Assembly (NCBI RefSeq): GCF_003086895.1 | Contig: NZ_CP026004.1 | Location: forward strand, 3,012,731 to 3,076,730 | DNA length: 64,000 nt | Reading direction: 5' to 3' | Origin: Stenotrophomonas sp. ESTM1D_MKCIP4_1 | Lineage (GTDB): Bacteria > Pseudomonadota > Gammaproteobacteria > Xanthomonadales > Xanthomonadaceae | Shown: piece by piece, positions 1 through 64,000 of the stretch | Layout of the letters: each line of letters begins with the position of its first letter | Numbering within the stretch: the stretch's first letter is position 1 | Position numbers and translations under genes: made by a program | The notes under the pieces: generated by a model | Databases searched by the model: none | Told to the model about the DNA's origin: nothing | The model's input: the letters and a program-made list of their open reading frames with translations, nothing else

Positions 1-537
1 CACCAGTGCACCGATGAGCAGCATCATCGACACGCCGGCCAGATACACGAAGCCCCCCATCCACGGCAGCCAGCTGCGCGGGGCCTCGCGGCAGGCGAGC
101 AGCGGCAGCGACACCAGTGCGTACAGCACCAGGATGTCGCCGGACCACACCAGCAGCGCGTGGCACAGACCGATGAGCGCCAGGCCAAGGCTGCGCCGCA
201 GGTAGAACGGCGCAAATTCGCGGCCGGCCGCCTGCGCGCGTTGCGCCATGACGGCGAAGCCGGCACCGAACAGCAGCGAGAACAGGGTGAAGAACTTGCC
301 CTGTACGAAGATGTAGACAAAGGCATCAGCCGCGTAGTCCAGCCCGTGCCAGCGCGCGTCGATACCGGTGAAGGCCAGGTCCAGCGGTCCGCTGAGGGCC
401 TCGATGTTCATCAGCAGGATGCCCAGCAGGGCCACCCCGCGCAGCACGTCCAGCACCGCGATGCGTTCGCCGGAAGCCACCGGCTGCAGGGAAGGGGAAG
501 CGGTGTTCACGGGGCATCCGGCAGGCAGGTCCGTCAT
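1..537 (-). CDS. DUF418 family membrane protein (N-terminal part)
   Basis: The frame is open from an ATG at 537 to the window edge (179 codons) and has no stop, so the gene is truncated by the window. Near residues 18-45 it reads ERIAVLDVLRGVALLGIL, the N-terminal signature of the DUF418/YeiB-like multi-pass inner-membrane family. Further hydrophobic segments follow. An in-frame GTG at 510 is an alternative start. Family members are predicted membrane proteins, often placed near acyltransferase-like families, with no established reaction. The family call is good; function is unknown. Confidence 0.8.
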   Translation of the reverse strand, partial: MTDLPAGCPVNTASPSLQPVASGERIAVLDVLRGVALLGILLMNIEALSGPLDLAFTGIDARWHGLDYAADAFVYIFVQGKFFTLFSLLFGAGFAVMAQRAQAAGREFAPFYLRRSLGLALIGLCHALLVWSGDILVLYALVSLPLLACREAPRSWLPWMGGFVYLAGVSMMLLIGALV

Positions 538-636
538 TATGCCGCCGGCCCGCGCGCCGTGGACGGTCGCGCCGTGTTCCAGAAACGCAACGACCCGCCG
601 AAGCGGGCCGTCGCTGCCATCACGATCGCGCCGCGA

Positions 637-1119
637 TCAGTGCTGGTGACCACCGTCGCCGTGGACATGGCCGTGGTCGATTTCTTCCTTGCCGGCTTCG
701 CGCACTTCGACGATCTCGACGTCGAAGTGCAGGTCCTTGCCGGCCATCGGGTGGTTCAGATCGACGTCGACCACGCTCATGCCGACCTTCTGCACGGTGA
801 CCGCGCGCGGACCGAAGTTGGTCTGCAGCACCACCTGCTGGCCCGGGACCAGCTTGGCATTGCCGAAATGCTTCTTCGGCACGCGCTGGGACAGACCCTC
901 GCGACGCTCGCCGTAGGCATCGGCCGCCTTGACGTCGACCTCGAAGGTCGCGCCGGCTTCCTTGTCCATCATGGCGTTTTCCAGGCCCGGGATGATGTTG
1001 CCGTGGCCGATCAGGATCGACAGCGGCTCGCCGCGGTCCTTCGACGATTCGATCGGCGCCTGGCCGACCTCGGAAACGGTGTAGTGGAAGCGGACAACGC
1101 GGTCTTTTTCGATCTTCAT
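637..1119 (-). CDS. slyD: FKBP-type peptidyl-prolyl isomerase, SlyD-like
   Basis: This 160-residue protein begins MKIEKDRVVRFHYTVSE. It has the FKBP half-domains split by an inserted flap (residues about 70-125, with YGERREGLSQRVPKKHF), as in SlyD. The family catalyses proline cis-trans isomerisation and acts as a chaperone in the cytoplasm. The C-terminus is His-rich (DHGHVHGDGGHQH), a short version of the metal-binding tail of E. coli SlyD, so nickel or zinc binding is plausible. The frame stays open upstream of 1119, but the family N-terminus fits the ATG at 1119. The lipoprotein gene at 1231 is divergent. Confidence 0.92.
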   Translation of the reverse strand: MKIEKDRVVRFHYTVSEVGQAPIESSKDRGEPLSILIGHGNIIPGLENAMMDKEAGATFEVDVKAADAYGERREGLSQRVPKKHFGNAKLVPGQQVVLQTNFGPRAVTVQKVGMSVVDVDLNHPMAGKDLHFDVEIVEVREAGKEEIDHGHVHGDGGHQH

Positions 1120-1230
1120 GCGCAACTCTGTCTGGATCTGCCGGAGGCAGGCGGGTTGGGGCGGGTTGTCGCCCGGCGGGGACGCCGCCATCATGACGGC
1201 CAATCCAAGGTGGCGCATTATCCGGAGATC

Positions 1231-1770
1231 ATGCACATCACGCCAGTTTTGTCCGGCCTGCGCCGGTCCCTCGCGCCCGCCCTGCTGCTGGCCCTGCCCC
1301 TGCTGCTGGCCGCCTGCGGTGGCGGCAAGGCCGTCCGCCCTGCCCCTGCGCCGCCGTCGGCACACTGGCCCGCCACCACCCCGGACAACCCGGAGGCGGC
1401 CAACTCAGTGCTGATGCGCGCCATCAGCCTGGTCGGCACCCCTTACCGTTACGGCGGCAACACCCCCGATTCGGGCTTCGACTGCAGCGGGCTGGTGACG
1501 TACGTGTACCGCGAAATGGTCGACCTGAAGCTGCCGCGCACCTCGCGCGACCTGGCCGCCGTGCAGGGGCCGAAGATCGACCCGCAGCGCCTGGCCACCG
1601 GCGATCTGGTGTTCTTCGGCAGCCGCGGCAACGTCACCCATGTCGGCATCTACGTGGGTGAGGGCCGCTTCGTGCACGCACCGAGCACGGGTGGCACCGT
1701 TCGCCTGGACTCCCTCAGCGGCGCCTACTGGAAAGACCACTACACAGGAGCGAAACGCGTTCTTCGCTAA
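1231..1770 (+). CDS. NlpC/P60 family lipoprotein (C40 peptidase)
   Basis: This 179-residue protein has a lipobox LLAAC (Cys29), so it should be an envelope lipoprotein. It carries one NlpC/P60 domain (residues about 56-179) with catalytic Cys85 in DCSGLV, His137 in THVGIY and a third polar residue, His149. NlpC/P60 enzymes cleave peptidoglycan stem peptides (D-Glu to DAP bonds), for example E. coli MepS, which is of similar length. GGAG at 1225 precedes the ATG at 1231; a longer open frame upstream lacks signal-peptide character. A paralogue follows at 1902, suggesting tandem duplication. Confidence 0.9.
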   Translation: MHITPVLSGLRRSLAPALLLALPLLLAACGGGKAVRPAPAPPSAHWPATTPDNPEAANSVLMRAISLVGTPYRYGGNTPDSGFDCSGLVTYVYREMVDLKLPRTSRDLAAVQGPKIDPQRLATGDLVFFGSRGNVTHVGIYVGEGRFVHAPSTGGTVRLDSLSGAYWKDHYTGAKRVLR

Positions 1771-1795
1771 AATGAACAGGCGATATGTTCAAAAC

Positions 1796-1811
1796 TGTGA
1801 CGCGCATCACT
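1796..1811. promoter_or_regulatory. Putative Clp/CRP-type operator
   Basis: The AT-rich gap between the two NlpC/P60 genes contains TGTGA-CGCGCA-TCACT, a near-perfect CRP-family palindrome (TGTGA-N6-TCACA, one mismatch). Xanthomonadaceae encode the CRP homologue Clp, which binds this type of site. It lies about 90 bp upstream of the GTG start at 1902, consistent with activation of that gene. Binding is inferred from the motif alone. Confidence 0.5.
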
Positions 1812-1901
1812 ATGTAAATAACGATTTATTAACGGAATTTTTAACTTATTGACGCTTTTACAGGGCATGATGCCCCATCGTTTTTTTTCTGTGACCAACG
1901 C

Positions 1902-2672
1902 GTGACGACTGACGACCTGCAAGGCCAAGGCCAGACCGCCGCTTCTTCACGTAGTGTCCGCCCCGTGCTTCTGGGCCTGGCGCTGTGTCTGACCAGCCTC
2001 CCGGCCTGGTCCCAGAGTGCCCCCGTCAAGACCGATGCGACCCCGGCCCAGGTGGCCGATATCGCCCGGCCGGCCACCAAGGCCGATGCTGCCGCTCCCC
2101 AGCGCAGCCGTGCCGATGCCGCCGCCAGCGCCACCCTGGCCGCCCTGCTGCCGCATCTGGCCGCCAATGACACCATTCCGCTGATGGACCGTTCGGCCAT
2201 GGTGGCCGGCGATCTCAGCCGCCTGCTTGCCAACTACGACACCAGCAGCGCCGCCAACGGCAGCGTCGTGGGCACCGAAGCCGACAACGGCAAGGTGCAG
2301 TCCCTGCTGCGCCGCGCGATGACCCTGCTGGGCACCCCCTACCGTTGGGGCGGCAGCAACCCGGACAGCGGCTTCGATTGCAGCGGCCTGGTCGGTTATG
2401 TGTTCCGCTCGGCCCTGGGCATCGAGTTGCCGCGCGTCTCGCGCGAAATGGCCCATGACAACAATGCCGAACTGATCAACGACCGCGCCGCGCTGGCGGC
2501 AGGCGATCTGGTCTTCTTCGGCCGCAAGGGGCGCGTCGACCACGTCGGCATCTACGTCGGCGAGGGCCGCTTCCTGCATGCCCCCAGCACCGGCAAGGAC
2601 GTCCGCGTCGATACCCTGCTGAGCGGCTACTGGGGCAACAAGTTCATGCAGGCGCGCCGCGTCGAGCTCTGA
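1902..2672 (+). CDS. NlpC/P60 family protein (C40 peptidase), exported
   Basis: This 256-residue paralogue of the upstream lipoprotein has no lipobox. A Sec signal peptide is visible at about residues 18-38 (VRPVLLGLALCLTSLPAWSQS), followed by an Ala-rich linker of about 95 residues and an NlpC/P60 domain from residue 133. Catalytic Cys160 (DCSGLV), His214 (DHVGIY) and His226 are present. It is predicted to cut peptidoglycan stem peptides in the periplasm. The start is the GTG at 1902, because the nearby GTG at 1891 runs into a stop after four codons. An AT-rich region with a CRP-type palindrome precedes it, and a strong terminator follows. Confidence 0.88.
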   Translation: MTTDDLQGQGQTAASSRSVRPVLLGLALCLTSLPAWSQSAPVKTDATPAQVADIARPATKADAAAPQRSRADAAASATLAALLPHLAANDTIPLMDRSAMVAGDLSRLLANYDTSSAANGSVVGTEADNGKVQSLLRRAMTLLGTPYRWGGSNPDSGFDCSGLVGYVFRSALGIELPRVSREMAHDNNAELINDRAALAAGDLVFFGRKGRVDHVGIYVGEGRFLHAPSTGKDVRVDTLLSGYWGNKFMQARRVEL

Positions 2673-2698
2673 CCCGGCCGCACCCGCGCCCACACCGG

Positions 2699-2726
2699 AA
2701 GCCGCTGCCCTGCAGCGGCTTTTTTG
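2699..2726 (+). terminator. Rho-independent terminator
   Basis: A perfect 10-bp stem AAGCCGCTGC / GCAGCGGCTT with a 3-nt loop is followed by a run of six T. It lies 27 bp after the NlpC/P60 stop codon. Confidence 0.9.
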
Positions 2727-2913
2727 TTGCCTTCCCCCCTGCCCTCATGACACGTGGCCGCTGGTCGGCACAGCCTGCGTTGGTCATGTATGTCACGGCG
2801 CGCTGCATGCCGCGACCGGCCGCTGGATGCGGCCATGGCATCCCGGCGTGGGGCGGCACGCGGCGATGCCCGGTCTGCCACCGCCCGCGTTGCCCGGATG
2901 CTTGGGGGAAGGC

Positions 2914-4266
2914 ATGGCGGCAAGCCTGCAGGTTCCATCACGCTGTGTAATCTGGTTCGGCCAGCCCCTGGCGGGCGAGCGCGATGCGCTGGCGGCCGCC
3001 GGCTGGCAGCTGCGCTGTGTCAGCCCATCGCCTGCGATGGCCGTCGGCCTGCGCGGCCGCGACCATCTGGTGGCGGTGCTGGACCTGCGCCACCTCGATG
3101 CGGACGCGCTGCAGCCGATGCTGCCGTGGGTCGAACAGCATCGTCACCTTCCTTGGCTGGCCGTACTGCCGGCCGGCTTGGACGCGCCGCCGCCGAGCTG
3201 GGCTCCCCTGCTCCGCGCCTGCCATGACCAGTTCACCCTGCCCCGCGAGCTGCCGGACCTGCTGACGGCCATGCAGCGCGAATGCGGCGAGGATGACCCG
3301 CCGACGGCAGCGATCCGCGCGGGCGGCGGCCTGCCAGCGCTGATCGGCGACAGTCCGGCCCTGCTGACGGTACGGGCCGCCCTGCACAAGTTCGCTCCGG
3401 TAGAGCTGCCGGTGCTGGTGACCGGCGAAACCGGTACCGGCAAGGAACTGGCTGCGCAGGCCCTGCATGCTTTGTCCGGACGCGCCGGCCGGCCCTTCCT
3501 GGCGGTCAACTGCGGAGCCATTCCGGCCAACCTGGTGCAGTCGGAGCTGTTCGGCCACGAACGCGGCGCCTTCACCGGGGCCGCGCAACGCCGGGTCGGC
3601 CTGTTCGAGACTGCCGATGGCGGCACGGTCTTCCTGGACGAGGTGGGCGATCTGCCCGCCGACGCACAGACCAGCCTGCTGCGGGTGCTGCAGGAAGGCA
3701 CGCTGGAGCGGGTGGGCAGCAACCAGCCACTGCGGGTGGATGTGCGCGTGCTGGCGGCGACCCACGTCGATCTGGAGCAGGCGGTGGCCCAGGGGCGGTT
3801 CCGCCGCGACCTGTATTACCGTCTCAACGTGCTGCGGCTGCCGATGCCGGCGCTGCGCGATCGTGGCAACGACGTGCTGCTGCTGGCCGAACACTTCCTG
3901 CGCAGCTTCCGCAGCCGCCACCCGGGCCGCGCCCGTGGCTTCGACCCCGGCGCGCGCCTGGCCATGCGCCACTTCGACTGGCCCGGCAATGTGCGCGAAC
4001 TGTTGAACCGGGTGCAGCGCGCGGCGATCGTCAGCGAACACGAGCTGATCGCCGCCGCCGATCTGGATCTGGCCGACGCAGAGCACCCGGCCCCACGTGC
4101 GATGCTGCAGGACGCCCGCGGCCAGGTCGAGCGCGATGTGCTGCTGCGGACGCTGAAAATGCATGGCTACAACGTATCGGCCTGCGCGCGGCACATGCAG
4201 GTTTCGCGGGTCACTGTGTACCGGCTGTGCCGGAAGCATCAGCTGGAGCTGCCGCCGGAGCGGTAG
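2914..4266 (+). CDS. Sigma-54-dependent Fis-family regulator, VpsR-like
   Basis: This 450-residue enhancer-binding protein has three parts. The N-terminal domain (1-130) resembles a degenerate receiver, with Asp57 in VAVLDLRH at the usual phospho-acceptor strand, as in VpsR. The AAA+ domain has Walker A GETGTGKE (171-178), the sigma-54 contact loop GAFTGA (218-223) and Walker B GGTVFLDEVG (236-245). A Fis-type helix-turn-helix follows at about 415-443. An intact GAFTGA implies true sigma-54 activation. ATG 2914 is preceded by GGGGGAAGG; an in-frame ATG at 2827 would add 29 Pro/Arg-rich residues. The gene faces the Fap-like operon, and a sigma-54 promoter heads that operon, so it is the likely activator. 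VpsR binds c-di-GMP; whether this protein does is not shown. Confidence 0.88.
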   Translation: MAASLQVPSRCVIWFGQPLAGERDALAAAGWQLRCVSPSPAMAVGLRGRDHLVAVLDLRHLDADALQPMLPWVEQHRHLPWLAVLPAGLDAPPPSWAPLLRACHDQFTLPRELPDLLTAMQRECGEDDPPTAAIRAGGGLPALIGDSPALLTVRAALHKFAPVELPVLVTGETGTGKELAAQALHALSGRAGRPFLAVNCGAIPANLVQSELFGHERGAFTGAAQRRVGLFETADGGTVFLDEVGDLPADAQTSLLRVLQEGTLERVGSNQPLRVDVRVLAATHVDLEQAVAQGRFRRDLYYRLNVLRLPMPALRDRGNDVLLLAEHFLRSFRSRHPGRARGFDPGARLAMRHFDWPGNVRELLNRVQRAAIVSEHELIAAADLDLADAEHPAPRAMLQDARGQVERDVLLRTLKMHGYNVSACARHMQVSRVTVYRLCRKHQLELPPER

Positions 4267-4603
4267 TGCCGGGCGCTGCATGGGAGGCGAAGCCGCCGCA
4301 GTTGACGTTGACTTGGGTCCGCCTTGAAGCGAGCCGAGCACCGCAGGGGAACCAGGGGCGAAGAGGCGCGGGTGTCTGAGCGCAGCGAGTTCCGCGCCGT
4401 CCCCTGGTTCTCCGAGGAGCGCAGGGTACCGGCGCGCGCAGCGCGGCGGCTCGCGGACGGCGGCGTGTTTCTTTGGTTACTTTCTTTGCACGAGCAAAGA
4501 AAGTGACACCCCTCCGCGGTCGCGGGAAACGGCTGCCGGGCCGCGCCCGGTCGGAAGCCAGCCGAGCATGGCTCGGCTCTACTGGGAGCGTGAGCGCCGC
4601 TGC
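4267..4603. other. Intergenic repeat-rich stretch between regulator and fapF
   Basis: No convincing gene is seen. The regulator's TAG stop (4264-4266) lies in a GTAGTGCCGG sequence resembling a degenerate SMAG head. At 4479-4504 there is a perfect 11-bp hairpin (ACTTTCTTTGC, loop ACGA, GCAAAGAAAGT). I recall this TTTCTTTGCACGAGCAAAGAAA type of sequence as a common dispersed intergenic element in Xanthomonadaceae, but cannot check copy number here. A GGGGAACCAGGGG / CCCCTGGTTCTCC pair at about 4347-4414 suggests a larger stem-loop. Confidence 0.5.
4560..4582 (-). repeat. SMAG palindrome (GTAG head)
   Basis: On the minus strand it reads GTAGAGCCGAGCCATGCTCGG plus CT, a palindrome with the GTAG head typical of S. 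maltophilia SMAG/REP elements. Confidence 0.8.
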
Positions 4604-4634
4604 GAAAAAAGAACGGCGGGCGAGGCCCGGCGTT
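4604..4634 (-). terminator. Terminator of the Fap-like operon
   Basis: On the minus strand, 26 bp after the fapF stop, AACGCCGGGC and GCCCGCCGTT form a stem with one C-C mismatch and a CTC loop, followed by a six-T run. This closes the six-gene operon. Confidence 0.75.
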
Positions 4635-4659
4635 GCCGATGCAGGATCACCGCAATCAG

Positions 4660-5955
4660 CTACAACATGTACGGCACCTTGAACGACAGCGTGAAGTCCG
4701 GTGCATCCGGGGTCAGCCCGATGCCGAGCAGTGTCACCATCGTCGCGTGCTGGTTCAGCGCGTAGGTCACGCCCAGGTTGAGCGATGCCGCGTTGGCATC
4801 ACTGCCGATCACCTTCACCCATTGCCCGCCCTGGAACCGAGTCGAGGCACGTGCGCTGATCTTGTCGCTGAAGGAAATGCTCAGGCTGGTGCGCTCGTTG
4901 AAGGCGAAGGCCACGCCCGCGCCGAAGTACACCGAGCCGCCCAGCTTGACGTCACCGGGGTTCATGGTGTCCGGGTTGCTGTCGATATCGTCGAAACCGC
5001 GCGGGAAGGAATGGATGTAGCCGGCGTTGGCAAACAGGATCGCCGGATCGGCGGTCTTCACCATCGAGACGCCGAGGTTGGCCTGCCACACACCATTGCC
5101 GGTGGGCTGTTCGCGCGGCACCGCGAAGCGGATGTAGTCATCGTCATCGCGCTCGATCACCTTCCAGTCCAGGCCATAGGGTGCGCGGCCGGTCGGTGCG
5201 GTGACGCCACCGGTCAGCACCGTTTCCGGGCGCCAGCCGCGCTCGCCGAACAGGCGGTAATTGGCGCTCATGCTGACATCGCCCAGCCCGTTGCCATTGG
5301 TTTCTTCCTGCCCGATGGCCGCCGCAGCACCGCCTGCACCACCCTTCTGGTAGACCGTGCGCCGTGCCAGGTAGGGCACATCCATGTTCAACGTCAGGTT
5401 CGGGCTGACACCCCAGCGCGCGGCCAGATTGTAGGTCAGCGAATCGGACTCTACGTTTTCGATGGCGATGTTGCCCAGGAAGATCGCATCCAGCGCAAGA
5501 AAGCCGTTGAGGGTGAGCTGCTTGCGGTCATAGCGCGCGTAGGTGAGGCTGTTTTCCAGGGTGAACTTCCGCGAGAAAAGTGCTGCCTGCTGCTGCTTCA
5601 CATCATCCACGCTGCGCCGCGCTTCCTGCTTGGCCTGCTGGGCCTCGGCAGCGGTGCTGGCATAGCCCTCGCTGCTGGGCGGCGCAGCGGCGGCGGCCGC
5701 TGGAGCCAGGGGTGCGGCCGGAGCCGTGGCGGCGCCGGCACGTCCGCTCAGGCGTGCCTGCATGGCCTGTACCTGCATGTCCAGCTCGCGCAGGCGGCGC
5801 ACTTCCTGCGCGTAGTTGGCCTTGAGCTGTTCGAGCTGGGTGATCAGTGCCTGTACGTCGGCACCGTCCTTGGCCTCCGCCGCCGGTTGCTGGGCGAAGG
5901 CGTTGGCCGCCAGCGCCGCCAGCGCCAGCGGGGTAAGCCGCAAATAGGTGTGCAT
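4660..5955 (-). CDS. fapF: FapF-like outer-membrane amyloid secretion porin
   Basis: This 431-residue protein has a signal peptide (cleavage near AFA-QQ, residue 21). A coiled-coil follows at about 30-70 (VQALITQLEQLKANYAQEV), then an Ala/Pro linker (72-100), a second helical Gln/Lys segment (about 103-130), and a beta-rich C-terminal region of about 300 residues. This matches Pseudomonas FapF: a periplasmic coiled-coil, a plug helix and a 12-strand outer-membrane barrel that secretes amyloid subunits. It is the last gene of the operon, as in Pseudomonas, 45 bp after fapE. A trimer is expected from the family. The ATG at 5955 is the only start giving a proper signal peptide. Confidence 0.82.
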   Translation of the reverse strand: MHTYLRLTPLALAALAANAFAQQPAAEAKDGADVQALITQLEQLKANYAQEVRRLRELDMQVQAMQARLSGRAGAATAPAAPLAPAAAAAAPPSSEGYASTAAEAQQAKQEARRSVDDVKQQQAALFSRKFTLENSLTYARYDRKQLTLNGFLALDAIFLGNIAIENVESDSLTYNLAARWGVSPNLTLNMDVPYLARRTVYQKGGAGGAAAAIGQEETNGNGLGDVSMSANYRLFGERGWRPETVLTGGVTAPTGRAPYGLDWKVIERDDDDYIRFAVPREQPTGNGVWQANLGVSMVKTADPAILFANAGYIHSFPRGFDDIDSNPDTMNPGDVKLGGSVYFGAGVAFAFNERTSLSISFSDKISARASTRFQGGQWVKVIGSDANAASLNLGVTYALNQHATMVTLLGIGLTPDAPDFTLSFKVPYML

Positions 5956-6000
5956 GTCGTTGCCCTGCGTTGTCCGTCCGTCCCCCTTGACCGGGCCGTG

Positions 6001-6750
6001 TTACTGGCCCGGGCCCATGCCGCGGTTCAGCGCGATCGCCTGGGCCACGTTCTGGCTCAACGGCTGGTTGCTGGCCACGGTGTTGCGTACCAGCTCAAGC
6101 TGCAGCCGGTTGCTTGCCGCCTGGCCATCACCGGACAGGGCAATGCCCTGGCCAACGCTGCCATTGCGGATCCACTGCTGCACCAGGCCTTGGCCATCGA
6201 TCTGCAGCATCAGGCGCGCCTGGTTGCCCTCAAGCACCGCCGTTGCGCTGGCCCCGCCATGCTGCATCTGCGCGATGCGGCTGCCATCGTCGGTCGTGGT
6301 CGGCACCGCGCCGTCACGCACGGTCAGGGTGGTCACGTTGCGTGCGGTATTGCCGTCGCCAGCAACCTGCACGGCCTGCACCAGGCCGGTGGCGTTGCCC
6401 AGGCCGCTGCTGTCGATGCTACGCCCGTCGGTGGTGGGCAACGGCGCATCCGCGTTGGTCACCTGCACGTGTGGCTGGAACGTCAGCCGCGGCGTGCTGC
6501 CCTGGCGGAAGTCCATGCCCAGCGTCAGCGCACCCTGCACGCTGCTGCCATTGGCGCCCTGCCACCGCGAGATCATCGTCACCCCGAACCAGGCCACGTT
6601 GTTGCCGCCCACGGTGTAGCGGCCGCGCATCAGATTCAGTTCGGGATCGGGGATTTCCTTCAGTCCACGCCCCGGCGTGCCCTCGGCCGCCCACGCGGGC
6701 AGCACCGGCAACAGCAGCAGCGTGGCAATCAACAAACGTTGGCACCGCAT
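6001..6750 (-). CDS. fapE: FapE-like minor amyloid component
   Basis: This 249-residue protein has a clear signal peptide (RLLIATLLLLPVLPAWA, cleavage near 22). The N-terminal third contains NLMRGRYTVGGNNVAWFGV, and the middle carries ATGLVQAVQVAGDGNTARN, echoing the amyloid repeat motif of the neighbouring subunits. The assignment to FapE rests on position between the C39 peptidase and the porin, on size, and on export. A strong AAGGAGG precedes the ATG at 6750, 13 bp after fapD. In Pseudomonas, FapE is a minor fibre-associated protein. Confidence 0.65.
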   Translation of the reverse strand: MRCQRLLIATLLLLPVLPAWAAEGTPGRGLKEIPDPELNLMRGRYTVGGNNVAWFGVTMISRWQGANGSSVQGALTLGMDFRQGSTPRLTFQPHVQVTNADAPLPTTDGRSIDSSGLGNATGLVQAVQVAGDGNTARNVTTLTVRDGAVPTTTDDGSRIAQMQHGGASATAVLEGNQARLMLQIDGQGLVQQWIRNGSVGQGIALSGDGQAASNRLQLELVRNTVASNQPLSQNVAQAIALNRGMGPGQ

Positions 6751-6763
6751 GATCGAACCTCCT

Positions 6764-7468
6764 TCAGAACAGGTCGGCATGGCTGAAGCCGAAATCGACC
6801 AGTTCGGCATCGGTGATCGGGCCCTGCCGCGCGTACAACGCACGCGCACTGGGCCGTTCGCTGGGTTGCAGAAGTACGGTATTGCGATCGAAGTCGCTGC
6901 CGATGACGACGAAAACAGCGCGCGACGGCCACGCTTCGTTGAACTCGGCCAATGACAGGCTGCGGTTGCCGAGGATGGGATCAGCCACCTCGACGATGCC
7001 GCCACGAACCTGCTTGAGCACCACGAAATGGCGGAACCCGCGCACGTCCATCAGCACCAGGCCAGGCACCCGCAGCGTGCGCAGCCGGCTTTCGTCGATG
7101 CGGTAGCCACGCCCGCGCATGCCGAGTGATTCGACATAGCGCTTGATGTCCAGCAACGAAAAACCGCGCTCCTTCACCAGCTGCGGATCGGATACGCCCA
7201 TCATTCCTTCGATCACCGTCGCTTCGTTGGTGTCCAGGTGGTAGGCGTAACGCAGGATGGTGGCCAGTGCGGCCGCGCCACAGCTGTAATCGGTGTGTTG
7301 CCGCACCAGGTTGCGGTAGCGCCGCTCCTGCATGCTTTCCACCTTCTGCTGCATCAGCGCGCCATTGGGCAATACCCCGGTGAACGCGACGTCACCTGCC
7401 CATGCGTGGGCGCTGCCCAGCAACAGCAGGCAGGACAGCAGGCGGATCCAGCAGCGGTGTGCGGCCAT
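6764..7468 (-). CDS. fapD: FapD-like C39 family cysteine peptidase
   Basis: This 234-residue protein has a signal peptide (about 1-25, AWA-GD) and a C39 papain-like domain. Gln57 and Cys63 lie in QHTDYSCGAAA, His147 in GFRHFVVL and Asp163 in VADPILG, giving the full Gln/Cys/His/Asp set. Unlike C39 domains of bacteriocin ABC exporters, it has no transporter part. Stand-alone periplasmic C39 proteins of this kind are FapD, which is required for Fap fibre export. The ATG at 7468 follows GGAGGG; in-frame codons to 7570 encode a Pro/Gly-rich stretch without signal features and were excluded. Confidence 0.85.
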   Translation of the reverse strand: MAAHRCWIRLLSCLLLLGSAHAWAGDVAFTGVLPNGALMQQKVESMQERRYRNLVRQHTDYSCGAAALATILRYAYHLDTNEATVIEGMMGVSDPQLVKERGFSLLDIKRYVESLGMRGRGYRIDESRLRTLRVPGLVLMDVRGFRHFVVLKQVRGGIVEVADPILGNRSLSLAEFNEAWPSRAVFVVIGSDFDRNTVLLQPSERPSARALYARQGPITDAELVDFGFSHADLF

Positions 7469-7489
7469 GGTGCCCTCCAGCGGAAGGAA

Positions 7490-7560
7490 GGAGCCCCTGC
7501 CCCAAGGGGGAGGAGGAGCAGGGGCTCCCGGGGGAACCCGGCCATTGGCGGATGGCCGGG
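7490..7560 (-). promoter_or_regulatory. Tandem strong hairpins between fapC and fapD
   Basis: Two perfect inverted repeats lie in the 140-bp gap after the main subunit gene: CCCGGCCAT/ATGGCCGGG (7537-7545 with 7552-7560) and GGAGCCCCTGC/GCAGGGGCTCC (7490-7500 with 7518-7528). Neither is followed by a T-run. They are likely mRNA-stabilising or partly attenuating structures that raise fapABC message over fapDEF. The role is inference. Confidence 0.55.
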
Positions 7561-7608
7561 CTTGTTGCACTCAACGCAGCATCGCTGCGAAAGCGGTCAC
7601 GCCAGGAG

Positions 7609-8991
7609 TTACTCGCCGCCGCCGGTGCCGCCGCCACCGCCGGTGCTCGGCTGTGCCACGGCCAGGGCCAGGCTGTTGGCCTGCAGGTTGCCGGTGCCCG
7701 AAGCGACGTTCACGCCGATGTTGCCCGAGGCGCCCGAGAACGCACTGCCCGACAGCGCCGAGGTGTTGGTCGCATTCACGTTCACCCAGCGGGTGGTCGT
7801 GACGGTACCGCTCAGGCTGGCGTACAGGTCGGCAATGCCCAGCTCGACGAACTGGCTGGTGCCGCTTTCACGCGTATCGAAGCCCAGGCCACCGACGCCC
7901 TGCCGGTACGGGTTCGGGGTGGCGTTCTGGATCTCGTTGTCCAGATCGATGTGCCCAGTGCTGTTGCCATCCGGATGCGGCAGGTCGCCATCCCAAGTGT
8001 CGAGGTAGTAGTTCGCCATCTGGTAGGCATTGCCCCGGCCACTGTAGGTACCGGCGCCATAGGCCAGGGTCAGGCCGCCCACGCCACCGCTCATGCCCAC
8101 TTCCACGGTGTCGGTGTAGGACTGCACGAAGCCGGCATTGGACACCGCGTTGCCGCTGGAGATCTGGTTGGAGCTGATGCTGGACTGGGCAATCGCACTG
8201 GTGGCCACCGAAGCAGCGAGCGCGTTCTTCTGCTCGTTGTTGTTGCCCGAGGCGATGTTCACGCCGATGTTGCCCGACGCGCCACCGAAGGCATTGCCAC
8301 CGAGGCTGGCGGCGTTGGTGACGCCGGAGTTCATGGTGACGTTGCCCATGCCGGCCTGGTTGACGAACACTTCTGCGTCGGCCATGCCGAAGCTGAAGGA
8401 CGCATCAGCGGCGGACAGCGAAGCGGCGTTGTCCTGCGCGTTGTTGTCACCGGCCGCGACGTTGAAGCCAAGGTTGCCGGAGGCACCGGAACCGACCTCG
8501 TCCGCGATGGACGCACTGTTGGTGACCAGGCTGTTGGAGCCTACGTTGTTGCTGACCGACTGGCGGTTGTCGATGACCGCAATGGCGGCCGAATCCAGGT
8601 CGATGTCACCGGTGATGGTCGGATCGCCGGAGAAGTTCACGTCACTGCTCAGGCGCAGATCCTTTTCCAGGTTCACGTCGACGCCGTGGTTGTTCTTTTC
8701 CTTGCGCTCGTCGGCCTGGATGTTGCTGTGCTTCTGTACCTGCTCGTTGACCGTGCGGTTGCGGGTCACGTTGGAGGTATCGGTGTTGCTGCGTACCGTG
8801 GTGTTGGTACGGGTCCAGTTGCGGACCTCGTTGTCGGTGTGGTTGTGGGTGTCGTTGCGGGTCTCGGTCACGACATGGTTGTGGTTGATGTTCGCGCTGG
8901 CGTTCTGGTTGTCCCAGCCGTTGGCCGCAGCAGCGGTCGAGGCAGAAGCAATTGCCATGGCGAGCAGAGACTGTTTGACGGTCGCTTTCAT
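7609..8991 (-). CDS. fapC: FapC-like major functional-amyloid subunit
   Basis: This 460-residue exported protein (signal about 1-23) has an Asn/His/Thr-rich head (about 24-100) and three copies of an amyloid repeat: GASGNLGFNVAAGDNNAQ, GASGNIGVNIASGNNNEQ and GASGNIGVNVASGTGNLQ. Long Ser/Asn/Gly-rich linkers separate them. The motif (G-x-x-G-V/F-N-x-A-x-G-x-x-N-x-Q) is that of Pseudomonas FapC/FapB. The gene is third in the operon, the FapC position, and is the largest repeat protein. The C-terminus is poly-Gly, and no cysteine occurs anywhere, so the C-terminal CxxC reported for Pseudomonas FapC is missing. Confidence 0.78.
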   Translation of the reverse strand: MKATVKQSLLAMAIASASTAAAANGWDNQNASANINHNHVVTETRNDTHNHTDNEVRNWTRTNTTVRSNTDTSNVTRNRTVNEQVQKHSNIQADERKEKNNHGVDVNLEKDLRLSSDVNFSGDPTITGDIDLDSAAIAVIDNRQSVSNNVGSNSLVTNSASIADEVGSGASGNLGFNVAAGDNNAQDNAASLSAADASFSFGMADAEVFVNQAGMGNVTMNSGVTNAASLGGNAFGGASGNIGVNIASGNNNEQKNALAASVATSAIAQSSISSNQISSGNAVSNAGFVQSYTDTVEVGMSGGVGGLTLAYGAGTYSGRGNAYQMANYYLDTWDGDLPHPDGNSTGHIDLDNEIQNATPNPYRQGVGGLGFDTRESGTSQFVELGIADLYASLSGTVTTTRWVNVNATNTSALSGSAFSGASGNIGVNVASGTGNLQANSLALAVAQPSTGGGGGTGGGE

Positions 8992-9036
8992 GGTGCCCTC
9001 TCTCTCATCAGTGATACATCGGGTGGTGGGTGGTAC

Positions 9037-9660
9037 TCACGGGTTGCCCTGGACGACCAGGCCAAGCACGTTGGCCGTGTCGTTGCGGGCTCCCGCGATC
9101 TGATTGAGTTGCAGGACACCGTCGAAGCCCCGCAGTGCCGAGGCGGAAACGCCGACACTGCGGATACCCGCCGCAACACCGTCACCGGTGTCGCCCTGCC
9201 CCCCTGCTGACGCGATGTCCGACGCCGCCAAAGCTGCGTCGTCGGTCTCGCGTATTCCTTGCCTGGCCAGCGTTGCGCTGACGACGTTGAGCGTCGTGTT
9301 GGCAATGCCGCTGGCCTGGTTGATCGATGCGATGCCACTGGCGCCGTTGAGCGCCTGCCCTTCGATATGCGCACTGGCCTGCAGCGGCCCGGACAGCACC
9401 ACGTCGGCATGGCGCTGCTGCCGTGCAGCGATGGCCACGTTGGCCTGGTCGCCGGTTGCCATGCCCTGCAGATTGGCCTGGATGTTCAGGTCGCCGGCGG
9501 CCTGGTTGACGCTGATGGCGCCGCTGGCACCGGCCAGCGCGCGGTCACCGATGCGCGCCACGTCCAGGTAGGACAACATGCCGCTGTAGTCGTCGGCCCA
9601 TGCCAGCGCCGGCACACCGGCCAGCACCAGCAGCAGCGCGCCACGTACCGTGCGCTTCAC
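9037..9660 (-). CDS. fapB: FapB-like minor amyloid subunit
   Basis: This 207-residue protein has a signal peptide (RGALLLVLAGVPALAWA, cleavage near 22). Three repeats follow: ALAGASGAISVNQAAGDLNI, ALNGASGIASINQASGIANT and the more divergent ALRGFDGVLQLNQIAGARND. Each has the Fap G-N-Q-A-G-N pattern. Short length, three repeats and position ahead of fapC fit FapB, the nucleator or minor subunit in Pseudomonas. No cysteines are present. Its ATG overlaps the upstream gene's stop by 4 nt (ATGA), indicating translational coupling. Confidence 0.68.
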   Translation of the reverse strand: MKRTVRGALLLVLAGVPALAWADDYSGMLSYLDVARIGDRALAGASGAISVNQAAGDLNIQANLQGMATGDQANVAIAARQQRHADVVLSGPLQASAHIEGQALNGASGIASINQASGIANTTLNVVSATLARQGIRETDDAALAASDIASAGGQGDTGDGVAAGIRSVGVSASALRGFDGVLQLNQIAGARNDTANVLGLVVQGNP

Positions 9661-10199
9661 TTGCCACCGCCCTGCGGCGCCGCCGCACCGAGCGGGAACT
9701 GCGCCAGTGCACCGCGGACGGTGTCACCGATGCCGCGGGTGGTGTTGCCGACCGCGCCCAGCGGGCCGCTCATCGCACCGCCCAGGCTGTTGCCGCCCAA
9801 TGCACCGTCACTGGAACGGCCCAGGGTGCCACCGAGTGCCTGGTGGGTCACCCGCTCGACGGTGGTGCCGCCCGGCGCGGCCACGTGCCCGGTCTGGCCC
9901 GCCCCGAGCCCGGCATAGTCGTCATCGCTCAGTTCGTCCATGCCAGTGCTGCCGCCACCGCTGCCGAGTGCGGTGGCGATCTCGCGTTGTGGCTTGGGAT
10001 CGGCGATCAACGCCATGCCGGGCGGCGCCATGCGATAGGCCGGACGTGCGGCCACATCCCGCAGCAGGACGATCTCGCCCGGCTGCGGCTTCACGCCCTG
10101 GCGCGCGCCGGAGGCGGTGGCCGCCAGCGGGCAGGCCAGGGCCAGCAGCAGCGCCAGCTGCCGGACCGAGGAACCGAGATGGGTGGTGCTGCTGTCCAT
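9657..10199 (-). CDS. First gene of Fap-like operon, exported, possible FapA
   Basis: This 180-residue protein has a signal peptide (VRQLALLLALACPLAATASGA). An ordered segment follows (EIVLLRDVAARPAYRMAPPG), then a Gly/Ser-rich low-complexity tail (about 80-180). I cannot match it to FapA by sequence; the suggestion rests on being first in a colinear operon and exported. FapA in Pseudomonas is a periplasmic chaperone affecting fibre composition. GGGAG precedes the ATG, and the sigma-54 promoter ends about 34 bp upstream of the start. Confidence 0.6.
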   Translation of the reverse strand: MDSSTTHLGSSVRQLALLLALACPLAATASGARQGVKPQPGEIVLLRDVAARPAYRMAPPGMALIADPKPQREIATALGSGGGSTGMDELSDDDYAGLGAGQTGHVAAPGGTTVERVTHQALGGTLGRSSDGALGGNSLGGAMSGPLGAVGNTTRGIGDTVRGALAQFPLGAAAPQGGGK

Positions 10200-10232
10200 G
10201 CCGCTCTCCCGTTGCGTATGCGCAGGGACAGA

Positions 10233-10247
10233 GCAGTTTCCGTGCCA
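10233..10247 (-). promoter_or_regulatory. Sigma-54 (-24/-12) promoter of Fap-like operon
   Basis: On the minus strand it reads TGGCACGGAAACTGC. The invariant GG and GC are separated by exactly 10 bp, and the match to TGGCACG-N4-TTGC has one mismatch (CTGC). It lies 34 bp upstream of the first operon start codon. Together with the neighbouring GAFTGA-containing activator it strongly suggests RpoN control. Confidence 0.8.
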
Positions 10248-10310
10248 ACTCCGGAAAGGCCTGACAGCAGGCGATCCCGCCCATTGCGGGCGGGTGGATT
10301 GCCAGCACGG

Positions 10311-10416
10311 TGTTACAGAAGCGTTCGGATTCCGTTCACCTTAACGCGCAGGAAACAACGCTGCACAAGGCGCGGACGGGGCTGTATCAGCGGTGTTACA
10401 GGCGCTGATACAGCCC
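10311..10416. promoter_or_regulatory. Candidate upstream activator sites (TGWTACAG array)
   Basis: Upstream of the sigma-54 promoter, TGTTACAG occurs at 10311 and 10394, TGATACAG at 10406, and the inverted form CTGTATCA at 10382. The last two form part of a perfect 14-bp inverted repeat (10379-10392 with 10403-10416, starting GGGCTGTATCAGCG). The two CGGTGTTACAG copies are 83 bp apart. Distance (about 65-170 bp from -24) suits an enhancer for the VpsR-like activator. No T-run follows the inverted repeat, so it is a poor terminator for the symporter gene ending at 10431. Confidence 0.6.
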
Positions 10417-10430
10417 GTTGCAGTGCCGCT

Positions 10431-11765
10431 TCAGCTACGCGGCGGCGTCGGATCGGGGTCATCCAGACCGACATTGGTGGACGGGTTGTCATACACAGAC
10501 TGGTCAAGCAGACCCGTTTCCTTGGCCACCAGTACCGGTACCAGCATCTGTCCGGTCACATTGGTCATCGTGCGCATCATGTCCAGGATGCGGTCAATGG
10601 CATACAGGTAACCAATGGTTTCCAGCGGCAGGTTGGCCGCGCTCAGCACCACGGTAGCCATGATGACCGCCGTGCCCGGCACGCCGGCCGTGCCGAAGCT
10701 GCCCAGCACCGAAGCGATCAGCACCACCACGTACTGCTCGGGCGTCAGCGGCACGCCGCTGTACTGGGCAATGAACACCGCACACAACGCCGGATAGATC
10801 GCACCACAGCCGTCCATCTTGATGCTTGCACCCAGCGGCACCGCGAAGGAGCCGTAGTCCTTGTTCACGCCCAGGTTGTGGGTGATCGAGCGCAGCGCCA
10901 CCGGCATCGCGGCGAAGCTGGACGAACTGACGAAGGCCACCTGCATGCCCGGCGCGGCACCCCGGAAGAACTTCAGCGGATTGAGCCCGTGCGACAGCAG
11001 CAGCGCGCTGTAGACCACCACGATGTGCAGCGCGCAGGCGACGTACAGGGCCAGCACGAAGTGGCCCAGCGGCAGCAGCTTCTCGAAGCCATAGCTGCCG
11101 ACCAGGCCGGCGATCAGGCCGAACGTACCGATCGGGGTGACTTCCAGCACGAAGCGGGTCACCTGGATCATGATGTCGCTCATCTGGCCGACCAGCCTGC
11201 GCGCCTCGGTCACCTTCTCGCCGAGCTTGACGATGGCAAAGCCCACCAGGCCGGCGAAGAAGATCACCGGCAGGATCGAACCACGGCCGGCCGCCAGCAC
11301 GGTCTCGCCAGCGGCATTGACCTTGGTGCCGATGCCCGACAGTGCGTAGAACACGTTGGACGGCACCACATCCAGCAGCACCTGCACCACGCTGGGCACT
11401 TCGCGCGGCACGTAGTTGTTGGCCATCGACAGCTGCAGGCCACCCGCACCCGGCTGCAGCACCGTGCCCACTCCCAGGCCCACGCACACCGCCAGCGCGG
11501 CCGTGATGATGAACCACAGGAACGTGCGGCCACTGAGCGCGGCGACCGATTTCTGGCCGTGCAGCGAAGAGATGGCATTGATGACCGCAAAGAACACCAG
11601 CGGCACGGCGATCATCTTGATGAGGGTGACGTACAGTTCGCCGAGCGGGCCGAACCACGTTTCAGCAGCCGGGCCAAACGCCCAGCCCGCCAGCGCGCCG
11701 AGCACGAAGCCACCGACCACGCGCTGCCAGAATGGAATCCGCAGCCAGGCAGAGACCAGCTTCAT
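10431..11765 (-). CDS. Dicarboxylate/amino acid:cation symporter (DAACS family)
   Basis: This 444-residue multi-pass protein has the family hallmarks: the serine-rich re-entrant loop FVSSSSFAAMP (about 280), the motif IYPALCAVFIAQ, and the substrate/cation-binding helix DRILDMMRTMTNVTG near the C-terminus. Relatives (GltP, DctA, GltT) import glutamate/aspartate or C4-dicarboxylates with Na+ or H+. The exact substrate cannot be read from the sequence. The ATG at 11765 gives the standard N-terminus; an upstream extension is not hydrophobic. It is divergent from the alkaline phosphatase gene. Confidence 0.88.
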   Translation of the reverse strand: MKLVSAWLRIPFWQRVVGGFVLGALAGWAFGPAAETWFGPLGELYVTLIKMIAVPLVFFAVINAISSLHGQKSVAALSGRTFLWFIITAALAVCVGLGVGTVLQPGAGGLQLSMANNYVPREVPSVVQVLLDVVPSNVFYALSGIGTKVNAAGETVLAAGRGSILPVIFFAGLVGFAIVKLGEKVTEARRLVGQMSDIMIQVTRFVLEVTPIGTFGLIAGLVGSYGFEKLLPLGHFVLALYVACALHIVVVYSALLLSHGLNPLKFFRGAAPGMQVAFVSSSSFAAMPVALRSITHNLGVNKDYGSFAVPLGASIKMDGCGAIYPALCAVFIAQYSGVPLTPEQYVVVLIASVLGSFGTAGVPGTAVIMATVVLSAANLPLETIGYLYAIDRILDMMRTMTNVTGQMLVPVLVAKETGLLDQSVYDNPSTNVGLDDPDPTPPRS

Positions 11766-11917
11766 AGGCAATCCAAGGGGAGGAAAGGATGGATGCACGA
11801 TAGCCCATGGGCGCCCTGCGAACGACCGCCCCACCGGCAAATCAGTGTGTCATCGGCGTGCCTTGCTGCGTTGGGCATAATGAATGCCCCGTTACAGTTT
11901 GTGAGATCCCAGCGTCC

Positions 11918-13624
11918 ATGCGTCGTTCCGTCTCCCTGTTGGCCGCCTGCGCCACCACGCTTCTGCTCGGCGCCTGCGCCAGCACCTCCCCCGCCTCCGC
12001 CCCGGCCGGCCTGAAGGTCGCCGTTGATCCCGTGGCCCATCCGGCCGGCGAGACCTCGCAGTGGTGGTACCGCAGCGGTGCAGCCCAGGCGGCCGCCAAT
12101 GGCGCGATGTCCGGCAAGGCGAAGAATGTCATCCTGTTCCTGGGCGACGGCATGAGCCTGACCACGGTGGCCGCCTCGCGCATCTACGAAGGCCAGCAGA
12201 AGGGCGGATCGGGCGAAGAGAACCTGCTGTCCTGGGAGCGCTTCCCGGCCACGGCGTTCAGCAAGACCTACAACACCGATTCGCAGACGCCGGATTCGGC
12301 GGGCACGATGACCGCCATCACCACCGGCGTGAAAACCCACATGGGCGCGATCGGTGTCAGCGCCGGCAACCGCAGCGATTGCGCCGACAGCCTGAACAAG
12401 GGACTGCTGACCTGGCTGCAGCTGGCCGACAGCGCCGGCCTGGCCACCGGCATCGTCTCCACCGCGCGCCTGACCCATGCCACCCCGGCGGCCACCTACG
12501 CGCACTCGCCCGAGCGCAACTGGGAGAACGACACCGACCTGACCGACGCGGCCAAGGCTGCCGGCTGCAAGGACATCGCCCAGCAGCTGCTGTCGACCTC
12601 GCGCTATGGCCGTGGCCCGCTGGTTGCCCTTGGCGGCGGTCGCGGCGAGTTCACCACCGTGGAAGAGCGCGACCCCGAGTACGACGACAAGGTTGGCCAG
12701 CGCCTGGATGGGCGCAGCCTGGTGCAGGAATGGCAGCAGGCACATCCGCAGGGTGCCTACGTCTGGAACAGCAAGCAGCTTGCGGCCGCAGCCACCGCAC
12801 CGGCGATCCTCGGCCTGTTCGAGCCCGACCACATGCGCTACGAATACGAGCGCCCGCAGGATCCGGCCGGCGAGCCGAGCCTGGCCGAGCTGACCGCTGC
12901 GGCCATCAAGAACCTCTCGCAGCACCAGGAAGGCTACGTGCTGATGATTGAAGGCGCGCGCATCGACCACGCCAACCACAGCGGCAACGCCTACCGTGCG
13001 CTGACCGAAACGGTGGCGCTGTCCGACGCGGTGCGCGTGGCCAACGAACTGACCTCGGCCGATGACACCCTGATCATCGTCACGGCCGACCATTCGCACA
13101 CGCTCAACTTCGTCGGCTACCCGGCACGCGGCAACCCGATCCTGGGCAAGGTGAAGGACAAGGGCGGCGAAGACGGCGCCGGCAAGCTGGACGATGCACT
13201 GGACGGCAACGGTCAGCCGTACACCACGCTGAGCTATGCCAACGGCCCCGGCTACACCGGTGCGACGAACCAGCAGCCGGCCGGTGCCAAGCGTTACCCG
13301 CACAACCCGAGCAGCTTCGAGCCGGCCACTGGCCGCCCGGACCTGCATGCCGTGGACACCCAGCACCCGGACTACATGCAGGAAGCACTGGTGCCGATGA
13401 AGTCCGAATCGCACGGCGGTGAAGACGTGGGTATCTGGGCACGTGGCCCGGGCAGCAAGGCCATCCGCGGCACCCTGGAACAGAACGCGATCTACCACAT
13501 GATCGTGCAGGCCACCCCGGCCCTGCGCGAGCGCCTTTGCCAGGCCGGCACCTGCGACGCGCAGGGCGTGCCGGTGCAGCTGCCTGCACCGACCAAGTTC
13601 GAGCGCAAGGCCGAGGCGCAGTGA
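11918..13624 (+). CDS. Alkaline phosphatase, lipoprotein
   Basis: This 568-residue PhoA-superfamily enzyme has an N-terminal lipobox (LLGAC, Cys20), so it is probably anchored in the envelope. Asp77 in LFLGDGMS is the metal ligand. The phosphorylated serine is Ser127 in TPDSAGTMTA. IEGARIDHANH, TADHSHT and SHGGEDVGIWA supply the remaining zinc ligands. It hydrolyses phosphomonoesters in the periplasm. It is longer than E. coli PhoA (about 470), with an insertion between the last His motifs. The next gene overlaps its stop by 4 nt. No convincing Pho box is seen upstream. Confidence 0.9.
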   Translation: MRRSVSLLAACATTLLLGACASTSPASAPAGLKVAVDPVAHPAGETSQWWYRSGAAQAAANGAMSGKAKNVILFLGDGMSLTTVAASRIYEGQQKGGSGEENLLSWERFPATAFSKTYNTDSQTPDSAGTMTAITTGVKTHMGAIGVSAGNRSDCADSLNKGLLTWLQLADSAGLATGIVSTARLTHATPAATYAHSPERNWENDTDLTDAAKAAGCKDIAQQLLSTSRYGRGPLVALGGGRGEFTTVEERDPEYDDKVGQRLDGRSLVQEWQQAHPQGAYVWNSKQLAAAATAPAILGLFEPDHMRYEYERPQDPAGEPSLAELTAAAIKNLSQHQEGYVLMIEGARIDHANHSGNAYRALTETVALSDAVRVANELTSADDTLIIVTADHSHTLNFVGYPARGNPILGKVKDKGGEDGAGKLDDALDGNGQPYTTLSYANGPGYTGATNQQPAGAKRYPHNPSSFEPATGRPDLHAVDTQHPDYMQEALVPMKSESHGGEDVGIWARGPGSKAIRGTLEQNAIYHMIVQATPALRERLCQAGTCDAQGVPVQLPAPTKFERKAEAQ

Positions 13625-14157
13625 CGGGTCTGCCGGACCTCAGCGGCGGCCGCCTCGTGCGGTCGCTGGTGCTGTGCAGCCTGCTCGCCAGCAGCGCTGT
13701 ACTGGCACAGGCACCCGTGTGCAGGCAGCTGACTGAAGAGGATGGCCTGCGGGCCCTGCCCGGCTGCGAAGTGGACGGGCAGCAGGTGAAGATCAGCGCC
13801 GAAGCACTGAAGACGCTGACGTACGACGAGGATGGACTGGCGGTGGTGCATGCCGGCGACGGCTTCCATTACGTGGATCGCACCGGCCGCAGCCTGCCGG
13901 TGCTGACCTGGGACAACGGTGCGGAATCGCCGCAGGAAGGCCTGTTGCGCGGGCGCGTGGGTGACCGTGTTGGTTACTTCGATCTGCAGTTCCGGCAGGT
14001 GATTCCCGCGCTGTTTGATTTCGCGTGGCCGTTCGAGGACGGCGTAGCGGAGGTCTGCAACGGGTGCCGGCGTGGCACGCCCGATGGCGATGGGCATACG
14101 CCGATGGAAGGCGGCGAGTGGTTCCGCATCGACCGCTCGGGGCGCCGGGTCAAATAG
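13621..14157 (+). CDS. Exported WG repeat-containing protein
   Basis: This 178-residue protein starts at a GTG overlapping the phosphatase stop (GTGA), so translation is probably coupled. A signal peptide is visible (VRSLVLCSLLASSAVLAQA). The mature part contains WG-type beta units, for example VGYFDLQFRQVIPALFDFAW and DGFHYVDRTGRSL, which commonly form interaction surfaces. There are two cysteine pairs. No enzymatic motif is visible; a partner role for the phosphatase is inferred only from coupling. Confidence 0.7.
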   Translation: MTGLPDLSGGRLVRSLVLCSLLASSAVLAQAPVCRQLTEEDGLRALPGCEVDGQQVKISAEALKTLTYDEDGLAVVHAGDGFHYVDRTGRSLPVLTWDNGAESPQEGLLRGRVGDRVGYFDLQFRQVIPALFDFAWPFEDGVAEVCNGCRRGTPDGDGHTPMEGGEWFRIDRSGRRVK

Positions 14158-14190
14158 GTTCTTTTTGCAGGGCTGCGCCCTGCCCCCCCG

Positions 14191-14213
14191 GTAGTGCCGG
14201 CCGCTGGCCGGCA
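14191..14213 (+). repeat. SMAG palindrome
   Basis: GTAG head followed by TGCCGGCCGCTGGCCGGCA. A copy of this SMAG together with the downstream motif AAGAGCGGCATTCCGTGG (14225-14242) recurs in inverse orientation at 52288-52339. Confidence 0.85.
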
Positions 14214-14277
14214 ACCTCAACGTCAAGAGCGGCATTCCGTGGGATGGCGGGGCACTGACAGATCCCCGCGGCTGTTG

Positions 14278-14302
14278 GTAGGTGCCGACCGTTGGTCGGC
14301 AC
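14278..14302 (+). repeat. SMAG palindrome
   Basis: GTAG head followed by GTGCCGACCGTTGGTCGGCAC, an 8-bp stem around a short central loop. Confidence 0.85.
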
Positions 14303-14327
14303 ATCTGTCAGATATCGATATTCAAAT

Positions 14328-14366
14328 GGGGTCAGAGCCCGTTGCGCAGCAACGGGATCCGACCCC
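14328..14366. repeat. GGGGTC-type palindrome
   Basis: A 39-bp palindrome: GGGGTCAGAGCCCGTTGC, GCA, then GCAACGGGATCCGACCCC. A nearly identical copy lies at 52215-52253 (one mismatch), and variants at 52158, 56179 and 57053. It lacks the GTAG head, so it appears to be a separate family. Confidence 0.8.
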
Positions 14367-14400
14367 GTGCCGTTCCGACAGCTCGCGGAGAACTGTCGAA

Positions 14401-14502
14401 GGCGGGGTGGGTCCGGTTGAGGGGGCGTGAGCCGCATGGATGCGGCGACCGAGCTTACATGGACGTACTTGCAGCGCCCCCCTCAACCGGACCCACCCCG
14501 CC
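14401..14502. repeat. Long inverted repeat / hairpin element
   Basis: The left arm at 14401-14427 (GGCGGGGTGGGTCCGGTTGA then GGGGGCG) pairs with 14475-14502, with a single bulged base. The loop of about 47 bp contains GCCGCATGGATGCGGCGACC, itself a small hairpin. The function is unknown, and no T-run makes it a standard terminator. Confidence 0.65.
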
Positions 14503-14518
14503 ATCCCACGGAACGCCC

Positions 14519-14572
14519 GCTGTTGCTGTTGCTTCGGCTGTTGCTGTTGCTTCGGCCGTTGCCGTTGCATTG
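14519..14572. repeat. 18-bp tandem repeat, three copies
   Basis: GCTGTTGCTGTTGCTTCG occurs twice perfectly (14519-14536, 14537-14554), followed by a degenerate third copy (14555-14572). It ends 48 bp before the tilS start and could vary in copy number by slippage. Confidence 0.8.
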
Positions 14573-14620
14573 AGCAGGTGCAGGGGCGCAGCCCTGCCGG
14601 GCAACCCTATACTTGCCGCC

Positions 14621-15907
14621 GTGAGTACCTTCCCTACGCTCGTCACGCTGGAATCGCCGCTGCTCGTCGCCTACAGCGGCGGCCTGGATTCGACCGTGCT
14701 GCTGCACTGGCTGCAGCGCTGCGCGCAGGCCAGCGGCACACCGCTCCGCGCCGTGCATGTGCACCACGGCCTGCAGGCCCGCGCCGATGACTGGGTGCGG
14801 CAGTGCCAGCAGCACTGCGATGCGCTGGGCATCGAACTGGCCGTGCATCGCGTGCAGGTCGATACCGCTTCGGGCCTGGGCCTGGAAGGTGCCGCCCGAC
14901 AGGCACGGCGTGCGGCGTTTGCCGCTGAACTTCGCGAAGGCGAAACGCTGGCGCTGGCCCAGCACCAGGACGACCAGGCCGAAACCTTCCTGCTGCGCGC
15001 CCTGCGCAGCTCCGGCATCGATGGCCTGGCCGCGATGGCCGTCGACAGCCGCCTGCACGACCACCGCCTGTGGCGGCCGCTGCTGCACACCGCACGCGAC
15101 GCGCTGCGCGACTACGCACAGACACACGCCCTGCGCTGGATCGAAGACCCCAGCAACGGCGAGGACCACGCCGACCGCAACTTCCTGCGCCTGCACGTGA
15201 TGCCGCTGCTGCGCCAACGCTGGCCGCAGGCGGCCGCCGCACTGTCCGGCAGCGCGGGGCACTGCGCACAGACCCGCGCATTGCTGGACGAGGAAGATGC
15301 CGAACTGATCGCCCACCTGGAACTTGCGCCCCGCGTGCTGTCGCTGGAACTGCTGCGCCAGGTGTCGCCCGCGCGGGGTGCGCGCGTGCTGCGTGCCTGG
15401 GTGCGCGCGCATGGCGCAGCCCCCTTGCCGGCCACGGTGCTGCGACAACTGCAGCAGGAACTGCTGGCAGCACCCGGCGATCGCCAGGCACAGGTGCGCT
15501 GGCAGGACCATGCCATCCAGCAGTGGCGCGGGCACGCCTACCTGCTGCCGGCGGTGCTGCCGGCGCTGCCGACTGACTGGCAGGCCACCTGGGATGGCCA
15601 GGCCCCGTTGCCGCTGCCGGATGGTGGGCAGCTGCGCCTGCTTGGCGGCGCGACCTTCTCCCAGCCGCTGACGGTGCGTGCACGGCAGGGCGGCGAGCGC
15701 ATCCTGCTGCCCGGCCGCACCCATTCACACGCACTGAAGGACTGCCTGCAGCGTGAACACCTGGCGCCCTGGCGGCGTGCGCAGCTGCCGCTGCTGTTCG
15801 ACGGCGCGCAGCTGCTGGCCGCGGCCGACGTGGTCGTTTCCGCATCGCTGCAGGCGTGGCTGCAGGACCACGATGCGCAGCTGCAGTGGCGACCCGGCGG
15901 CTGGTGA
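14621..15907 (+). CDS. tilS: tRNA(Ile)-lysidine synthetase TilS
   Basis: This 428-residue cytoplasmic enzyme converts C34 of tRNA-Ile(CAU) to lysidine using ATP and lysine. The PP-loop is SGGLDST (residues 19-25), and the family motifs HHGLQARADDW and ALAQHQDDQAETFLLR follow, with a C-terminal TilS domain (about 350-428). The start chosen is GTG 14621, because the in-frame extension upstream runs through repeats (Ala-Val repeats and palindromes). It is followed 36 bp later by xseB. Confidence 0.93.
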   Translation: MSTFPTLVTLESPLLVAYSGGLDSTVLLHWLQRCAQASGTPLRAVHVHHGLQARADDWVRQCQQHCDALGIELAVHRVQVDTASGLGLEGAARQARRAAFAAELREGETLALAQHQDDQAETFLLRALRSSGIDGLAAMAVDSRLHDHRLWRPLLHTARDALRDYAQTHALRWIEDPSNGEDHADRNFLRLHVMPLLRQRWPQAAAALSGSAGHCAQTRALLDEEDAELIAHLELAPRVLSLELLRQVSPARGARVLRAWVRAHGAAPLPATVLRQLQQELLAAPGDRQAQVRWQDHAIQQWRGHAYLLPAVLPALPTDWQATWDGQAPLPLPDGGQLRLLGGATFSQPLTVRARQGGERILLPGRTHSHALKDCLQREHLAPWRRAQLPLLFDGAQLLAAADVVVSASLQAWLQDHDAQLQWRPGGW

Positions 15908-15943
15908 ATTGACCCCCGCGCGGCAGCCGTCCACACTTGTCGC

Positions 15944-16204
15944 ATGGCCAAGAAGTCCCCCGAAAACGCCTCCCCTGTTGCCCAGTTCGAGCAGTCGCTC
16001 GAATCGCTGGAACAGCTGGTGGAGCAGATGGAAACCGGCGAGCTGAGCCTGGAAGCTTCGCTCAGTGCTTACGAACGCGGCGTCGGTCTGTACCGCCAGT
16101 GCCAGCAGGCGCTGGAGCAGGCCGAACTGCGCGTGCGCCTGCTCAGCGATCCGGCCCAGCCCGACACCGCAGAACCCTTCGACCCGCCCAGCCATGACGG
16201 CTGA
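15944..16204 (+). CDS. xseB: Exodeoxyribonuclease VII small subunit
   Basis: This 86-residue protein has the family core [20 protein letters not shown] and [20 protein letters not shown], a two-helix hairpin. With XseA it forms ExoVII, which degrades single-stranded DNA from both ends. It overlaps ispA by 11 nt, the classical xseB-ispA arrangement. Confidence 0.95.
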
Positions 16205-17072
16205 AGCGCAGTTCGCCCGCTGGCGCGACCGTATCGAAAGCCAGCTCGACGCCGCCCTTCCCTCGCCGGCCGACGCACCGCAACGCCTGCACCAGGCGAT
16301 GCGCTATTCGGTGCTGGGCGGTGGCAAGCGCATGCGCCCGCTGCTGGTGTATGCCAGCGGCCAGCTGTTCGGCGCACCGCTGGACCAGCTCGATGCCGCC
16401 GCCATGGCGGTGGAGATGATCCACGCCTATTCGCTGGTGCATGACGACCTGCCGGCGATGGACGACGACGCCCTGCGCCGCGGCAAGCCCACCACCCACA
16501 TCGCCTTCGACGAGGCCACCGCGATCCTCGCCGGCGATGCCCTGCAGACCCGTGCGTTCGGCCTGCTGGCCGATGCGCCACTGCCGGCCAGCCTGCGCGT
16601 GGCCTGCCTGCAGACCCTGGCCCATGCTTCCGGTGCATCCGGCATGTGCGGCGGCCAGGCACTGGATATCGATGCCACTGGCCAGCAGCAGTCGCTGGCC
16701 GCGCTCACCCGCATGCACGCCCTGAAGACCGGCGCCCTGATCCGCGCAGCGGTACGCATGGGCGCGCTGTGCGGCCAGGCGCCGGAAGCACAGCTGGCCC
16801 AGCTGGATGACTTTGCCGATGCACTCGGCCTGGCCTTCCAGGTCCGCGATGACATCCTCGATGTCGAAGCCAGTTCGGAACAGCTTGGCAAGACCGCCGG
16901 CAAGGACCAGGCGCAGGAAAAGAGCACGTTCCCAGCACTGCTGGGCATGGACGGCGCCAAGGCGCACCTGCGCGAATTGGCAGCACGCATGCAGTCGGTG
17001 CTGGCCGGCTACGGTGAAGAGGCCGACGCGCTGCGTGCACTGGCAACACTCGCGGTGGAACGCGACCACTGA
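16194..17072 (+). CDS. ispA: Polyprenyl (farnesyl diphosphate) synthase
   Basis: This 292-residue enzyme has the first aspartate-rich motif DDLPAMDDD (84-92), the second in VRDDILDVE (about 220), [11 protein letters not shown] for isopentenyl diphosphate binding, and HDDL/KTGAL motifs. It condenses DMAPP/GPP with IPP to farnesyl diphosphate, the precursor of undecaprenyl phosphate and quinone tails. The ATG at 16194 lies inside the 3' end of xseB, so translation is probably coupled. A hairpin terminator follows at 17097. Confidence 0.93.
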
Positions 17073-17096
17073 TCGCGCTACCCGCGCCGCAAATGG

Positions 17097-17121
17097 AAAC
17101 GCCCGGCACTGCCGGGCGTTT
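17097..17121. terminator. Bidirectional terminator
   Basis: A perfect 11-bp stem AAACGCCCGGC / GCCGGGCGTTT with loop ACT lies between the convergent ispA and DUF4870 genes; short A and T ends suit both strands. Confidence 0.75.
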
Positions 17122-17147
17122 CTGTCTGCATCGTTGATCGTTGCCGC

Positions 17148-17510
17148 TTACTTGATCAGGCGCAGGGTGAAGGGGTAACGGTAGGTTTCGCCGTTGTTGG
17201 ACTTCACCGCAGCGATGATGCACAGGACCAGGTTGGCCACGTACACGATCGGCATCAGGATGGCACCGATGATGACGAAGCTGAGGATCACGCAGGCAAC
17301 CACCGCGATGGCCACGGTGATCTGGAAGTTCAGCGCTTCCTTCGACTGGTCGGTGACAAAGGCCTTGCCCGCATCATCCTTGTTGATCAGCCAGATGATC
17401 AGGGCACCGATGAAGCCGGTGAAGATGCCCAGCAGGTGCGCTGCCAGCGCCATGGTGCGCTGGTCGCTCGGCACGTTGGCGGCGGCCGGCACGTTATCGA
17501 AATCGCTCAC
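17148..17510 (-). CDS. DUF4870 domain-containing membrane protein
   Basis: This 120-residue protein has three hydrophobic segments (about 22-42, 64-86, 88-107) and the family pattern LAAHLLGIFTGFIGALIIWLINKDDAGK ... FVTDQSKEALNFQ. It starts at a GTG preceded by AAGGAG. DUF4870 proteins (Tic20-like fold) are small inner-membrane proteins of unknown role. Confidence 0.85.
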   Translation of the reverse strand: MSDFDNVPAAANVPSDQRTMALAAHLLGIFTGFIGALIIWLINKDDAGKAFVTDQSKEALNFQITVAIAVVACVILSFVIIGAILMPIVYVANLVLCIIAAVKSNNGETYRYPFTLRLIK

Positions 17511-17597
17511 GACAAAACTCCTTTTTTTTGGGTGGTCTTGAGCAACCGGCAGCAGGCCGGATGCGTCAGGCGCGCATAGCTTACGCCATCAATGGCA

Positions 17598-18965
17598 TCA
17601 ATCATTACCGGCGATCGTCATCCGCCCGACCAGGATGGAACCGGTGCGGATATGCGAGCGCGGGTCGACATCGCTGCCGACCGCCTCGATGGCGGCGAAC
17701 ATCTCCCGCAGATTGCCGGCGATGGTGATGCCGTCCACCGGGTACTGGATCTCGCCGTTCTCGACCTTGAAGCCTCCCGCGCCGCGCGAGTAATCGCCGG
17801 TCACCCCGTTCACGCCCTGCCCCATCAGCTCGGTCACCAGCAGGCCCTGGCCCATCTGCCGGGCGATGTCCTGCAGCGAACCGGCGTTGGCCGCCAGTTG
17901 CAGGTTGTGCACGCCACCGGCATTGGCCGTGGTCTGCAGGCCCAGCTTGCGCGCTGAATAGCTGCCCAGCACGTAGCGCTGCAGCACGCCGTCGCGGACC
18001 AGGGCCGAGGCGCGGGTGGCCACGCCGTCGCCGTCGAAGGCGGCCGAGCGCAGGCCGCGGCGCAGGTGCGGCAGTTCCTCGATCTGCATCCACGCGGGGA
18101 ACAGGGTCTGGCCCACGCTGTCCAGCAGGAAGCTGGCCTGGCGGTACAGGGCACCGCCGGACACCGCCGACAGCAGGTGGCCGACCAGGCTGCGCGCCAC
18201 TTCCGGGGCGAACAGCACCGGCATGCTGCTGGTGGGCAGCGAACGCGGCTGCAGGCGGGCCACGGTGCGCTCGGCCGCGCGGCGGCCCACATGGTCGGCC
18301 GCCTCCAGGTCCTCGCGGGCCAGGCCGCCGGTGTACCAGCCATCACGCTGCATGCCATCGCCGGTGCCGGCAATCAGCGCGCAGCCGACCGAATGGTGGG
18401 TGCCCCGCTCACGGCCGATGAAACCGTGCGAATTGGCGTAGACCGAGACGCTCTGCATGCTCGATACCGAGGCGCCGTCAGAATTGCTGATGCGCGTGTC
18501 CGCCTCGCGGCCGGCTGCTTCGCAGGCCAGCGCCAGGTCCACCGCCTCGTCGGCCTGCAGCGCCCAGGGGTGCCAACTGTCCAGATCGGGAAAATCGCGG
18601 GCCATCAGCGCGGCATCGGCCAGGCCGGCCGCCGGGTCGTCCTCGGTGTGGCGGGCGATCGCGCAGGCCTGCTCGACCGTGGCCGCCAGGCTCGCCTCGT
18701 TCAGGTCGGCCGTGCTGGCACTACCCTTGCGCCTGCCGAAATAGACGGTTACGGCAATGCCGCGGTCGCGGGTGGACTGCACGGTCTCGACCTCGCCGAG
18801 GCGGACGTTCACTTCCATCCCGCGGTCTTCACTGCAGCTCACTTCGGCCTGGCTGGCGCCCAGCGCGCGGGCGCGCTCCAGCAGCTGCTGGGAAAGGTCG
18901 GCCAGGCGTTCCAGACGGGCCGGGCTGTCGTCGCCGACGGCCACTTCAGGGGCGATCACGTTCAA
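17598..18965 (-). CDS. pmbA: Metalloprotease subunit TldE/PmbA
   Basis: This 455-residue protein is the TldE partner of TldD. It lacks the HExxxH zinc motif but has the family blocks NSDGASVSS, ADHVGRRAAERTVARL, ATRASALVRDGVLQRYVLGSYSAR and SRGAGGFKVENGEIQYPV. TldD/TldE is a cytoplasmic heterodimeric protease that matures microcin B17 and similar peptides. It is divergent from darP, with tldD just beyond, so both subunits flank darP. Confidence 0.93.
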   Translation of the reverse strand: MNVIAPEVAVGDDSPARLERLADLSQQLLERARALGASQAEVSCSEDRGMEVNVRLGEVETVQSTRDRGIAVTVYFGRRKGSASTADLNEASLAATVEQACAIARHTEDDPAAGLADAALMARDFPDLDSWHPWALQADEAVDLALACEAAGREADTRISNSDGASVSSMQSVSVYANSHGFIGRERGTHHSVGCALIAGTGDGMQRDGWYTGGLAREDLEAADHVGRRAAERTVARLQPRSLPTSSMPVLFAPEVARSLVGHLLSAVSGGALYRQASFLLDSVGQTLFPAWMQIEELPHLRRGLRSAAFDGDGVATRASALVRDGVLQRYVLGSYSARKLGLQTTANAGGVHNLQLAANAGSLQDIARQMGQGLLVTELMGQGVNGVTGDYSRGAGGFKVENGEIQYPVDGITIAGNLREMFAAIEAVGSDVDPRSHIRTGSILVGRMTIAGND

Positions 18966-19033
18966 TGCTTTATCCTGTGCGGGTTGGGCCCGGCATCACG
19001 CCGGGCGACTTTTTTTGAGATCAGGTAGGGACG

Positions 19034-19621
19034 ATGCGCGGACGCGACGAAGAAACCGGTGAATTCCACGACAAGAGCCGCAGCCAGAACCGGCGCGACG
19101 CGCTCGACGTCCTGGCCCTGGGCGAGAAACTGGTGTCGCTGACCCCGGCCCAGCTGGCGCGCCTGCCGGTGCCGGAAGACCTGCTGCCGCACATCGCCGA
19201 GTGCAAGCGGATCACCGCCCACATCGCCCACAAGCGGCAGCTGGCGTTCCTGGCCAAGCACATGCGCCGCGAAGAGGACGCCACGCTGGACGCGATCCGC
19301 GACGCGCTGGACGCCAACAGCGAAACCGGCCGCCGCGAAGTGGCGATGATGCATCGCGCCGAAGACTGGCGCGAGCGCCTGCTGGCCGAGGGTGACAAGG
19401 CGCTGGCCGCCCTGCTTGACGATTACCCGCAGGCCGACCGCCAGCAGCTTCGCACCCTGGTGCGCAACGCCCAGGCTGAAAAGGCCAAGAACAAGCCGCC
19501 GCGCGCCTACCGCGAGATCTTCCAGGTGCTGCGCACGCTGATGCTGCCGGCCGCGCTGGGCCTGAAGGCCGCGGCCGATGAGGCCGACGACGTCGAGACC
19601 GACGAAGCCGACGAGGACTGA
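19034..19621 (+). CDS. yjgA: Ribosome biogenesis factor DarP/YjgA
   Basis: This 195-residue DUF615 protein has the family signature [20 protein letters not shown] and [15 protein letters not shown]. Two long helical regions are followed by a highly acidic tail. DarP/YjgA binds pre-50S particles late in assembly. The spacing from the divergent pmbA is only 68 bp, so their promoters must overlap. Confidence 0.92.
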
Positions 19622-19662
19622 GTCCGCGCCGGCCCGGGCGGTGGCGCTGGCCATCGCCCGGC

Positions 19663-21108
19663 TCAGGCCTGGGTACCGCCGACGGTGATGCCTTCGATCA
19701 GCAGCGAGGGCTGGCCGACGCCCACCGGCACACTCTGGCCATCCTTGCCGCAGATGCCGACGCCTTCGTCCAGGGCCAGGTCGTTGCCCACCATGCGCAC
19801 CTTCTGCATGGTTTCCGGACCGTTGCCGATCAGGGTCGCGCCCTTCACCGGCGCAGTGATCCGGCCATCCTCGATCAGGTACGCCTCGGTGGCCGAGAAC
19901 ACGTACTTGCCGCTGGTGATGTCGACCTGGCCGCCACCGAAGTTGACGGCGTACAGCCCCTTCTTCACCGACCGGATCATTTCCTGCGGGTCATGCTGGC
20001 CGGCACGCATGTAGGTGTTGGTCATGCGCGGCATGGTGAGGTGCGCGAACGACTCGCGGCGGCCGTTGCCGGTCGGCGCCATGCCCATCAGGCGCGCATT
20101 GAGGCTGTCCTGCATGTAGCCGACCAGGATGCCGTCCTCGATGAGCGTGGTGCACTGGCTCGGGTGGCCCTCGTCATCGATGTTGAGCGAGCCGCGGCGG
20201 CCGTCCAGCGTGCCGTCGTCGACGATGGTCACGCCCGGCGCGGCCACGCGCTCGCCGATGCGGCCGGCGTAGACACTGGTGCCCTTGCGGTTGAAGTCGC
20301 CTTCCAGGCCATGGCCCACCGCTTCGTGCAGCAGTACGCCGGGCCAGCCCGGGCCAAGCACCACCGGCATCACACCGGCCGGCGCCGGTACGGCTTCCAG
20401 GTTCACCAGCGCCTGGCGCAGTGCCTCGCGGGCGAAGGCTTCGGGACGGCCATCGGCGAACAGTTCGGCATAGCCATAACGGCCACCGCCGCCGGCATAG
20501 CCCGATTCACGGCGGCCGTTCTGCTCGACGATCACCTGCACGTTCAGGCGCACCAGCGGGCGCACGTCGGCGCCCAGCACACCGTCGGTACGCGCCACCA
20601 GCACGGTGTCCACGCCACCGGACAGGCTCACCATCACCTGCTTAACGCGCGGGTCGGCGGCACGCAGGTAGCCATCCAGGCGCTTGAGCACCTCCACCTT
20701 GGCCTCGTTGCCCAGGCTGTCGATCGGGTCCAGCGTCGGGTACAGCGCGCGCGCGTTGCCGCGCAGCAGCGAACGACCGGCCTGCGCGCCGCCCTCACGC
20801 GAAATCGCGCGGGCCGACTGCGCGGCAGTCAGCAGGGCATCGGCATGGATGTCATCGGAATAGGCGAAACCGGTCTTTTCACCGGCGATGGCGCGAACGC
20901 CTACGCCCTGCTCGATGGAATGGGCCCCGTCCTTGACGATGCCATCTTCCACGCTCCAGCTTTCGCGGCGGGCGTGTTGGAAGTACAGGTCGCCGAAGTC
21001 CACGCCGGGGCCGAGCAGCTGGCCGAAGGTGCGCTCCAGGCCAGCGGTATCCAGGCCACCGGGGCGCAGCAGGCGATCCTGGGCGAGGGTCAGTGCGTTA
21101 TCAGTCAT
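19663..21108 (-). CDS. tldD: Metalloprotease TldD
   Basis: This 481-residue catalytic subunit of the TldD/TldE protease has the zinc motif HEAVGH (261-266, in [20 protein letters not shown]), the family's HExxxH. It ends with [13 protein letters not shown]. It is the last gene of a maf-rng-yhdP-tldD series on this strand, 64 bp after yhdP, the standard gammaproteobacterial order. Confidence 0.95.
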
Positions 21109-21172
21109 GGTCTCGATCTGGGGGTCTTGAGGCGGCCAGGCAAGGCCACCGGATGAACAGGGATTGCGCCGC

Positions 21173-24100
21173 TCACCGCGGCCGCGGCAGGTCAGTGACG
21201 GTCGGCGGTACGGCCGGGGCCGGCGCGGGCGGTGGGGCCGGGCTACGGTCGCGGCTGCGCTCGATCACCTCCACCTTGGGCTCCTTCCAGGGCCCGGTGA
21301 CCCGGTAGGTGCGGGCGCCGATCTCGCCCAATGGCTTGGACAATACCGCATTGGTGGCCGCACCCAGCGCCGCGCCGACCGGCCCGCCGGCCACCGCGCC
21401 GACCACGGTCAGCAGGTTGCCCGCGCGTGGGTTGACGTCGATGGTCTGGTCAAACTGCTGCTGGCGCAGATCGGTCTGGCCACGGATGGTGATGTTGGCC
21501 GCCGGGCCTTCGATCAGCACTTTGTCGGTGCGCGCCATGCCATCGGCGAACCGCATCCCGCCTTCGATATGGTTGAACGCGAAGCCCTTGGAGAAGAAGT
21601 CGCGGAAATCGAACATCAGGCGACGCGGCAGCTGGGCCACGCTGAGCAGACCGAGCACGCGGCCGGCGCCGGGGTCCAGTTCCAGCAGCTGGCCGTTGCG
21701 CGCATCGATGTCGAGCGTGCCCTGCAGGTTGCCCAGCTGGAAATCCGATGGTCCACCGGCCCAGGCCGCCTGCAGCTGCGCCTGGCCGGAGCCTCCCCGC
21801 AGCTGTCCGGCGTAGTCCAGGTTCTGCATCAGGCCGCCCAGATCCTCGCTGCGCACGTTCGCGGTCAATTCGGTCCGTGCGCCCGCGCCCTTGCCCAGCC
21901 AGCGGCCGGTGATGTCGATCTCCTGGTCGGGCGCGCGGAAGCGCAGCTCATCCACGTTCAGGCCGTTGCCCAGCGGGCGCGTGCGCAGCACGGCCTGGCC
22001 CAGCACCACCTTGCCGAACTTCAGGTCGGCGATGTCCAGCGCGAACGGCGGCAGTCTGGCCGGGTCCATGTCATCGGCACCGGTCTGCGGCCGCGCCGCT
22101 CCCGCCGCGGTTTCTGCGCCGGGGGCGGCCGGCGGCGACTGCCAGTGCACCCGGTCCAGCTGGCCGCTGATGGTCCCGCCATCGGCGTTGGGTACGCTCA
22201 GGTGGCCCGCCAGCGAAGGGCCGTCCAGCCGCACGTCCAGCGCCTGCGCGCCGGGCCGCAGCTGCAGCCGGGTCTGCTCGAAGATGCCGCCGATCAGCAT
22301 CAGTCGGCCCACCTGCACGTCCACCGCACGCAGCGGCATCGGGTCGCCGTCACCGCCCGCGCCACGGGCCAGGCCGATCCATTCCAGCGCATCCAGGGTC
22401 GGGCTGCGGCCATTGATGACCAGCCCTGCCGGCGGCGGATCGCGGTCCACGCGGTCACTGCCCATCGTGACCTGCACGCCGGTCTGGTTGTTGTGGGTGC
22501 GTGCGGCCAGGGCCAGGCGCTGACCGAATGCCACGTCGATGCGGCCATCACCCATCGGCAGCTGCGCCGATACCGAGGTGGCCAGTGCCTCCTCGGCCGG
22601 CTTGTCCAGCGGCGCCGGCAGGTCCAGGCGCGTCCCCACCAGATCCGAATGCAGGCGCAGTTCGCTCGGTGGGGCCGGCGTGCCGGGGACCGCCTTGGGC
22701 AGGTTGACCGCAATGGTCCAGGCCGAGGTGCCGTCCAGGTAAGGTTTGAGCCAGGCCATCTCCGGCGCGCGGTCGATCAGCACCTTGGCGTCCAGGCGCG
22801 CGACCAGTTCCGATTCAAAGGCCAGCGCGGGATCGCGAACATAGCCGCCGGCACGCAGGCTCAGGCGGCCGTCCTGGCCCAGATGCCGCACCGCCAACGA
22901 CTCGGCGGCGAAACCACCGCTGCCATAGCGGGCCTGGCCCTGCATCGCGTCGAATTCCAGCTGGAAACGCTTGTCGACCAGCTTCACACCGGCCAGATCC
23001 ACCGTGCCCTGCAGATGGCCGCCCCCTTCATCGTGGTGCAGCGGCTGCAGCAGGTCGAAGTGGACGTTGGCAGGCCCGCTGGCCACCAGGTTGTCGAGGG
23101 TATCGCCGTATTCCTTGTGCAGGCCACTCTGCCGCAGCATCGCCAGCAACCGGCCCGCCTCGCTCTGGCTGTCGGCACGCACGTACAGCGGCGCCTGGCC
23201 GAAATCGGCGATGCCGGCCTCGAACTTCTGCACCGCCACGCCGGCCAGGTCGCCGCGGCCCTGCATATGGAAGCCGGGTCCGATGAAGGCGATATCGGCA
23301 TCGACCTGGCCCATCACCGGCCAGTCGTGCTGGAAGCGGATGTCGCCGTTGCTGATGTGGCCGGTGGCCTCGAAGCGGCCATCATTGTGGTCGAACGGCC
23401 AATCGTCGAGATCACCGCTGACCAGACCGATGCCGCCGCGCACCTGGCCGCCCACCAGAGCGGCATCCAGCCAGTCGGTGGCGCCCTTGCTCATCCTGGA
23501 ATGGATCCAGAACCGCTTGGCAGCGGTCATCGGCACATCGTCCAGCTTGGCCGCCAGCTGCAGCCACGGGCGCGTGCCATCACCCTGGAACCAGACGCCA
23601 CCGCGCACGTCGGCCGCGTAGTTGGTGCCTTCAACGCGCATGGCGGGCGTGCCGATGCGCCAGCCACCGGCCTCGTCGCGCCAGCCGACGATCTGCCCGG
23701 CCAGGTGCAGGTCGTGGCGCTCGCCAAAGCCGGTGGGCCAATCGAACTGCAACTGCTGCTGCGGTGTCAGCTGCAGGCTGAAGCCATCGGCATCGCCTTC
23801 AAACCGCCCGCCCAGGCCACGCACGCCCGGCGCATCGCCCACGCTGGCAAAGCCCAGCGCCTGCAGCTCGCCCTGCGCCCACAGCGGGCCATCGCGCTCG
23901 CCCTGCAGCTGCAGCGCCCGCACATCCAGCTGCGGCTTGGACAAGTAAAGCCAATGGCGCAGCCCTGCATCCAACCGGTCGCTCAGCGCCAGCGCGCGCA
24001 GCGCGGTGCCAGCCTGCACGGCGCCGCTGCTGATCTGCAGCCGCTTGCCCATCCGCACCTGCAGGCCATCAAGCTGTTGCTCGTCCGGCCCGCTCTGCAG

Positions 24101-25036
24101 GCGCAGGCGCGGCACCTGCAACGCCCAGCCATCGCCCTGCCGCTGCCAGCGCAGGCGCGCCTGCACGCGCTGCAGCTGCAGGCCCGGCGTGGTCACGCCC
24201 GGCATCGGCGCGCCTTCCAGGTGCACCTCGCGCAGGTCCGAATCGGTGGTGAAGGCTACCGGCGCGAAATCGCGCAGGGTCAGCCATACGTTGAGTTCGC
24301 CCTTGCCCTCACGCAGGCGCAGGCCACCGGCCGCCAGCAGCGGCGACCAGGCATGGAAATCGACCGGATCGGCACCCAGCCACGCCTGGCCAGCACCGTG
24401 GCGCCGGTCAAGATCCAGCACCGCCGTCAGCGGCAGCGCATCGGTCTGTGCCCAGGCGCGAACGCCCACCCGCAGGCGGTCGCCATCCACGCGCAGGCGC
24501 AGGTCGATCCGCGGCAAGGTGGCATCCACGCCCAGAGCGGGCGCATGCACCCCCAGGCGGCCACCGATCACCTGCAGTTCGCCAAGCCGGCGCAACGCGT
24601 CCAGCGGATCGCCCCCGCTGCTCGACTGCGGCAGCCCACGCACCGACCAGCGGCCATCACTGCCCTGCTGCAGGTCCAGCGCGAGGCCGCGCAGGCGCAG
24701 TTCGGTCAGCGAACGGCCCGGCAGCAGGCCGCTGTACATCGACACCAGCACCTCGGCCTCGCCGATGGCCAGCCCCTGCCCGGCACCGATACGCAGCCCC
24801 TTGAGCTGCAGCAACGGGCCGCGCCGGGTCCAGGAAGTGTCCAGCTGCTCGAAACGGACCGGTTGCCCGGCCCGTTCGCTCAGCCACGCGGCGATCGCCT
24901 CGGGATGGCGCTCGGCCAGCGGCAGCAGCTGGCTGAGCGTGCCCACCAGCAGTGCCAGCACGACCAGACCGACCGCGCAGGCAGCAATGAAATGACGGCG
25001 GATCCTTCGCAGTCGCAGGCGCGGCGGCGCGCTCAT
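21173..25036 (-). CDS. yhdP: YhdP family AsmA-like envelope protein
   Basis: This 1287-residue protein has one N-terminal membrane helix (about 15-38), a long beta-rich periplasmic region of DUF3971/AsmA type, and a C-terminal AsmA-like segment (for example [20 protein letters not shown] and [11 protein letters not shown]). YhdP is a bridge-like protein thought to carry phospholipid between inner and outer membranes. The length matches the family (about 1270). The Pro/Arg-rich C-terminus is local. It lies 30 bp after rng. Confidence 0.92.
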
Positions 25037-25066
25037 CGGCCCCGACCGGTGCCCGGCCTGCGTTCC

Positions 25067-26554
25067 TCAGAGCAGAACGACATCGAACTGCTCCTGCAGG
25101 TACTGCTCATCGGCCTGGAAGCGGATGCTCTTGCCGAGGAACTCCTCCAGCTCGGCCACCGCCGCCGATTCCTCATCGGTGATGCGCGCCACGACCTTGG
25201 TCGAGGCGATCACCAGCAGGCGCGCGGCATCAAACTGGCGCACCGCCCGGGTGATCTCGCGGAAGATCTCGTAGGTCACCGTCTCGGTGGTCTTGATGCT
25301 GCCGCGCCCGCTGCACTGCGGGCAGGTTTCCGACAACTGCCGTTCCAGGCTCTCCACCGTGCGCTTGCGGGTCATCTCGACCAGGCCCAGCGGCGAGAAG
25401 TCGTACACGGTGGTCTTGGCATGGTCGCGGGCCAGCGCTTTCTCCAGCGTGCGCAGCACCTGGCGGCGATGCTCGGCGTCATCCATGTCGATGAAGTCGA
25501 TGATGATGATGCCGCCCAGGTTGCGCAGCCGCAGCTGCCTGGCCACCGCCTGCGCGGCCTCCAGATTGGTGCGGAACACCGTCTCTTCCAGGTTGCGCTG
25601 GCCGAGGAACGACCCGGTGTTCACGTCGATGGTGGTCATCGCCTCGGTCTGGTCGATGACCAGATAGCCACCGGACTTCAGCGGCACCTGCTTGTCCAGC
25701 GCGCGGCCGATCTCGTCCTCCACCCCGAACATGTCGAAGATCGGCCGGTCGCCCGAATACAGTTCCAGCTTCTCGGCCAGCACCGGCATGTATTTGGCCA
25801 CGAAGGCCTGCAACTGGGCGAAGGTCTCCTTGGAATCGACCTTCACCTTGTCCACGTCCTTGCGGATCAGGTCACGCACCGAACGCAGCGGCAGGCTCAG
25901 GTCTTCATAGATGTTGCTGCACGACGGTGCTTCGCGGCCGCGGCGCTCGACCACGTTCCAGACGCGCGACAGGTAGGCCACGTCCTCGGCGATGGCCTCG
26001 GCCGGCTGCCCTTCGGCGTTGGTGCGCACGATGTAACCGTAGCCGCCATGCTGGGCCGAAAGTTCGGTCACCAGCGACTTCAACCGCGCACGCTCGCCTT
26101 CATCCTCGATGCGCGCCGACACGCCCACCACCTTGGACTGCGGCAGCAGCACCATGTAGCGCGAGGGAATGCTGATCTGCGTGGTCAGGCGCGCGCCCTT
26201 GGTACCGATCGGGTCCTTCACCACCTGCACCACGATGTCCTGGCCGTCGCGCAGCAGCTCGACGATGGGCACGCTGGACGGCGGCGGCAGGGTGGTGTTC
26301 TCGGTATCGGCACTGGCCACCGGGGCCGGCCGCACCACATCGTTGGCGTGCAGGAACGCGGCGCGCTCCAGGCCGACCTCGACGAAGGCCGCCTGCATGC
26401 CAGGCATGACCCGCTGCACCTTGCCCTTGTAGATGTTGCCGACCACGCCGCGGCGCCAGCCACGTTCGATGTGCAGCTCCTGCAGCATGCCGTTTTCGAT
26501 CACCGCCACGCGGGTCTCGCGCGGCGTCACATTGACCAGGATTTCCTCAGACAT
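25067..26554 (-). CDS. rng: Ribonuclease G
   Basis: This 495-residue protein has an S1 RNA-binding domain near the N-terminus (about 35-125), catalytic Asp residues in [13 protein letters not shown], and the Zn-link [11 protein letters not shown] (about 410). RNase G processes the 5' end of 16S rRNA and degrades mRNA. It is short, like E. coli Rng (489), and lacks RNase E's scaffold tail. The ATG at 26554 overlaps the maf 3' end by 8 nt. Confidence 0.95.
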
Positions 26555-27155
26555 CGGCAGCCTCCCTGGCGGCGTCGGCAGTGGGGGCCGGCACGCCGCA
26601 GCGTGCCAGCAGACGATCGGTATGAAGCAGCGGCAACCCCATGACACCGGAGTAGCTGCCGGAAAGGTGTTCGATCCAGCGTTCGGCCCCCCCCTGGATG
26701 GCATAGGCACCAGCCTTGTCCAGCGGCTCGCCGGTGGCCACGTAGGCGGCGATGTCCGCCGCACTGATCGGGGCGAAGGTCACCTCGGACACAACCAGCT
26801 CGCTGTCCTGCCCCGCCGCATCCACCACCACCACGGCGGTCATCACCTGGTGGGTGCGCCCGGCCAGCCGCGCCAGCATGGCCCGCGCAGCGGCCGCATC
26901 GGCCGGCTTGCCGAACACTTCGCCCTCCAGCACGACCTCGGTGTCCGAGCCCAGCACCCGCGCCTGCGGGTCGCTGGCCAGCACCCGGGCCAGGCCGGCG
27001 CGCGCCTTGTCGGCCGCCACGCGGCAGACGTAGTGTTCGGCGCTTTCGGCGGCCGCGCGCACCTCGGGCACCTCCAGGTCGAGGGCCTGGAAAGGGCGTC
27101 CGAGTCGGGCCAGCAGCTGGTTGCGTCGGGGGGAGCGGGAAGCAAGATAGAGCAT
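26547..27155 (-). CDS. Maf-type nucleoside triphosphate pyrophosphatase (YhdE-like)
   Basis: This 202-residue protein has ASRSPRR at residues 6-12, the acidic motif [18 protein letters not shown], the TFAPIS segment, and [11 protein letters not shown] near the C-terminus. Maf/YhdE enzymes hydrolyse dTTP, UTP or pseudo-UTP to monophosphates. Location directly before rng favours the YhdE subgroup. The start at 27155 gives the family N-terminus ([11 protein letters not shown]). Confidence 0.92.
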
Positions 27156-27285
27156 CGGCACAGCATAACCTGAGGGCGCTGCCTGAATCGTCGGCAACCC
27201 CGCCCGGGATGCGTTCAACCCCGAACGGACTCACAGCGCGTTCATCGCTACGACACCACCCTCACCGCCACAACAAGGAGATCCC

Positions 27286-28023
27286 ATGCGCCGCACCGCC
27301 ACCCCGCTGCTGCTTGCCCTGTCCCTCGCTCTTGGAGCCTCGATGACCGCCCACGCCGCCCCGACGTCGCCGTCGATCGCCACCCCGGCCGAAGGCACCC
27401 TGCTGAACATTTCGGCCAATGCCGAGGCCACCCGCGTACCGGACGTGGCGACCCTGTCGGCCGGCGTTGTGACCCAGGCGGCCGACGGCAACAGCGCCAT
27501 GCGCCAGAACGCCCAGCAGATGGACAAGGTCCTGGCGGCGATCAAGGCCGCCGGCATCGCCGAGCGTGACGTGCAGACCAGCGGCGTCAGCCTCAACCCG
27601 CAGTACCGCTACGCCGACAACGAGGCACCGAAGATCACCGGCTACCAGGCCAGCAACACGGTCAGCCTGAAAGTTCGCGACATCGCCAAGCTGGGCAAGG
27701 TGCTCGATGCCCTGGCCGCCCAGGGCGCCAACCAGATCAACGGCCCGCAGTTCGAGATCGACCAGCCCGAGCCGGTCTATGACGAAGCCCGACTGGCAGC
27801 GCTGAAGAAGGCCCAGGCCCGTGCCCAGACCTATGCGACGTCGCTGGGCCTGCAGGTGCGCCGCATCGTCAGCATCTCCGAGAACAGCAACGGCGGCTTC
27901 CGCCCGATGCCGATGATGCGGGCCATGGCAGCGGGCGCCGCGATGGACAAGGCCACCCCGGTCGCACCGGGTGAATCGACCGTGTCGGTGAACCTGGACG
28001 TGGTGTTTGAACTGGGCCGCTGA
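27286..28023 (+). CDS. SIMPL domain-containing exported protein
   Basis: This 245-residue protein has a signal peptide (residues 1-24, MTAHAA). The SIMPL/DUF541 core (about 38-245) includes ISANAEATRVPDVATLSAGV and an extended GYQASNTVSLKVRDIAKLGKV. Family members (for example E. coli YggE, BP26) form periplasmic or envelope rings; the biochemical role is unclear. AAGGAG precedes the ATG at 27286. It is divergent from maf. Confidence 0.88.
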   Translation: MRRTATPLLLALSLALGASMTAHAAPTSPSIATPAEGTLLNISANAEATRVPDVATLSAGVVTQAADGNSAMRQNAQQMDKVLAAIKAAGIAERDVQTSGVSLNPQYRYADNEAPKITGYQASNTVSLKVRDIAKLGKVLDALAAQGANQINGPQFEIDQPEPVYDEARLAALKKAQARAQTYATSLGLQVRRIVSISENSNGGFRPMPMMRAMAAGAAMDKATPVAPGESTVSVNLDVVFELGR

Positions 28024-28059
28024 CGGCGGTTGCCGAGGGTAGATGCCACCTCTGCACAC

Positions 28060-28119
28060 GTAGATGCCAACCTTGGTTGGCACTGTCTGCCCACAGCGCC
28101 AACCAAGGTTGGCCACTAC
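28060..28119. repeat. Head-to-head SMAG pair
   Basis: A forward SMAG at 28060-28083 (GTAG, then ATGCCAACCTTGGTTGGCAC) and an inverted copy at 28096-28119 ending in CTAC are separated by 12 bp. Such dimers can fold into one larger cruciform. Confidence 0.85.
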
Positions 28120-28130
28120 CGGCACACAAG

Positions 28131-28162
28131 GCGGGGCCAACGCAGGTTGGCCCCGCTCTTTT
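28131..28162 (+). terminator. Hairpin terminator
   Basis: GCGGGGCCAAC and GTTGGCCCCGC form an 11-bp perfect stem with loop GCAG, followed by TCTTTTGT. It should end transcription from the SIMPL gene before the TonB-like gene. Confidence 0.8.
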
Positions 28163-28307
28163 GTATGAAGGCCAGCCCAATGGCGGTACCCCTGCCTCTA
28201 GGCAGTGGCCCGGCGCTGGCGCTAATGATGGACTGCCAGCCGCGTGCGGCAACCCCGATGGCGGCCCTGGTGCGTTGAGGACTTCGTCACTGGCATGGAG
28301 GTGGACC

Positions 28308-28967
28308 ATGGTTCGTACGTATCCCGTTGTACCGCTGCAGTTCGACCCCGCCCGCGTTGCCGCCTGGAGCGCGGCCATTGCCCTGCACCTGCTGGCCTTC
28401 CTGTTGCTGCTCATCCCGGCAACCTACCAGGCCATCACCGCCCTGCCCCGCGACACCACCGAGGTCAGGCTGATCCCCAAGGAACCGCCGAAGCCGCCGG
28501 AGCCGTTGCCGGTTGAGCCGAAGCAGGAAGTCGCCAGGGTCGTGCCCAAGCCGCAGGCCACCCCGACCGTGGTCCCGCCGCTGCCTGCCCCGACGGCCAC
28601 ACTCGAAGAAGCCCAGGGCATCGTCCTGCCGGCCGCCGAACCGGCCCCGGTCGAGGCGGCGCCCAGCCTGGCCCCCTCCACGCCCATGGCGGGGATACAA
28701 CTGCAGTACCGCAGCGCCCCGCCGCCGGCCTACCCGATCGCGGCCCTGCGCAACCATGAGCAGGGCACGGTGCTGCTGCGGGTCGAGGTGGACCCCAGCG
28801 GCCAGCCGGTGAACGTCAGCATCGAGCGCAGCAGTGGTTCGCGCAGCCTGGACCAGGCCGCGCGCCAGCAGGTCCTGCGTCACTGGCGCTTCGTGCCGGC
28901 CGAACGTGACGGCGTGGCGGTGCCCGCCATCGGCATGGTGCCGGTGCAGTTCTCCCTGCCGGGCTGA
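28308..28967 (+). CDS. TonB family energy transducer
   Basis: This 219-residue protein has one N-terminal membrane helix (about 17-40), a Pro/Glu/Lys-rich periplasmic spacer (PKEPPKPPEPLPVEPKQEV) and a C-terminal TonB domain (about 132-219; PPPAYPIAALRNHEQGTVLL and HWRFVPAERDG). TonB passes proton-motive energy to outer-membrane receptors. The ATG at 28308 follows GGAGG. It sits directly upstream of a TonB-dependent receptor gene; ExbB/ExbD are not nearby, so it would rely on proteins encoded elsewhere. Confidence 0.88.
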   Translation: MVRTYPVVPLQFDPARVAAWSAAIALHLLAFLLLLIPATYQAITALPRDTTEVRLIPKEPPKPPEPLPVEPKQEVARVVPKPQATPTVVPPLPAPTATLEEAQGIVLPAAEPAPVEAAPSLAPSTPMAGIQLQYRSAPPPAYPIAALRNHEQGTVLLRVEVDPSGQPVNVSIERSSGSRSLDQAARQQVLRHWRFVPAERDGVAVPAIGMVPVQFSLPG

Positions 28968-29182
28968 AGCCCGTGCCGGCCCGGCGCGCTGCCGGGCCGG
29001 CAACACCCGTTTCGCACCCCGTCAATAGCCGTTCGCGACAAAACATTTCGCTTCGGTCGAAAGATCGTTACGAATTCAGTAAAACTTCACAGCTTCGTCA
29101 CCTGCGAGAAACCTAGATTGTGGCGTCCCGGACACCCGGTGACAGCCCTCAATGCTCGAGTTTTCCAGTCAGGAGAGAAGCT

Positions 29183-31972
29183 GTGAAACACCCGATCCAA
29201 CGGCCCGCCAGCCGCCGCCAAAACCACCTGGCATCATCCATCACCCATATCCTCGCTGGCGGCACTCTGCTGCTGGCCGGCGCCGCGGTCTCCTCCTCTG
29301 CCTTTGCACAGGAACAGGCCACCAATCTCGACCGCATCACGGTCACCGGCTCGAACATCCCGCGCACCAACACCGAAACACCGTCCCCGGTGCAGGTGGT
29401 GACCCGCCAGGAAATCGATCGCACCGGCAAGACCACGGTCGCCGAATACCTGCAGACGCTGACCGCCGACGGCGCCGGCTCCATTCCCAAGACCTTCGGC
29501 AACGGCTTCGCCGGTGGCGGCGCGGGCATTTCGCTGCGCGGCCTCGGCGCGGGTTCGACGCTGGTGCTGTTGAACGGCCGCCGCATGGCGACCTACGGCC
29601 TGGCCGATGACGGCCAGAAGGTATTCACCGATCTGAGCACCATCCCGCTTGATGCCGTCGAGCGCGTGGAAGTGCTGAAGGACGGCGCCTCGGCCATCTA
29701 CGGTTCCGATGCGATCGCCGGCGTGGTCAACATCATCCTGCGCAGCGACTTCCAGGGCGCCATCCTGCGCGGTTCCTACGGCGTGTCCGGCGACGGCGAT
29801 GGCGATGCCAAGAAGGCCACCCTGACGGCCGGTACCGGCGACCTCTCCAGCGATGGCTGGAATGCGTTCTTCAGCCTGGACGTCGGCAAGACCGATGCCA
29901 TCAAGATCAGCGACCGCAAGAACCGCAAGTGGATCGGCACCGGCGATATTCGCCGCTGGGGCTACGATGCCGCCGATGCGCAGTTCCTCGGTGGCGCCTA
30001 CCTGTCCGGCGGCACCGCGGGCGGCACCGGCCCGAATGGTTCGGTGTTCAACACCGCTGGCCAGCTGGTCGCCCTGCCGGGCTGTGCCGGGCTGAGCACC
30101 ATCCCGGGCCAGACCGATGCCACCGCCCAGGCACAGGGCTGCCTGTGGGATCCGGCGCAGCAGTTCCGTGACCTGAGCCCGGAAGAGAAGTACGTCAACG
30201 TGTTCGGTCGCGCCAGCTTCGCCTTCGGTGAAGGCGGTGAGGTCTACACCGAGATCGGCTACTCGAAGAAGGAAACCATCTTCAGCAATACGCCGTCCGG
30301 CGTCTCCGGCGGCTGGGGCTACCCCGGCGGTCCGGTCAATGCCAACAGCGGCCCCGGTGCGACCACGCTGTACGCCGGCCACCCGGACAACCCGCTCCCC
30401 TACGCCGCGCGCCTGCGCTACAGCGCCTGGGACGTGGGCCCGCGCGTGACCAACAACACCAACGAGTTCAACCGCTTCCTGGCCGGCGTCAAGGGCAACT
30501 GGGGTGAGTGGAGCTACGACACTGCCTACCTGCATTCGGGCACCGATCTGGTCAACAAGCGTACCGGCTTCCTGCGCTACAGCTCCGTGCTGTGTGCGCT
30601 GGGCAACCCGAACTGCGCCGGCGGCACGTGGCGTATCGGTGACAATGCCGGCCTCAACTCGCAGGCGCTGTACGACTACATTTCGCCGACCATCAGCGCC
30701 CGCGCCAAGTCCAGCCTGGACATGTTCGACTTCACCATCTCGCGCAGCCTGATGGACCTCAAGGGCGGCCCGCTGGGCCTGGCCTTCGGTACCGAGTGGC
30801 GCAAGACCAGCAACAGCCTGACCCCGCAGACCTACACCGACGTGGGTGACATCATCGGCCTGGGCTACTCGGCCTATGACGGCACCCAGAACGTGTACGC
30901 CGGCTACGCCGAACTGTCCGCACCGGTGCTGGAATCGCTGGAACTGTCGGCCGCCGTGCGTTACGACAAGTACGAAAGCGGTGAAGGCAAGGCCACGCCG
31001 AAGCTGGGCGTGAAGTGGACCCCGGCCGACTGGATCGCCCTGCGCGCCAGCTACGCCGAAGGCTTCCGCGCGCCGAACCCGGCCGAAAACGGTGACGGTG
31101 GCCTGGCCGCCTTCTCCAACGCCCGCGATCCGGTGCGCTGCGCCATCGATCCGGCCAACGAGTGCACCGCGCGCTCGGTGGCGATCATCACCCGCCCGAA
31201 CCCGGACCTGAAGCCGGAAGAGTCCAAGAGCTACTCGGTGGGTATCGTGCTGCAGCCGACCTCCACCACCTCGCTGACCGTTGACGCTTGGGAAATCAAG
31301 CGCACCAACGAAATCGCCCAGGGCAGCACCGCCGACGCGATCGCTGCAGGCAACGTGCTGCGTGATTCCAACAACATCGGCGGCGTGGCCAACAGCGGCA
31401 CCATCCTGGCCGTCAACACCGGCTACGTGAATGCCAACTCCTCGCGCGTCCGCGGTATCGATACCGACGTGCGCCAGACCTTCGATCTCGGTCCGGGCCA
31501 GCTGGAAATGGACCTGCAGTGGAGCCACATCCTGAAGTTCGAGCGTACCGAGGGTGATACCACCGTCGACTACGTCGGCACCCACGGCAACTGCGACGTG
31601 ACCAACTGCATCGGTACGCCGCAGGACAAGATCAACTTCGGCACCACCTGGAAGCAGGGCGCATGGAGCGTCAGCGGTGTGGTGAACTACATCGACAGCA
31701 TGGAGAACAAGGACCGCCGCGGTGGCGACTACCTGGCGTTCTATGAAGACGGTACGCCGGTGGAGAAGATCTCCTCCTTCACCACCTTCGATCTGTCCGG
31801 TCGCTGGAACATCACCGACGCCTTCGAGCTGAACGCTTCGGTGCAGAACGTGTTCGACCGCATTGCGCCGCTCGACCCCAGCACCTACGGCGCGGTCAAC
31901 TACAACCCGCTGCACTTCAGCGGTGCGATTGGCCGCTACTTCACCGTCGGCGCCAAGTACACCTTCAAGTAA
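29183..31972 (+). CDS. TonB-dependent outer-membrane receptor
   Basis: This 929-residue protein has a signal peptide (about 20-46, ending SSSAFAQ), a plug domain (about 53-165; ITVTGSNIPRTN, YLQTLTADG, VERVEVLKDGASAIYGSDAIAGVVN) and a large beta-barrel ending in aromatic GAKYTFK. The GTG at 29183 is chosen because AGGAGAG lies just upstream. The substrate is unknown; the sequence resembles the large Xanthomonadaceae receptor group often linked to plant carbohydrates or peptides. No regulator or hydrolase lies beside it. A TonB-like gene precedes it. Confidence 0.92.
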   Translation: MKHPIQRPASRRQNHLASSITHILAGGTLLLAGAAVSSSAFAQEQATNLDRITVTGSNIPRTNTETPSPVQVVTRQEIDRTGKTTVAEYLQTLTADGAGSIPKTFGNGFAGGGAGISLRGLGAGSTLVLLNGRRMATYGLADDGQKVFTDLSTIPLDAVERVEVLKDGASAIYGSDAIAGVVNIILRSDFQGAILRGSYGVSGDGDGDAKKATLTAGTGDLSSDGWNAFFSLDVGKTDAIKISDRKNRKWIGTGDIRRWGYDAADAQFLGGAYLSGGTAGGTGPNGSVFNTAGQLVALPGCAGLSTIPGQTDATAQAQGCLWDPAQQFRDLSPEEKYVNVFGRASFAFGEGGEVYTEIGYSKKETIFSNTPSGVSGGWGYPGGPVNANSGPGATTLYAGHPDNPLPYAARLRYSAWDVGPRVTNNTNEFNRFLAGVKGNWGEWSYDTAYLHSGTDLVNKRTGFLRYSSVLCALGNPNCAGGTWRIGDNAGLNSQALYDYISPTISARAKSSLDMFDFTISRSLMDLKGGPLGLAFGTEWRKTSNSLTPQTYTDVGDIIGLGYSAYDGTQNVYAGYAELSAPVLESLELSAAVRYDKYESGEGKATPKLGVKWTPADWIALRASYAEGFRAPNPAENGDGGLAAFSNARDPVRCAIDPANECTARSVAIITRPNPDLKPEESKSYSVGIVLQPTSTTSLTVDAWEIKRTNEIAQGSTADAIAAGNVLRDSNNIGGVANSGTILAVNTGYVNANSSRVRGIDTDVRQTFDLGPGQLEMDLQWSHILKFERTEGDTTVDYVGTHGNCDVTNCIGTPQDKINFGTTWKQGAWSVSGVVNYIDSMENKDRRGGDYLAFYEDGTPVEKISSFTTFDLSGRWNITDAFELNASVQNVFDRIAPLDPSTYGAVNYNPLHFSGAIGRYFTVGAKYTFK

Positions 31973-31991
31973 TCAAAGGCGCGTCACCTGC

Positions 31992-32025
31992 AAAGGCCCG
32001 GGCCCCTGCCCGGGCCTTTGCTTTT
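31992..32025 (+). terminator. Rho-independent terminator
   Basis: AAAGGCCCGGGC and GCCCGGGCCTTT form a 12-bp perfect stem with loop CCCT, followed by GCTTTTG, 19 bp after the receptor gene stop. Confidence 0.88.
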
Positions 32026-32076
32026 GCGCTCACATCGCAGCGGTCAGGATGTAGGCCCTGCCCAAGGGAATGGCAC

Positions 32077-33498
32077 ATGGCAGCTGCTTCGCAACGACTT
32101 GGCCTGGCTGCGCTGACCGCCCTGGTGGTCGGCTCGATGGTGGGTGCCGGCATCTTCTCGCTGCCACAGAATGTCGCACGCAGTGCCGGACCGGCCGCGG
32201 CCCTGATCGGCTGGGCGCTCAGCGGTGCGGGCATCCTGATGCTGGCCTTCGTATTCCAGGCACTGGCCAACCGCCGCCCCGATCTGGACACCGGCATCTA
32301 CGCCTATGCCCGCGCAGGCTTCGGCAACTACATCGGCTTTTCCGCCGCGTGGGGCTACTGGGTCGCCTCCGTGCTGGGCAACGCCAGTTTCTTTGTGTTG
32401 ATCTTCAGTGGCCTGGGCCACTTCATGCCCGTGTTCGGCGTAGGCAACACGCCGGCCGCCGTGGCCGCTTCTTCACTGCTGCTGTGGACGGTACACCTGC
32501 TGGTACTGCGCGGGCTGCGGACTGCCGCGCTCGTGAATGGCCTGGTGACCGTGGCCAAGCTGGTCCCCATCGCTTTGTTCCTGGTGCTGGCCGCCGGCGC
32601 CTTCCGCATGGACGTGTTCCGTGCTGATTTCTTCGGTACGCCTGCAATGGGCGATCTCGGCACGCAACTGCGCGGCATGATGCTGGTCACCGTGTGGGTG
32701 TTCATCGGCATTGAAGGCGCCAGCATCTACTCGCGGCGTGCTGCCCGCCGCGCCGATGTTGGCCGGGCCACGGTCATCGGTTTTGTCGGCGTGTGGCTGC
32801 TGCTGGTGCTGGTCAGCCTGCTGTCGATGGGCGTGCTGTCGCAGGCCCGACTGGCCGCGCTGCCGAACCCTTCGATGGCCTACGTGCTTCGCGCCATCGT
32901 CGGCGAATGGGGGGCGACTGTGATCATCATCGGCTCGATCATTTCGGTGCTCGGCGCGCTGCTGGCCTGGGTGCTGCTGTGCGCCGAAGTGCTGTATGCC
33001 GCGGCGGGCGACGGCACCATGCCGGCCTTTCTCGGCCGCGAAAACGCACGCGGCGTACCGGCCAACGCGCTGTGGCTGAGCAATGGCCTGATCCAGCTTT
33101 TCCTTCTGCTGGTGTTGTTCAATTCGGGCAGCTACACCAGCCTGGTCCTGCTGGCCGCATCGATGAGCCTGGTGCCTTACTTCCTGTCGGCCGCGTTCGG
33201 CGTGCAACTGGCCTGGCGCGGCCATGCCTATGCGGGCGAGCCCGGCGTGCGCTGGCGTGATTTCGGCATCGCCCTGCTGGCCAGCCTCTATGCACTGTGG
33301 CTGGTCTATGCGGGCGGTCTGGACAACCTGCTGCTGTCGGTGCTGCTGTACGTGCCCGGCGTGGCACTGTTCGCACTGACCCGCCGCCAGCACGGGCAGC
33401 CGGTGTTCACGCGCTGGGAGTGGGTGCTGTTCGGCGCGGTCGTGGCTGTAGCGATCGCCACGCTGGTGGCGTTCTGGCGCGGAACATGGGGGTTGTAG
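32077..33498 (+). CDS. Amino acid permease (APA family, ArcD/arginine-ornithine type)
   Basis: This 473-residue protein has about 12-13 membrane helices. The N-terminal motif is LGLAALTALVVGSMVGAGIF, followed by ARSAGPAAALIGW, the APC-superfamily helix-1 signature. MMLVTVWVFIGIEGASIYSRRA is typical of the basic amino acid/polyamine antiporter branch (arginine:ornithine, lysine, histidine:histamine). No arginine deiminase genes are adjacent, so the substrate remains open. The stop codon TAG (33496-33498) is the TAG of a SMAG head. Confidence 0.82.
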   Translation: MAAASQRLGLAALTALVVGSMVGAGIFSLPQNVARSAGPAAALIGWALSGAGILMLAFVFQALANRRPDLDTGIYAYARAGFGNYIGFSAAWGYWVASVLGNASFFVLIFSGLGHFMPVFGVGNTPAAVAASSLLLWTVHLLVLRGLRTAALVNGLVTVAKLVPIALFLVLAAGAFRMDVFRADFFGTPAMGDLGTQLRGMMLVTVWVFIGIEGASIYSRRAARRADVGRATVIGFVGVWLLLVLVSLLSMGVLSQARLAALPNPSMAYVLRAIVGEWGATVIIIGSIISVLGALLAWVLLCAEVLYAAAGDGTMPAFLGRENARGVPANALWLSNGLIQLFLLLVLFNSGSYTSLVLLAASMSLVPYFLSAAFGVQLAWRGHAYAGEPGVRWRDFGIALLASLYALWLVYAGGLDNLLLSVLLYVPGVALFALTRRQHGQPVFTRWEWVLFGAVVAVAIATLVAFWRGTWGL

Positions 33499-33755
33499 CG
33501 TCGAGCTTGCTCGATTGGCCTTTTGTAGAGTCGAGCTTGCTCGACTGGCCGTTCCGCGGCAGCCGAGCATGGCTCGGCTCTACAAGAACCAAAGCAGTCG
33601 AGCAAGCTCGACTCTACAAGAGCCAAAGCAGCCGAGCATGGCTCGGCTCTACAAGAACCAAAGCAGTCGAGCAAGCTCGACTCTACAAGAGCCAAAGCAG
33701 CCGAGCATGGCTCGGCTCTACAAGAGCCAAAGCAGTCGAGCAAGCTCGACTCTAC
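33495..33755. repeat. Array of eight SMAG palindromes with 69-bp super-repeat
   Basis: Two forward units (33495-33516, 33525-33546) are followed by six inverted units (33561, 33596, 33630, 33665, 33699, 33734). These alternate between the AGCCGAGCATGGCTCGGCTCTAC-type core and AGTCGAGCAAGCTCGACTCT plus AC. Spacers are AAGAACCAAAGC or AAGAGCCAAAGC. The alternating dimer repeats with a 69-bp period (33561, 33630, 33699). The stretch from the permease stop to tRNA-Asn holds no gene. Confidence 0.9.
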
Positions 33756-33765
33756 GGAGAGCCAA

Positions 33766-33800
33766 ACAAAAAAAACCTGCATCTTGCGATGCAGGTTTTC
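33766..33800 (-). terminator. Terminator of tRNA-Asn
   Basis: On the minus strand AAAACCTGCATC and GATGCAGGTTTT form a 12-bp perfect stem with a 4-nt loop, followed by an eight-T run. It lies just downstream of the tRNA. Confidence 0.9.
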
Positions 33801-33805
33801 AAAGG

Positions 33806-33882
33806 TGGCGCCCGAAGTTGGACTCGAACCAACGACCCCCTGATTAACAGTCAAGTGCTCTAACCGGCTGAGCTATTCGGGC
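33806..33882 (-). tRNA. tRNA-Asn (GTT)
   Basis: The cloverleaf is complete: acceptor stem GCCCGAA/TTCGGGC, D-arm GCTC..GAGC, anticodon loop CTGTTAA with anticodon GTT, T-loop TTCGAGT, discriminator G and encoded CCA (33806-33808). TATACT, a likely -10 box, lies at 33891-33896 inside the end of rlmH. Confidence 0.97.
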
Positions 33883-33904
33883 AGACGACTAGTATAACCA
33901 CTCT

Positions 33905-34375
33905 TCACGCGCGATGGTAGGGGTGATTGGCAATCATTGCTGCCGCCCGATACAACTGCTCGGCCACCACCAGCCGCACCAGCATGTGCGGCAGCGTCAG
34001 CGGGCCGATCGACCATTTTTCATCGGCCAACGCCGACACCTCGGGCGAGTGCCCTTCCGGGCCACCGATCAGGAACGCCAGGTCCCTGCCCTGCCCGCGC
34101 CAGTGTTCCAGGCGCTGGGCCAGCTGTTCGGAACTGAGCTGGCGTCCCGGCACATCCAATGCCACCACGTAGGCATTCTTCGGCAGCGCGGCGATCACCC
34201 GCTTGCCTTCGTCCTCAGTGGCGCGGCGCGCATCGCGGCCCTTGCCACGAAGGCCCGGCTCGATTTCCACCAGCTCGAACGGCAGCCAGTGCGACAGCCG
34301 CTTCTGGTACTCGGCAAAGCCCTGCGCAACCCAGCTGGGTGCGCGTTCACCGGTGGCGATCAGGCGCGCTTTCAT
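33905..34375 (-). CDS. rlmH: 23S rRNA pseudouridine-1915 N3-methyltransferase RlmH
   Basis: This 156-residue SPOUT methyltransferase has the knot motifs FLIGGPEGHSPEV and WSIGPLTLPHMLVRLVVAEQLYRA. It methylates pseudouridine 1915 of 23S rRNA on assembled 70S ribosomes. The start (MKARLIATGERAPSWV) matches the family; the 3' end of rsfS lies 64 bp upstream. Together with rsfS it forms the usual rsfS-rlmH pair. Confidence 0.95.
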   Translation of the reverse strand: MKARLIATGERAPSWVAQGFAEYQKRLSHWLPFELVEIEPGLRGKGRDARRATEDEGKRVIAALPKNAYVVALDVPGRQLSSEQLAQRLEHWRGQGRDLAFLIGGPEGHSPEVSALADEKWSIGPLTLPHMLVRLVVAEQLYRAAAMIANHPYHRA

Positions 34376-34439
34376 CTCTGGCATCTCCAAAACGTCGACG
34401 GCGCCATCGGCGCCGTCGAAGGGTGCATCAACGCGTGGC

Positions 34440-34850
34440 TCAGGCCACTTCGTCGTCGCTGGGCGGCGGCTGGTCACCGACGGTCCACAGACGCTCGAGC
34501 GCATAGAACTCGCGCACGCGCGGCAGCATGACGTGGACGATGACATCGCCCAGGTCCACCAGCACCCACTCGGCTTCACGCTCGCCTTCCACGCCCAGCG
34601 GCATCACATCGATGTTCTTGGCGAAGCGCACCACTTCATCGGCGATGGACTTGACGTGGCGGGTCGAGGTGCCCGAAACGACGATCATGTAGTCGGCAAC
34701 GCTGGACCGGCCGCGTACGTCGATCTCGACCAGGTCCTTGGCCTTCAGGTCTTCGGTGGCTTGGCGGACGCTGGCCAGCAGTTCCGGCACGGAGGGCGGC
34801 GGGCTGGGCAGATCGACCTTGATGGTCTGGGGCTGGGTCTGGTTGCTCAA
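34440..34850 (-). CDS. rsfS: Ribosomal silencing factor RsfS
   Basis: This 136-residue protein has the family core LKAKDLVEIDVRGRSSVADYMIVVSGTSTRHVKSIADEV and GEREAEWVLVDLGDVIVHVMLP. RsfS binds L14 (uL14) and blocks subunit joining in starvation. The start is TTG at 34850 (SNQTQPQT); no ATG or GTG is available in frame upstream. The acidic C-terminus (PPPSDDEVA) is typical. Confidence 0.93.
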   Translation of the reverse strand: MSNQTQPQTIKVDLPSPPPSVPELLASVRQATEDLKAKDLVEIDVRGRSSVADYMIVVSGTSTRHVKSIADEVVRFAKNIDVMPLGVEGEREAEWVLVDLGDVIVHVMLPRVREFYALERLWTVGDQPPPSDDEVA

Positions 34851-34908
34851 AGTGGATCGACTCGATAAACGTGGGGGCGATTATACGGGCAAGGCGCGCC
34901 GACGCCAT

Positions 34909-35574
34909 TCACGGCGCAGTGGCGCGGTACAGGCGGTGCTCGGCCACGTAGTCGGCCACGGCCGGCGGCAGCATGGCCCGCCAGGGTCCGGCCGCCGCAA
35001 TCTGACTGCGGACGGCGCTGGCCGATTCGTCGCGCAGGGGCTGGTGCAGGCGCAGCACGCGCCCGGCCGGGCTGGCGAACAGGGCCTGCTCGCTGTCGCA
35101 CCAGCGCCCTTCCAGCGCCTGGCCGAGCTCGCCGGCAACCGCATCGCGCAGCGCGCTGCCGGGGCGCTCGGCCACGATGAAGTGGGCAAGGCCAAACAGT
35201 GCCTGCCATTCATGCCAGGCCGGCAGGGCCAGCAGGCTGTCGGCACCGACCAGCCAAGCCAGTGGACGGCTGGGGCCCAGCGCGGCGCGCAGCTCGCGCA
35301 GGGTATCCACGGTGTAGGACGGGCGGCCCGGATCACGTGCGGCCCGGTCCAGTTCACGCCGGTCCAGCAGCAGCCCGGGCTCATCGCCGATGGCCAGCGA
35401 CAGCATGTGGCAGCGTTGTTCGGCGGTGGCGCCCGGCGCGGCACGATGCGGCGGGTCGGCGGCCGGCAGCATGCGCACGGCCACCTGCAGTTCGTCGCGC
35501 GCGGCGCGTGCGATGGCCAGATGGCCCAGGTGCACCGGATCGAAGGTGCCCCCGTAATAGATCCGCAGGCTCAT
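34909..35574 (-). CDS. nadD: Nicotinate-nucleotide adenylyltransferase
   Basis: This 221-residue enzyme has the nucleotidyltransferase motif YYGGTFDPVHLGHL (residues 6-19) and SASAVRSQI near the C-terminus (the ISSTxIR-type motif). It makes NaAD from NaMN and ATP in NAD synthesis. The holA stop immediately precedes an in-frame GTG (35577) and the ATG (35574); the ATG is preferred. Order holA-nadD-rsfS-rlmH is conserved. Confidence 0.94.
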   Translation of the reverse strand: MSLRIYYGGTFDPVHLGHLAIARAARDELQVAVRMLPAADPPHRAAPGATAEQRCHMLSLAIGDEPGLLLDRRELDRAARDPGRPSYTVDTLRELRAALGPSRPLAWLVGADSLLALPAWHEWQALFGLAHFIVAERPGSALRDAVAGELGQALEGRWCDSEQALFASPAGRVLRLHQPLRDESASAVRSQIAAAGPWRAMLPPAVADYVAEHRLYRATAP

Positions 35575-35577
35575 CAC

Positions 35578-36615
35578 TCAGGCCCGCGCGAGCAGGCGCA
35601 CGGCACGGGCTTCGGCCACGGCGACCAGCAAGCGTTCCAGCGCCAGCCAGGCATCGCCGTCGGCACGACCCTTGGCAATGCGGTCGACCAGACCGGCCTC
35701 GGCCACGAAACGCTCCCAGCGCTTGCCTTCCGGGTGCCGCTGCAGCGCGCGCTTGTAGGGCGCCTGCCGTGATTCCCAGATACCGCGCGCCTTCATTTCG
35801 GCGCCCAGATTGCCGCCCCGGGCCTGCACCCGTGCCAGGCCGGCACCGGCCAGCAGTTCGCGGATCACGATCGGCATCAGCGCAGCCACCGCTTCGCCTT
35901 CACCGCGCAGACCGGCCAGCATGCGCAGAACCGCCTGTGGCTGCCCGGAGAACGTTGCTTCGACCAGACGGAACACGTCGTAACGGGCGGCATCGGCCAC
36001 CAGCGATTCCATGCGCTCCACATCCAGCGGCTGGCCGTCGGCCAGCAGCGCCAGCTTGTCGATTTCCTGCGCCGCGGCCAGCAGATTGCCTTCCACACGC
36101 TCGGCCAGCCGCTGCACCGCTGCGCCATCGGCCCGCAGGCCCTTGCTGCGCAGCCGGCGCTCGATCCAGTCCGGCAGTTCGTGCGGTTTGATCGCCCAGG
36201 CCACCGACAGTACGCCGACGCGATTGACCGCCTCGGCCCACTTGCCCTGGTGGGCCTTGCTCCATTCGTTGGCGGTGATCAGCAGCACCACGTCCGGCGC
36301 CGGGTTGGCGCAGAACCGGCTGATGACCTCGGCGCCGTCCTTGCCGGGCTTGCCGCTGGGCAGGCGTACTTCCACCAGCCGTCGCGCACTGAACAGACTG
36401 GGCGCGTTGAAGCTGGCATCCAGCTGGTTCCAGTCGAAGTCGCGACCGTCGGCGTCGAACACCTCGCGCTCGTCCACACCGCTGGCACGGGCGCGGGCGC
36501 GCACCGCATCGGCGGCTTCCAGCACGCGCAGGGTTTCCGGGCCGGCGATCAGGTAGACCGGCGCCAGCGCGGTGTCACCGCCCTGGCCGGCCAGCTGTTC
36601 CGGTCGCAGTTCCAT
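35578..36615 (-). CDS. holA: DNA polymerase III subunit delta
   Basis: This 345-residue clamp-loader subunit begins MELRPEQLAGQGG and has PVYLIAGPETLRVLEAADAVRARA, the degenerate ATP-fold start typical of HolA, then GNLLAAAQEIDKLALL and a C-terminal helical domain. Delta opens the beta clamp. An extension upstream of 36615 is Arg-rich and is not used. lptE ends 13 bp before it. Confidence 0.93.
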   Translation of the reverse strand: MELRPEQLAGQGGDTALAPVYLIAGPETLRVLEAADAVRARARASGVDEREVFDADGRDFDWNQLDASFNAPSLFSARRLVEVRLPSGKPGKDGAEVISRFCANPAPDVVLLITANEWSKAHQGKWAEAVNRVGVLSVAWAIKPHELPDWIERRLRSKGLRADGAAVQRLAERVEGNLLAAAQEIDKLALLADGQPLDVERMESLVADAARYDVFRLVEATFSGQPQAVLRMLAGLRGEGEAVAALMPIVIRELLAGAGLARVQARGGNLGAEMKARGIWESRQAPYKRALQRHPEGKRWERFVAEAGLVDRIAKGRADGDAWLALERLLVAVAEARAVRLLARA

Positions 36616-36628
36616 CGTATGCGGCAGC

Positions 36629-37213
36629 TCAGGGCTTGACCGGCGCCGGCGTCGCCGCCGGTTCGCCATCGGTCGAAACAGCCGGCTTCGGCGCAGACAG
36701 GCTGCCACCGCGCTCCAGCTCGGCGCGCACCACGCTGTCGATGCGGCGGATGATCGACGCCGACATTTCCCGGCGCAGTTCGTCGGCCAGGATCTCGCGT
36801 TCGGTGGTGGTACCGGTGGCGTCGGTCGGCGGCGACACGTAATCGCGCGACAGTTCGATCACCTGCTGCGGCACCAGTTCACTGCCATCCTCACGGCGGA
36901 AGATGAAGATGACCGCGTAACGCAGGCTGTATTCCTGCGCACGGCCCTGTGCGTCGATGGCGATCGGCAGGTCACCCCAGCGCTCGGACAGCACCTGCAG
37001 CTGGGCTGCCGGATCCTTGCTGTCCTCATCCGCGAGTTTCGCACCGGATGCCAGCAGGCTGCGGTTCAACAGCTTGACCAGCTCGCTGTAGGGCGCGGTG
37101 GACACCACCTTCACCGGCGCAGTGTCGGTCGGCAGCATCAACTTGTTGCGCAGATGGAATCCACAGCCGGCGAGGCCGAGGACAAGGACGAGGGCAAGCA
37201 GGATTCGGGTCAT
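36629..37213 (-). CDS. lptE: LPS assembly lipoprotein LptE
   Basis: This 194-residue protein has lipobox LAGC (MTRILLALVLVLGLAGCGFHLR), a two-layer alpha/beta body and the motif ARYAV/LRYAVIFIF. LptE plugs the LptD barrel and helps place LPS in the outer membrane. The position between leuS and holA is diagnostic. The C-terminal Pro/Ala-rich extension is lineage-specific. Confidence 0.93.
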   Translation of the reverse strand: MTRILLALVLVLGLAGCGFHLRNKLMLPTDTAPVKVVSTAPYSELVKLLNRSLLASGAKLADEDSKDPAAQLQVLSERWGDLPIAIDAQGRAQEYSLRYAVIFIFRREDGSELVPQQVIELSRDYVSPPTDATGTTTEREILADELRREMSASIIRRIDSVVRAELERGGSLSAPKPAVSTDGEPAATPAPVKP

Positions 37214-37315
37214 GGGAACAGTCTGGCGGAGCCGGGCGATCACGGCAACAGACAGCGTGCCCGAGGACGCGTGAACGCAGGGCCATCAGCCGGTGGCCGT
37301 GGCAGGGCGGATGTG

Positions 37316-37342
37316 CACCGGCCGCCTGGGTGGCGGCCGGTG
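37316..37342 (-). terminator. Hairpin after leuS (no T-run)
   Basis: CACCGGCCGCC / GGCGGCCGGTG form an 11-bp perfect stem with a 5-nt loop, 9 bp after the leuS stop. There is no poly-T, so it may only stabilise the leuS 3' end or give partial termination before lptE. Confidence 0.45.
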
Positions 37343-37351
37343 CCGGTTACA

Positions 37352-40336
<2,985 letters not shown>

Positions 40337-40570
40337 ATGAAACTGCTGCGCAGAACCCTGCTGTCCCTGGCCCTTGTACTGGGCACCACGACCGCGGCCC
40401 AGGCCGCCACGTTCAACTGCGCCTACATCATCACCAGCGAGCCGGGCAGCTCCGGCTGGCATACGGTGGAATCCGACCGCCAGGACGATGCGCTCAACCA
40501 GACAATCGCCTGGATCTACGAGACCTTCGGTCCCGTCGGATTCCAGCTGAAGTGCTACCAGCAGCCCTGA
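40337..40570 (+). CDS. Small exported protein of unknown function
   Basis: This 77-residue ORF has a clear signal peptide (LLRRTLLSLALVLGTTTAAQAA, cleavage near 23) and a mature part of about 54 residues with two cysteines (FNCAYIITSEP and LKCYQQP) that could form one disulfide. AGGAG lies 8 bp before the ATG. Codon usage fits the genome, so it is likely a real gene. I do not recognise the family. Confidence 0.65.
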   Translation: MKLLRRTLLSLALVLGTTTAAQAATFNCAYIITSEPGSSGWHTVESDRQDDALNQTIAWIYETFGPVGFQLKCYQQP

Positions 40571-40601
40571 CCGCCCCCCGGGCGCGGCCACGGTCGCGCC
40601 C

Positions 40602-41201
40602 TTACCCCCGGCGTGCCAGCGGCAGGGCCAATGCCAGCCAGACCGCCCAGCAGGCGAAGGCCAGCCGCTGGGCCATGGGCGCCGGCAGCACGCCCTGCAG
40701 GGCAAAGGCGGCAAGCCCCGCCAGCACGCCGCAGCCAAGAGCCAGACCGCCCACGGCCCGCCCGCGCCCCGCACGCAGGCGCGCAACGCCCAGCATCAGC
40801 GTGCCCACCACGAAGCCCAGCACCCAGACCATCCACGCGCTGGCGTGCAGCTGGCTGGCGCTGCCATGCAGGTCCTCCGGGTCCAGCGGCAGCAGGCCCA
40901 TCGCCGCGAAAGCCAGGCCCGCCAGCAACAGCATCTGGCTGCCCACGCGCGGCACCCAGCCCGCCCCCACCGGCAGCTGCCGGCGCAGGCGTTCGGCCAC
41001 CACCACCGCCAGCGCGCCCGGCAGCACCAGGCCCAGCACGTTGAAGGCCAGCGCATGCGGCACGCCATGGGCCCCCAGCAGGGCCACCGGGTGCACGGTC
41101 TGCGCGTAGCCCGCCAGCCCCGCGCCGAAGCCGGCCACGGCCAGCACGAAGCACACGGCCGCCAGCAGCCCCAACCAACGATCAAGCCAGAGCACGGACA
41201 T
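40602..41201 (-). CDS. DUF998 family membrane protein
   Basis: This 199-residue protein has about six membrane helices and the pattern YAQTVHPVALLGAHGVPHALAFNVLGLVLPGAL, found in DUF998 proteins. Function is unknown. It is convergent with the small exported protein gene; a GGGCGCG/CGCGCCC hairpin (40579-40600) lies between them. Confidence 0.75.
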   Translation of the reverse strand: MSVLWLDRWLGLLAAVCFVLAVAGFGAGLAGYAQTVHPVALLGAHGVPHALAFNVLGLVLPGALAVVVAERLRRQLPVGAGWVPRVGSQMLLLAGLAFAAMGLLPLDPEDLHGSASQLHASAWMVWVLGFVVGTLMLGVARLRAGRGRAVGGLALGCGVLAGLAAFALQGVLPAPMAQRLAFACWAVWLALALPLARRG

Positions 41202-41363
41202 CGCGCGGATCCACCTGTAATGAAAGACAGCCGCATTGTCGCGGCAGGCACGGCAACCGCCAAGCCACCCTGCATGCGCCTGCCCCAGGTGTGAGGACAG
41301 GGTTGAGACCGTCAATGATCGACACCATAGAATCGGTCTCCAGTTGCCAGGCGATACACCCCC

Positions 41364-42224
41364 ATGACCGAGACGACGACACACGTATTCGACGCCACCA
41401 CCGCGACCTTCGAGGCCGAGGTCCTGCAGAAGTCCGTGCAGACGCCGGTGCTGGTGGACTTCTGGGCCACCTGGTGCGGCCCGTGCAAGACGCTGGGCCC
41501 GATGCTGGAAAAGCTGGCGGCCGAGTACAACGGCGCCTTCGAGCTGGCCAAGGTGGATGTCGACGCCGAGCAGCAGATTGCCGCCGCCTTCCAGATCCGC
41601 TCGGTACCCACCGTGTTCCTGGTCAAGGGCGGGCAGCTGGTGGACGGTTTCCCCGGCGCCATCCCCGAAGGCCAGCTGCGTGAGTTCCTGGCCCAGCACG
41701 GCATCGTGCCGGCCGACATCGGCGACACCGTGGCCGAAGATGAAGCACCGCTGGACCCGCAGGCGCAGGTGGACGTGCTGCGCGCACAGATCGCCGCCGA
41801 ACCGGACAAGGACGAACTGAAGCTCGACCTCGCCCTGGCCCTGCTGCAGGTGGGCGGCGTGGACGAAGCCGGCACGCTGATCGACGCCCTGCCCGCCAAC
41901 CTGGCTACCGACGACCGCGCGGTGCGCGCCCGTGCCCGCCTGGCCTTCGCCACCGCGCTGAAGGATGCGCCGGCGGCCGAGGCGCTGGATGCCCGCATCG
42001 CGGCGGACGGCAAGGACCTGCAGGCCCGCCACCTGCGGGGTGTGCAGCTGCTGCTGGCAGGCCACGACGAAGCCGCGCTGGAACAGTTCCTCGAGATGCT
42101 GCGCATCGACCGCAGCTATGCCGAAGGCCTGCCGCGCAAGGTGCTCATCGATGCCTTCAACGTCATCACCGACGAGGATCTGGTGGGCCGTTACCGCCGG
42201 AAGATGGCCTCGCTGCTGTTCTGA
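41364..42224 (+). CDS. cnoX: Co-chaperone thioredoxin CnoX (YbbN)
   Basis: This 286-residue protein has an N-terminal thioredoxin domain (1-110) with active site WCGPC (FWATWCGPCKTLGPM) and a C-terminal TPR-like helical region (about 130-286). CnoX holds unfolded or chlorinated proteins and hands them to GroEL. The E. coli protein has lost the CxxC; this one keeps WCGPC, so it may also be redox-active, as in other proteobacteria. Confidence 0.9.
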   Translation: MTETTTHVFDATTATFEAEVLQKSVQTPVLVDFWATWCGPCKTLGPMLEKLAAEYNGAFELAKVDVDAEQQIAAAFQIRSVPTVFLVKGGQLVDGFPGAIPEGQLREFLAQHGIVPADIGDTVAEDEAPLDPQAQVDVLRAQIAAEPDKDELKLDLALALLQVGGVDEAGTLIDALPANLATDDRAVRARARLAFATALKDAPAAEALDARIAADGKDLQARHLRGVQLLLAGHDEAALEQFLEMLRIDRSYAEGLPRKVLIDAFNVITDEDLVGRYRRKMASLLF

Positions 42225-42332
42225 ACAAAGGCAGGCTCCGTTCAGAAACCCTGCACTGAACGCGGGCAATAATGTGATCGACAGCGGCTTTTTGGCCGCT
42301 GCGATCCATTCGGGGGGGATGAGGTCGGGGCC

Positions 42333-44033
42333 ATGGGGTCTTGCAGCTGCGCCCCCGCACAGCCGGGACAGCACTCCGTGACCGTTGGCCGTTCATCGTC
42401 TTCCTTTGCCCGCCGTTTCGCCGCACTGCTGTGCGCCCTGCTCCTGCTGCCCGGCCTGGCTGCCGCGCAGGACTGGAACTACCGGGTCCGCCCCGGCGAT
42501 ACCCTCTGGGACCTGGGTGGCCTGTACCTGAAGGCGGATGTGCCCTGGCAGCAGCTGCAGCAGCACAACCGCATCGACAACCCCTACCGCCTGCCGCCCG
42601 GCGCACTGCTGCGCTTCCCGGTCAGCTGGCTGCGGGTCGAACCGGCCCCGGCCCGGGTGCTCGCCGTGCGCGGTACCGTGCAGCTGGCCGCCGCCGATGG
42701 CAGCGCCACCCGTGCACTACGGGCCGGCGAACTGCTGCATATTGGCGATACCGTGCAGACCGTGGCCGACGCCAGCGTCACCCTCGAATTCGCCGATGCC
42801 TCGCGCCTGCAGTTGCGCGAGCATTCACGGCTGCGCCTGGACCAGCTGAGCCGCTATGGCCGCACCGGCATGGTCGATACCCGCATGCGCCTGCAGCAGG
42901 GCCGCGCCAGCAGCCGGGTCACTCCCGCACGCGGTCCCGCCTCGCGCTACATCATCGATGCCCCTGCCGCCACCAGCAGTGTGCGCGGCACGGTGTTCCG
43001 GGTCAGTGCCGGCGACGGCAGCCAGGTCGGCGCCACCGAAGTGCTGGAGGGCCGGGTCCAGGTCGGCAACCGTCATGGCCAACGCCTGGTCCGCCCTGGC
43101 CAGGCCAGCCGCAGTGCCAGCGCCGATGCGGCGCCCGATGCGGTGTCGATGCTGCTGCCCGCACCGCAGCTGCGCAGCGATGCCACCGCTCTGGCGCCAC
43201 TGCCGGCGCGTCTGGCGTGGCAGCCGGTTGCCGGTGCTGACCATTACCGGATCGAGGTCGTGCAGGCGGCCACGCCGGAGATCCTGCTGTTCGCGGCCAC
43301 CACCCGCGACACCTCGCTGATCATTGACGACCTGCCGCCCGGCGCGCTGCGCCTGCTGCTGCGCGCGGTGGATGCGCAGAGTGTGGAAGGCCTCGATGCC
43401 AGCGCCGATTTCCTGCTCAGCGACCAGCCGCCACCGCCCCTGACGGTCTCACCACTGCACGAGCAGACCATCAACAGCGACCGTCCGCGCTTCCGCTGGA
43501 CCCAGGCACCCGGTGCCCGCAGCAGCGTGCTGCAGATCGCCGACGAACCGCGTTTCCTGGCGCCCCTGCAGCAGCAGGCCAGCACCGGCACCGACCTGCG
43601 CCTTGCCACGCCGCTGCCACCCGGCCAGTACTTCTGGCGCGTGGCATCGCGGGATGAACACGGCCACCAGGGCCCGTTCGGCCAGCCGCTGCCGCTGCAG
43701 CTCACCGACGACCCGGTCGACCCGGCGCTGCAGCCGCCCGAAGCCGCACATGGCGAGCTGACCCTGCGCTGGCAGGCCGGCAGCGAAGGCCAGCGCTATC
43801 GCGTGCAGGTGGACCGCCACGGTGACTTCTCCGCGCCGCTGGTGGATGAAACGCTGGCGCAGCCGCAGGTCAGCTTCAAACGGCCGTGGCGCGGCACCCT
43901 GCACGTGCGCGTGCAGTACATCGACGATGACGGTCACGCCGGCCCGTTCTCGCCGCCCCAGCAGGTCAAACTGCCCTGCCGGATGTGCTACGGCGCCGGT
44001 GGTGGCGCCCTGCTGCTGTGGTTGCTGCTGTGA
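42333..44033 (+). CDS. LysM and FecR domain envelope protein
   Basis: This 566-residue protein has a signal peptide (about 27-45, AALLCALLLLPGLAAAQ), a LysM-like motif (YRVRPGDTLWDLGGLYLK), a FecR domain (about 105-250; VRGTVQLAAADG, SSVRGTVFRVS, VLEGRVQVGN), and two or three Ig/Fn3-like repeats (SDRPRFRWTQAPGARS; YFWRVASRDEHGHQGPF). A short hydrophobic end (GGGALLLWLLL) closes it. The start may be ATG 42333 or GTG 42378. It overlaps the CHASE2-GGDEF gene by 4 nt. This FecR/CHASE2 pairing is seen in other proteobacteria as an envelope sensor set; the ligand is unknown. Confidence 0.8.
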   Translation: MGSCSCAPAQPGQHSVTVGRSSSSFARRFAALLCALLLLPGLAAAQDWNYRVRPGDTLWDLGGLYLKADVPWQQLQQHNRIDNPYRLPPGALLRFPVSWLRVEPAPARVLAVRGTVQLAAADGSATRALRAGELLHIGDTVQTVADASVTLEFADASRLQLREHSRLRLDQLSRYGRTGMVDTRMRLQQGRASSRVTPARGPASRYIIDAPAATSSVRGTVFRVSAGDGSQVGATEVLEGRVQVGNRHGQRLVRPGQASRSASADAAPDAVSMLLPAPQLRSDATALAPLPARLAWQPVAGADHYRIEVVQAATPEILLFAATTRDTSLIIDDLPPGALRLLLRAVDAQSVEGLDASADFLLSDQPPPPLTVSPLHEQTINSDRPRFRWTQAPGARSSVLQIADEPRFLAPLQQQASTGTDLRLATPLPPGQYFWRVASRDEHGHQGPFGQPLPLQLTDDPVDPALQPPEAAHGELTLRWQAGSEGQRYRVQVDRHGDFSAPLVDETLAQPQVSFKRPWRGTLHVRVQYIDDDGHAGPFSPPQQVKLPCRMCYGAGGGALLLWLLL

Positions 44034-45655
44034 GACGCTCACCGCTGCCCTGGTCGCGGCGCATCCTGCTGGCGCTGCTGGCCGGCATCGCCACGGCGGT
44101 GGTCAGCCACGGCCAGTGGCTGTGGCGGCAGGACGAAGCCGCCTACGATCTGATGGTGGGCGACTGGGACTACCGGCCTGATCCCAGCGTGCTGATCGTC
44201 GCCATCGATGAAGAGAGCCTGCAGCGCATCGGCCAGTGGCCCTGGCCGCGTTCGGTGCATGCGCGCCTGCTGGACCGGTTGACCGATGCCGGCGTCGAAC
44301 GCGTGGCGCTGGACCTGATGCTGACCGAGCCGGACCGCCACGATGCGCGCGAGGATGCCGCGCTGGCCGCAGCCATCCGCCGCAATGGGCGTGTTGTGCT
44401 GCCGGTACTGGCCGCACCCGCCGCCGGCGACCGCCTGGCCGAGGAACTGCTGCCCATTCCGCTGATCGCTGCCAGTGCGGCGGCCATCGGCCACAGTGAT
44501 GTGGACATCGATGGCGATGGCGTAACCCGCGGCGTCTACCTGCGCGCCGGCATCGGGCAAGCGCACTGGCCCGCGCTGGGGCTGGCCCTGGCCGGCCTCC
44601 CGGCCAACCGCGTGCACGGCCTGGCCGACCCCGACCCTACGCTCCACTCCCCTTATCAGTGGCGGCGCGACGATTACCTGCGCGTGCGCTTCACCGGCCC
44701 GCCCGATCACCTGCCGCAGGTGTCCTATGCCGATGTGCTGGACGGCTACGTGGACGCCTCGGTGCTGCGCGGCCGTCGCATCGTGGTCGGCATGACCGCC
44801 AGCGGCATCGCACCACGCCTGCTGACCCCGACCACGCGCCAGTACTGGATGAGTGGCAGCGAGTTCCAGGCCAGCATCACCTCGATGCTGCTGCAGGGCA
44901 AACAGATCCATGTCATGCCGCAGCCCGTGCAGAACGTGCTGTCCGGACTGCTGGCAGCGCTGTGCGTCATGCTGCTCGGCCTGCGCCTGCCCTGGCTGGT
45001 CGCGTTGTGTTCACTGCCGATGGCCCCGTTGCTGGGGTGGCTGCTGCTGCGCGTGGGCCACCTGTGGTGGGCGCCGGCCAGCGCCCTGCTGGGCGTGCTG
45101 CTGGTGCTGCTGGTATGGGCGGTCTGGCGCATCTCCGCCTGGCACCGTCAGGCCAACCGCGATGCTCTCACCGGGCTGGGCAACCGCCTGCGCTTTGAAC
45201 ACTCGCTGCAGGAGGCATGCGATACCGCGCGGCGCAGCGGCAAGCCGTTGAGCCTGGCGCTGATCGACGTGGACCACTTCAAGCACCACAACGACCGCCA
45301 CGGCCATCAGGTCGGCGACGGCGTGCTGCGCGACGTGGCGCGGATGATCGCCGCACACGCACGCCGCCCGCGCGACATGGCGGCGCGCTACGGCGGCGAC
45401 GAGTTCGCGCTGGTGTTGCCGGACACCGCTGCCGAAGGCGCACGCCAGGTGGTTGAAGACCTGATTGACTGCGTGCGCGCACTCCCTGCACCCGGCGATG
45501 GCAGCGGCGCGGGCATCACCCTCACCATTGGCGTCTACACCCGCGTGCCCGACGGCAACCTGCATCCCCACCACTTCGTCGAAGGCGCCGACGCCGCGCT
45601 GTACCGCGCCAAGGACAACGGCCGCGACGGCTACGCCATGGGCGGTGACCCGTAG
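44030..45655 (+). CDS. CHASE2 domain diguanylate cyclase
   Basis: This 541-residue protein has one N-terminal helix, a periplasmic CHASE2 domain (about 30-300; SVLIVAIDEESLQRIGQWPWPR and VERVALDLMLTEPDR), three membrane helices (about 300-375) and a GGDEF domain. The active site GGDEF is at 455-459, and the inhibitory I-site RPRD (446-449) sits five residues before it, so c-di-GMP synthesis with product inhibition is expected. The GTG start overlaps the LysM/FecR gene stop (GTGA). Its own TAG stop is part of a SMAG head. Confidence 0.9.
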   Translation: MRRSPLPWSRRILLALLAGIATAVVSHGQWLWRQDEAAYDLMVGDWDYRPDPSVLIVAIDEESLQRIGQWPWPRSVHARLLDRLTDAGVERVALDLMLTEPDRHDAREDAALAAAIRRNGRVVLPVLAAPAAGDRLAEELLPIPLIAASAAAIGHSDVDIDGDGVTRGVYLRAGIGQAHWPALGLALAGLPANRVHGLADPDPTLHSPYQWRRDDYLRVRFTGPPDHLPQVSYADVLDGYVDASVLRGRRIVVGMTASGIAPRLLTPTTRQYWMSGSEFQASITSMLLQGKQIHVMPQPVQNVLSGLLAALCVMLLGLRLPWLVALCSLPMAPLLGWLLLRVGHLWWAPASALLGVLLVLLVWAVWRISAWHRQANRDALTGLGNRLRFEHSLQEACDTARRSGKPLSLALIDVDHFKHHNDRHGHQVGDGVLRDVARMIAAHARRPRDMAARYGGDEFALVLPDTAAEGARQVVEDLIDCVRALPAPGDGSGAGITLTIGVYTRVPDGNLHPHHFVEGADAALYRAKDNGRDGYAMGGDP

Positions 45656-45761
45656 CCTCGAGCCCGCTCGACGGCTGTTGCCCTGCCTTTCGTAGCGTCG
45701 AGCTTGCTCGACTGCTCTTCGCGCGATGCAGGAAAAACCCGTCGAGCAAGCTCGACGCTAC
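45652..45761. repeat. Three SMAG palindromes 3' of RAYT
   Basis: Two forward units (45652-45673 GTAGCCTCGAGC.., 45692-45713 GTAGCGTCGAGC..) face one inverted unit (45741-45761). The first provides the diguanylate cyclase stop and the last provides the RAYT stop, each via its TAG. Confidence 0.85.
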
Positions 45762-46210
45762 AAAAGCGGCCAGCGGCACCAAGCGTGAGGATACTCACCC
45801 AGCCGCTGGGCCAAGCCAGCACGCACCGGATTTCCCATCACGTACATGACCTGACGGCGGACATCGCGCTCGTCCCGGATCCAGTGATCGTAGTAGCCGC
45901 GCTGCCATACCACCGTATCACTGCCCAGCGCCACGTTGATCGCAATCGCCGACCGCGATTTCAGTACCTGGACACAGCGCCCGAGCGAACACTCGCGCAA
46001 CTGCATGACCCAATGAAAGTGGTCCGGCATGATCACCCAGGCAAAGGACCGGCTTGCCCCGCGCGCATCGCTGGCCTTGAGCTGTTCCATCAACGCGTCG
46101 GCGCATCCCGGGGCCGCAAGCAACGGGCGGCGACCTGCCACCACGCTGGTGATGACATAGACGTGGCCGGTGATCGAGACGCGGCCACGGAGAAGCGCAG
46201 GGCTGGGCAT
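45758..46210 (-). CDS. REP-associated tyrosine transposase (RAYT)
   Basis: This 150-residue member of the IS200/IS605-like Y1 transposase family has HUH motif HFH (64-66, in MPDHFHWVMQ), Tyr123 and the signature VMYVMGNPVRAGL (121-133). RAYTs bind and cleave REP palindromes as single strands and are thought to spread them. SMAG pairs flank it on both sides (45652-45761, 46271-46341), the usual REPtron context. It appears intact. Confidence 0.92.
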   Translation of the reverse strand: MPSPALLRGRVSITGHVYVITSVVAGRRPLLAAPGCADALMEQLKASDARGASRSFAWVIMPDHFHWVMQLRECSLGRCVQVLKSRSAIAINVALGSDTVVWQRGYYDHWIRDERDVRRQVMYVMGNPVRAGLAQRLGEYPHAWCRWPLL

Positions 46211-46270
46211 GTCCCAGCGTGAGGGATCCTGTGGCCGGTGGCTCCCGGGGAAACACGGAATCCGCCGTCG

Positions 46271-46341
46271 GTAGAGTCGAGCTTGCTCGACTGGTTTTTC
46301 CTGACACCGCGCGGAGAGCCGTCGAGCAAGCTCGATGCTAC
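46271..46341. repeat. Inverted SMAG pair 5' of RAYT
   Basis: A forward unit at 46271-46292 (GTAGAGTCGAGCTTGCTCGA) and an inverted unit at 46321-46341 (GTCGAGCAAGCTCGATGCTA plus C) are separated by 28 bp. These are the same core sequence as the units on the other side of the transposase. Confidence 0.85.
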
Positions 46342-46438
46342 AAAGAGCAAATGCAAGCGCCGTCGGGCGCCCGGCCGGGGTTCAACATACGCATGCGAAT
46401 GGTTAGACTCGGATTCTCGCCCCTGCGCCCCTTTCCGC

Positions 46439-46900
46439 ATGAAAGCCAGCACCTTCCGCCTTGGCATCAACCTGTGGCCGCCGTTCCTGTTTACCGGCAT
46501 CCACGTCACCCGCATCACGCCGGACTACCGGCAGATCGACGTGGAACTGCGCATGCGCCCCTGGAACCGCAATTACGTCGGCACCCATTTCGGCGGCAGC
46601 CTGTTTGCGATGACCGATCCGTTCTGGATGCTCGGCCTGCTGCATACCCTCGGCCGCGATTACTACGTGTGGGACCGCGCCGGCGCCATTGAATTCCTCA
46701 AGCCCGGGCGCGGCACAGTCCGCACCGCCTTCCATATCGATGAGGTCGTGCTGGATGAGCTGCGCGCGGCGGCAGCCAACGGCGAGAAAGTGCTGCGCTG
46801 GTTCAGCAACGATGTGGTCGATGCCTCCGGCGAGGTCGTTGCCCGCGTGCGCAAACAGGTCTATGTCCGCTTGAAGCCACAGGCGCGCGGCACCGCCTGA
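46439..46900 (+). CDS. DUF4442 hot-dog fold thioesterase-like protein
   Basis: This 153-residue protein shows the DUF4442/PaaI-like hot-dog pattern: NYVGTHFGGSLFAMTDPFWML on the central helix and later strands GAIEFLKPGRGTV and VVARVRKQVYVRLKP. Members are predicted acyl-CoA or acyl-ACP thioesterases; the substrate is unknown. The ATG at 46439 begins MKASTFRLGINLWPPF, the family N-terminus. Confidence 0.8.
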   Translation: MKASTFRLGINLWPPFLFTGIHVTRITPDYRQIDVELRMRPWNRNYVGTHFGGSLFAMTDPFWMLGLLHTLGRDYYVWDRAGAIEFLKPGRGTVRTAFHIDEVVLDELRAAAANGEKVLRWFSNDVVDASGEVVARVRKQVYVRLKPQARGTA

Positions 46901-46901
46901 C

Positions 46902-48182
46902 CTACAGCGGCACCGACAGCATCGAATCATCGCCCTTGGCGTACGCATCGCGCGCGCGCCGCGGCACCTGCAGGTGCCTGCGATCAGCCGACAGCACCGG
47001 GGTGCGGGTGGAGGATCGCCACTGTGCGGGCAACCGTTGCAAAGCCTGCTCCGGTGCATCCGCCTGCTGCCGCAGCCAGCGCTGCGCCCCCAGCAGCCGC
47101 AGCAGCGCGGCCACATCCTGGCTGCGTGCGGCGTAGTCCTGGTAGGCCGGCGCCGCGATGTCGCTCAGCGTGCATCCGATCATGTTGGACAGGCAGCCCA
47201 TGTCCCAACCGCCGACGCGACTGGCTACCAGTGGCGTGTCAGCGGCCAGCCGGCGGTCATTGGCCGGGTCGCAGGCCCAGCCCATGTTCAGTGCCATGCG
47301 CCCCAGGGTGTGCTGCCGGTCCAGCATCAGCACGGTGCCGGTCTGCTGCAGCGAGGTCTCGATGGCACCCCTGCTCATCGCGAACTCGCCCTGCATGGCC
47401 CTGCACAGGCGCTGGTCGTCGGCCTGCATCGGCTGCAATGCACTTCCGCAGGCGCTTGGCAGCGCCTGGTCCGGTGGAAGCTCAGCCAGCATCTCCGCCA
47501 ACAACTGCACATTTGTGCGCACCATCGCGGCGCCGATCATGCTGTCGATCAACGTATTGCCATTGCGCATCAACCGCCGGCCCAACTGCACCGAACGGCA
47601 GCTGCCTGCCAGCGCCGCCGGAACATTCCCTTCCACGAAGGCCAGCGCATGCTCGCCGCTGCCATCCAGCAGGGCCTGGTAGCGAGGCATCGGGAAGAAC
47701 CCCGTGGCACCGTCGGGCTGGAACGGGCTGTCGAATCGCTCGGCATCGGCCAAGCGGTCCAGGCGCTCATGCAGCCCCGCATGTCCCGCATGGGCGGCGC
47801 GGAACTGCGGGATATCCGCACGGGCCTTGGCCAGGCAGCTTTCGCCCGTGGACCGGCAATAGCCGTGACTATCGACCTTCAGCGCCACGTGCGTGGCCGC
47901 CAGCGCCGAATCGGCCATGGTCGGCGCGGCACCGGCCTGCCAGTGCTGCGCATCCGCGGCCAGCGCAGCCTCGCGCTGGGCAGGGTCCAGGCCGTCGTAA
48001 GGCAGCGTCCACAGCAGCGCGAAACCATTTTTCCCCGGCAGCGGCCTTACGTCCTCCAGCCAGCGCACCTGTTCCCGCTGCGCGGCCGGCAGCGGCCAGA
48101 ACCGCGACAGCGTCCACAGCAGCACCAGCAGTACCACCAGCCCCAGCAGGGCCCGCCCCAGACCACGCAGAATCCTCAACAC
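46902..48182 (-). CDS. Conserved membrane-anchored protein of unknown function
   Basis: This 426-residue protein has one N-terminal helix (about 9-28, ALLGLVVLLVLLWTLSRFW) and a large periplasmic, mostly helical region with seven or more cysteines (for example YCRSTGESC, PSACGS, NMIGCTL). I do not recognise a domain or active-site motif. It is convergent with the DUF4442 gene and divergent from the DUF502 gene. It may belong to a Xanthomonadaceae-specific family. Confidence 0.7.
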   Translation of the reverse strand: MLRILRGLGRALLGLVVLLVLLWTLSRFWPLPAAQREQVRWLEDVRPLPGKNGFALLWTLPYDGLDPAQREAALAADAQHWQAGAAPTMADSALAATHVALKVDSHGYCRSTGESCLAKARADIPQFRAAHAGHAGLHERLDRLADAERFDSPFQPDGATGFFPMPRYQALLDGSGEHALAFVEGNVPAALAGSCRSVQLGRRLMRNGNTLIDSMIGAAMVRTNVQLLAEMLAELPPDQALPSACGSALQPMQADDQRLCRAMQGEFAMSRGAIETSLQQTGTVLMLDRQHTLGRMALNMGWACDPANDRRLAADTPLVASRVGGWDMGCLSNMIGCTLSDIAAPAYQDYAARSQDVAALLRLLGAQRWLRQQADAPEQALQRLPAQWRSSTRTPVLSADRRHLQVPRRARDAYAKGDDSMLSVPL

Positions 48183-48258
48183 AGCATCCCTTCCCTGTCG
48201 GCCACTCCGGCGCCATCGCCCAGCGTAATCCAGCGCCGTCGGCCGCTACAATGCGCAC

Positions 48259-48942
48259 ATGTCGCTCGAAGCCCCCGCCCTGGTCCCCCGCCCTTCCCTG
48301 CAGCGCCTGTTCCTCACCGGCCTGCTCACGCTGTTGCCGATCTGGTTGACCTGGGTCGTGGTGAAGTTCGTCTTCGTGCTGCTGTCGGGCATTTCCAGCC
48401 CGCTGGTCGTGCCGTTGTCCGAAGAAATCGCCACCAACTTCCCCCATTACCTTGGCTGGGTCCGTGCCGAATGGATCCAGGACACCATCGCCCTGCTGGC
48501 CACCCTGCTGGTCATTCTGGCGGTGGGGATGGCCAGCCGCCGCGTGGTCGGGCAGCGCCTGCTGCGCTGGGTCGGTGCCATCATCAAGCGCATTCCGCTG
48601 GCCAGCATCATCTACGACAGCGCAAAGAAGCTGCTGGACATGCTGCAGACCGAGCCGGGCAGCACCCAGCGCGTGGTCCTCATCGACTTCCCGCACCGTG
48701 ACATGAAGTCGGTCGGCCTGGTCACCCGGGTCATCAAGGAACAGGGCACCGACCGCGAACTGGCGGCGGTGTATGTGCCGACCACGCCCAACCCGACCTC
48801 GGGTTATCTGGAAATCGTGCCGGTCGAACTACTCACCCCGACCGACTGGACGGTGGACCAGGCGATGAGCTTCATCATTTCCGGCGGCGCGGTGGCCCCG
48901 GCCAGCGTCCCCTTCACCCGCGCCGGCGAACGCCCGGAGTGA
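48259..48942 (+). CDS. DUF502 family inner-membrane protein
   Basis: This 227-residue protein has two membrane segments (about 15-40 and 76-96) and the motifs GLLTLLPIWLTWVV, IPLASIIYDSAKKLLDML and VYVPTTPNPTSGYLEIVP, which define DUF502. Function is unknown. Its TGA overlaps the GTG start of the next gene, suggesting coupling. Confidence 0.88.
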   Translation: MSLEAPALVPRPSLQRLFLTGLLTLLPIWLTWVVVKFVFVLLSGISSPLVVPLSEEIATNFPHYLGWVRAEWIQDTIALLATLLVILAVGMASRRVVGQRLLRWVGAIIKRIPLASIIYDSAKKLLDMLQTEPGSTQRVVLIDFPHRDMKSVGLVTRVIKEQGTDRELAAVYVPTTPNPTSGYLEIVPVELLTPTDWTVDQAMSFIISGGAVAPASVPFTRAGERPE

Positions 48943-49736
48943 ACGCCGCGCCGCACGACGCGCCGTACGCGCGGCCGCTGCAGGATCGTGCGGTCCTGCT
49001 GTTCATCATCCTGGCCACGTTCTTCTGCGGCAACGCGGTGCTGGCCGAACTGATCGGGGTGAAGATCTTCGCGCTGGAAGACACGCTGGGCATCGATGCC
49101 CTGAACTGGAACCTGTTCGGCCAGACCGGTTCGTTGAGCTTCACCGCCGGCACGCTGCTGTGGCCGGTGGTGTTCATCATGACCGACACCATCAATGAGT
49201 TCTTCGGCAAGCGCGGGGTGCGCTTCATCTCGTGGCTGGCCGTGGTGCTCATCGCCTATGGGTTCCTGTTTGCCTTCGCGGCCATCTCGCTGGCCCCGGC
49301 CAGCTGGTGGGTCACCTCGATGGATGCGCACGGCGTGCCGGATTACCAGGCCGCATTTGCGGCGGTGTTCGGCCAGGGCATGTGGACCATCGCCGGCTCG
49401 CTGGTCGCGTTTCTGGTGGGTCAGCTGATCGACGTCGCGGTGTTCCACCGTATCCGCCAGGCCACCGGCGAGCGCCACGTGTGGCTGCGTGCCACCGGTT
49501 CGACCGCCGTATCGCAGCTGGTGGACAGCTTCGTGGTCATCTGGATCGCCTTCGTGCTGGGCCCGCAGAAGTGGCCCACCTCGTTGTTCCTGGCCGTCAG
49601 CAGCGTCAACTATGTCTACAAGATGGGCTTTGCCATCGCACTGATCCCCCTGCTGTACCTGATGCGACGCGCCATCACCCGCTATCTGGGCGAAGCGCGC
49701 GCCGCACAACTGCGTGCTGCAGCGGCGGCTGACTGA
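48939..49736 (+). CDS. Queuosine precursor transporter (YhhQ/VUT family)
   Basis: This 265-residue protein has about six membrane helices and the family motifs FFCGNAVLAELIGVKIF, TAGTLLWPVVFIMTDTINEFFGK, RATGSTAVSQLVDSFVVIWIAF and YKMGFAIALIPLLY. YhhQ imports preQ0/preQ1 for queuosine tRNA modification. The GTG start overlaps the DUF502 stop by 4 nt. No queuosine genes adjoin it here. Confidence 0.88.
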   Translation: MNAAPHDAPYARPLQDRAVLLFIILATFFCGNAVLAELIGVKIFALEDTLGIDALNWNLFGQTGSLSFTAGTLLWPVVFIMTDTINEFFGKRGVRFISWLAVVLIAYGFLFAFAAISLAPASWWVTSMDAHGVPDYQAAFAAVFGQGMWTIAGSLVAFLVGQLIDVAVFHRIRQATGERHVWLRATGSTAVSQLVDSFVVIWIAFVLGPQKWPTSLFLAVSSVNYVYKMGFAIALIPLLYLMRRAITRYLGEARAAQLRAAAAAD

Positions 49737-49830
49737 AGCCCCAGCGACAGCAAGCTGACTGCGCCTTCACGCTGGCCGTACGCGCGCGGATCGTGCAAGC
49801 TCCACGGTCTGTGTTCCACGGAAGCTCCTG

Positions 49831-51750
49831 ATGCCGTATTCCCCCCGCGTCCTGGCCGCCGCCATCGCTGCGTTGTTCCTGTTCAGTGCCGTACCGTCGG
49901 CCGAAGCAGCGAAGAAGAAGGCCAGCCGCCCCGCCGCCGCGCAGAGCCGCCAGGCCGCCAAACCCAAGGCCAAACCGCGTGCGGCCCCGCGTCGCGCCGC
50001 CCCGCGGCCCATCGCCCCGGCCCGCGCCGTGCCCAAGCAGGTACAGCTTGAGCGCCTGTACGACGAATACTGGGAAGCCTCCATGCGGTTGAACCCGCTG
50101 CAGGCCACGTTCCAGGGCGACGCCCGCTACAACGACCAGCTGCCCAACATCCTGTCGGCCGCATGGCGCCAGCAGTCGCACGATTTCACCACGCAATGGC
50201 TCGGCAAGGTCGAAAAGGTCGGCAGTGAGGGCCTGCAGGGCCAGGATCTGCTCAGCTACGAGATCTTCGTGCGCGATGCGCGCGCCTCGCTGGCCGCCGA
50301 GCGCTACCCGAGCTGGATGATGCCCATCAGCCAGTACTACAACATCGGCAGCATCATGGCGATCCTCGGCGCCGGCGCCGGCGCCCAGCCGTTCAACACG
50401 GTCAAGGATTACGACACCTGGTCGCGCCGCTCGCTGGGCATCCCCGATCTGTTCAACCAGGCCATCGACAACATGCGCCAGGGCATGAAGGCCGGCGTGG
50501 TGCAACCGCGCGACCTGATGGAAAAGGTGCTGCCGCAGCTGGATGCGGTGATCACCGCCACCGCCGAAGAGAGCATCTTCTGGTCCCCCATCAGGACCAT
50601 GCCGAGCGATATCCCGGCGGAAGAAAAGGCGCGCATCAGCGCCGAGTACAAGCGCATGATCGAACTGCGCATCATGCCGTCCTACCGTGCCCTGCGCGGC
50701 TTCATCGCCACCGAGTACCTGCCGGCCACCCGCAGCAGCAGCGGCCTGGGCGCGCTGCCCGACGGACAGGGCTGGTACGCCAACCTGATCGTACAGACCA
50801 CCGCCAGCGACCAGACGGCCGCCCAGCTGCATGCGCTGGGCGAACAGCGCGTGCAGGAGCTGAGCGCGCAGATCGCCACGGTCATGAAGGACAACAAACT
50901 GCGCGGTTCGCAGTCCAAGGTCCTGAAGAACATGCGCACGGACCGTCAGTTCCAGTACAGCGACCCCAACGCACTGATCAACCGCTACCGCCAGGTGCAG
51001 CAGCAGGTGGATGCACGCCTGCCGCAGGTGCTCGATACCCTGCCCAAGGATCACCTGGAAGTGCACGCGGTCGAACCGGACCGTGCACTGACCGCCGCCG
51101 CGGCCGCCTACCAGCCCGGCCAGCCGGGGCAAGCGGGCGTGCTCTACATCAACACCCGCGACCTGCCCAGCCGCAAGCGCTGGAACGTCCCCGTGCAGTA
51201 TCTGCACGAAGGCATCCCGGGCCACCATGTGCAGCTGGGCCTGCAGCAGGAACTGGCAAAGCTGCCGCGCTTCCGCCGCCTCGGCGGCGACCTGGCCTTC
51301 GTCGAAGGCTGGGGCCTGTATGCCGAAACCCTGGGCGACGACCTGGGCGTCTACAGCGACCCCTACGACCGCATCGGCTACCTGTACTCTCGGCTGCTGC
51401 GCGCGGCGCGCGTGGTTGCCGATACCGGCGTGCATGCGCAGGGCTGGAGCAAGCAGCAGGCGGTGAGCTACCTGCAGAAGACCGCAGACATGAGCGAGGA
51501 CGACGCCAGCGCGGAAGTGGAACGGATCATGGCCCAGCCGGGCCAGGCGCTCTCCAACGTGGCGGGCCTGAACCGCATCCTGGCCCTGCGCGACAAGGCC
51601 AAGGCCCGCCAGGGCGCGGCATTCGACCTGCGCCGCTTCCACGCCGAAGTGCTGAAGGACGGCTCGATGCCGCTGGATGTGCTCGAACGCAAGGTGGACC
51701 GTTGGCTCGAACAACCCGCCGCAGCGACGCCGGCAGCGGCAACGCCATGA
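49831..51750 (+). CDS. DUF885 family exported protein (putative metallopeptidase)
   Basis: This 639-residue protein has a signal peptide (about 1-26), a Lys/Ala/Pro-rich linker (about 27-70) and a helical DUF885 domain. The likely zinc motif is HEGIPGHH (in VQYLHEGIPGHHVQLGLQQE), with FVEGWGLYAETLGDDLG downstream. Relatives are M32-like carboxypeptidase-fold proteins; the substrate is unknown. It is followed by an overlapping VOC gene (ATGA). Confidence 0.85.
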   Translation: MPYSPRVLAAAIAALFLFSAVPSAEAAKKKASRPAAAQSRQAAKPKAKPRAAPRRAAPRPIAPARAVPKQVQLERLYDEYWEASMRLNPLQATFQGDARYNDQLPNILSAAWRQQSHDFTTQWLGKVEKVGSEGLQGQDLLSYEIFVRDARASLAAERYPSWMMPISQYYNIGSIMAILGAGAGAQPFNTVKDYDTWSRRSLGIPDLFNQAIDNMRQGMKAGVVQPRDLMEKVLPQLDAVITATAEESIFWSPIRTMPSDIPAEEKARISAEYKRMIELRIMPSYRALRGFIATEYLPATRSSSGLGALPDGQGWYANLIVQTTASDQTAAQLHALGEQRVQELSAQIATVMKDNKLRGSQSKVLKNMRTDRQFQYSDPNALINRYRQVQQQVDARLPQVLDTLPKDHLEVHAVEPDRALTAAAAAYQPGQPGQAGVLYINTRDLPSRKRWNVPVQYLHEGIPGHHVQLGLQQELAKLPRFRRLGGDLAFVEGWGLYAETLGDDLGVYSDPYDRIGYLYSRLLRAARVVADTGVHAQGWSKQQAVSYLQKTADMSEDDASAEVERIMAQPGQALSNVAGLNRILALRDKAKARQGAAFDLRRFHAEVLKDGSMPLDVLERKVDRWLEQPAAATPAAATP

Positions 51751-52154
51751 ACGGCGTAGCCACCGGCGGCCTGCTGGGCATCCACCATGCCGCCGTGATC
51801 TGCAGCGATTACGCACGTTCCAGGGATTTCTACGTACGCATCCTCGGCCTGCGCGTGCTGGCCGAGAACCACCGTGCCGCGCGTGACTCCTGGAAGCTCG
51901 ATCTGGCACTGCCCGACGGTGGCCAGCTGGAACTGTTCTCGTTCCCCGCGCCGCCGCCGCGGCCCAGCCGCCCGGAGGCCCAGGGCCTGCGCCATCTGGC
52001 CTTCCGGGTCGCCGCGCTGGAACCGTTCATCCAGCGCCTGGCCGACGACGGCGTCGCCTGCGAACCGATCCGTGTGGACGAGTACACCGGCGCCCGCTTC
52101 ACCTTCTTCGCCGACCCCGACGGCCTGCCGCTGGAGCTGTACGAATTCGTCTGA
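51747..52154 (+). CDS. VOC family protein (glyoxalase-like)
   Basis: This 135-residue protein carries one vicinal oxygen chelate domain: GIHHAAVICSDYARSRDFYVRILGLRVL, LRHLAFRV and FADPDGLPLELYEFV, giving the His/Glu metal ligands. It resembles the YaeR/GloA2 subgroup of unknown substrate. The ATG overlaps the DUF885 stop by 4 nt. Confidence 0.85.
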   Translation: MNGVATGGLLGIHHAAVICSDYARSRDFYVRILGLRVLAENHRAARDSWKLDLALPDGGQLELFSFPAPPPRPSRPEAQGLRHLAFRVAALEPFIQRLADDGVACEPIRVDEYTGARFTFFADPDGLPLELYEFV

Positions 52155-52157
52155 CCC

Positions 52158-52253
52158 GGGGTCGGATCCCTTTCCACGGGAAAGGGCTCCGACCCCGTGC
52201 ACGCAATCCCCAATGGGGTCAGAGCCCGTTGCGCAGCAACGGGCTCCGACCCC
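52158..52253. repeat. Two GGGGTC-type palindromes
   Basis: At 52158-52196 the arms GGGGTCGGATCCCTTTCC and GGAAAGGGCTCCGACCCC-type sequence form a hairpin. At 52215-52253 lies a near-exact copy of the 39-bp element at 14328-14366. They sit in a 279-bp gap after the VOC gene. Confidence 0.8.
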
Positions 52254-52287
52254 GTGCCGACCAACAGCCGCGTGAACCTGTCAGAGG

Positions 52288-52339
52288 CCACGGAATGCCG
52301 CTCTTGATCTGGAGGTTGCCGGCCAGCGGCCGGCACTAC
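52288..52339 (-). repeat. SMAG plus conserved flank
   Basis: An inverted SMAG (52317-52339, ending in CTAC) is followed on the minus strand by AAGAGCGGCATTCCGTGG (52288-52305). The same SMAG and the same 18-bp flank occur at 14191-14242. Confidence 0.8.
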
Positions 52340-52433
52340 CGCAGGTGCACGCCCCCCTTCCCCATACCCCGCCGAATGGGTATACAGTCGCCCTGTACCG
52401 GCACCGTGCCGGAATGAACCCTGGGAGGGGACC

Positions 52434-52877
52434 ATGCGCAAGACCTTAAAGACCCTGTTGCTGGCACTGCCGCTGTGCCTGGCCGCCCTGTCGGCCCAGG
52501 CCGCCGACAGCGCTGCCGGCCGCTGGAAGACCATCGACGACAAGACCGGCAAGGTGAAGTCGATCGTGGAAATCAGCCAGGCCGCCAACGGCACGCTGAC
52601 CGGCAAAGTGGTCGAGATCCTGCACTCGGACAAGGGCCCGAACCCGGTCTGCGATGGCTGCGAAGGCGCCAACAAGAACAAGCCGGTCAAGGGCATGACC
52701 ATCCTCTGGAACCTGAAGTCCGACGGCGGCAACAAGTGGTCCGGCGGCACCATCCTCGACCCGGCCAACGGCAAGACCTACAAATCGAAGATGGAACTGC
52801 AGACCGGCGGCACCAAGCTGGACGTGGCCGGCTGCATCGCCTTCATCTGCCGTACCCAGACCTGGGTGCGCGAGTAA
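52434..52877 (+). CDS. DUF2147 domain-containing exported protein
   Basis: This 147-residue protein has a signal peptide (LLLALPLCLAALSAQAA, cleavage near 24) and the DUF2147 lipocalin-like body: GRWKTIDDKTGKVKSIVEI, VCDGCEGANKNKPVKGM and GGTILDPANGKTYKSKMEL. Two cysteine pairs may form disulfides. GGAGGGG precedes the ATG. Function is unknown. Confidence 0.9.
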   Translation: MRKTLKTLLLALPLCLAALSAQAADSAAGRWKTIDDKTGKVKSIVEISQAANGTLTGKVVEILHSDKGPNPVCDGCEGANKNKPVKGMTILWNLKSDGGNKWSGGTILDPANGKTYKSKMELQTGGTKLDVAGCIAFICRTQTWVRE

Positions 52878-52979
52878 CCGCCCCGGCCCGCGCCGTATCC
52901 CCGTGACCCGGCCCCGGCCGGGTCACCTCGTTGCAGGCATGCGATAATCTGCGGTTCCCCTCGGCTGCACCCCGCGACC

Positions 52980-55055
52980 ATGACCCGTACCGCGCTCGTC
53001 ACCACCGCCCTGCCCTATGCCAACGGCCCCCTGCACCTGGGCCATCTGGTCGGCTACATCCAGGCTGACATCTGGGTGCGCGCGCGGCGAATGAGCGGCG
53101 GCAAGGCCTGGTTCGTCTGCGCCGACGACACCCACGGCACGCCCATCATGCTGGCCGCGGAAAAGGCCGGGGTCACCCCGGAAACCTTCATCGCCAACAT
53201 CCAGGCCGGCCATGAGCGCGATTTCGCTGCCTTCGGCGTGGCCTTCGACCACTACGACTCGACCAATTCGGCGGCCAACAAGGCACTGACCGAGCAGTTC
53301 TACCTGAAGCTGGAAGCGGCCGGCCACATCAGCCGTCGCTCGGTGGCGCAGTTCTACGACCCGGCCAAGGGCATGTTCCTGCCCGACCGCTACATCAAGG
53401 GCATCTGCCCCAACTGTGGCAGCGCCGACCAGTACGGCGACAACTGCGAAGTCTGCGGCGCCACCTACAACCCGACCGACCTGAAGGATCCGAAGTCGGT
53501 GATTTCCGGTGCCACGCCGGAAATCCGCGATTCGGAACACTTCTTCTTCGAGGTCGGCCGTTTTGAAGGCTTCCTGCGCACCTGGCTGGCCGGCGATGTC
53601 GCCCTGCCCGGCGTGAAGGCCAAGCTGATGGAGTGGCTGGACGCCGAAGGCGGCCTGCGCGCCTGGGACATCTCGCGCGATGCACCGTATTTTGGTTTCG
53701 AGATTCCCGGCCAGCCGGGCAAGTACTTCTACGTCTGGCTGGATGCGCCCATCGGCTACCTGTCCAGCTTCCAGACCCTGTGCGGCAAGCTGGGCGAAGA
53801 CTTTGAATCGCACCTGCGCGAAGGCACCAGCACCGAACTGCACCACTTCATCGGCAAGGACATCGTCAACTTCCACGGCCTGTTCTGGCCGGCGGTGCTG
53901 CACGGTACCGGCCACCGCGCGCCCACCCGCCTGCACGTCAACGGCTACCTGATGGTCGACGGCGCGAAGATGAGCAAGTCGCGCGGCACCTTCGTAATGG
54001 CGCGCACCTTCCTCGACGCCGGCCTGGAACCGGAAGCCCTGCGTTACTACTACGCGGCCAAGACCAGCGGCGGCGTGGACGATCTCGACCTGAACCTGGG
54101 CGACTTCGTGGCACGCGTGAATGCCGATCTGGTCGGCAAGTTCGTCAACCTGGCCAGCCGCTGCGCCGGCTTCATCAGCAAGCGCTTCGACGGCCTGCTG
54201 GCCGCGCAGCTGCCCGACGCAGCGCAGTACCAGCGTTTCGTCGATGGCCTGGCGCCGATCCGTGAAGCCTACGAGCGCAACGACCCGGCCGCCGCCATCC
54301 GCCTGACCATGACCCTGGCCGACGAAGCCAACCGCTACATTGACGAGGTCAAGCCGTGGGTCATCGCCAAGCAGGAAGGCGCCGATGCGCAGCTGCAGGC
54401 GGTGTGCAGCCAGGGTCTGAACCTGTTCCGCGTGCTGGTCACCGCACTGAAGCCGGTGCTGCCGGCCACCGCCGCCCAGGCCGAAGCCTTCCTGGCCGCG
54501 CCGGTAACCGACTGGACCGCACTGGCACAGCCGCTGCTGGCCCACCGCATCGCCGAGTACACCCCGCTGTTCACCCGTATCGACCCGAAGAAGATTGACG
54601 CCATGATCGACGCCTCCAAGGACACCCTGCAGCCGGCCGCCGCTGCCGCACCCGCCGCCAAGACCGACGCCGTGAAGCCGGCAGCCCCGGCCAAGGACGA
54701 GGCGAAGAGCGCCGACGCACCGGCCTACATCGGCATCGATGATTTCGCCAAGCTCGACCTGCGCATCGGCAAGGTGCTGGTTTGCGAATTCGTGGAAGGC
54801 TCGGACAAGCTGCTGCGCTTTGAACTGGATGCCGGTGATCTGGGCAAGCGCCAGATCTTCTCCGGCATCCGCGGCAGCTACGGCGAGCCGGAAACGCTGG
54901 TCGGCCGCAGCGTGGTGTTCATCGCCAACCTGGCCCCGCGCAAGATGCGCTTCGGCCTGAGCGAAGGCATGATCCTGTCGGCCGGTTTCGACGGTGGCGC
55001 GCTGGCCCTGCTGGATGCAGACAGCGGCGCGCAGCCGGGCATGCCGGTCCGCTGA
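52980..55055 (+). CDS. metG: Methionyl-tRNA synthetase
   Basis: This 691-residue class I synthetase has HLGH at 19-22 (NGPLHLGHLVGY), two zinc knuckles (CPNCGSADQYGDNCEVCG), catalytic loop KMSKS (about 328-332) and a C-terminal EMAP/Trbp tRNA-binding domain (about 585-691) joined by an Ala/Pro/Lys linker. It charges tRNA-Met and initiator tRNA. The length matches E. coli MetG. Confidence 0.97.
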   Translation: MTRTALVTTALPYANGPLHLGHLVGYIQADIWVRARRMSGGKAWFVCADDTHGTPIMLAAEKAGVTPETFIANIQAGHERDFAAFGVAFDHYDSTNSAANKALTEQFYLKLEAAGHISRRSVAQFYDPAKGMFLPDRYIKGICPNCGSADQYGDNCEVCGATYNPTDLKDPKSVISGATPEIRDSEHFFFEVGRFEGFLRTWLAGDVALPGVKAKLMEWLDAEGGLRAWDISRDAPYFGFEIPGQPGKYFYVWLDAPIGYLSSFQTLCGKLGEDFESHLREGTSTELHHFIGKDIVNFHGLFWPAVLHGTGHRAPTRLHVNGYLMVDGAKMSKSRGTFVMARTFLDAGLEPEALRYYYAAKTSGGVDDLDLNLGDFVARVNADLVGKFVNLASRCAGFISKRFDGLLAAQLPDAAQYQRFVDGLAPIREAYERNDPAAAIRLTMTLADEANRYIDEVKPWVIAKQEGADAQLQAVCSQGLNLFRVLVTALKPVLPATAAQAEAFLAAPVTDWTALAQPLLAHRIAEYTPLFTRIDPKKIDAMIDASKDTLQPAAAAAPAAKTDAVKPAAPAKDEAKSADAPAYIGIDDFAKLDLRIGKVLVCEFVEGSDKLLRFELDAGDLGKRQIFSGIRGSYGEPETLVGRSVVFIANLAPRKMRFGLSEGMILSAGFDGGALALLDADSGAQPGMPVR

Positions 55056-55114
55056 TGCCGTGCGGGCGCGCTCTGCAGCGCGCCCCTCCACGCAACGCCA
55101 CGGAAGGCACCGCC

Positions 55115-55720
55115 ATGGGAGAGAGCAGGATGGAATTGGCGCTGTTCGATTTCGACCACACCGTTACCACCTGTGACACCTACGGGCGCTTCCTGCGCCG
55201 CGTCGCCACGCCCGAGCAACTGGCGCGTGCGTGGTGGAAAGTGGGCCCCTGGCTGCTGGCCTACCGCCTGCGCATCATTTCGGCCGCGCGCATCCGTGCG
55301 CGCGTCACCCGCCTCACCTTCAGCGAACGCCACAGCGATGACATCGCCACGCTGGCGGCCGGTTTCGCGCGTGAGGTCCTGCCCGAGGTGGTGCGCCCGG
55401 AAATGCTGGAACAGATCCGCTGGCACAAGGAACAACAGCACACCGTGGTGATCGTGTCCGGTTCGCTGGATCTGTACCTGCGGCCCTGGTGCGAACAGCT
55501 GGGGCTGCAGTTGATCTGCAACCGGCTGGAAAGCCAGGATGGCCGCCTCACCGGGCGCTACGCGGGCGGCGACTGTGGTCCGCGCAAGGTCGAGCACATC
55601 CGTCGCCAGTTCGACCTGTCGCGTTACCTGCGCATCCACGCCTACGGCGACAGCTACGAAGACCGCCCGATGCTGGCCCTCGCCCACGAGCGCTGGTACC
55701 GCGGCAAACCCCTGAAGTAA
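55115..55720 (+). CDS. HAD-IB family phosphatase
   Basis: This 201-residue hydrolase has HAD motif [13 protein letters not shown], motif [13 protein letters not shown], motif III Lys in GPRKVEHI and motif [13 protein letters not shown]. The SerB/CicA-like HAD-IB group acts on phosphoserine or related small phosphates; no substrate can be named. GGAAGG precedes the ATG at 55115, and a second ATG is at 55130. Confidence 0.88.
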
Positions 55721-55743
55721 CCAACGCGCAGCCTTCGCCACGC

Positions 55744-56157
55744 ATGAGCCTGATTCCACCCCTGACCGAACGCCTGGACCGCTTGCTGCCGCAGACCCAA
55801 TGCGGGCAATGCGGCTATGACGGCTGCCGCCCGTATGCGCAGGCGATGGCACGTGGCGAAGCCGGCGTGGACCGCTGCCCACCCGGCGGCGATGCCGGTG
55901 CACGCGCACTGGCCCAGGTCCTCGGCGTGCCCGCCCTTCCGTTCGACCGCACGCGCGGCCAGCACAAAGCGCCGCAGGTGGCGGTGATCGTGGAAGCGGA
56001 CTGCATCGGCTGCACCAAGTGCATCCAGGCCTGCCCGGTGGACGCCATCGTCGGCGGCGCCAAGTACATGCACACGGTCATTGCCGACCTCTGCACCGGC
56101 TGCGAGCTGTGCATCCCGCCGTGCCCGGTGGACTGCATCGACCTGGCACCGCGCTAA
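55744..56157 (+). CDS. rsxB: RsxB/RnfB-type ferredoxin (stand-alone)
   Basis: This 137-residue iron-sulfur protein has an N-terminal Fe-S motif (Cys20, 23, 28, 45 in [18 protein letters not shown]) and two 4Fe-4S ferredoxin motifs ([12 protein letters not shown] and [12 protein letters not shown]). It matches the soluble part of RnfB/RsxB but lacks the N-terminal membrane anchor, and no other rnf genes adjoin it. It probably shuttles electrons for another partner. A GGGGTC palindrome follows the stop. Confidence 0.88.
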
Positions 56158-56456
56158 CGGGGTCAGAGCGGACGTGTTGGGGTCAGATCCCTTTCCGCAG
56201 GAAAGGGCTCTGACCCTCGGCCGGACACTCGGCCAAAACCAAGTCGCAATCGACCCATTCGGCGCCATCACCCACGCTGCCAAACACGACACCTGTCGCA
56301 CATCGCCCGCGTGTTGACGGGCCCTGCGCCAGCACGCGCAGGGCGGGCTGGGCAGCATGCAACAATTCTGAAATTGGCCTGCACAGGGTCGAAATACAAC
56401 AAACCTCATTGGTAGTGCGCAGCATCGGGGCTACAGATGTCGTGCCACCGGAAGAA
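56158..56456. repeat. Intergenic stretch with GGGGTC palindrome
   Basis: At 56179-56216 there is a GGGGTC-type palindrome (GGGGTCAGATCCCTTTCC, loop GCA, then GGAAAGGGCTCTGACCC). The rest (56217-56456) shows no gene; it may hold the promoter of the structured leader. Confidence 0.65.
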
Positions 56457-56652
56457 GGTAGCCGGGTGTCGAAAACCCGCGACGCAAACCGTTGTTGCAC
56501 GTACCAGCCGGCGTCATGTTTCGTGGCGCCGGCTGGTATTCCGTCTGCCAACCATGGCGGGCGGAGCGTGGGGGCCTTCGGGTCCACCGGTTTCGGTTTG
56601 CGTCCCGGTTTTCGAGCCACGTTCCGCCCGCCACCTTTCCGTGGCGGCTACC
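56457..56652 (+). ncRNA. Structured leader, possible pseudoknotted regulatory RNA
   Basis: Long perfect pairings occur. TCGAAAACC and GACGCAAACCG (56469-56491) pair with CGGTTTGCGTC and GGTTTTCGA (56594-56615), 20 bp in total. ACCAGCCGGCG/CGCCGGCTGGT makes an 11-bp hairpin (56503-56513 with 56526-56536). TGGCGGGCGGAGCGTGG (56555-56571) pairs with 56617-56633, 17 bp with one G-U, and crosses the first stem, giving a pseudoknot or two exclusive states. GGTAGCC/GGCTACC (56457, 56646) closes the unit. A 7-bp hairpin (CCGCCAC/GTGGCGG) competes with the second stem. It ends 24 nt before the ATG of a small ORF. I cannot assign it to a known class. Confidence 0.65.
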
Positions 56653-56676
56653 GATTCCATTGAATGGAGCACTGTC

Positions 56677-57045
56677 ATGAAACGTTCGGACATCCGCCGC
56701 CCCTTCGCCAGAACGGCCGGCGCAGAAAATGACGATGCGGCAGACGACATCGCCCGCGACCCCAACCGCTTGATCGCCCTGTTGCGCCAAATCGGTGCCG
56801 GTGCCGCCGCCGACGGCCTGCCGTGGCCCGACGGCGCACCGCCGCCCGGCCGGCGCTTCGCCATGGCCGATGCCGACTGCGCCCTGGCCGGCCTGCGCGT
56901 GGTACAGGAAATCATGCTCGCGGCCGAACGCACGCGGCAGAACGGCGACGCCGAGGAATATGTCGGCGACCGGGTGATGGAAGGCCTGATGCTGGCCTGC
57001 ATCGGCCTGTGTGCGTATGCGGGCATGCAGATCAGCCCGCAGTAA
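56677..57045 (+). CDS. Small hypothetical protein behind structured leader
   Basis: This 122-residue acidic protein begins MKRSDIRRPFARTAGAEND. Its helical C-terminal half (VGDRVMEGLMLACIGLCAYAG) follows a central RRFAMADADCALAGLRVVQEIMLAAE. There is no signal peptide, enzyme motif or DNA-binding motif. Layout (structured leader, then a short protein with a helical Leu/Cys-rich end) recalls small DUF3077/DUF6124-type proteins of Pseudomonas, but I cannot confirm homology. GGAG lies 10 nt upstream of the start. Confidence 0.65.
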   Translation: MKRSDIRRPFARTAGAENDDAADDIARDPNRLIALLRQIGAGAAADGLPWPDGAPPPGRRFAMADADCALAGLRVVQEIMLAAERTRQNGDAEEYVGDRVMEGLMLACIGLCAYAGMQISPQ

Positions 57046-57052
57046 CGGCGTG

Positions 57053-57091
57053 GGGGTCAGATCCTTTTCCGCAGGAAATGGCTCCGACCCC
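57053..57091. repeat. GGGGTC-type palindrome
   Basis: GGGGTCAGATCCTTTTCC, loop GCA, then GGAAATGGCTCCGACCCC. With the copy at 56179 it brackets the leader-plus-ORF unit in the same orientation. Confidence 0.8.
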
Positions 57092-57098
57092 GTTCTGA

Positions 57099-57446
57099 TT
57101 ACGGCACGGCCGCCGTGATCACGATCTCGACCTTCCACTCCGCGTGCGCCAGCTTCGCCTCGAACGTCGCACGCGCCGGGGTTGCACCCTCGACCACCCA
57201 CTCATCCCAGGCCTTGTTCATGCCGTCGAAATCGGCAATGTCGGCCAGGAACACTTCCGCACGCAGCACGTGCTGGCGGTCGCTGGCCACCAGCGCCAGC
57301 AGCTTGTCGATCTCGGCCAGCACCTGCCGGGTCTGCCCGGTGATGTCCTGGCTGGTGTCTTCCGGAATCTGGCCGGACAGATAGGCAACCTTGTTGTGCA
57401 CGGTCATCTCGGACATGCGCGGTCCGACGTCGTAACGCTCCATCAT
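57099..57446 (-). CDS. RidA family protein
   Basis: This 115-residue YjgF/YER057c/UK114 protein has the family pattern VAYLSGQIPEDTSQDITGQTRQVLAEIDKLL and ARATFEAKLAHAEWKVEIVI. True RidA uses an Arg in this last region to bind 2-aminoacrylate; here the motif reads PARATFEAKL, with an Arg present. It may be a Rid2/3-like paralogue. The start at 57446 or 57443 (ATG ATG) follows AGGAG. Confidence 0.88.
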   Translation of the reverse strand: MMERYDVGPRMSEMTVHNKVAYLSGQIPEDTSQDITGQTRQVLAEIDKLLALVASDRQHVLRAEVFLADIADFDGMNKAWDEWVVEGATPARATFEAKLAHAEWKVEIVITAAVP

Positions 57447-57638
57447 GGGCGTGGCTCCTGCAGGTGGACAGTCCTGCATTCTCACCCACCGGGGCCCCGA
57501 AGTGTGTACATGGTGCGGCCGCTCGTTGCCGCCAATCGCCGCACACTGCCGGTGCTGGTCAAACGCCAGCGACAGGCGCACGATGCGCCACGTTCACGTT
57601 GACGCCACCCTCGCCCCTGCTGCCGCACCCTTGCGCCG

Positions 57639-60203
57639 ATGACCCCAGCCCACGACCCCGCCACCGCTTCCCATACCCCGGCATGGAAGCGGGTCCTGAC
57701 CATCGTCATCCCGTTGCTGATCCTGGCCCTGGCCCTGCACGGGCTGGCCAATGAATTCGATGAGCACGGCTACCGCGCCATCCGCGAAGCCTTCCGCCAG
57801 CTCACCGCGGCACAGATCGCGCTGACCGTGCTGCTGGGCCTGGCCAGCTACGCCTGCCTGATCGGCTTCGATGCCATCGGCCTGCGCCGCAGCGGCATCC
57901 GCGTGCATCCGGCGCGCGTGGGCATCACCGCGTTCCTCGCCCACACGCTGGGCCAGACGGTCGGCTTCGCCGCACTGACCGGTGGCGCGGTGCGCCTGCG
58001 GGGCTACCGCAGTGCCGGCCTGGATCTGGCGCAGATCGGCCAGGTGGTGCTGATGAGCACGCTGGGCTTCGTGTTCGGTGCCTGGCTGCTGATCGGCGTG
58101 GCCCTGTGCATGGAACCGGCCGCCGCCGCACTGGCGCTGCCGCTCGACCCGGCGGCGGTGCGCGTGGTCGGCATCCTCGCCCTGCTGGCCTATGCCGCCA
58201 CCGTGCTGCTGGTAGGCCGCAACGGGCGCCAGTTCCGCATCTTCGGCCATGGCCTGTGGCTGCCCGACCGGCGCACCATGCTCGGCGTCACCGTGCTCAG
58301 CGTCATCGAACTGGTGCTGGCCAGCGCGGCCTTCTACGTGCTGCTGCCCGACTCCACGCCCACCGGCCTGCCCGGCTTCGTCGGCCTGTATCTGGTGGCG
58401 GTGCTGGCCGGCCTGGTGTCGACCGTGCCGGCCGGCCTGGGCGTGTTCGAGTGGAGCCTGCTGAAGCTGCTGCCGCAGGTTGCCCCGGCCGCGGTGCTCG
58501 CCGCCGCGTTGATCTACCGCGTCACCTACTACGTTCTGCCGCTGCTGCTGGCCACCCTGCTCGCCCTCGCCCCGGCCCTGCGGCAACCGCTGCAGGCCAG
58601 CGCCGGGGCCACCCGCGCCGGCTGGCATGCGCTGCGGCCGTGGTTGCCGCAGATCATCGCGCTGGCGGCGTTCAGCATCGGCGCCGCGCTGGTCATCGAC
58701 GGCACGCTGCCGACGCCGCGCCGCCATCTGCTCAATGCATCGCTACCCATCCTGGAAACCTCGCACCTGATCGGCAGCCTTGGCGGCGTCGCCCTGCTGC
58801 TGATCGGCCAGGGCCTGGCCCGGCGCAGCCATGCGGCGTGGATGCTGGCGATGGCGGTGTGCGTCATCACGCCGCTGCCGCTGTGGCTGCGCGGCGGCCA
58901 ACCGCTCATTGCCGTCTCCGCCCTGTTGGTGGCCATGGCGCTGTGGGCCGCGCGCCGCGAGTTCTACCGCCAGGGTGCGCTGCTGGACGAAGCCTGGTCG
59001 TGGCCTTGGCTGCGCAACCTGGGGCTGGTGCTGGTCGCCGTCACCTGGCTGCTGTTCTTCACCTACAGCCACGTCGAGTACCAGAACGAGCTGTGGTGGC
59101 AGTTCGCGGTGTCGGGCAATGCACCGCGCGCACTGCGTGCGTTGCTGGTGGTGGCCATCGCACTGGTGATGTTCGGCCTGGCGCGCCTGCTGCACAGCAC
59201 GCGCACGCCGCTGCCGGCCGCCGACGATGCCACGCTGCAGGCTCTGGCACCGGTGCTGGCCAGCGCCACCGATACCCAGGCCTGCCTGGTGCTGACCGCC
59301 GACAAGGCCGTGCTGCGCGACGAAGCACAACAGGGCTTTGTGATGATGCAGCGCTACGGCGGTTCGCTGATTGCGATGGGCGACCCGGTCGGCCCACCCG
59401 ACGTGGCCCGTGCGCTGATCTGGCGCTTCCGCGAGGAAGCCGACCGGCTCGGCCTGCGCCCGGTGTTCTACCAGGTGGGCGAGGCGTACTGGCAGACGTA
59501 TCTGGATCTGGGCCTGGGCCTGGTCAAACTGGGCGAGGAAGCCATCGTGCCGCTGCACGACTTCGGCCTGGAGGGACGCGAGCGGGCAGACCTGCGCCAG
59601 GCCTGGAACCGCGGCAAGCGCAGCGGCCTGTCGTTCCGCGTGGCGCCGGTGGAAGAGATTCCCGATCTGCTGCCGCGCCTGCACACCATTTCCAACGCCT
59701 GGCTGGACGACAAGGCGGGGGATGAAAAAGGCTTCTCGCTGGGCAGCTTCGATCCCGGTTATCTGGCGCGCTTCCCGGTGGCGCTGGTGGAGGCTGAAGG
59801 GCAGATCGTGGCGTTCGCCAACCTGTGGCAGGCACCGGCCGGCGCCGAGCTGTCAGTGGACCTGATGCGCCACGTCAACGAAGCGCCGAAAGGCACGATG
59901 GATTTCCTGTTCATCGAGCTGTTCCTGTGGGGCCGCGCGCAGGGCTATGCGCGCTTCTCGCTGGGCATGGCGCCGCTGTCCGGGCTGGCCCAGCACCGCC
60001 TGGCCGGGCGTTGGAACCGCCTGGCCGGCCTGCTGGCACGGCATGGCGAACGCTTCTATGGCTTCAGCGGGCTGCGCCGCTTCAAATCGAAGTTCGATCC
60101 GCAGTGGCGGCCGCGTTATCTGGCTGCACCGGGTGGCATGCACCTGCCGGCGGCGCTGCTGGATGCCACGCGGCTGATCTCGCTGGACCCGCGCCGCGGG
60201 TGA
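57639..60203 (+). CDS. mprF: Bifunctional aminoacyl-phosphatidylglycerol synthase/flippase MprF
   Basis: This 854-residue protein has about 12-14 N-terminal membrane helices forming the flippase (1 to about 520). A C-terminal cytoplasmic DUF2156/GNAT-like domain (about 540-854) transfers lysine or alanine from aminoacyl-tRNA to phosphatidylglycerol (MMQRYGGSLIAMGDPVG, FINLWQ-type FANLWQAPAG, GMAPLSGLAQHRLAGRWNRL, RFKSKFDPQWRPRYL). The modification lowers surface charge and protects against cationic peptides. It converges with an AcvB/VirJ gene. Confidence 0.93.
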   Translation: MTPAHDPATASHTPAWKRVLTIVIPLLILALALHGLANEFDEHGYRAIREAFRQLTAAQIALTVLLGLASYACLIGFDAIGLRRSGIRVHPARVGITAFLAHTLGQTVGFAALTGGAVRLRGYRSAGLDLAQIGQVVLMSTLGFVFGAWLLIGVALCMEPAAAALALPLDPAAVRVVGILALLAYAATVLLVGRNGRQFRIFGHGLWLPDRRTMLGVTVLSVIELVLASAAFYVLLPDSTPTGLPGFVGLYLVAVLAGLVSTVPAGLGVFEWSLLKLLPQVAPAAVLAAALIYRVTYYVLPLLLATLLALAPALRQPLQASAGATRAGWHALRPWLPQIIALAAFSIGAALVIDGTLPTPRRHLLNASLPILETSHLIGSLGGVALLLIGQGLARRSHAAWMLAMAVCVITPLPLWLRGGQPLIAVSALLVAMALWAARREFYRQGALLDEAWSWPWLRNLGLVLVAVTWLLFFTYSHVEYQNELWWQFAVSGNAPRALRALLVVAIALVMFGLARLLHSTRTPLPAADDATLQALAPVLASATDTQACLVLTADKAVLRDEAQQGFVMMQRYGGSLIAMGDPVGPPDVARALIWRFREEADRLGLRPVFYQVGEAYWQTYLDLGLGLVKLGEEAIVPLHDFGLEGRERADLRQAWNRGKRSGLSFRVAPVEEIPDLLPRLHTISNAWLDDKAGDEKGFSLGSFDPGYLARFPVALVEAEGQIVAFANLWQAPAGAELSVDLMRHVNEAPKGTMDFLFIELFLWGRAQGYARFSLGMAPLSGLAQHRLAGRWNRLAGLLARHGERFYGFSGLRRFKSKFDPQWRPRYLAAPGGMHLPAALLDATRLISLDPRRG

Positions 60204-60214
60204 TCGCTCCCCTT

Positions 60215-60318
60215 GGTGGGTGCGAACCCTCCCCCCCGGTGGGTGCGAACCCTCCCCCCCCGGTGGGTGCGAACCCTCCCCCCCCGGTGGGTGCGAACCG
60301 TTGGTTCGCACGCTCTAC
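60215..60318. repeat. 23/24-bp tandem repeat ending in a SMAG
   Basis: GGTGGGTGCGAACCCT followed by seven or eight C is repeated three times (60215-60237, 60238-60261, 60262-60285). A fourth start runs into an inverted SMAG (60291-60318, GTGCGAACCGTTGGTTCGCA core, ending CTAC). The head of each unit equals half of the SMAG palindrome. Confidence 0.85.
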
Positions 60319-61661
60319 GCACCGCCCTTGAGGATCACATCCGCCAGGCGGTCATAGTCACCATTGAAGTGATGGTCGCCCGGCAGCTTCACCTTCTGCA
60401 CGCCATCGTTGGCCGGCAGGTCCGGGCACAGCGCGTCCTCATCCTTCTCGCCATACACGCACAGGGTGATGGCCGCCGGCAGTTTCGCCACTTCCGGTGC
60501 GATGGGCAGGCCGCCACCACCGCCGCCGAGCCAGTTGCTGACGTGGAACTCGAAATCCGCCTTGCGCCCTACCGACAACAACGCGATGCGCTCGACGCTG
60601 CCGAGGGTACCCGCATCGAGCTGGTTGATGGTGGCCGGCAGGACATCGGCGCCCTGCGAGAAACCCACCAGCATCACCTTGTCGCGGTGCCACTGCTGCC
60701 TGTAGTGGGCGACGATCTTCTGCAGGTCGAGGGCAAAGCCCTTCGGCGTGCGCTCGCTCCAGAAATACCGCAGTGAATCGATGCCGACCACGGCCACACC
60801 ATGTTCGCTGAGCGAGGTGGCCACATTTTTGTCCAGGCCTGCCCAGCCGCCGTCGCCCGACACGAACACCGCCAGGGTGTCGCCATTGCCGGCGGCCGGC
60901 ACTTCCACCACCGGCAGGCCCTTCAGCGCGTCCGGCGGCGGCGCCAGGCTCACGCCGGCCTGTGCGCCGACCACCCGCGCCGCAGCCACCAGGCCAGGCG
61001 AGGCATCACCGCGTGCGGTGCGCTTGAACTCACGGGCCATCGCCACCTGCTGCACGAACGGGCTGGCCTGGCCGGCCTTGCAGCCCGTGCCGCCGGCCGC
61101 ACTCAGCCACGGGAAATTCAGTTCGGCCGGCTGCAGCCTGTTGTGCTTCACGCCATCGCCGCAGACCATGCGCTCGTGGCTGTGGTCGGGGCAGAAGCCG
61201 GTGGTCAGCAGCCCGGCAAACACCTGGGTGTCGGCCTGCGCGGCCAGGGTATAGGCCACTTCGGCGCCTTCGCCATCACCGCCCACCAGCGGAAGGTGGT
61301 AACCCGGCAGATGCAGCGACGCCTGCAGCCAACGCGAGAAGTTCTCGACGTCGCCCGCACCGAATGAACACGTCGGGTTGCCTTCGCGCTTGAGCACGCC
61401 GCGCAGGTGGGCGATATCCACCGCAGCCACCAGGGCACCGTCGGCGCGCAGCGCTTCAATCGGCAGGCGGCTGGTATCGCCACCGGCCGTCGGCTCATGG
61501 AACCAGATCACCACACGCTGCGGTGTGCCTGCCGGCATGTGCACTGGAATCTGGTCGAAGCGCCCGTGGCTGAACTGCTGCACATTGCCCGCCGCCATGG
61601 CCGGCCACGCTGCCAGCGCCAGCACCACACCCATTGCCCTGCACAGCCCTGCACGCTTCAT
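60315..61661 (-). CDS. acvB: AcvB/VirJ family hydrolase (virulence factor family protein)
   Basis: This 448-residue exported protein (signal about 9-24) has two alpha/beta-hydrolase-like halves. The C-terminal VirJ half has VMLVGFSQGADVLP (nucleophile Ser in GFSQG), LAVFVSGDGGWAGLD and a closing GDHHFNGDYDRL. In Agrobacterium, AcvB hydrolyses lysyl-phosphatidylglycerol made by the MprF homologue LpiA, and the genes are linked. Here the MprF gene is convergent next door. The TAG stop (60315-60317) belongs to a SMAG. Confidence 0.85.
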   Translation of the reverse strand: MKRAGLCRAMGVVLALAAWPAMAAGNVQQFSHGRFDQIPVHMPAGTPQRVVIWFHEPTAGGDTSRLPIEALRADGALVAAVDIAHLRGVLKREGNPTCSFGAGDVENFSRWLQASLHLPGYHLPLVGGDGEGAEVAYTLAAQADTQVFAGLLTTGFCPDHSHERMVCGDGVKHNRLQPAELNFPWLSAAGGTGCKAGQASPFVQQVAMAREFKRTARGDASPGLVAAARVVGAQAGVSLAPPPDALKGLPVVEVPAAGNGDTLAVFVSGDGGWAGLDKNVATSLSEHGVAVVGIDSLRYFWSERTPKGFALDLQKIVAHYRQQWHRDKVMLVGFSQGADVLPATINQLDAGTLGSVERIALLSVGRKADFEFHVSNWLGGGGGGLPIAPEVAKLPAAITLCVYGEKDEDALCPDLPANDGVQKVKLPGDHHFNGDYDRLADVILKGGA

Positions 61662-61739
61662 ATCGCATCCCCGGTGGAATGCGCACACGATACGCCGGCG
61701 CCGCGTGCACGGCACGTACCCGTGCAGGCCATTGGGGTT

Positions 61740-62357
61740 TCAGTGGGCGTCGATGCGGCGGCTGCGCTGGTACAGGCTTGCGGCCAGCCACAGCAGCCAG
61801 CCGACGATCACCACGATCACCGTCTTCTGGCCCACGCCGCGCGGTGGACCCGCACGCCACAGCACGTGCAGCCACAGCAGCACGAACGCCAGCCACGCCC
61901 AGCCCCACAGCAGGGCCGCACTGCGTTGCCAGCCCGGTTCGCGGCGCAGGTACCACGACTGCAGCAGCATGCCGACGCTGGCGCACAGGAACGCCGTGTT
62001 GGCGGCCAGGCCATGCACCAGCGGCGCCAGCAGTGGTGTGGCCTGCGGCAACCAGCTGTCGCCGATGGACACCGTCGCCAGGCCGAGCGCAGCCACAGTG
62101 AACAGCAACGGCGCGGCGGCACTGCGGCGCGGCCCCGTGCAGTGCCGGTACAGGGCGATGCCCAGCACCGCGATGGCCAGCGCCAGCAGGCAGTAGGCGC
62201 TGCGCAGGGCCAGCCCCCAGGGGCCATGCAGATACAGGCTCAGGGTGGCCTGCACCCAGTCAAGATCGCCACGCGCGAACTGGGTCCACACGGCCGTGGC
62301 GGTGAACAACACCAGCGCCACCAGGGCCAGCAGCGCCGCCGGCCGCGCGCGCGTCAT
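61740..62357 (-). CDS. Multi-pass membrane protein (DUF998-like)
   Basis: This 205-residue protein has about six hydrophobic helices (for example ALLALVALVLFTATAVWTQF and KTVIVVIVGWLLWLAASLY). The arrangement is weakly DUF998-like; the family call is uncertain. AGGAGG precedes the ATG, which overlaps the stop of the upstream small gene by 4 nt (ATGA), so the two are probably co-translated. Confidence 0.7.
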   Translation of the reverse strand: MTRARPAALLALVALVLFTATAVWTQFARGDLDWVQATLSLYLHGPWGLALRSAYCLLALAIAVLGIALYRHCTGPRRSAAAPLLFTVAALGLATVSIGDSWLPQATPLLAPLVHGLAANTAFLCASVGMLLQSWYLRREPGWQRSAALLWGWAWLAFVLLWLHVLWRAGPPRGVGQKTVIVVIVGWLLWLAASLYQRSRRIDAH

Positions 62358-62539
62358 GGCGCCTCCTGCGGGTGGCGCGCCAGCCATTCCGACAGCGCTT
62401 TGCGATAGCGCTGCAGCTCGTCCGAATACAGGTCGAGCACGCACAGCGGGCAGCCACTGCCACAGCACTCGTTGGGGCCGGGTTCTTCCGGCGGCAGCGG
62501 ACGCGGATCGGGATCAGGCACAGACACGAGGTCGGTCAC
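62354..62539 (-). CDS. Oxidoreductase-like domain small protein
   Basis: This 61-residue protein starts at a GTG (VTDLVSVPDPDPRPLPP). It contains PPEEPGPNECCGSGCPLCVLDLYSDELQRY, the short Cys-rich motif of the oxidoreductase-like N-terminal domain (PF09791 type). Four clustered cysteines could bind zinc or an Fe-S cluster. It overlaps the downstream membrane protein by 4 nt. Confidence 0.75.
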   Translation of the reverse strand: MTDLVSVPDPDPRPLPPEEPGPNECCGSGCPLCVLDLYSDELQRYRKALSEWLARHPQEAP

Positions 62540-62585
62540 AGGCAGGCACGGCGTTGCAGACAGGCGCCCAGTGTAACGGCAGCGC

Positions 62586-63188
62586 TCAGGCGTCCAGCTG
62601 ACGCCGCAGGTTGGCGCGCGCGGCGGCGTCCAGCCGCTGGTGGAAGAAATCGCTGAGGAAGATGCGCGGCGCACGCAGCAGGCCCTGCAGGAACCGGCGG
62701 CGGCCGGCGCGATAGAGGAAGCCCGGCACCACGCCCTTGTATTCCTCGGCCACGCCACGGTCGTAGGCGGTAAACACCGCTTCGGGCGCAGCTAGGATGG
62801 CCATGTCGCAATCCAGGAACAGCGCGGCCTCGGCATCCACGTCGTCCGGTCCCAGTTCACCGTGGCGCGCGGTCAGCAGGATCAGCTGTTCCACCCGTGC
62901 CGCATCCACGCCGGCCAGCTCCGGTGCCTGCACAATGGCCCGGCGCGCCAGTTCGGCCGAACGCGCTTCGTTGTCCTTGCGCCCCGCTTGGTAGATGGCG
63001 TCGTGGTACAGCACCGCCAGGTACACCTCGGCCGGGTGCTGCCAGCCCGGCCCGGCCGCCACGTCCTGGCAATGCTGCAGCACTGCGCGCACGTGACCGA
63101 AGTGGTGGTAGGCACGCGGCGGCGTGGCGTAGGCATCCTGCAGCGTCTGCCACTGTGCCGGTGCAAGCGGAATCGGGGCGAAGTCCAT
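62586..63188 (-). CDS. HD-domain metal-dependent phosphohydrolase-like protein
   Basis: This 200-residue protein has YHHFGHV and LAVLYHDAIYQAGRKDNEARSAE, the His and His-Asp pair of the HD superfamily, and later DCDMAILAAPE. It resembles predicted N-methyl-D-aspartate receptor-like/YfbR-type HD hydrolases of unknown substrate. A metal-dependent nucleotide or phosphate hydrolase role is a family-level guess. No partner gene is obvious. Confidence 0.85.
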   Translation of the reverse strand: MDFAPIPLAPAQWQTLQDAYATPPRAYHHFGHVRAVLQHCQDVAAGPGWQHPAEVYLAVLYHDAIYQAGRKDNEARSAELARRAIVQAPELAGVDAARVEQLILLTARHGELGPDDVDAEAALFLDCDMAILAAPEAVFTAYDRGVAEEYKGVVPGFLYRAGRRRFLQGLLRAPRIFLSDFFHQRLDAAARANLRRQLDA

Positions 63189-63418
63189 GCAGGGATCATC
63201 CCGCCGGCAGCCGCTGCGGGCAAGCTGGTCAATTTTTCACCAGGCACTCACATCGCTTGCCGGGCAAGGCTGGCATCGGGTTGTCCACAGCTTTGTCGCG
63301 GGCTGGTCCACACCCGGTGTGGATGAACGTGGGATGCCGACCAGCGGTGGGTTGCGGCGGGCCTGCGCAGGTCTACACTGCCGGCAGGCGGGGCTGCCCG
63401 CCGCTGCCGGGAACTGCG

Positions 63419-64000
63419 ATGCGCCGTCTCGCCGCTTGTTGCCTTGCCTCTCTGCTGGCTGCCACGGGCGCGTCGGCTGCCCTCGCCCAGGATCCCCCGC
63501 CGCCTGCGCCGTATGTGGCCCCGGCCGCGCCGGTCGCGGTGGCCAGCGTCCCTGCCCCGTCCCAGGTGCTGGCCGTTCCCGCGCCGCTGCGGCAGATGCT
63601 GCGGGAACGCGTGATCGCGCGCCACAGCGGGCGCGAGCAGCGCCTGCAGGCGCTGGTCGAGATGATCTTCGGCGCGCAGGCGATGGACCTGCAGTACGAC
63701 CCCAATGCTACCTACACGCTGCCGGAAATCTGGCAGAAGCGGCAGGCCAACTGCCTCGCGTTCACCCTGCTGTTCGCCACGCTGGCGCGCGAGGCCGGCA
63801 TCCAGGCGCGGGTGCAGGAGGTGGACCGCGTGGTGTCCTGGTACCAGGATCAGAACCAGGGCGTGGTCTACAGCGTGGGCCACGTCAACGTGGGCGTGCA
63901 GGTGGACGGACGCAGCGGTACCGTCGACCTGGACCGCAACGTCCTCTACGACCGGCGCGGCCCGCAGCCGATCAGCCTGGACCGGGCGCTGGCGCACTTC
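63419..64000 (+). CDS. Exported transglutaminase-like protein (N-terminal part)
   Basis: The frame from ATG 63419 is open to the window end (194 codons, no stop), so the gene is truncated by the window. A signal peptide is seen (CLASLLAATGASAALAQ). A Pro/Ala linker is followed by a transglutaminase-like core: Cys in QANCLAFTLLFATLAREAGI, His in VGHVNVGV and Asp in TVDLDRN. Bacterial members are often periplasmic cysteine proteases or scaffold proteins. The rest of the protein is not visible. Confidence 0.78.
   Translation, partial: MRRLAACCLASLLAATGASAALAQDPPPPAPYVAPAAPVAVASVPAPSQVLAVPAPLRQMLRERVIARHSGREQRLQALVEMIFGAQAMDLQYDPNATYTLPEIWQKRQANCLAFTLLFATLAREAGIQARVQEVDRVVSWYQDQNQGVVYSVGHVNVGVQVDGRSGTVDLDRNVLYDRRGPQPISLDRALAHF

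Follow-up and report, generated by a model that had tools for sequence, protein, structure and literature searches.

This study identified, on the minus strand of the analyzed window (the whole 64,000-nucleotide stretch of DNA from Stenotrophomonas sp. ESTM1D_MKCIP4_1), a gene block at 4660-10199 that is, as judged from its sequence, a complete fapABCDEF functional-amyloid (Fap) operon. Very probably, this export operon stands under a dedicated local switch, a BrfA-type activator acting via upstream sites and a -24/-12 promoter (Table 1). Neither the operon nor the regulator is new in kind, since Fap was reported in Stenotrophomonas and Rhodanobacter by Dueholm in 2013 (PMC3792158), and BrfA, a fap-linked RpoN activator that senses c-di-GMP, is known in P. 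fluorescens PF07 (PMC9207406, PMC13101488). The window operon is another member alongside those of the 2013 survey, which come from the same genus or order; in the available text of that survey, the word "sigma" is absent and no description of a regulator appears (PMC3792158). For S. rhizophila in mixed biofilms, the available text of one publication names Fap in its reference list only (PMC11985002).

Table 1. Features of the fap locus and its regulator (window positions).
Feature	Position	Strand	Description	Evidence
BrfA-type sigma-54 enhancer-binding protein	2914..4266	+	450 aa	Pfam, alignment, best-match test, structure model
Intergenic region, convergent regulator to fapF	4267..4659	.	inverted repeat at 4481-4503	
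fapF	4660..5955	-	outer-membrane amyloid exporter, 431 aa	NCBIfam NF058560 2.5e-112; PDB 5o65 5.5e-79
fapE	6001..6750	-	249 aa	NCBIfam NF058559 5.6e-25, match begins at frame residue 86
fapD	6764..7468	-	C39 peptidase, 234 aa	NF058616 1.2e-76; PF03412 6.9e-19; motifs
fapC	7609..8991	-	major amyloid subunit, 460 aa	NF058558 3.5e-48
fapB	9037..9660	-	minor subunit, three repeats, GTG start	NF058557 1.4e-24
fapA	9657..10199	-	periplasmic chaperone homologue, 180 aa	NF058617 2e-8
Predicted sigma-54 (-24/-12) promoter of fapA, TGGCACGGAAACTGC	10233..10247	-		similar element in 78/78 related loci
Predicted activator site TGTAACA	10311..10317	-	about 70 bases upstream of -24 box	
Second predicted activator-site cluster	10383..10412	-	TGATACA 10383-10389, TGTAACA 10394-10400, TGTATCA 10406-10412	

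The profile search demonstrated that the six minus-strand genes each match their own NCBIfam Fap model, in the order A-B-C-D-E-F on one strand, as in Pseudomonas; 78/80 related loci have all six genes. The original prediction of a Fap-like locus in this order thus held, and the FapC, FapD, and FapF models proposed as its check all matched. Residues 111-430 of FapF align with the solved Pseudomonas FapF (5o65), which marks it as a putative FapF-type exporter. FapD, the sole PF03412 match in the genome, carries both the Q...CG and the H...DP motifs of C39 peptidases, as in Pseudomonas, so that the predicted full catalytic set appears to be present. The claim of two repeat subunits was likewise borne out, by three repeat motifs in FapB and three clear plus one weak in FapC; these repeats are also shared with Pseudomonas, and the N-terminal region of FapC is His/Asn-rich. 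fapB and the end of fapA share 4 bases. The start of fapE was set at the ATG preceding a signal-like peptide, in an open frame that extends to 7005, and the start codon of fapD was inferred in a frame that extends to 7570. The assignment of the host to a Stenotrophomonas-like genome was also supported. The interval originally marked starts at 2914, an ATG from which the regulator reads as 450 aa, and stops at 10416, inside the fapA upstream region.

Concerning the regulator, its layout comprises a divergent receiver-like N-domain, an AAA+ domain with GAFTGA, and a Fis-type HTH. The AAA+ domain is an intact sigma-54 domain (6.7e-69 in Pfam), confirming the expectation that the locus has its own sigma-54 activator. 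The family name given to it, VpsR, did not stand. The VpsR domain PF20161 reached 18.6 bits in the window regulator, under the Pfam cut-off of 23.7; it scored 24.0-41.4 bits in five of six chosen homologues, these five having been picked because they were pre-labelled as VpsR-domain proteins, and 14.2 bits in the sixth. The regulator shares with VpsR of Vibrio cholerae a receiver-like N-domain and a biofilm link, whereas VpsR works with sigma-70 in vitro (PMC9303241) and the window regulator keeps the GAFTGA loop and adjoins a -24/-12 element. VpsR was rejected as a family name because the VpsR domain scored below threshold and GAFTGA is intact, and the regulator is better called BrfA-type because of its BrfA position, the kept GAFTGA, and the best-match test, in which it was the top match, among seven activators of its own genome, for all 20 Pseudomonadaceae fap-linked activators. 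The resemblance to PF07 BrfA also covers the sigma-54 activator architecture and the RpoN-type fapA promoter.

The structure model of the regulator (mean pLDDT 75.2) matched NtrC1, NtrX, FleQ, and LuxO ahead of VpsR, and it does not single out VpsR, which ranked only 14th. The activator tree took in two wrongly picked long rows (L165 and L174) and five of the other six activators of the genome, which together make up one side of a branch supported at 98/98; the Pseudomonadaceae clade is placed with these five at a support of 90/86, short of the starred level, and the tree therefore lends no support for orthology.

The signal sensed by the activator is the part of the mechanism where an alternative deserves most weight. 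By homology, c-di-GMP control of the window regulator may be inferred, as BrfA of PF07 senses c-di-GMP (PMC9207406, PMC13101488) and VpsR binds it, according to the available sources. The alternative, that the operon is Fap and the activator responds to phosphorylation of the receiver-like Asp or to another ligand instead of c-di-GMP, is unlikely on balance, with an appreciable chance of being right. In its favor, D57 is invariant across 33/33 aligned homologues and aligns with residue 59 of a VpsR chain in a weak match (E 0.15). At the matching motif, 18 of 20 Pseudomonadaceae proteins, PF07 BrfA not being among those compared, carry a residue other than the Asp of the window regulator (15 Arg, 2 His, and 1 Gln), and two are without the motif shown. 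Further, a FleQ-like c-di-GMP pocket is mostly not retained in the alignment, in which R185, N186, and LFRS are not conserved and only ExxxR is kept. Besides c-di-GMP sensing by BrfA and c-di-GMP binding by VpsR, what speaks against this alternative is that no kinase gene stood out when the open frames of positions 1-14000 were viewed.

Returning to the BrfA-type switch, its predicted promoter is a sequence element found ahead of fapA in every locus checked (Table 1), and the genome encodes two sigma-54 factors. Within the window by itself, one-mismatch -24/-12 matches were not significant, with 8 found versus 10 expected in 64 kb, and the case for the promoter therefore rests on position and conservation across loci, which counter a chance origin. 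In one related locus (L043), the top score fell on a look-alike within the fapA frame; a true-looking element is nevertheless present in its upstream region.

Upstream of the promoter, the predicted TGTA(A/T)CA sites are spaced in steps of 11 bases, and their distances to the -24 box are mostly about 70, 153, and 164 bases. TGTAACA occurred in 66 of 79 upstream regions, whereas the next best of 420 composition-matched 7-mers occurred in 35 and 10. At least one strict site was present in 71/79 regions versus 2.0 on average after shuffling, and both clusters in 44/79 versus 0.0, the shuffled controls preserving single-base content only; a strict site of any kind was missing from 8/79. TGTAACA is rare outside upstream regions, and since this rarity may be partly codon bias, we relied on the composition-matched and shuffled controls. 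In Pseudomonadaceae, TGTATCA/TGATACA occurred in 17/20 upstream regions (expected 0.1), 15/20 had a looser site of the TGTNNCA type at a distance of 69-70 or 80-82 bases, and TGTWACA itself was present in only 3/20. These data suggest that the regulator probably turns the fibres on through evenly spaced predicted DNA docking sites. We found no published description of a TGTA(A/T)CA site set upstream of fapA in the literature; published BrfA sites (Guo 2024, Microbiol Res) might already match sites of this type.

The exact site-plus-promoter pattern was found once in the 4.48 Mb genome, at fapA; among the 83 genomes of the genus that carry FapF, 23 lack it. A second match occurred in 21/91 genomes of the genus, versus 2/91 for a backwards control pattern, and in the three genomes examined it lay upstream of one shared gene pair. 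In the one copy scanned, this pair encodes a PEP-mutase/isocitrate-lyase-type and a citrate-synthase-type protein, which we take to be prpBC under PrpR.

The single match at fapA in this genome bears on whether the activator is a bystander with its main target elsewhere, fap being switched by another RpoN activator. The genome does encode six further strong sigma-54 activators, and convergent placement alone does not prove control; we nevertheless consider this very unlikely, as the regulator adjoins fap in 79/80 related loci. These loci share kinship, and counts over them are not independent events. The attachment persists in many S. maltophilia-type genomes, in which the fap block is at another location and the regulator is divergent. 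Moreover, deletion of brfA in PF07 reduces fap expression, as does mutation of rpoN, with an RpoN promoter at fapA and brfA downstream of fapF, according to the available text of the PF07 reports (PMC9207406, PMC13101488).

The activator was originally described as facing the operon; this is right in the sense that it converges tail-to-tail with fapF rather than diverging from fapA. Among the 80 related loci, 60 were convergent, 19 divergent upstream of fapA, and 1 at a contig end, and in Pseudomonadaceae an opposite-strand activator followed fapF within 1.5 kb in 20/20 fetched loci. Convergence was rejected as a universal order, as other gammaproteobacterial loci often have a same-strand upstream activator (L158-L160, L162, L164, L167, L168).

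Based on this evidence, the following mechanism may be proposed, in which the gene set, the -24/-12 element, and the convergent activator come from the sequence and the other steps mostly from work in Pseudomonas. The activator would sense biofilm conditions through c-di-GMP, perhaps also phosphorylation, bind the two predicted TGTA(A/T)CA clusters upstream of fapA, loop to the -24/-12 promoter, and open it via ATP hydrolysis. In the periplasm, FapA and FapD would then escort and process the subunits; the FapF porin would export FapB, FapC, and FapE, and FapB would seed FapC fibres that may stiffen the biofilm. A single transcript for the six genes is not assured, because in PF07 fapF is reported as not upregulated along with fapA-E (PMC9207406, PMC13101488).

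The window proteins differ from those of Pseudomonas in scoring under the NCBIfam curated equivalog cut-offs, which none of the six reached (FapF, 375.8 versus 700 bits). The FapF cut-off looks tuned to Pseudomonas, since it was passed in 29/119 Pseudomonadaceae genomes, 0/91 genomes of the genus of the window, and 0/369 across the class. That the genes export a non-amyloid filament, comparable with the Acinetobacter Fil genes named "putative pilus system", is scarcely credible: the Fil genes share FapD-like and FapF-like parts, and the FilB and FilC models weakly match FapD and FapF, but the Fap models outscore them for the peptidase (256.9 versus 120.3 bits) and the porin (375.8 versus 78.9), and the FapB/FapC repeats are present. 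As a second difference, a C-terminal CxC/CxxC was found in FapC of 0/78 related loci versus 15/19 in Pseudomonadaceae, CxxC being found neither in the window FapC nor in the 78 related FapC proteins; this motif has been called conserved and, in the available text, is not stated as a requirement (PMC6173800).

A broader reading, which we offer tentatively and regard as rather doubtful, is that of a Lysobacteraceae Fap variant with FapC lacking the C-terminal disulfide motif, a BrfA-type activator with phosphoryl and c-di-GMP inputs, and an enhancer code common to Pseudomonas in outline (TGTA(A/T)CA-type sites stepped by 11 bases, with distances to the -24 box of about 70/81 and 153/164/175 bases). 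If true, the control of biofilm amyloid would be readable from DNA in both groups, across two orders. With the predicted enhancer code, the regulation can be tested directly in a reporter, and BrfA-type control outside Pseudomonas gains a sequence signature. Biofilms are strengthened by Fap amyloids, whose carriers include opportunistic pathogens and root bacteria (PMC3792158). As FapF is present in 83/91 searched genomes of the genus, an experiment in one environmental strain would bear on the genus. Finally, the inverted repeat between the convergent regulator and fapF may be a terminator or a repeat element.

The fap locus studied here is an ordinary member of the known Fap system, which has already been published for S. 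maltophilia (PMC3792158), and what this study adds is a testable regulatory prediction. Each of the six minus-strand genes matched its NCBIfam model, from FapA to FapF along the operon, which bears out their original assignment as fapABCDEF. Residues 111–430 of FapF matched the Pseudomonas FapF crystal structure, and FapD is, as predicted, a C39 peptidase with its catalytic set, since it matches that family and carries both motifs, Q...CG and H...DP. FapB carries three repeat motifs, and FapC three clear ones and one weak. The profile check proposed for FapC, FapD and FapF matched all three, each below its equivalog cut-off, and none of the six proteins reached the curated cut-offs of these models. 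For FapF, the only one of the six models whose cut-off was followed in other genomes, the threshold was passed in 29 of 119 Pseudomonadaceae genomes, in 0 of 91 of the window's genus and in 0 of 369 across the class; therefore, it is taken as tuned to Pseudomonas. The genome comprises 4.48 Mb in one contig, and the nearest named relative of its FapF, found in a search that may omit this genome itself, was that of S. cyclobalanopsidis (97% identity). FapC also has a long His/Asn/Thr-rich N-terminal stretch, possibly metal-binding, and a short His-rich stretch is seen in the Pseudomonadaceae FapC of locus L144.

The predicted sigma-54 element TGGCACG-N4-CTGC ends 33 bases ahead of the fapA start. 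Taken alone, it is unremarkable in the 64-kb window (8 one-mismatch matches against 10 expected). When the 260 bases preceding each fapA match were scanned in the 78 related loci, the best GG-N10-GC element agreed with the 11-position consensus at 10 positions in 72 loci, at 9 in 5 and at 11 in 1. With 100 single-base shuffles made of each region, the observed score was reached only between 0 and 4 times. Two sigma-54 factors are encoded in the genome (G000:C1:1058740-1059210 and 2118569-2119030). In Pseudomonas fluorescens PF07, the fapA -24/-12 promoter was reportedly located by 5'-RACE, rpoN and brfA mutants showed reduced fap expression, and fapF was not upregulated alongside fapA-E (PMC9207406).

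Window positions of the fap locus, its regulator and predicted control elements
Feature	Position	Strand	Remark
NlpC/P60 gene	1231-1770		tandem, adjoining regulator
NlpC/P60 gene	1902-2672		tandem, adjoining regulator
Regulator gene	2914-4266	+	tail to tail with fapF, 393 bases between gene ends
Inverted repeat TTTCTTTGCACGAGCAAAGAAAG	4481-4503		between convergent regulator and fapF; perhaps a terminator or repeated element
fapABCDEF	4660-10199	-	six genes
fapC	7609-8991	-	
Predicted fapA promoter	10233-10247	-	sigma-54 (-24/-12)
Predicted enhancer site	10311-10317		from sequence
Predicted enhancer site(s)	within 10383-10412		from sequence

Candidate activator sites were sought in 79 regions (78 loci and the window), each extending some 350 bases upstream from the -24 box. 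TGTAACA occurred on either strand in 66 of them, the runners-up among 420 7-mers of the same composition being TGATACA (35 regions) and then two with 10. Although loci sharing descent do not give independent counts, at least one of TGTWACA, TGTATCA and TGATACA was present in 71/79 regions, and 44/79 had sites in a near as well as a far cluster; the corresponding means with single-base shuffled regions were 2.0 and 0.0. The near sites clustered at 69-72 (47 sites) and 80-83 bases (7) from the -24 box, and the far sites at 151-156 (50), 160-167 (28) and 175-180 bases (17), so that the predicted sites are spaced in steps of about 11 bases. Upstream of fapA in Pseudomonadaceae, the top 7-mer was TGTATCA/TGATACA (17 of 20 regions against 0.1 expected), and TGTWACA was found in only 3; in 15 of the 20, the best promoter-like element had a looser TGTNNCA-type site at a distance of 69-70 or 80-82 bases.

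The combined pattern TGTWACA-N50-80-TGGCAYG-N5-TGC had a single match in the whole genome, at fapA. Across the genus it was present in 60 of 91 genomes, the backwards control in two, and it was absent from all 8 FapF-less genomes and also from 23 of the 83 with FapF. A second match in 21 of the 91 genomes, which in the three opened lay upstream of one same metabolic gene pair, probably belongs to another activator.

The original prediction of a VpsR-like activator facing the operon held in part: the regulator is a sigma-54 activator (AAA+ domain, GAFTGA loop, Fis-type HTH) convergent with fapF, whereas its VpsR-domain match was weak and under the Pfam cut-off. In a predicted model, its N-terminal domain appears receiver-like with alternating strands and helices, and the fold matches of this model included NtrC1, NtrX, FleQ and LuxO, with VpsR at rank 14. 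Among the genome's seven strong sigma-54 activators, the regulator included and four weaker AAA matches set aside, it was the best match for the fap-linked activators of all 20 Pseudomonadaceae loci (from 20 of 32 genomes with a strong FapF match, out of 119 sampled). The same was true for 11/11 activators from other families, where 20 loci were fetched and 13 yielded an activator frame for the tree, including two badly picked rows that were dropped before this comparison of best matches. The tree set five of the genome's other activators apart at 98/98 and joined the Pseudomonadaceae clade to these five at 90/86, and thus does not settle orthology with the regulator.

In Pseudomonas, Fap is described as a biofilm-strengthening surface amyloid, FapF as the exit route of FapB, FapC and FapE, and the catalytic Cys of FapD as required for FapC secretion (PMC6173800). 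By analogy, the Fap proteins of the window most likely make such an amyloid. BrfA, the fap-linked activator of PF07, is reported to be a c-di-GMP sensor that directly drives fapA, and factors of its type to be widespread in Pseudomonas (PMC13101488); the regulator here would likewise sense c-di-GMP and directly drive fapA. The c-di-GMP step is the weakest part of this proposed circuit, since the contact residues given for FleQ (R185, N186, LFRS and ExxxR; PMC9303241) are mostly replaced in the regulator, where the first three aligned to Q, A and LPAL and only ExxxR was kept. Among the matches listed, seen as titles and abstract openings with subscription journals mostly outside, there was no literature on this fap regulator, or on its sites, in Xanthomonadales.

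Two differences from Pseudomonas were found. The C-terminal CxC/CxxC of FapC, termed conserved with a suggested role in polymerisation in a 2018 review (PMC6173800), was absent in 78/78 related proteins but present in 15/19 from Pseudomonadaceae. Asp57 of the regulator, aligned in a weak match with VpsR residue 59, was invariant in 33/33 homologues hand-chosen from 120 listed matches, whereas 20 Pseudomonadaceae activators had Arg (15), His (2) or Gln (1) at this motif position, the motif not being evident in two. Judged from the sequences, these differences could alter redox control and signal input.

Short-peptide matching to the window FapF, which finds close relatives only, gave 101 relatives, and the best 80 were nearly all Lysobacteraceae by title. 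All six fap genes were present in 78 of these, the remaining two starting inside the operon, and the regulator in 79, the sequence of the other locus stopping 349 bases past fapF. The regulator was convergent after fapF in 60 and divergent upstream of fapA in 19 (L005-L020, L035, L043 and L068), whose block of fap genes and regulator has another location than that of the window. The divergent loci were mostly of S. maltophilia (11 titles) and close relatives: uncultured Stenotrophomonas (3), Stenotrophomonas sp. RAC2 (1), and S. geniculata, S. sepilia, S. pavanii and [Pseudomonas] hibiscicola (one each). Two other S. maltophilia-titled loci, L025 and L036, were convergent.

The window's fap genes are flanked by dicarboxylate symporter and NlpC/P60 genes. 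In 3/3 S. maltophilia genomes opened, these two neighbours are separated by a gap of about 220-320 bases that holds no fap genes; strain SJTL3 has its fap block about 0.9 Mb from this empty site. As the convergent order is common to the 60 loci, from several genera, and to the Pseudomonadaceae loci, a move of the block in the S. maltophilia lineage is likelier, though either order could be older. The regulator and the operon remained together at both locations. An NlpC/P60 tandem comparable with that of the window stands at the empty site of the three genomes.

In other gammaproteobacterial families, fap was often preceded on its own strand by an activator; therefore, linkage is wider than the convergent order. 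Six loci of such families (L170, L171, L172, L174, L175 and L176) had a FapF-like porin (24-29% identity), a C39 peptidase and a nearby sigma-54 activator, with no FapB/FapC match; their export substrates may be different ones. Neighbouring homologues of fapD and fapF have already been described from further phyla (PMC6173800). One Stenotrophomonas-type fap locus (L031) comes from a contig whose title reads Bacillus subtilis strain SK7B5, most likely through contamination.
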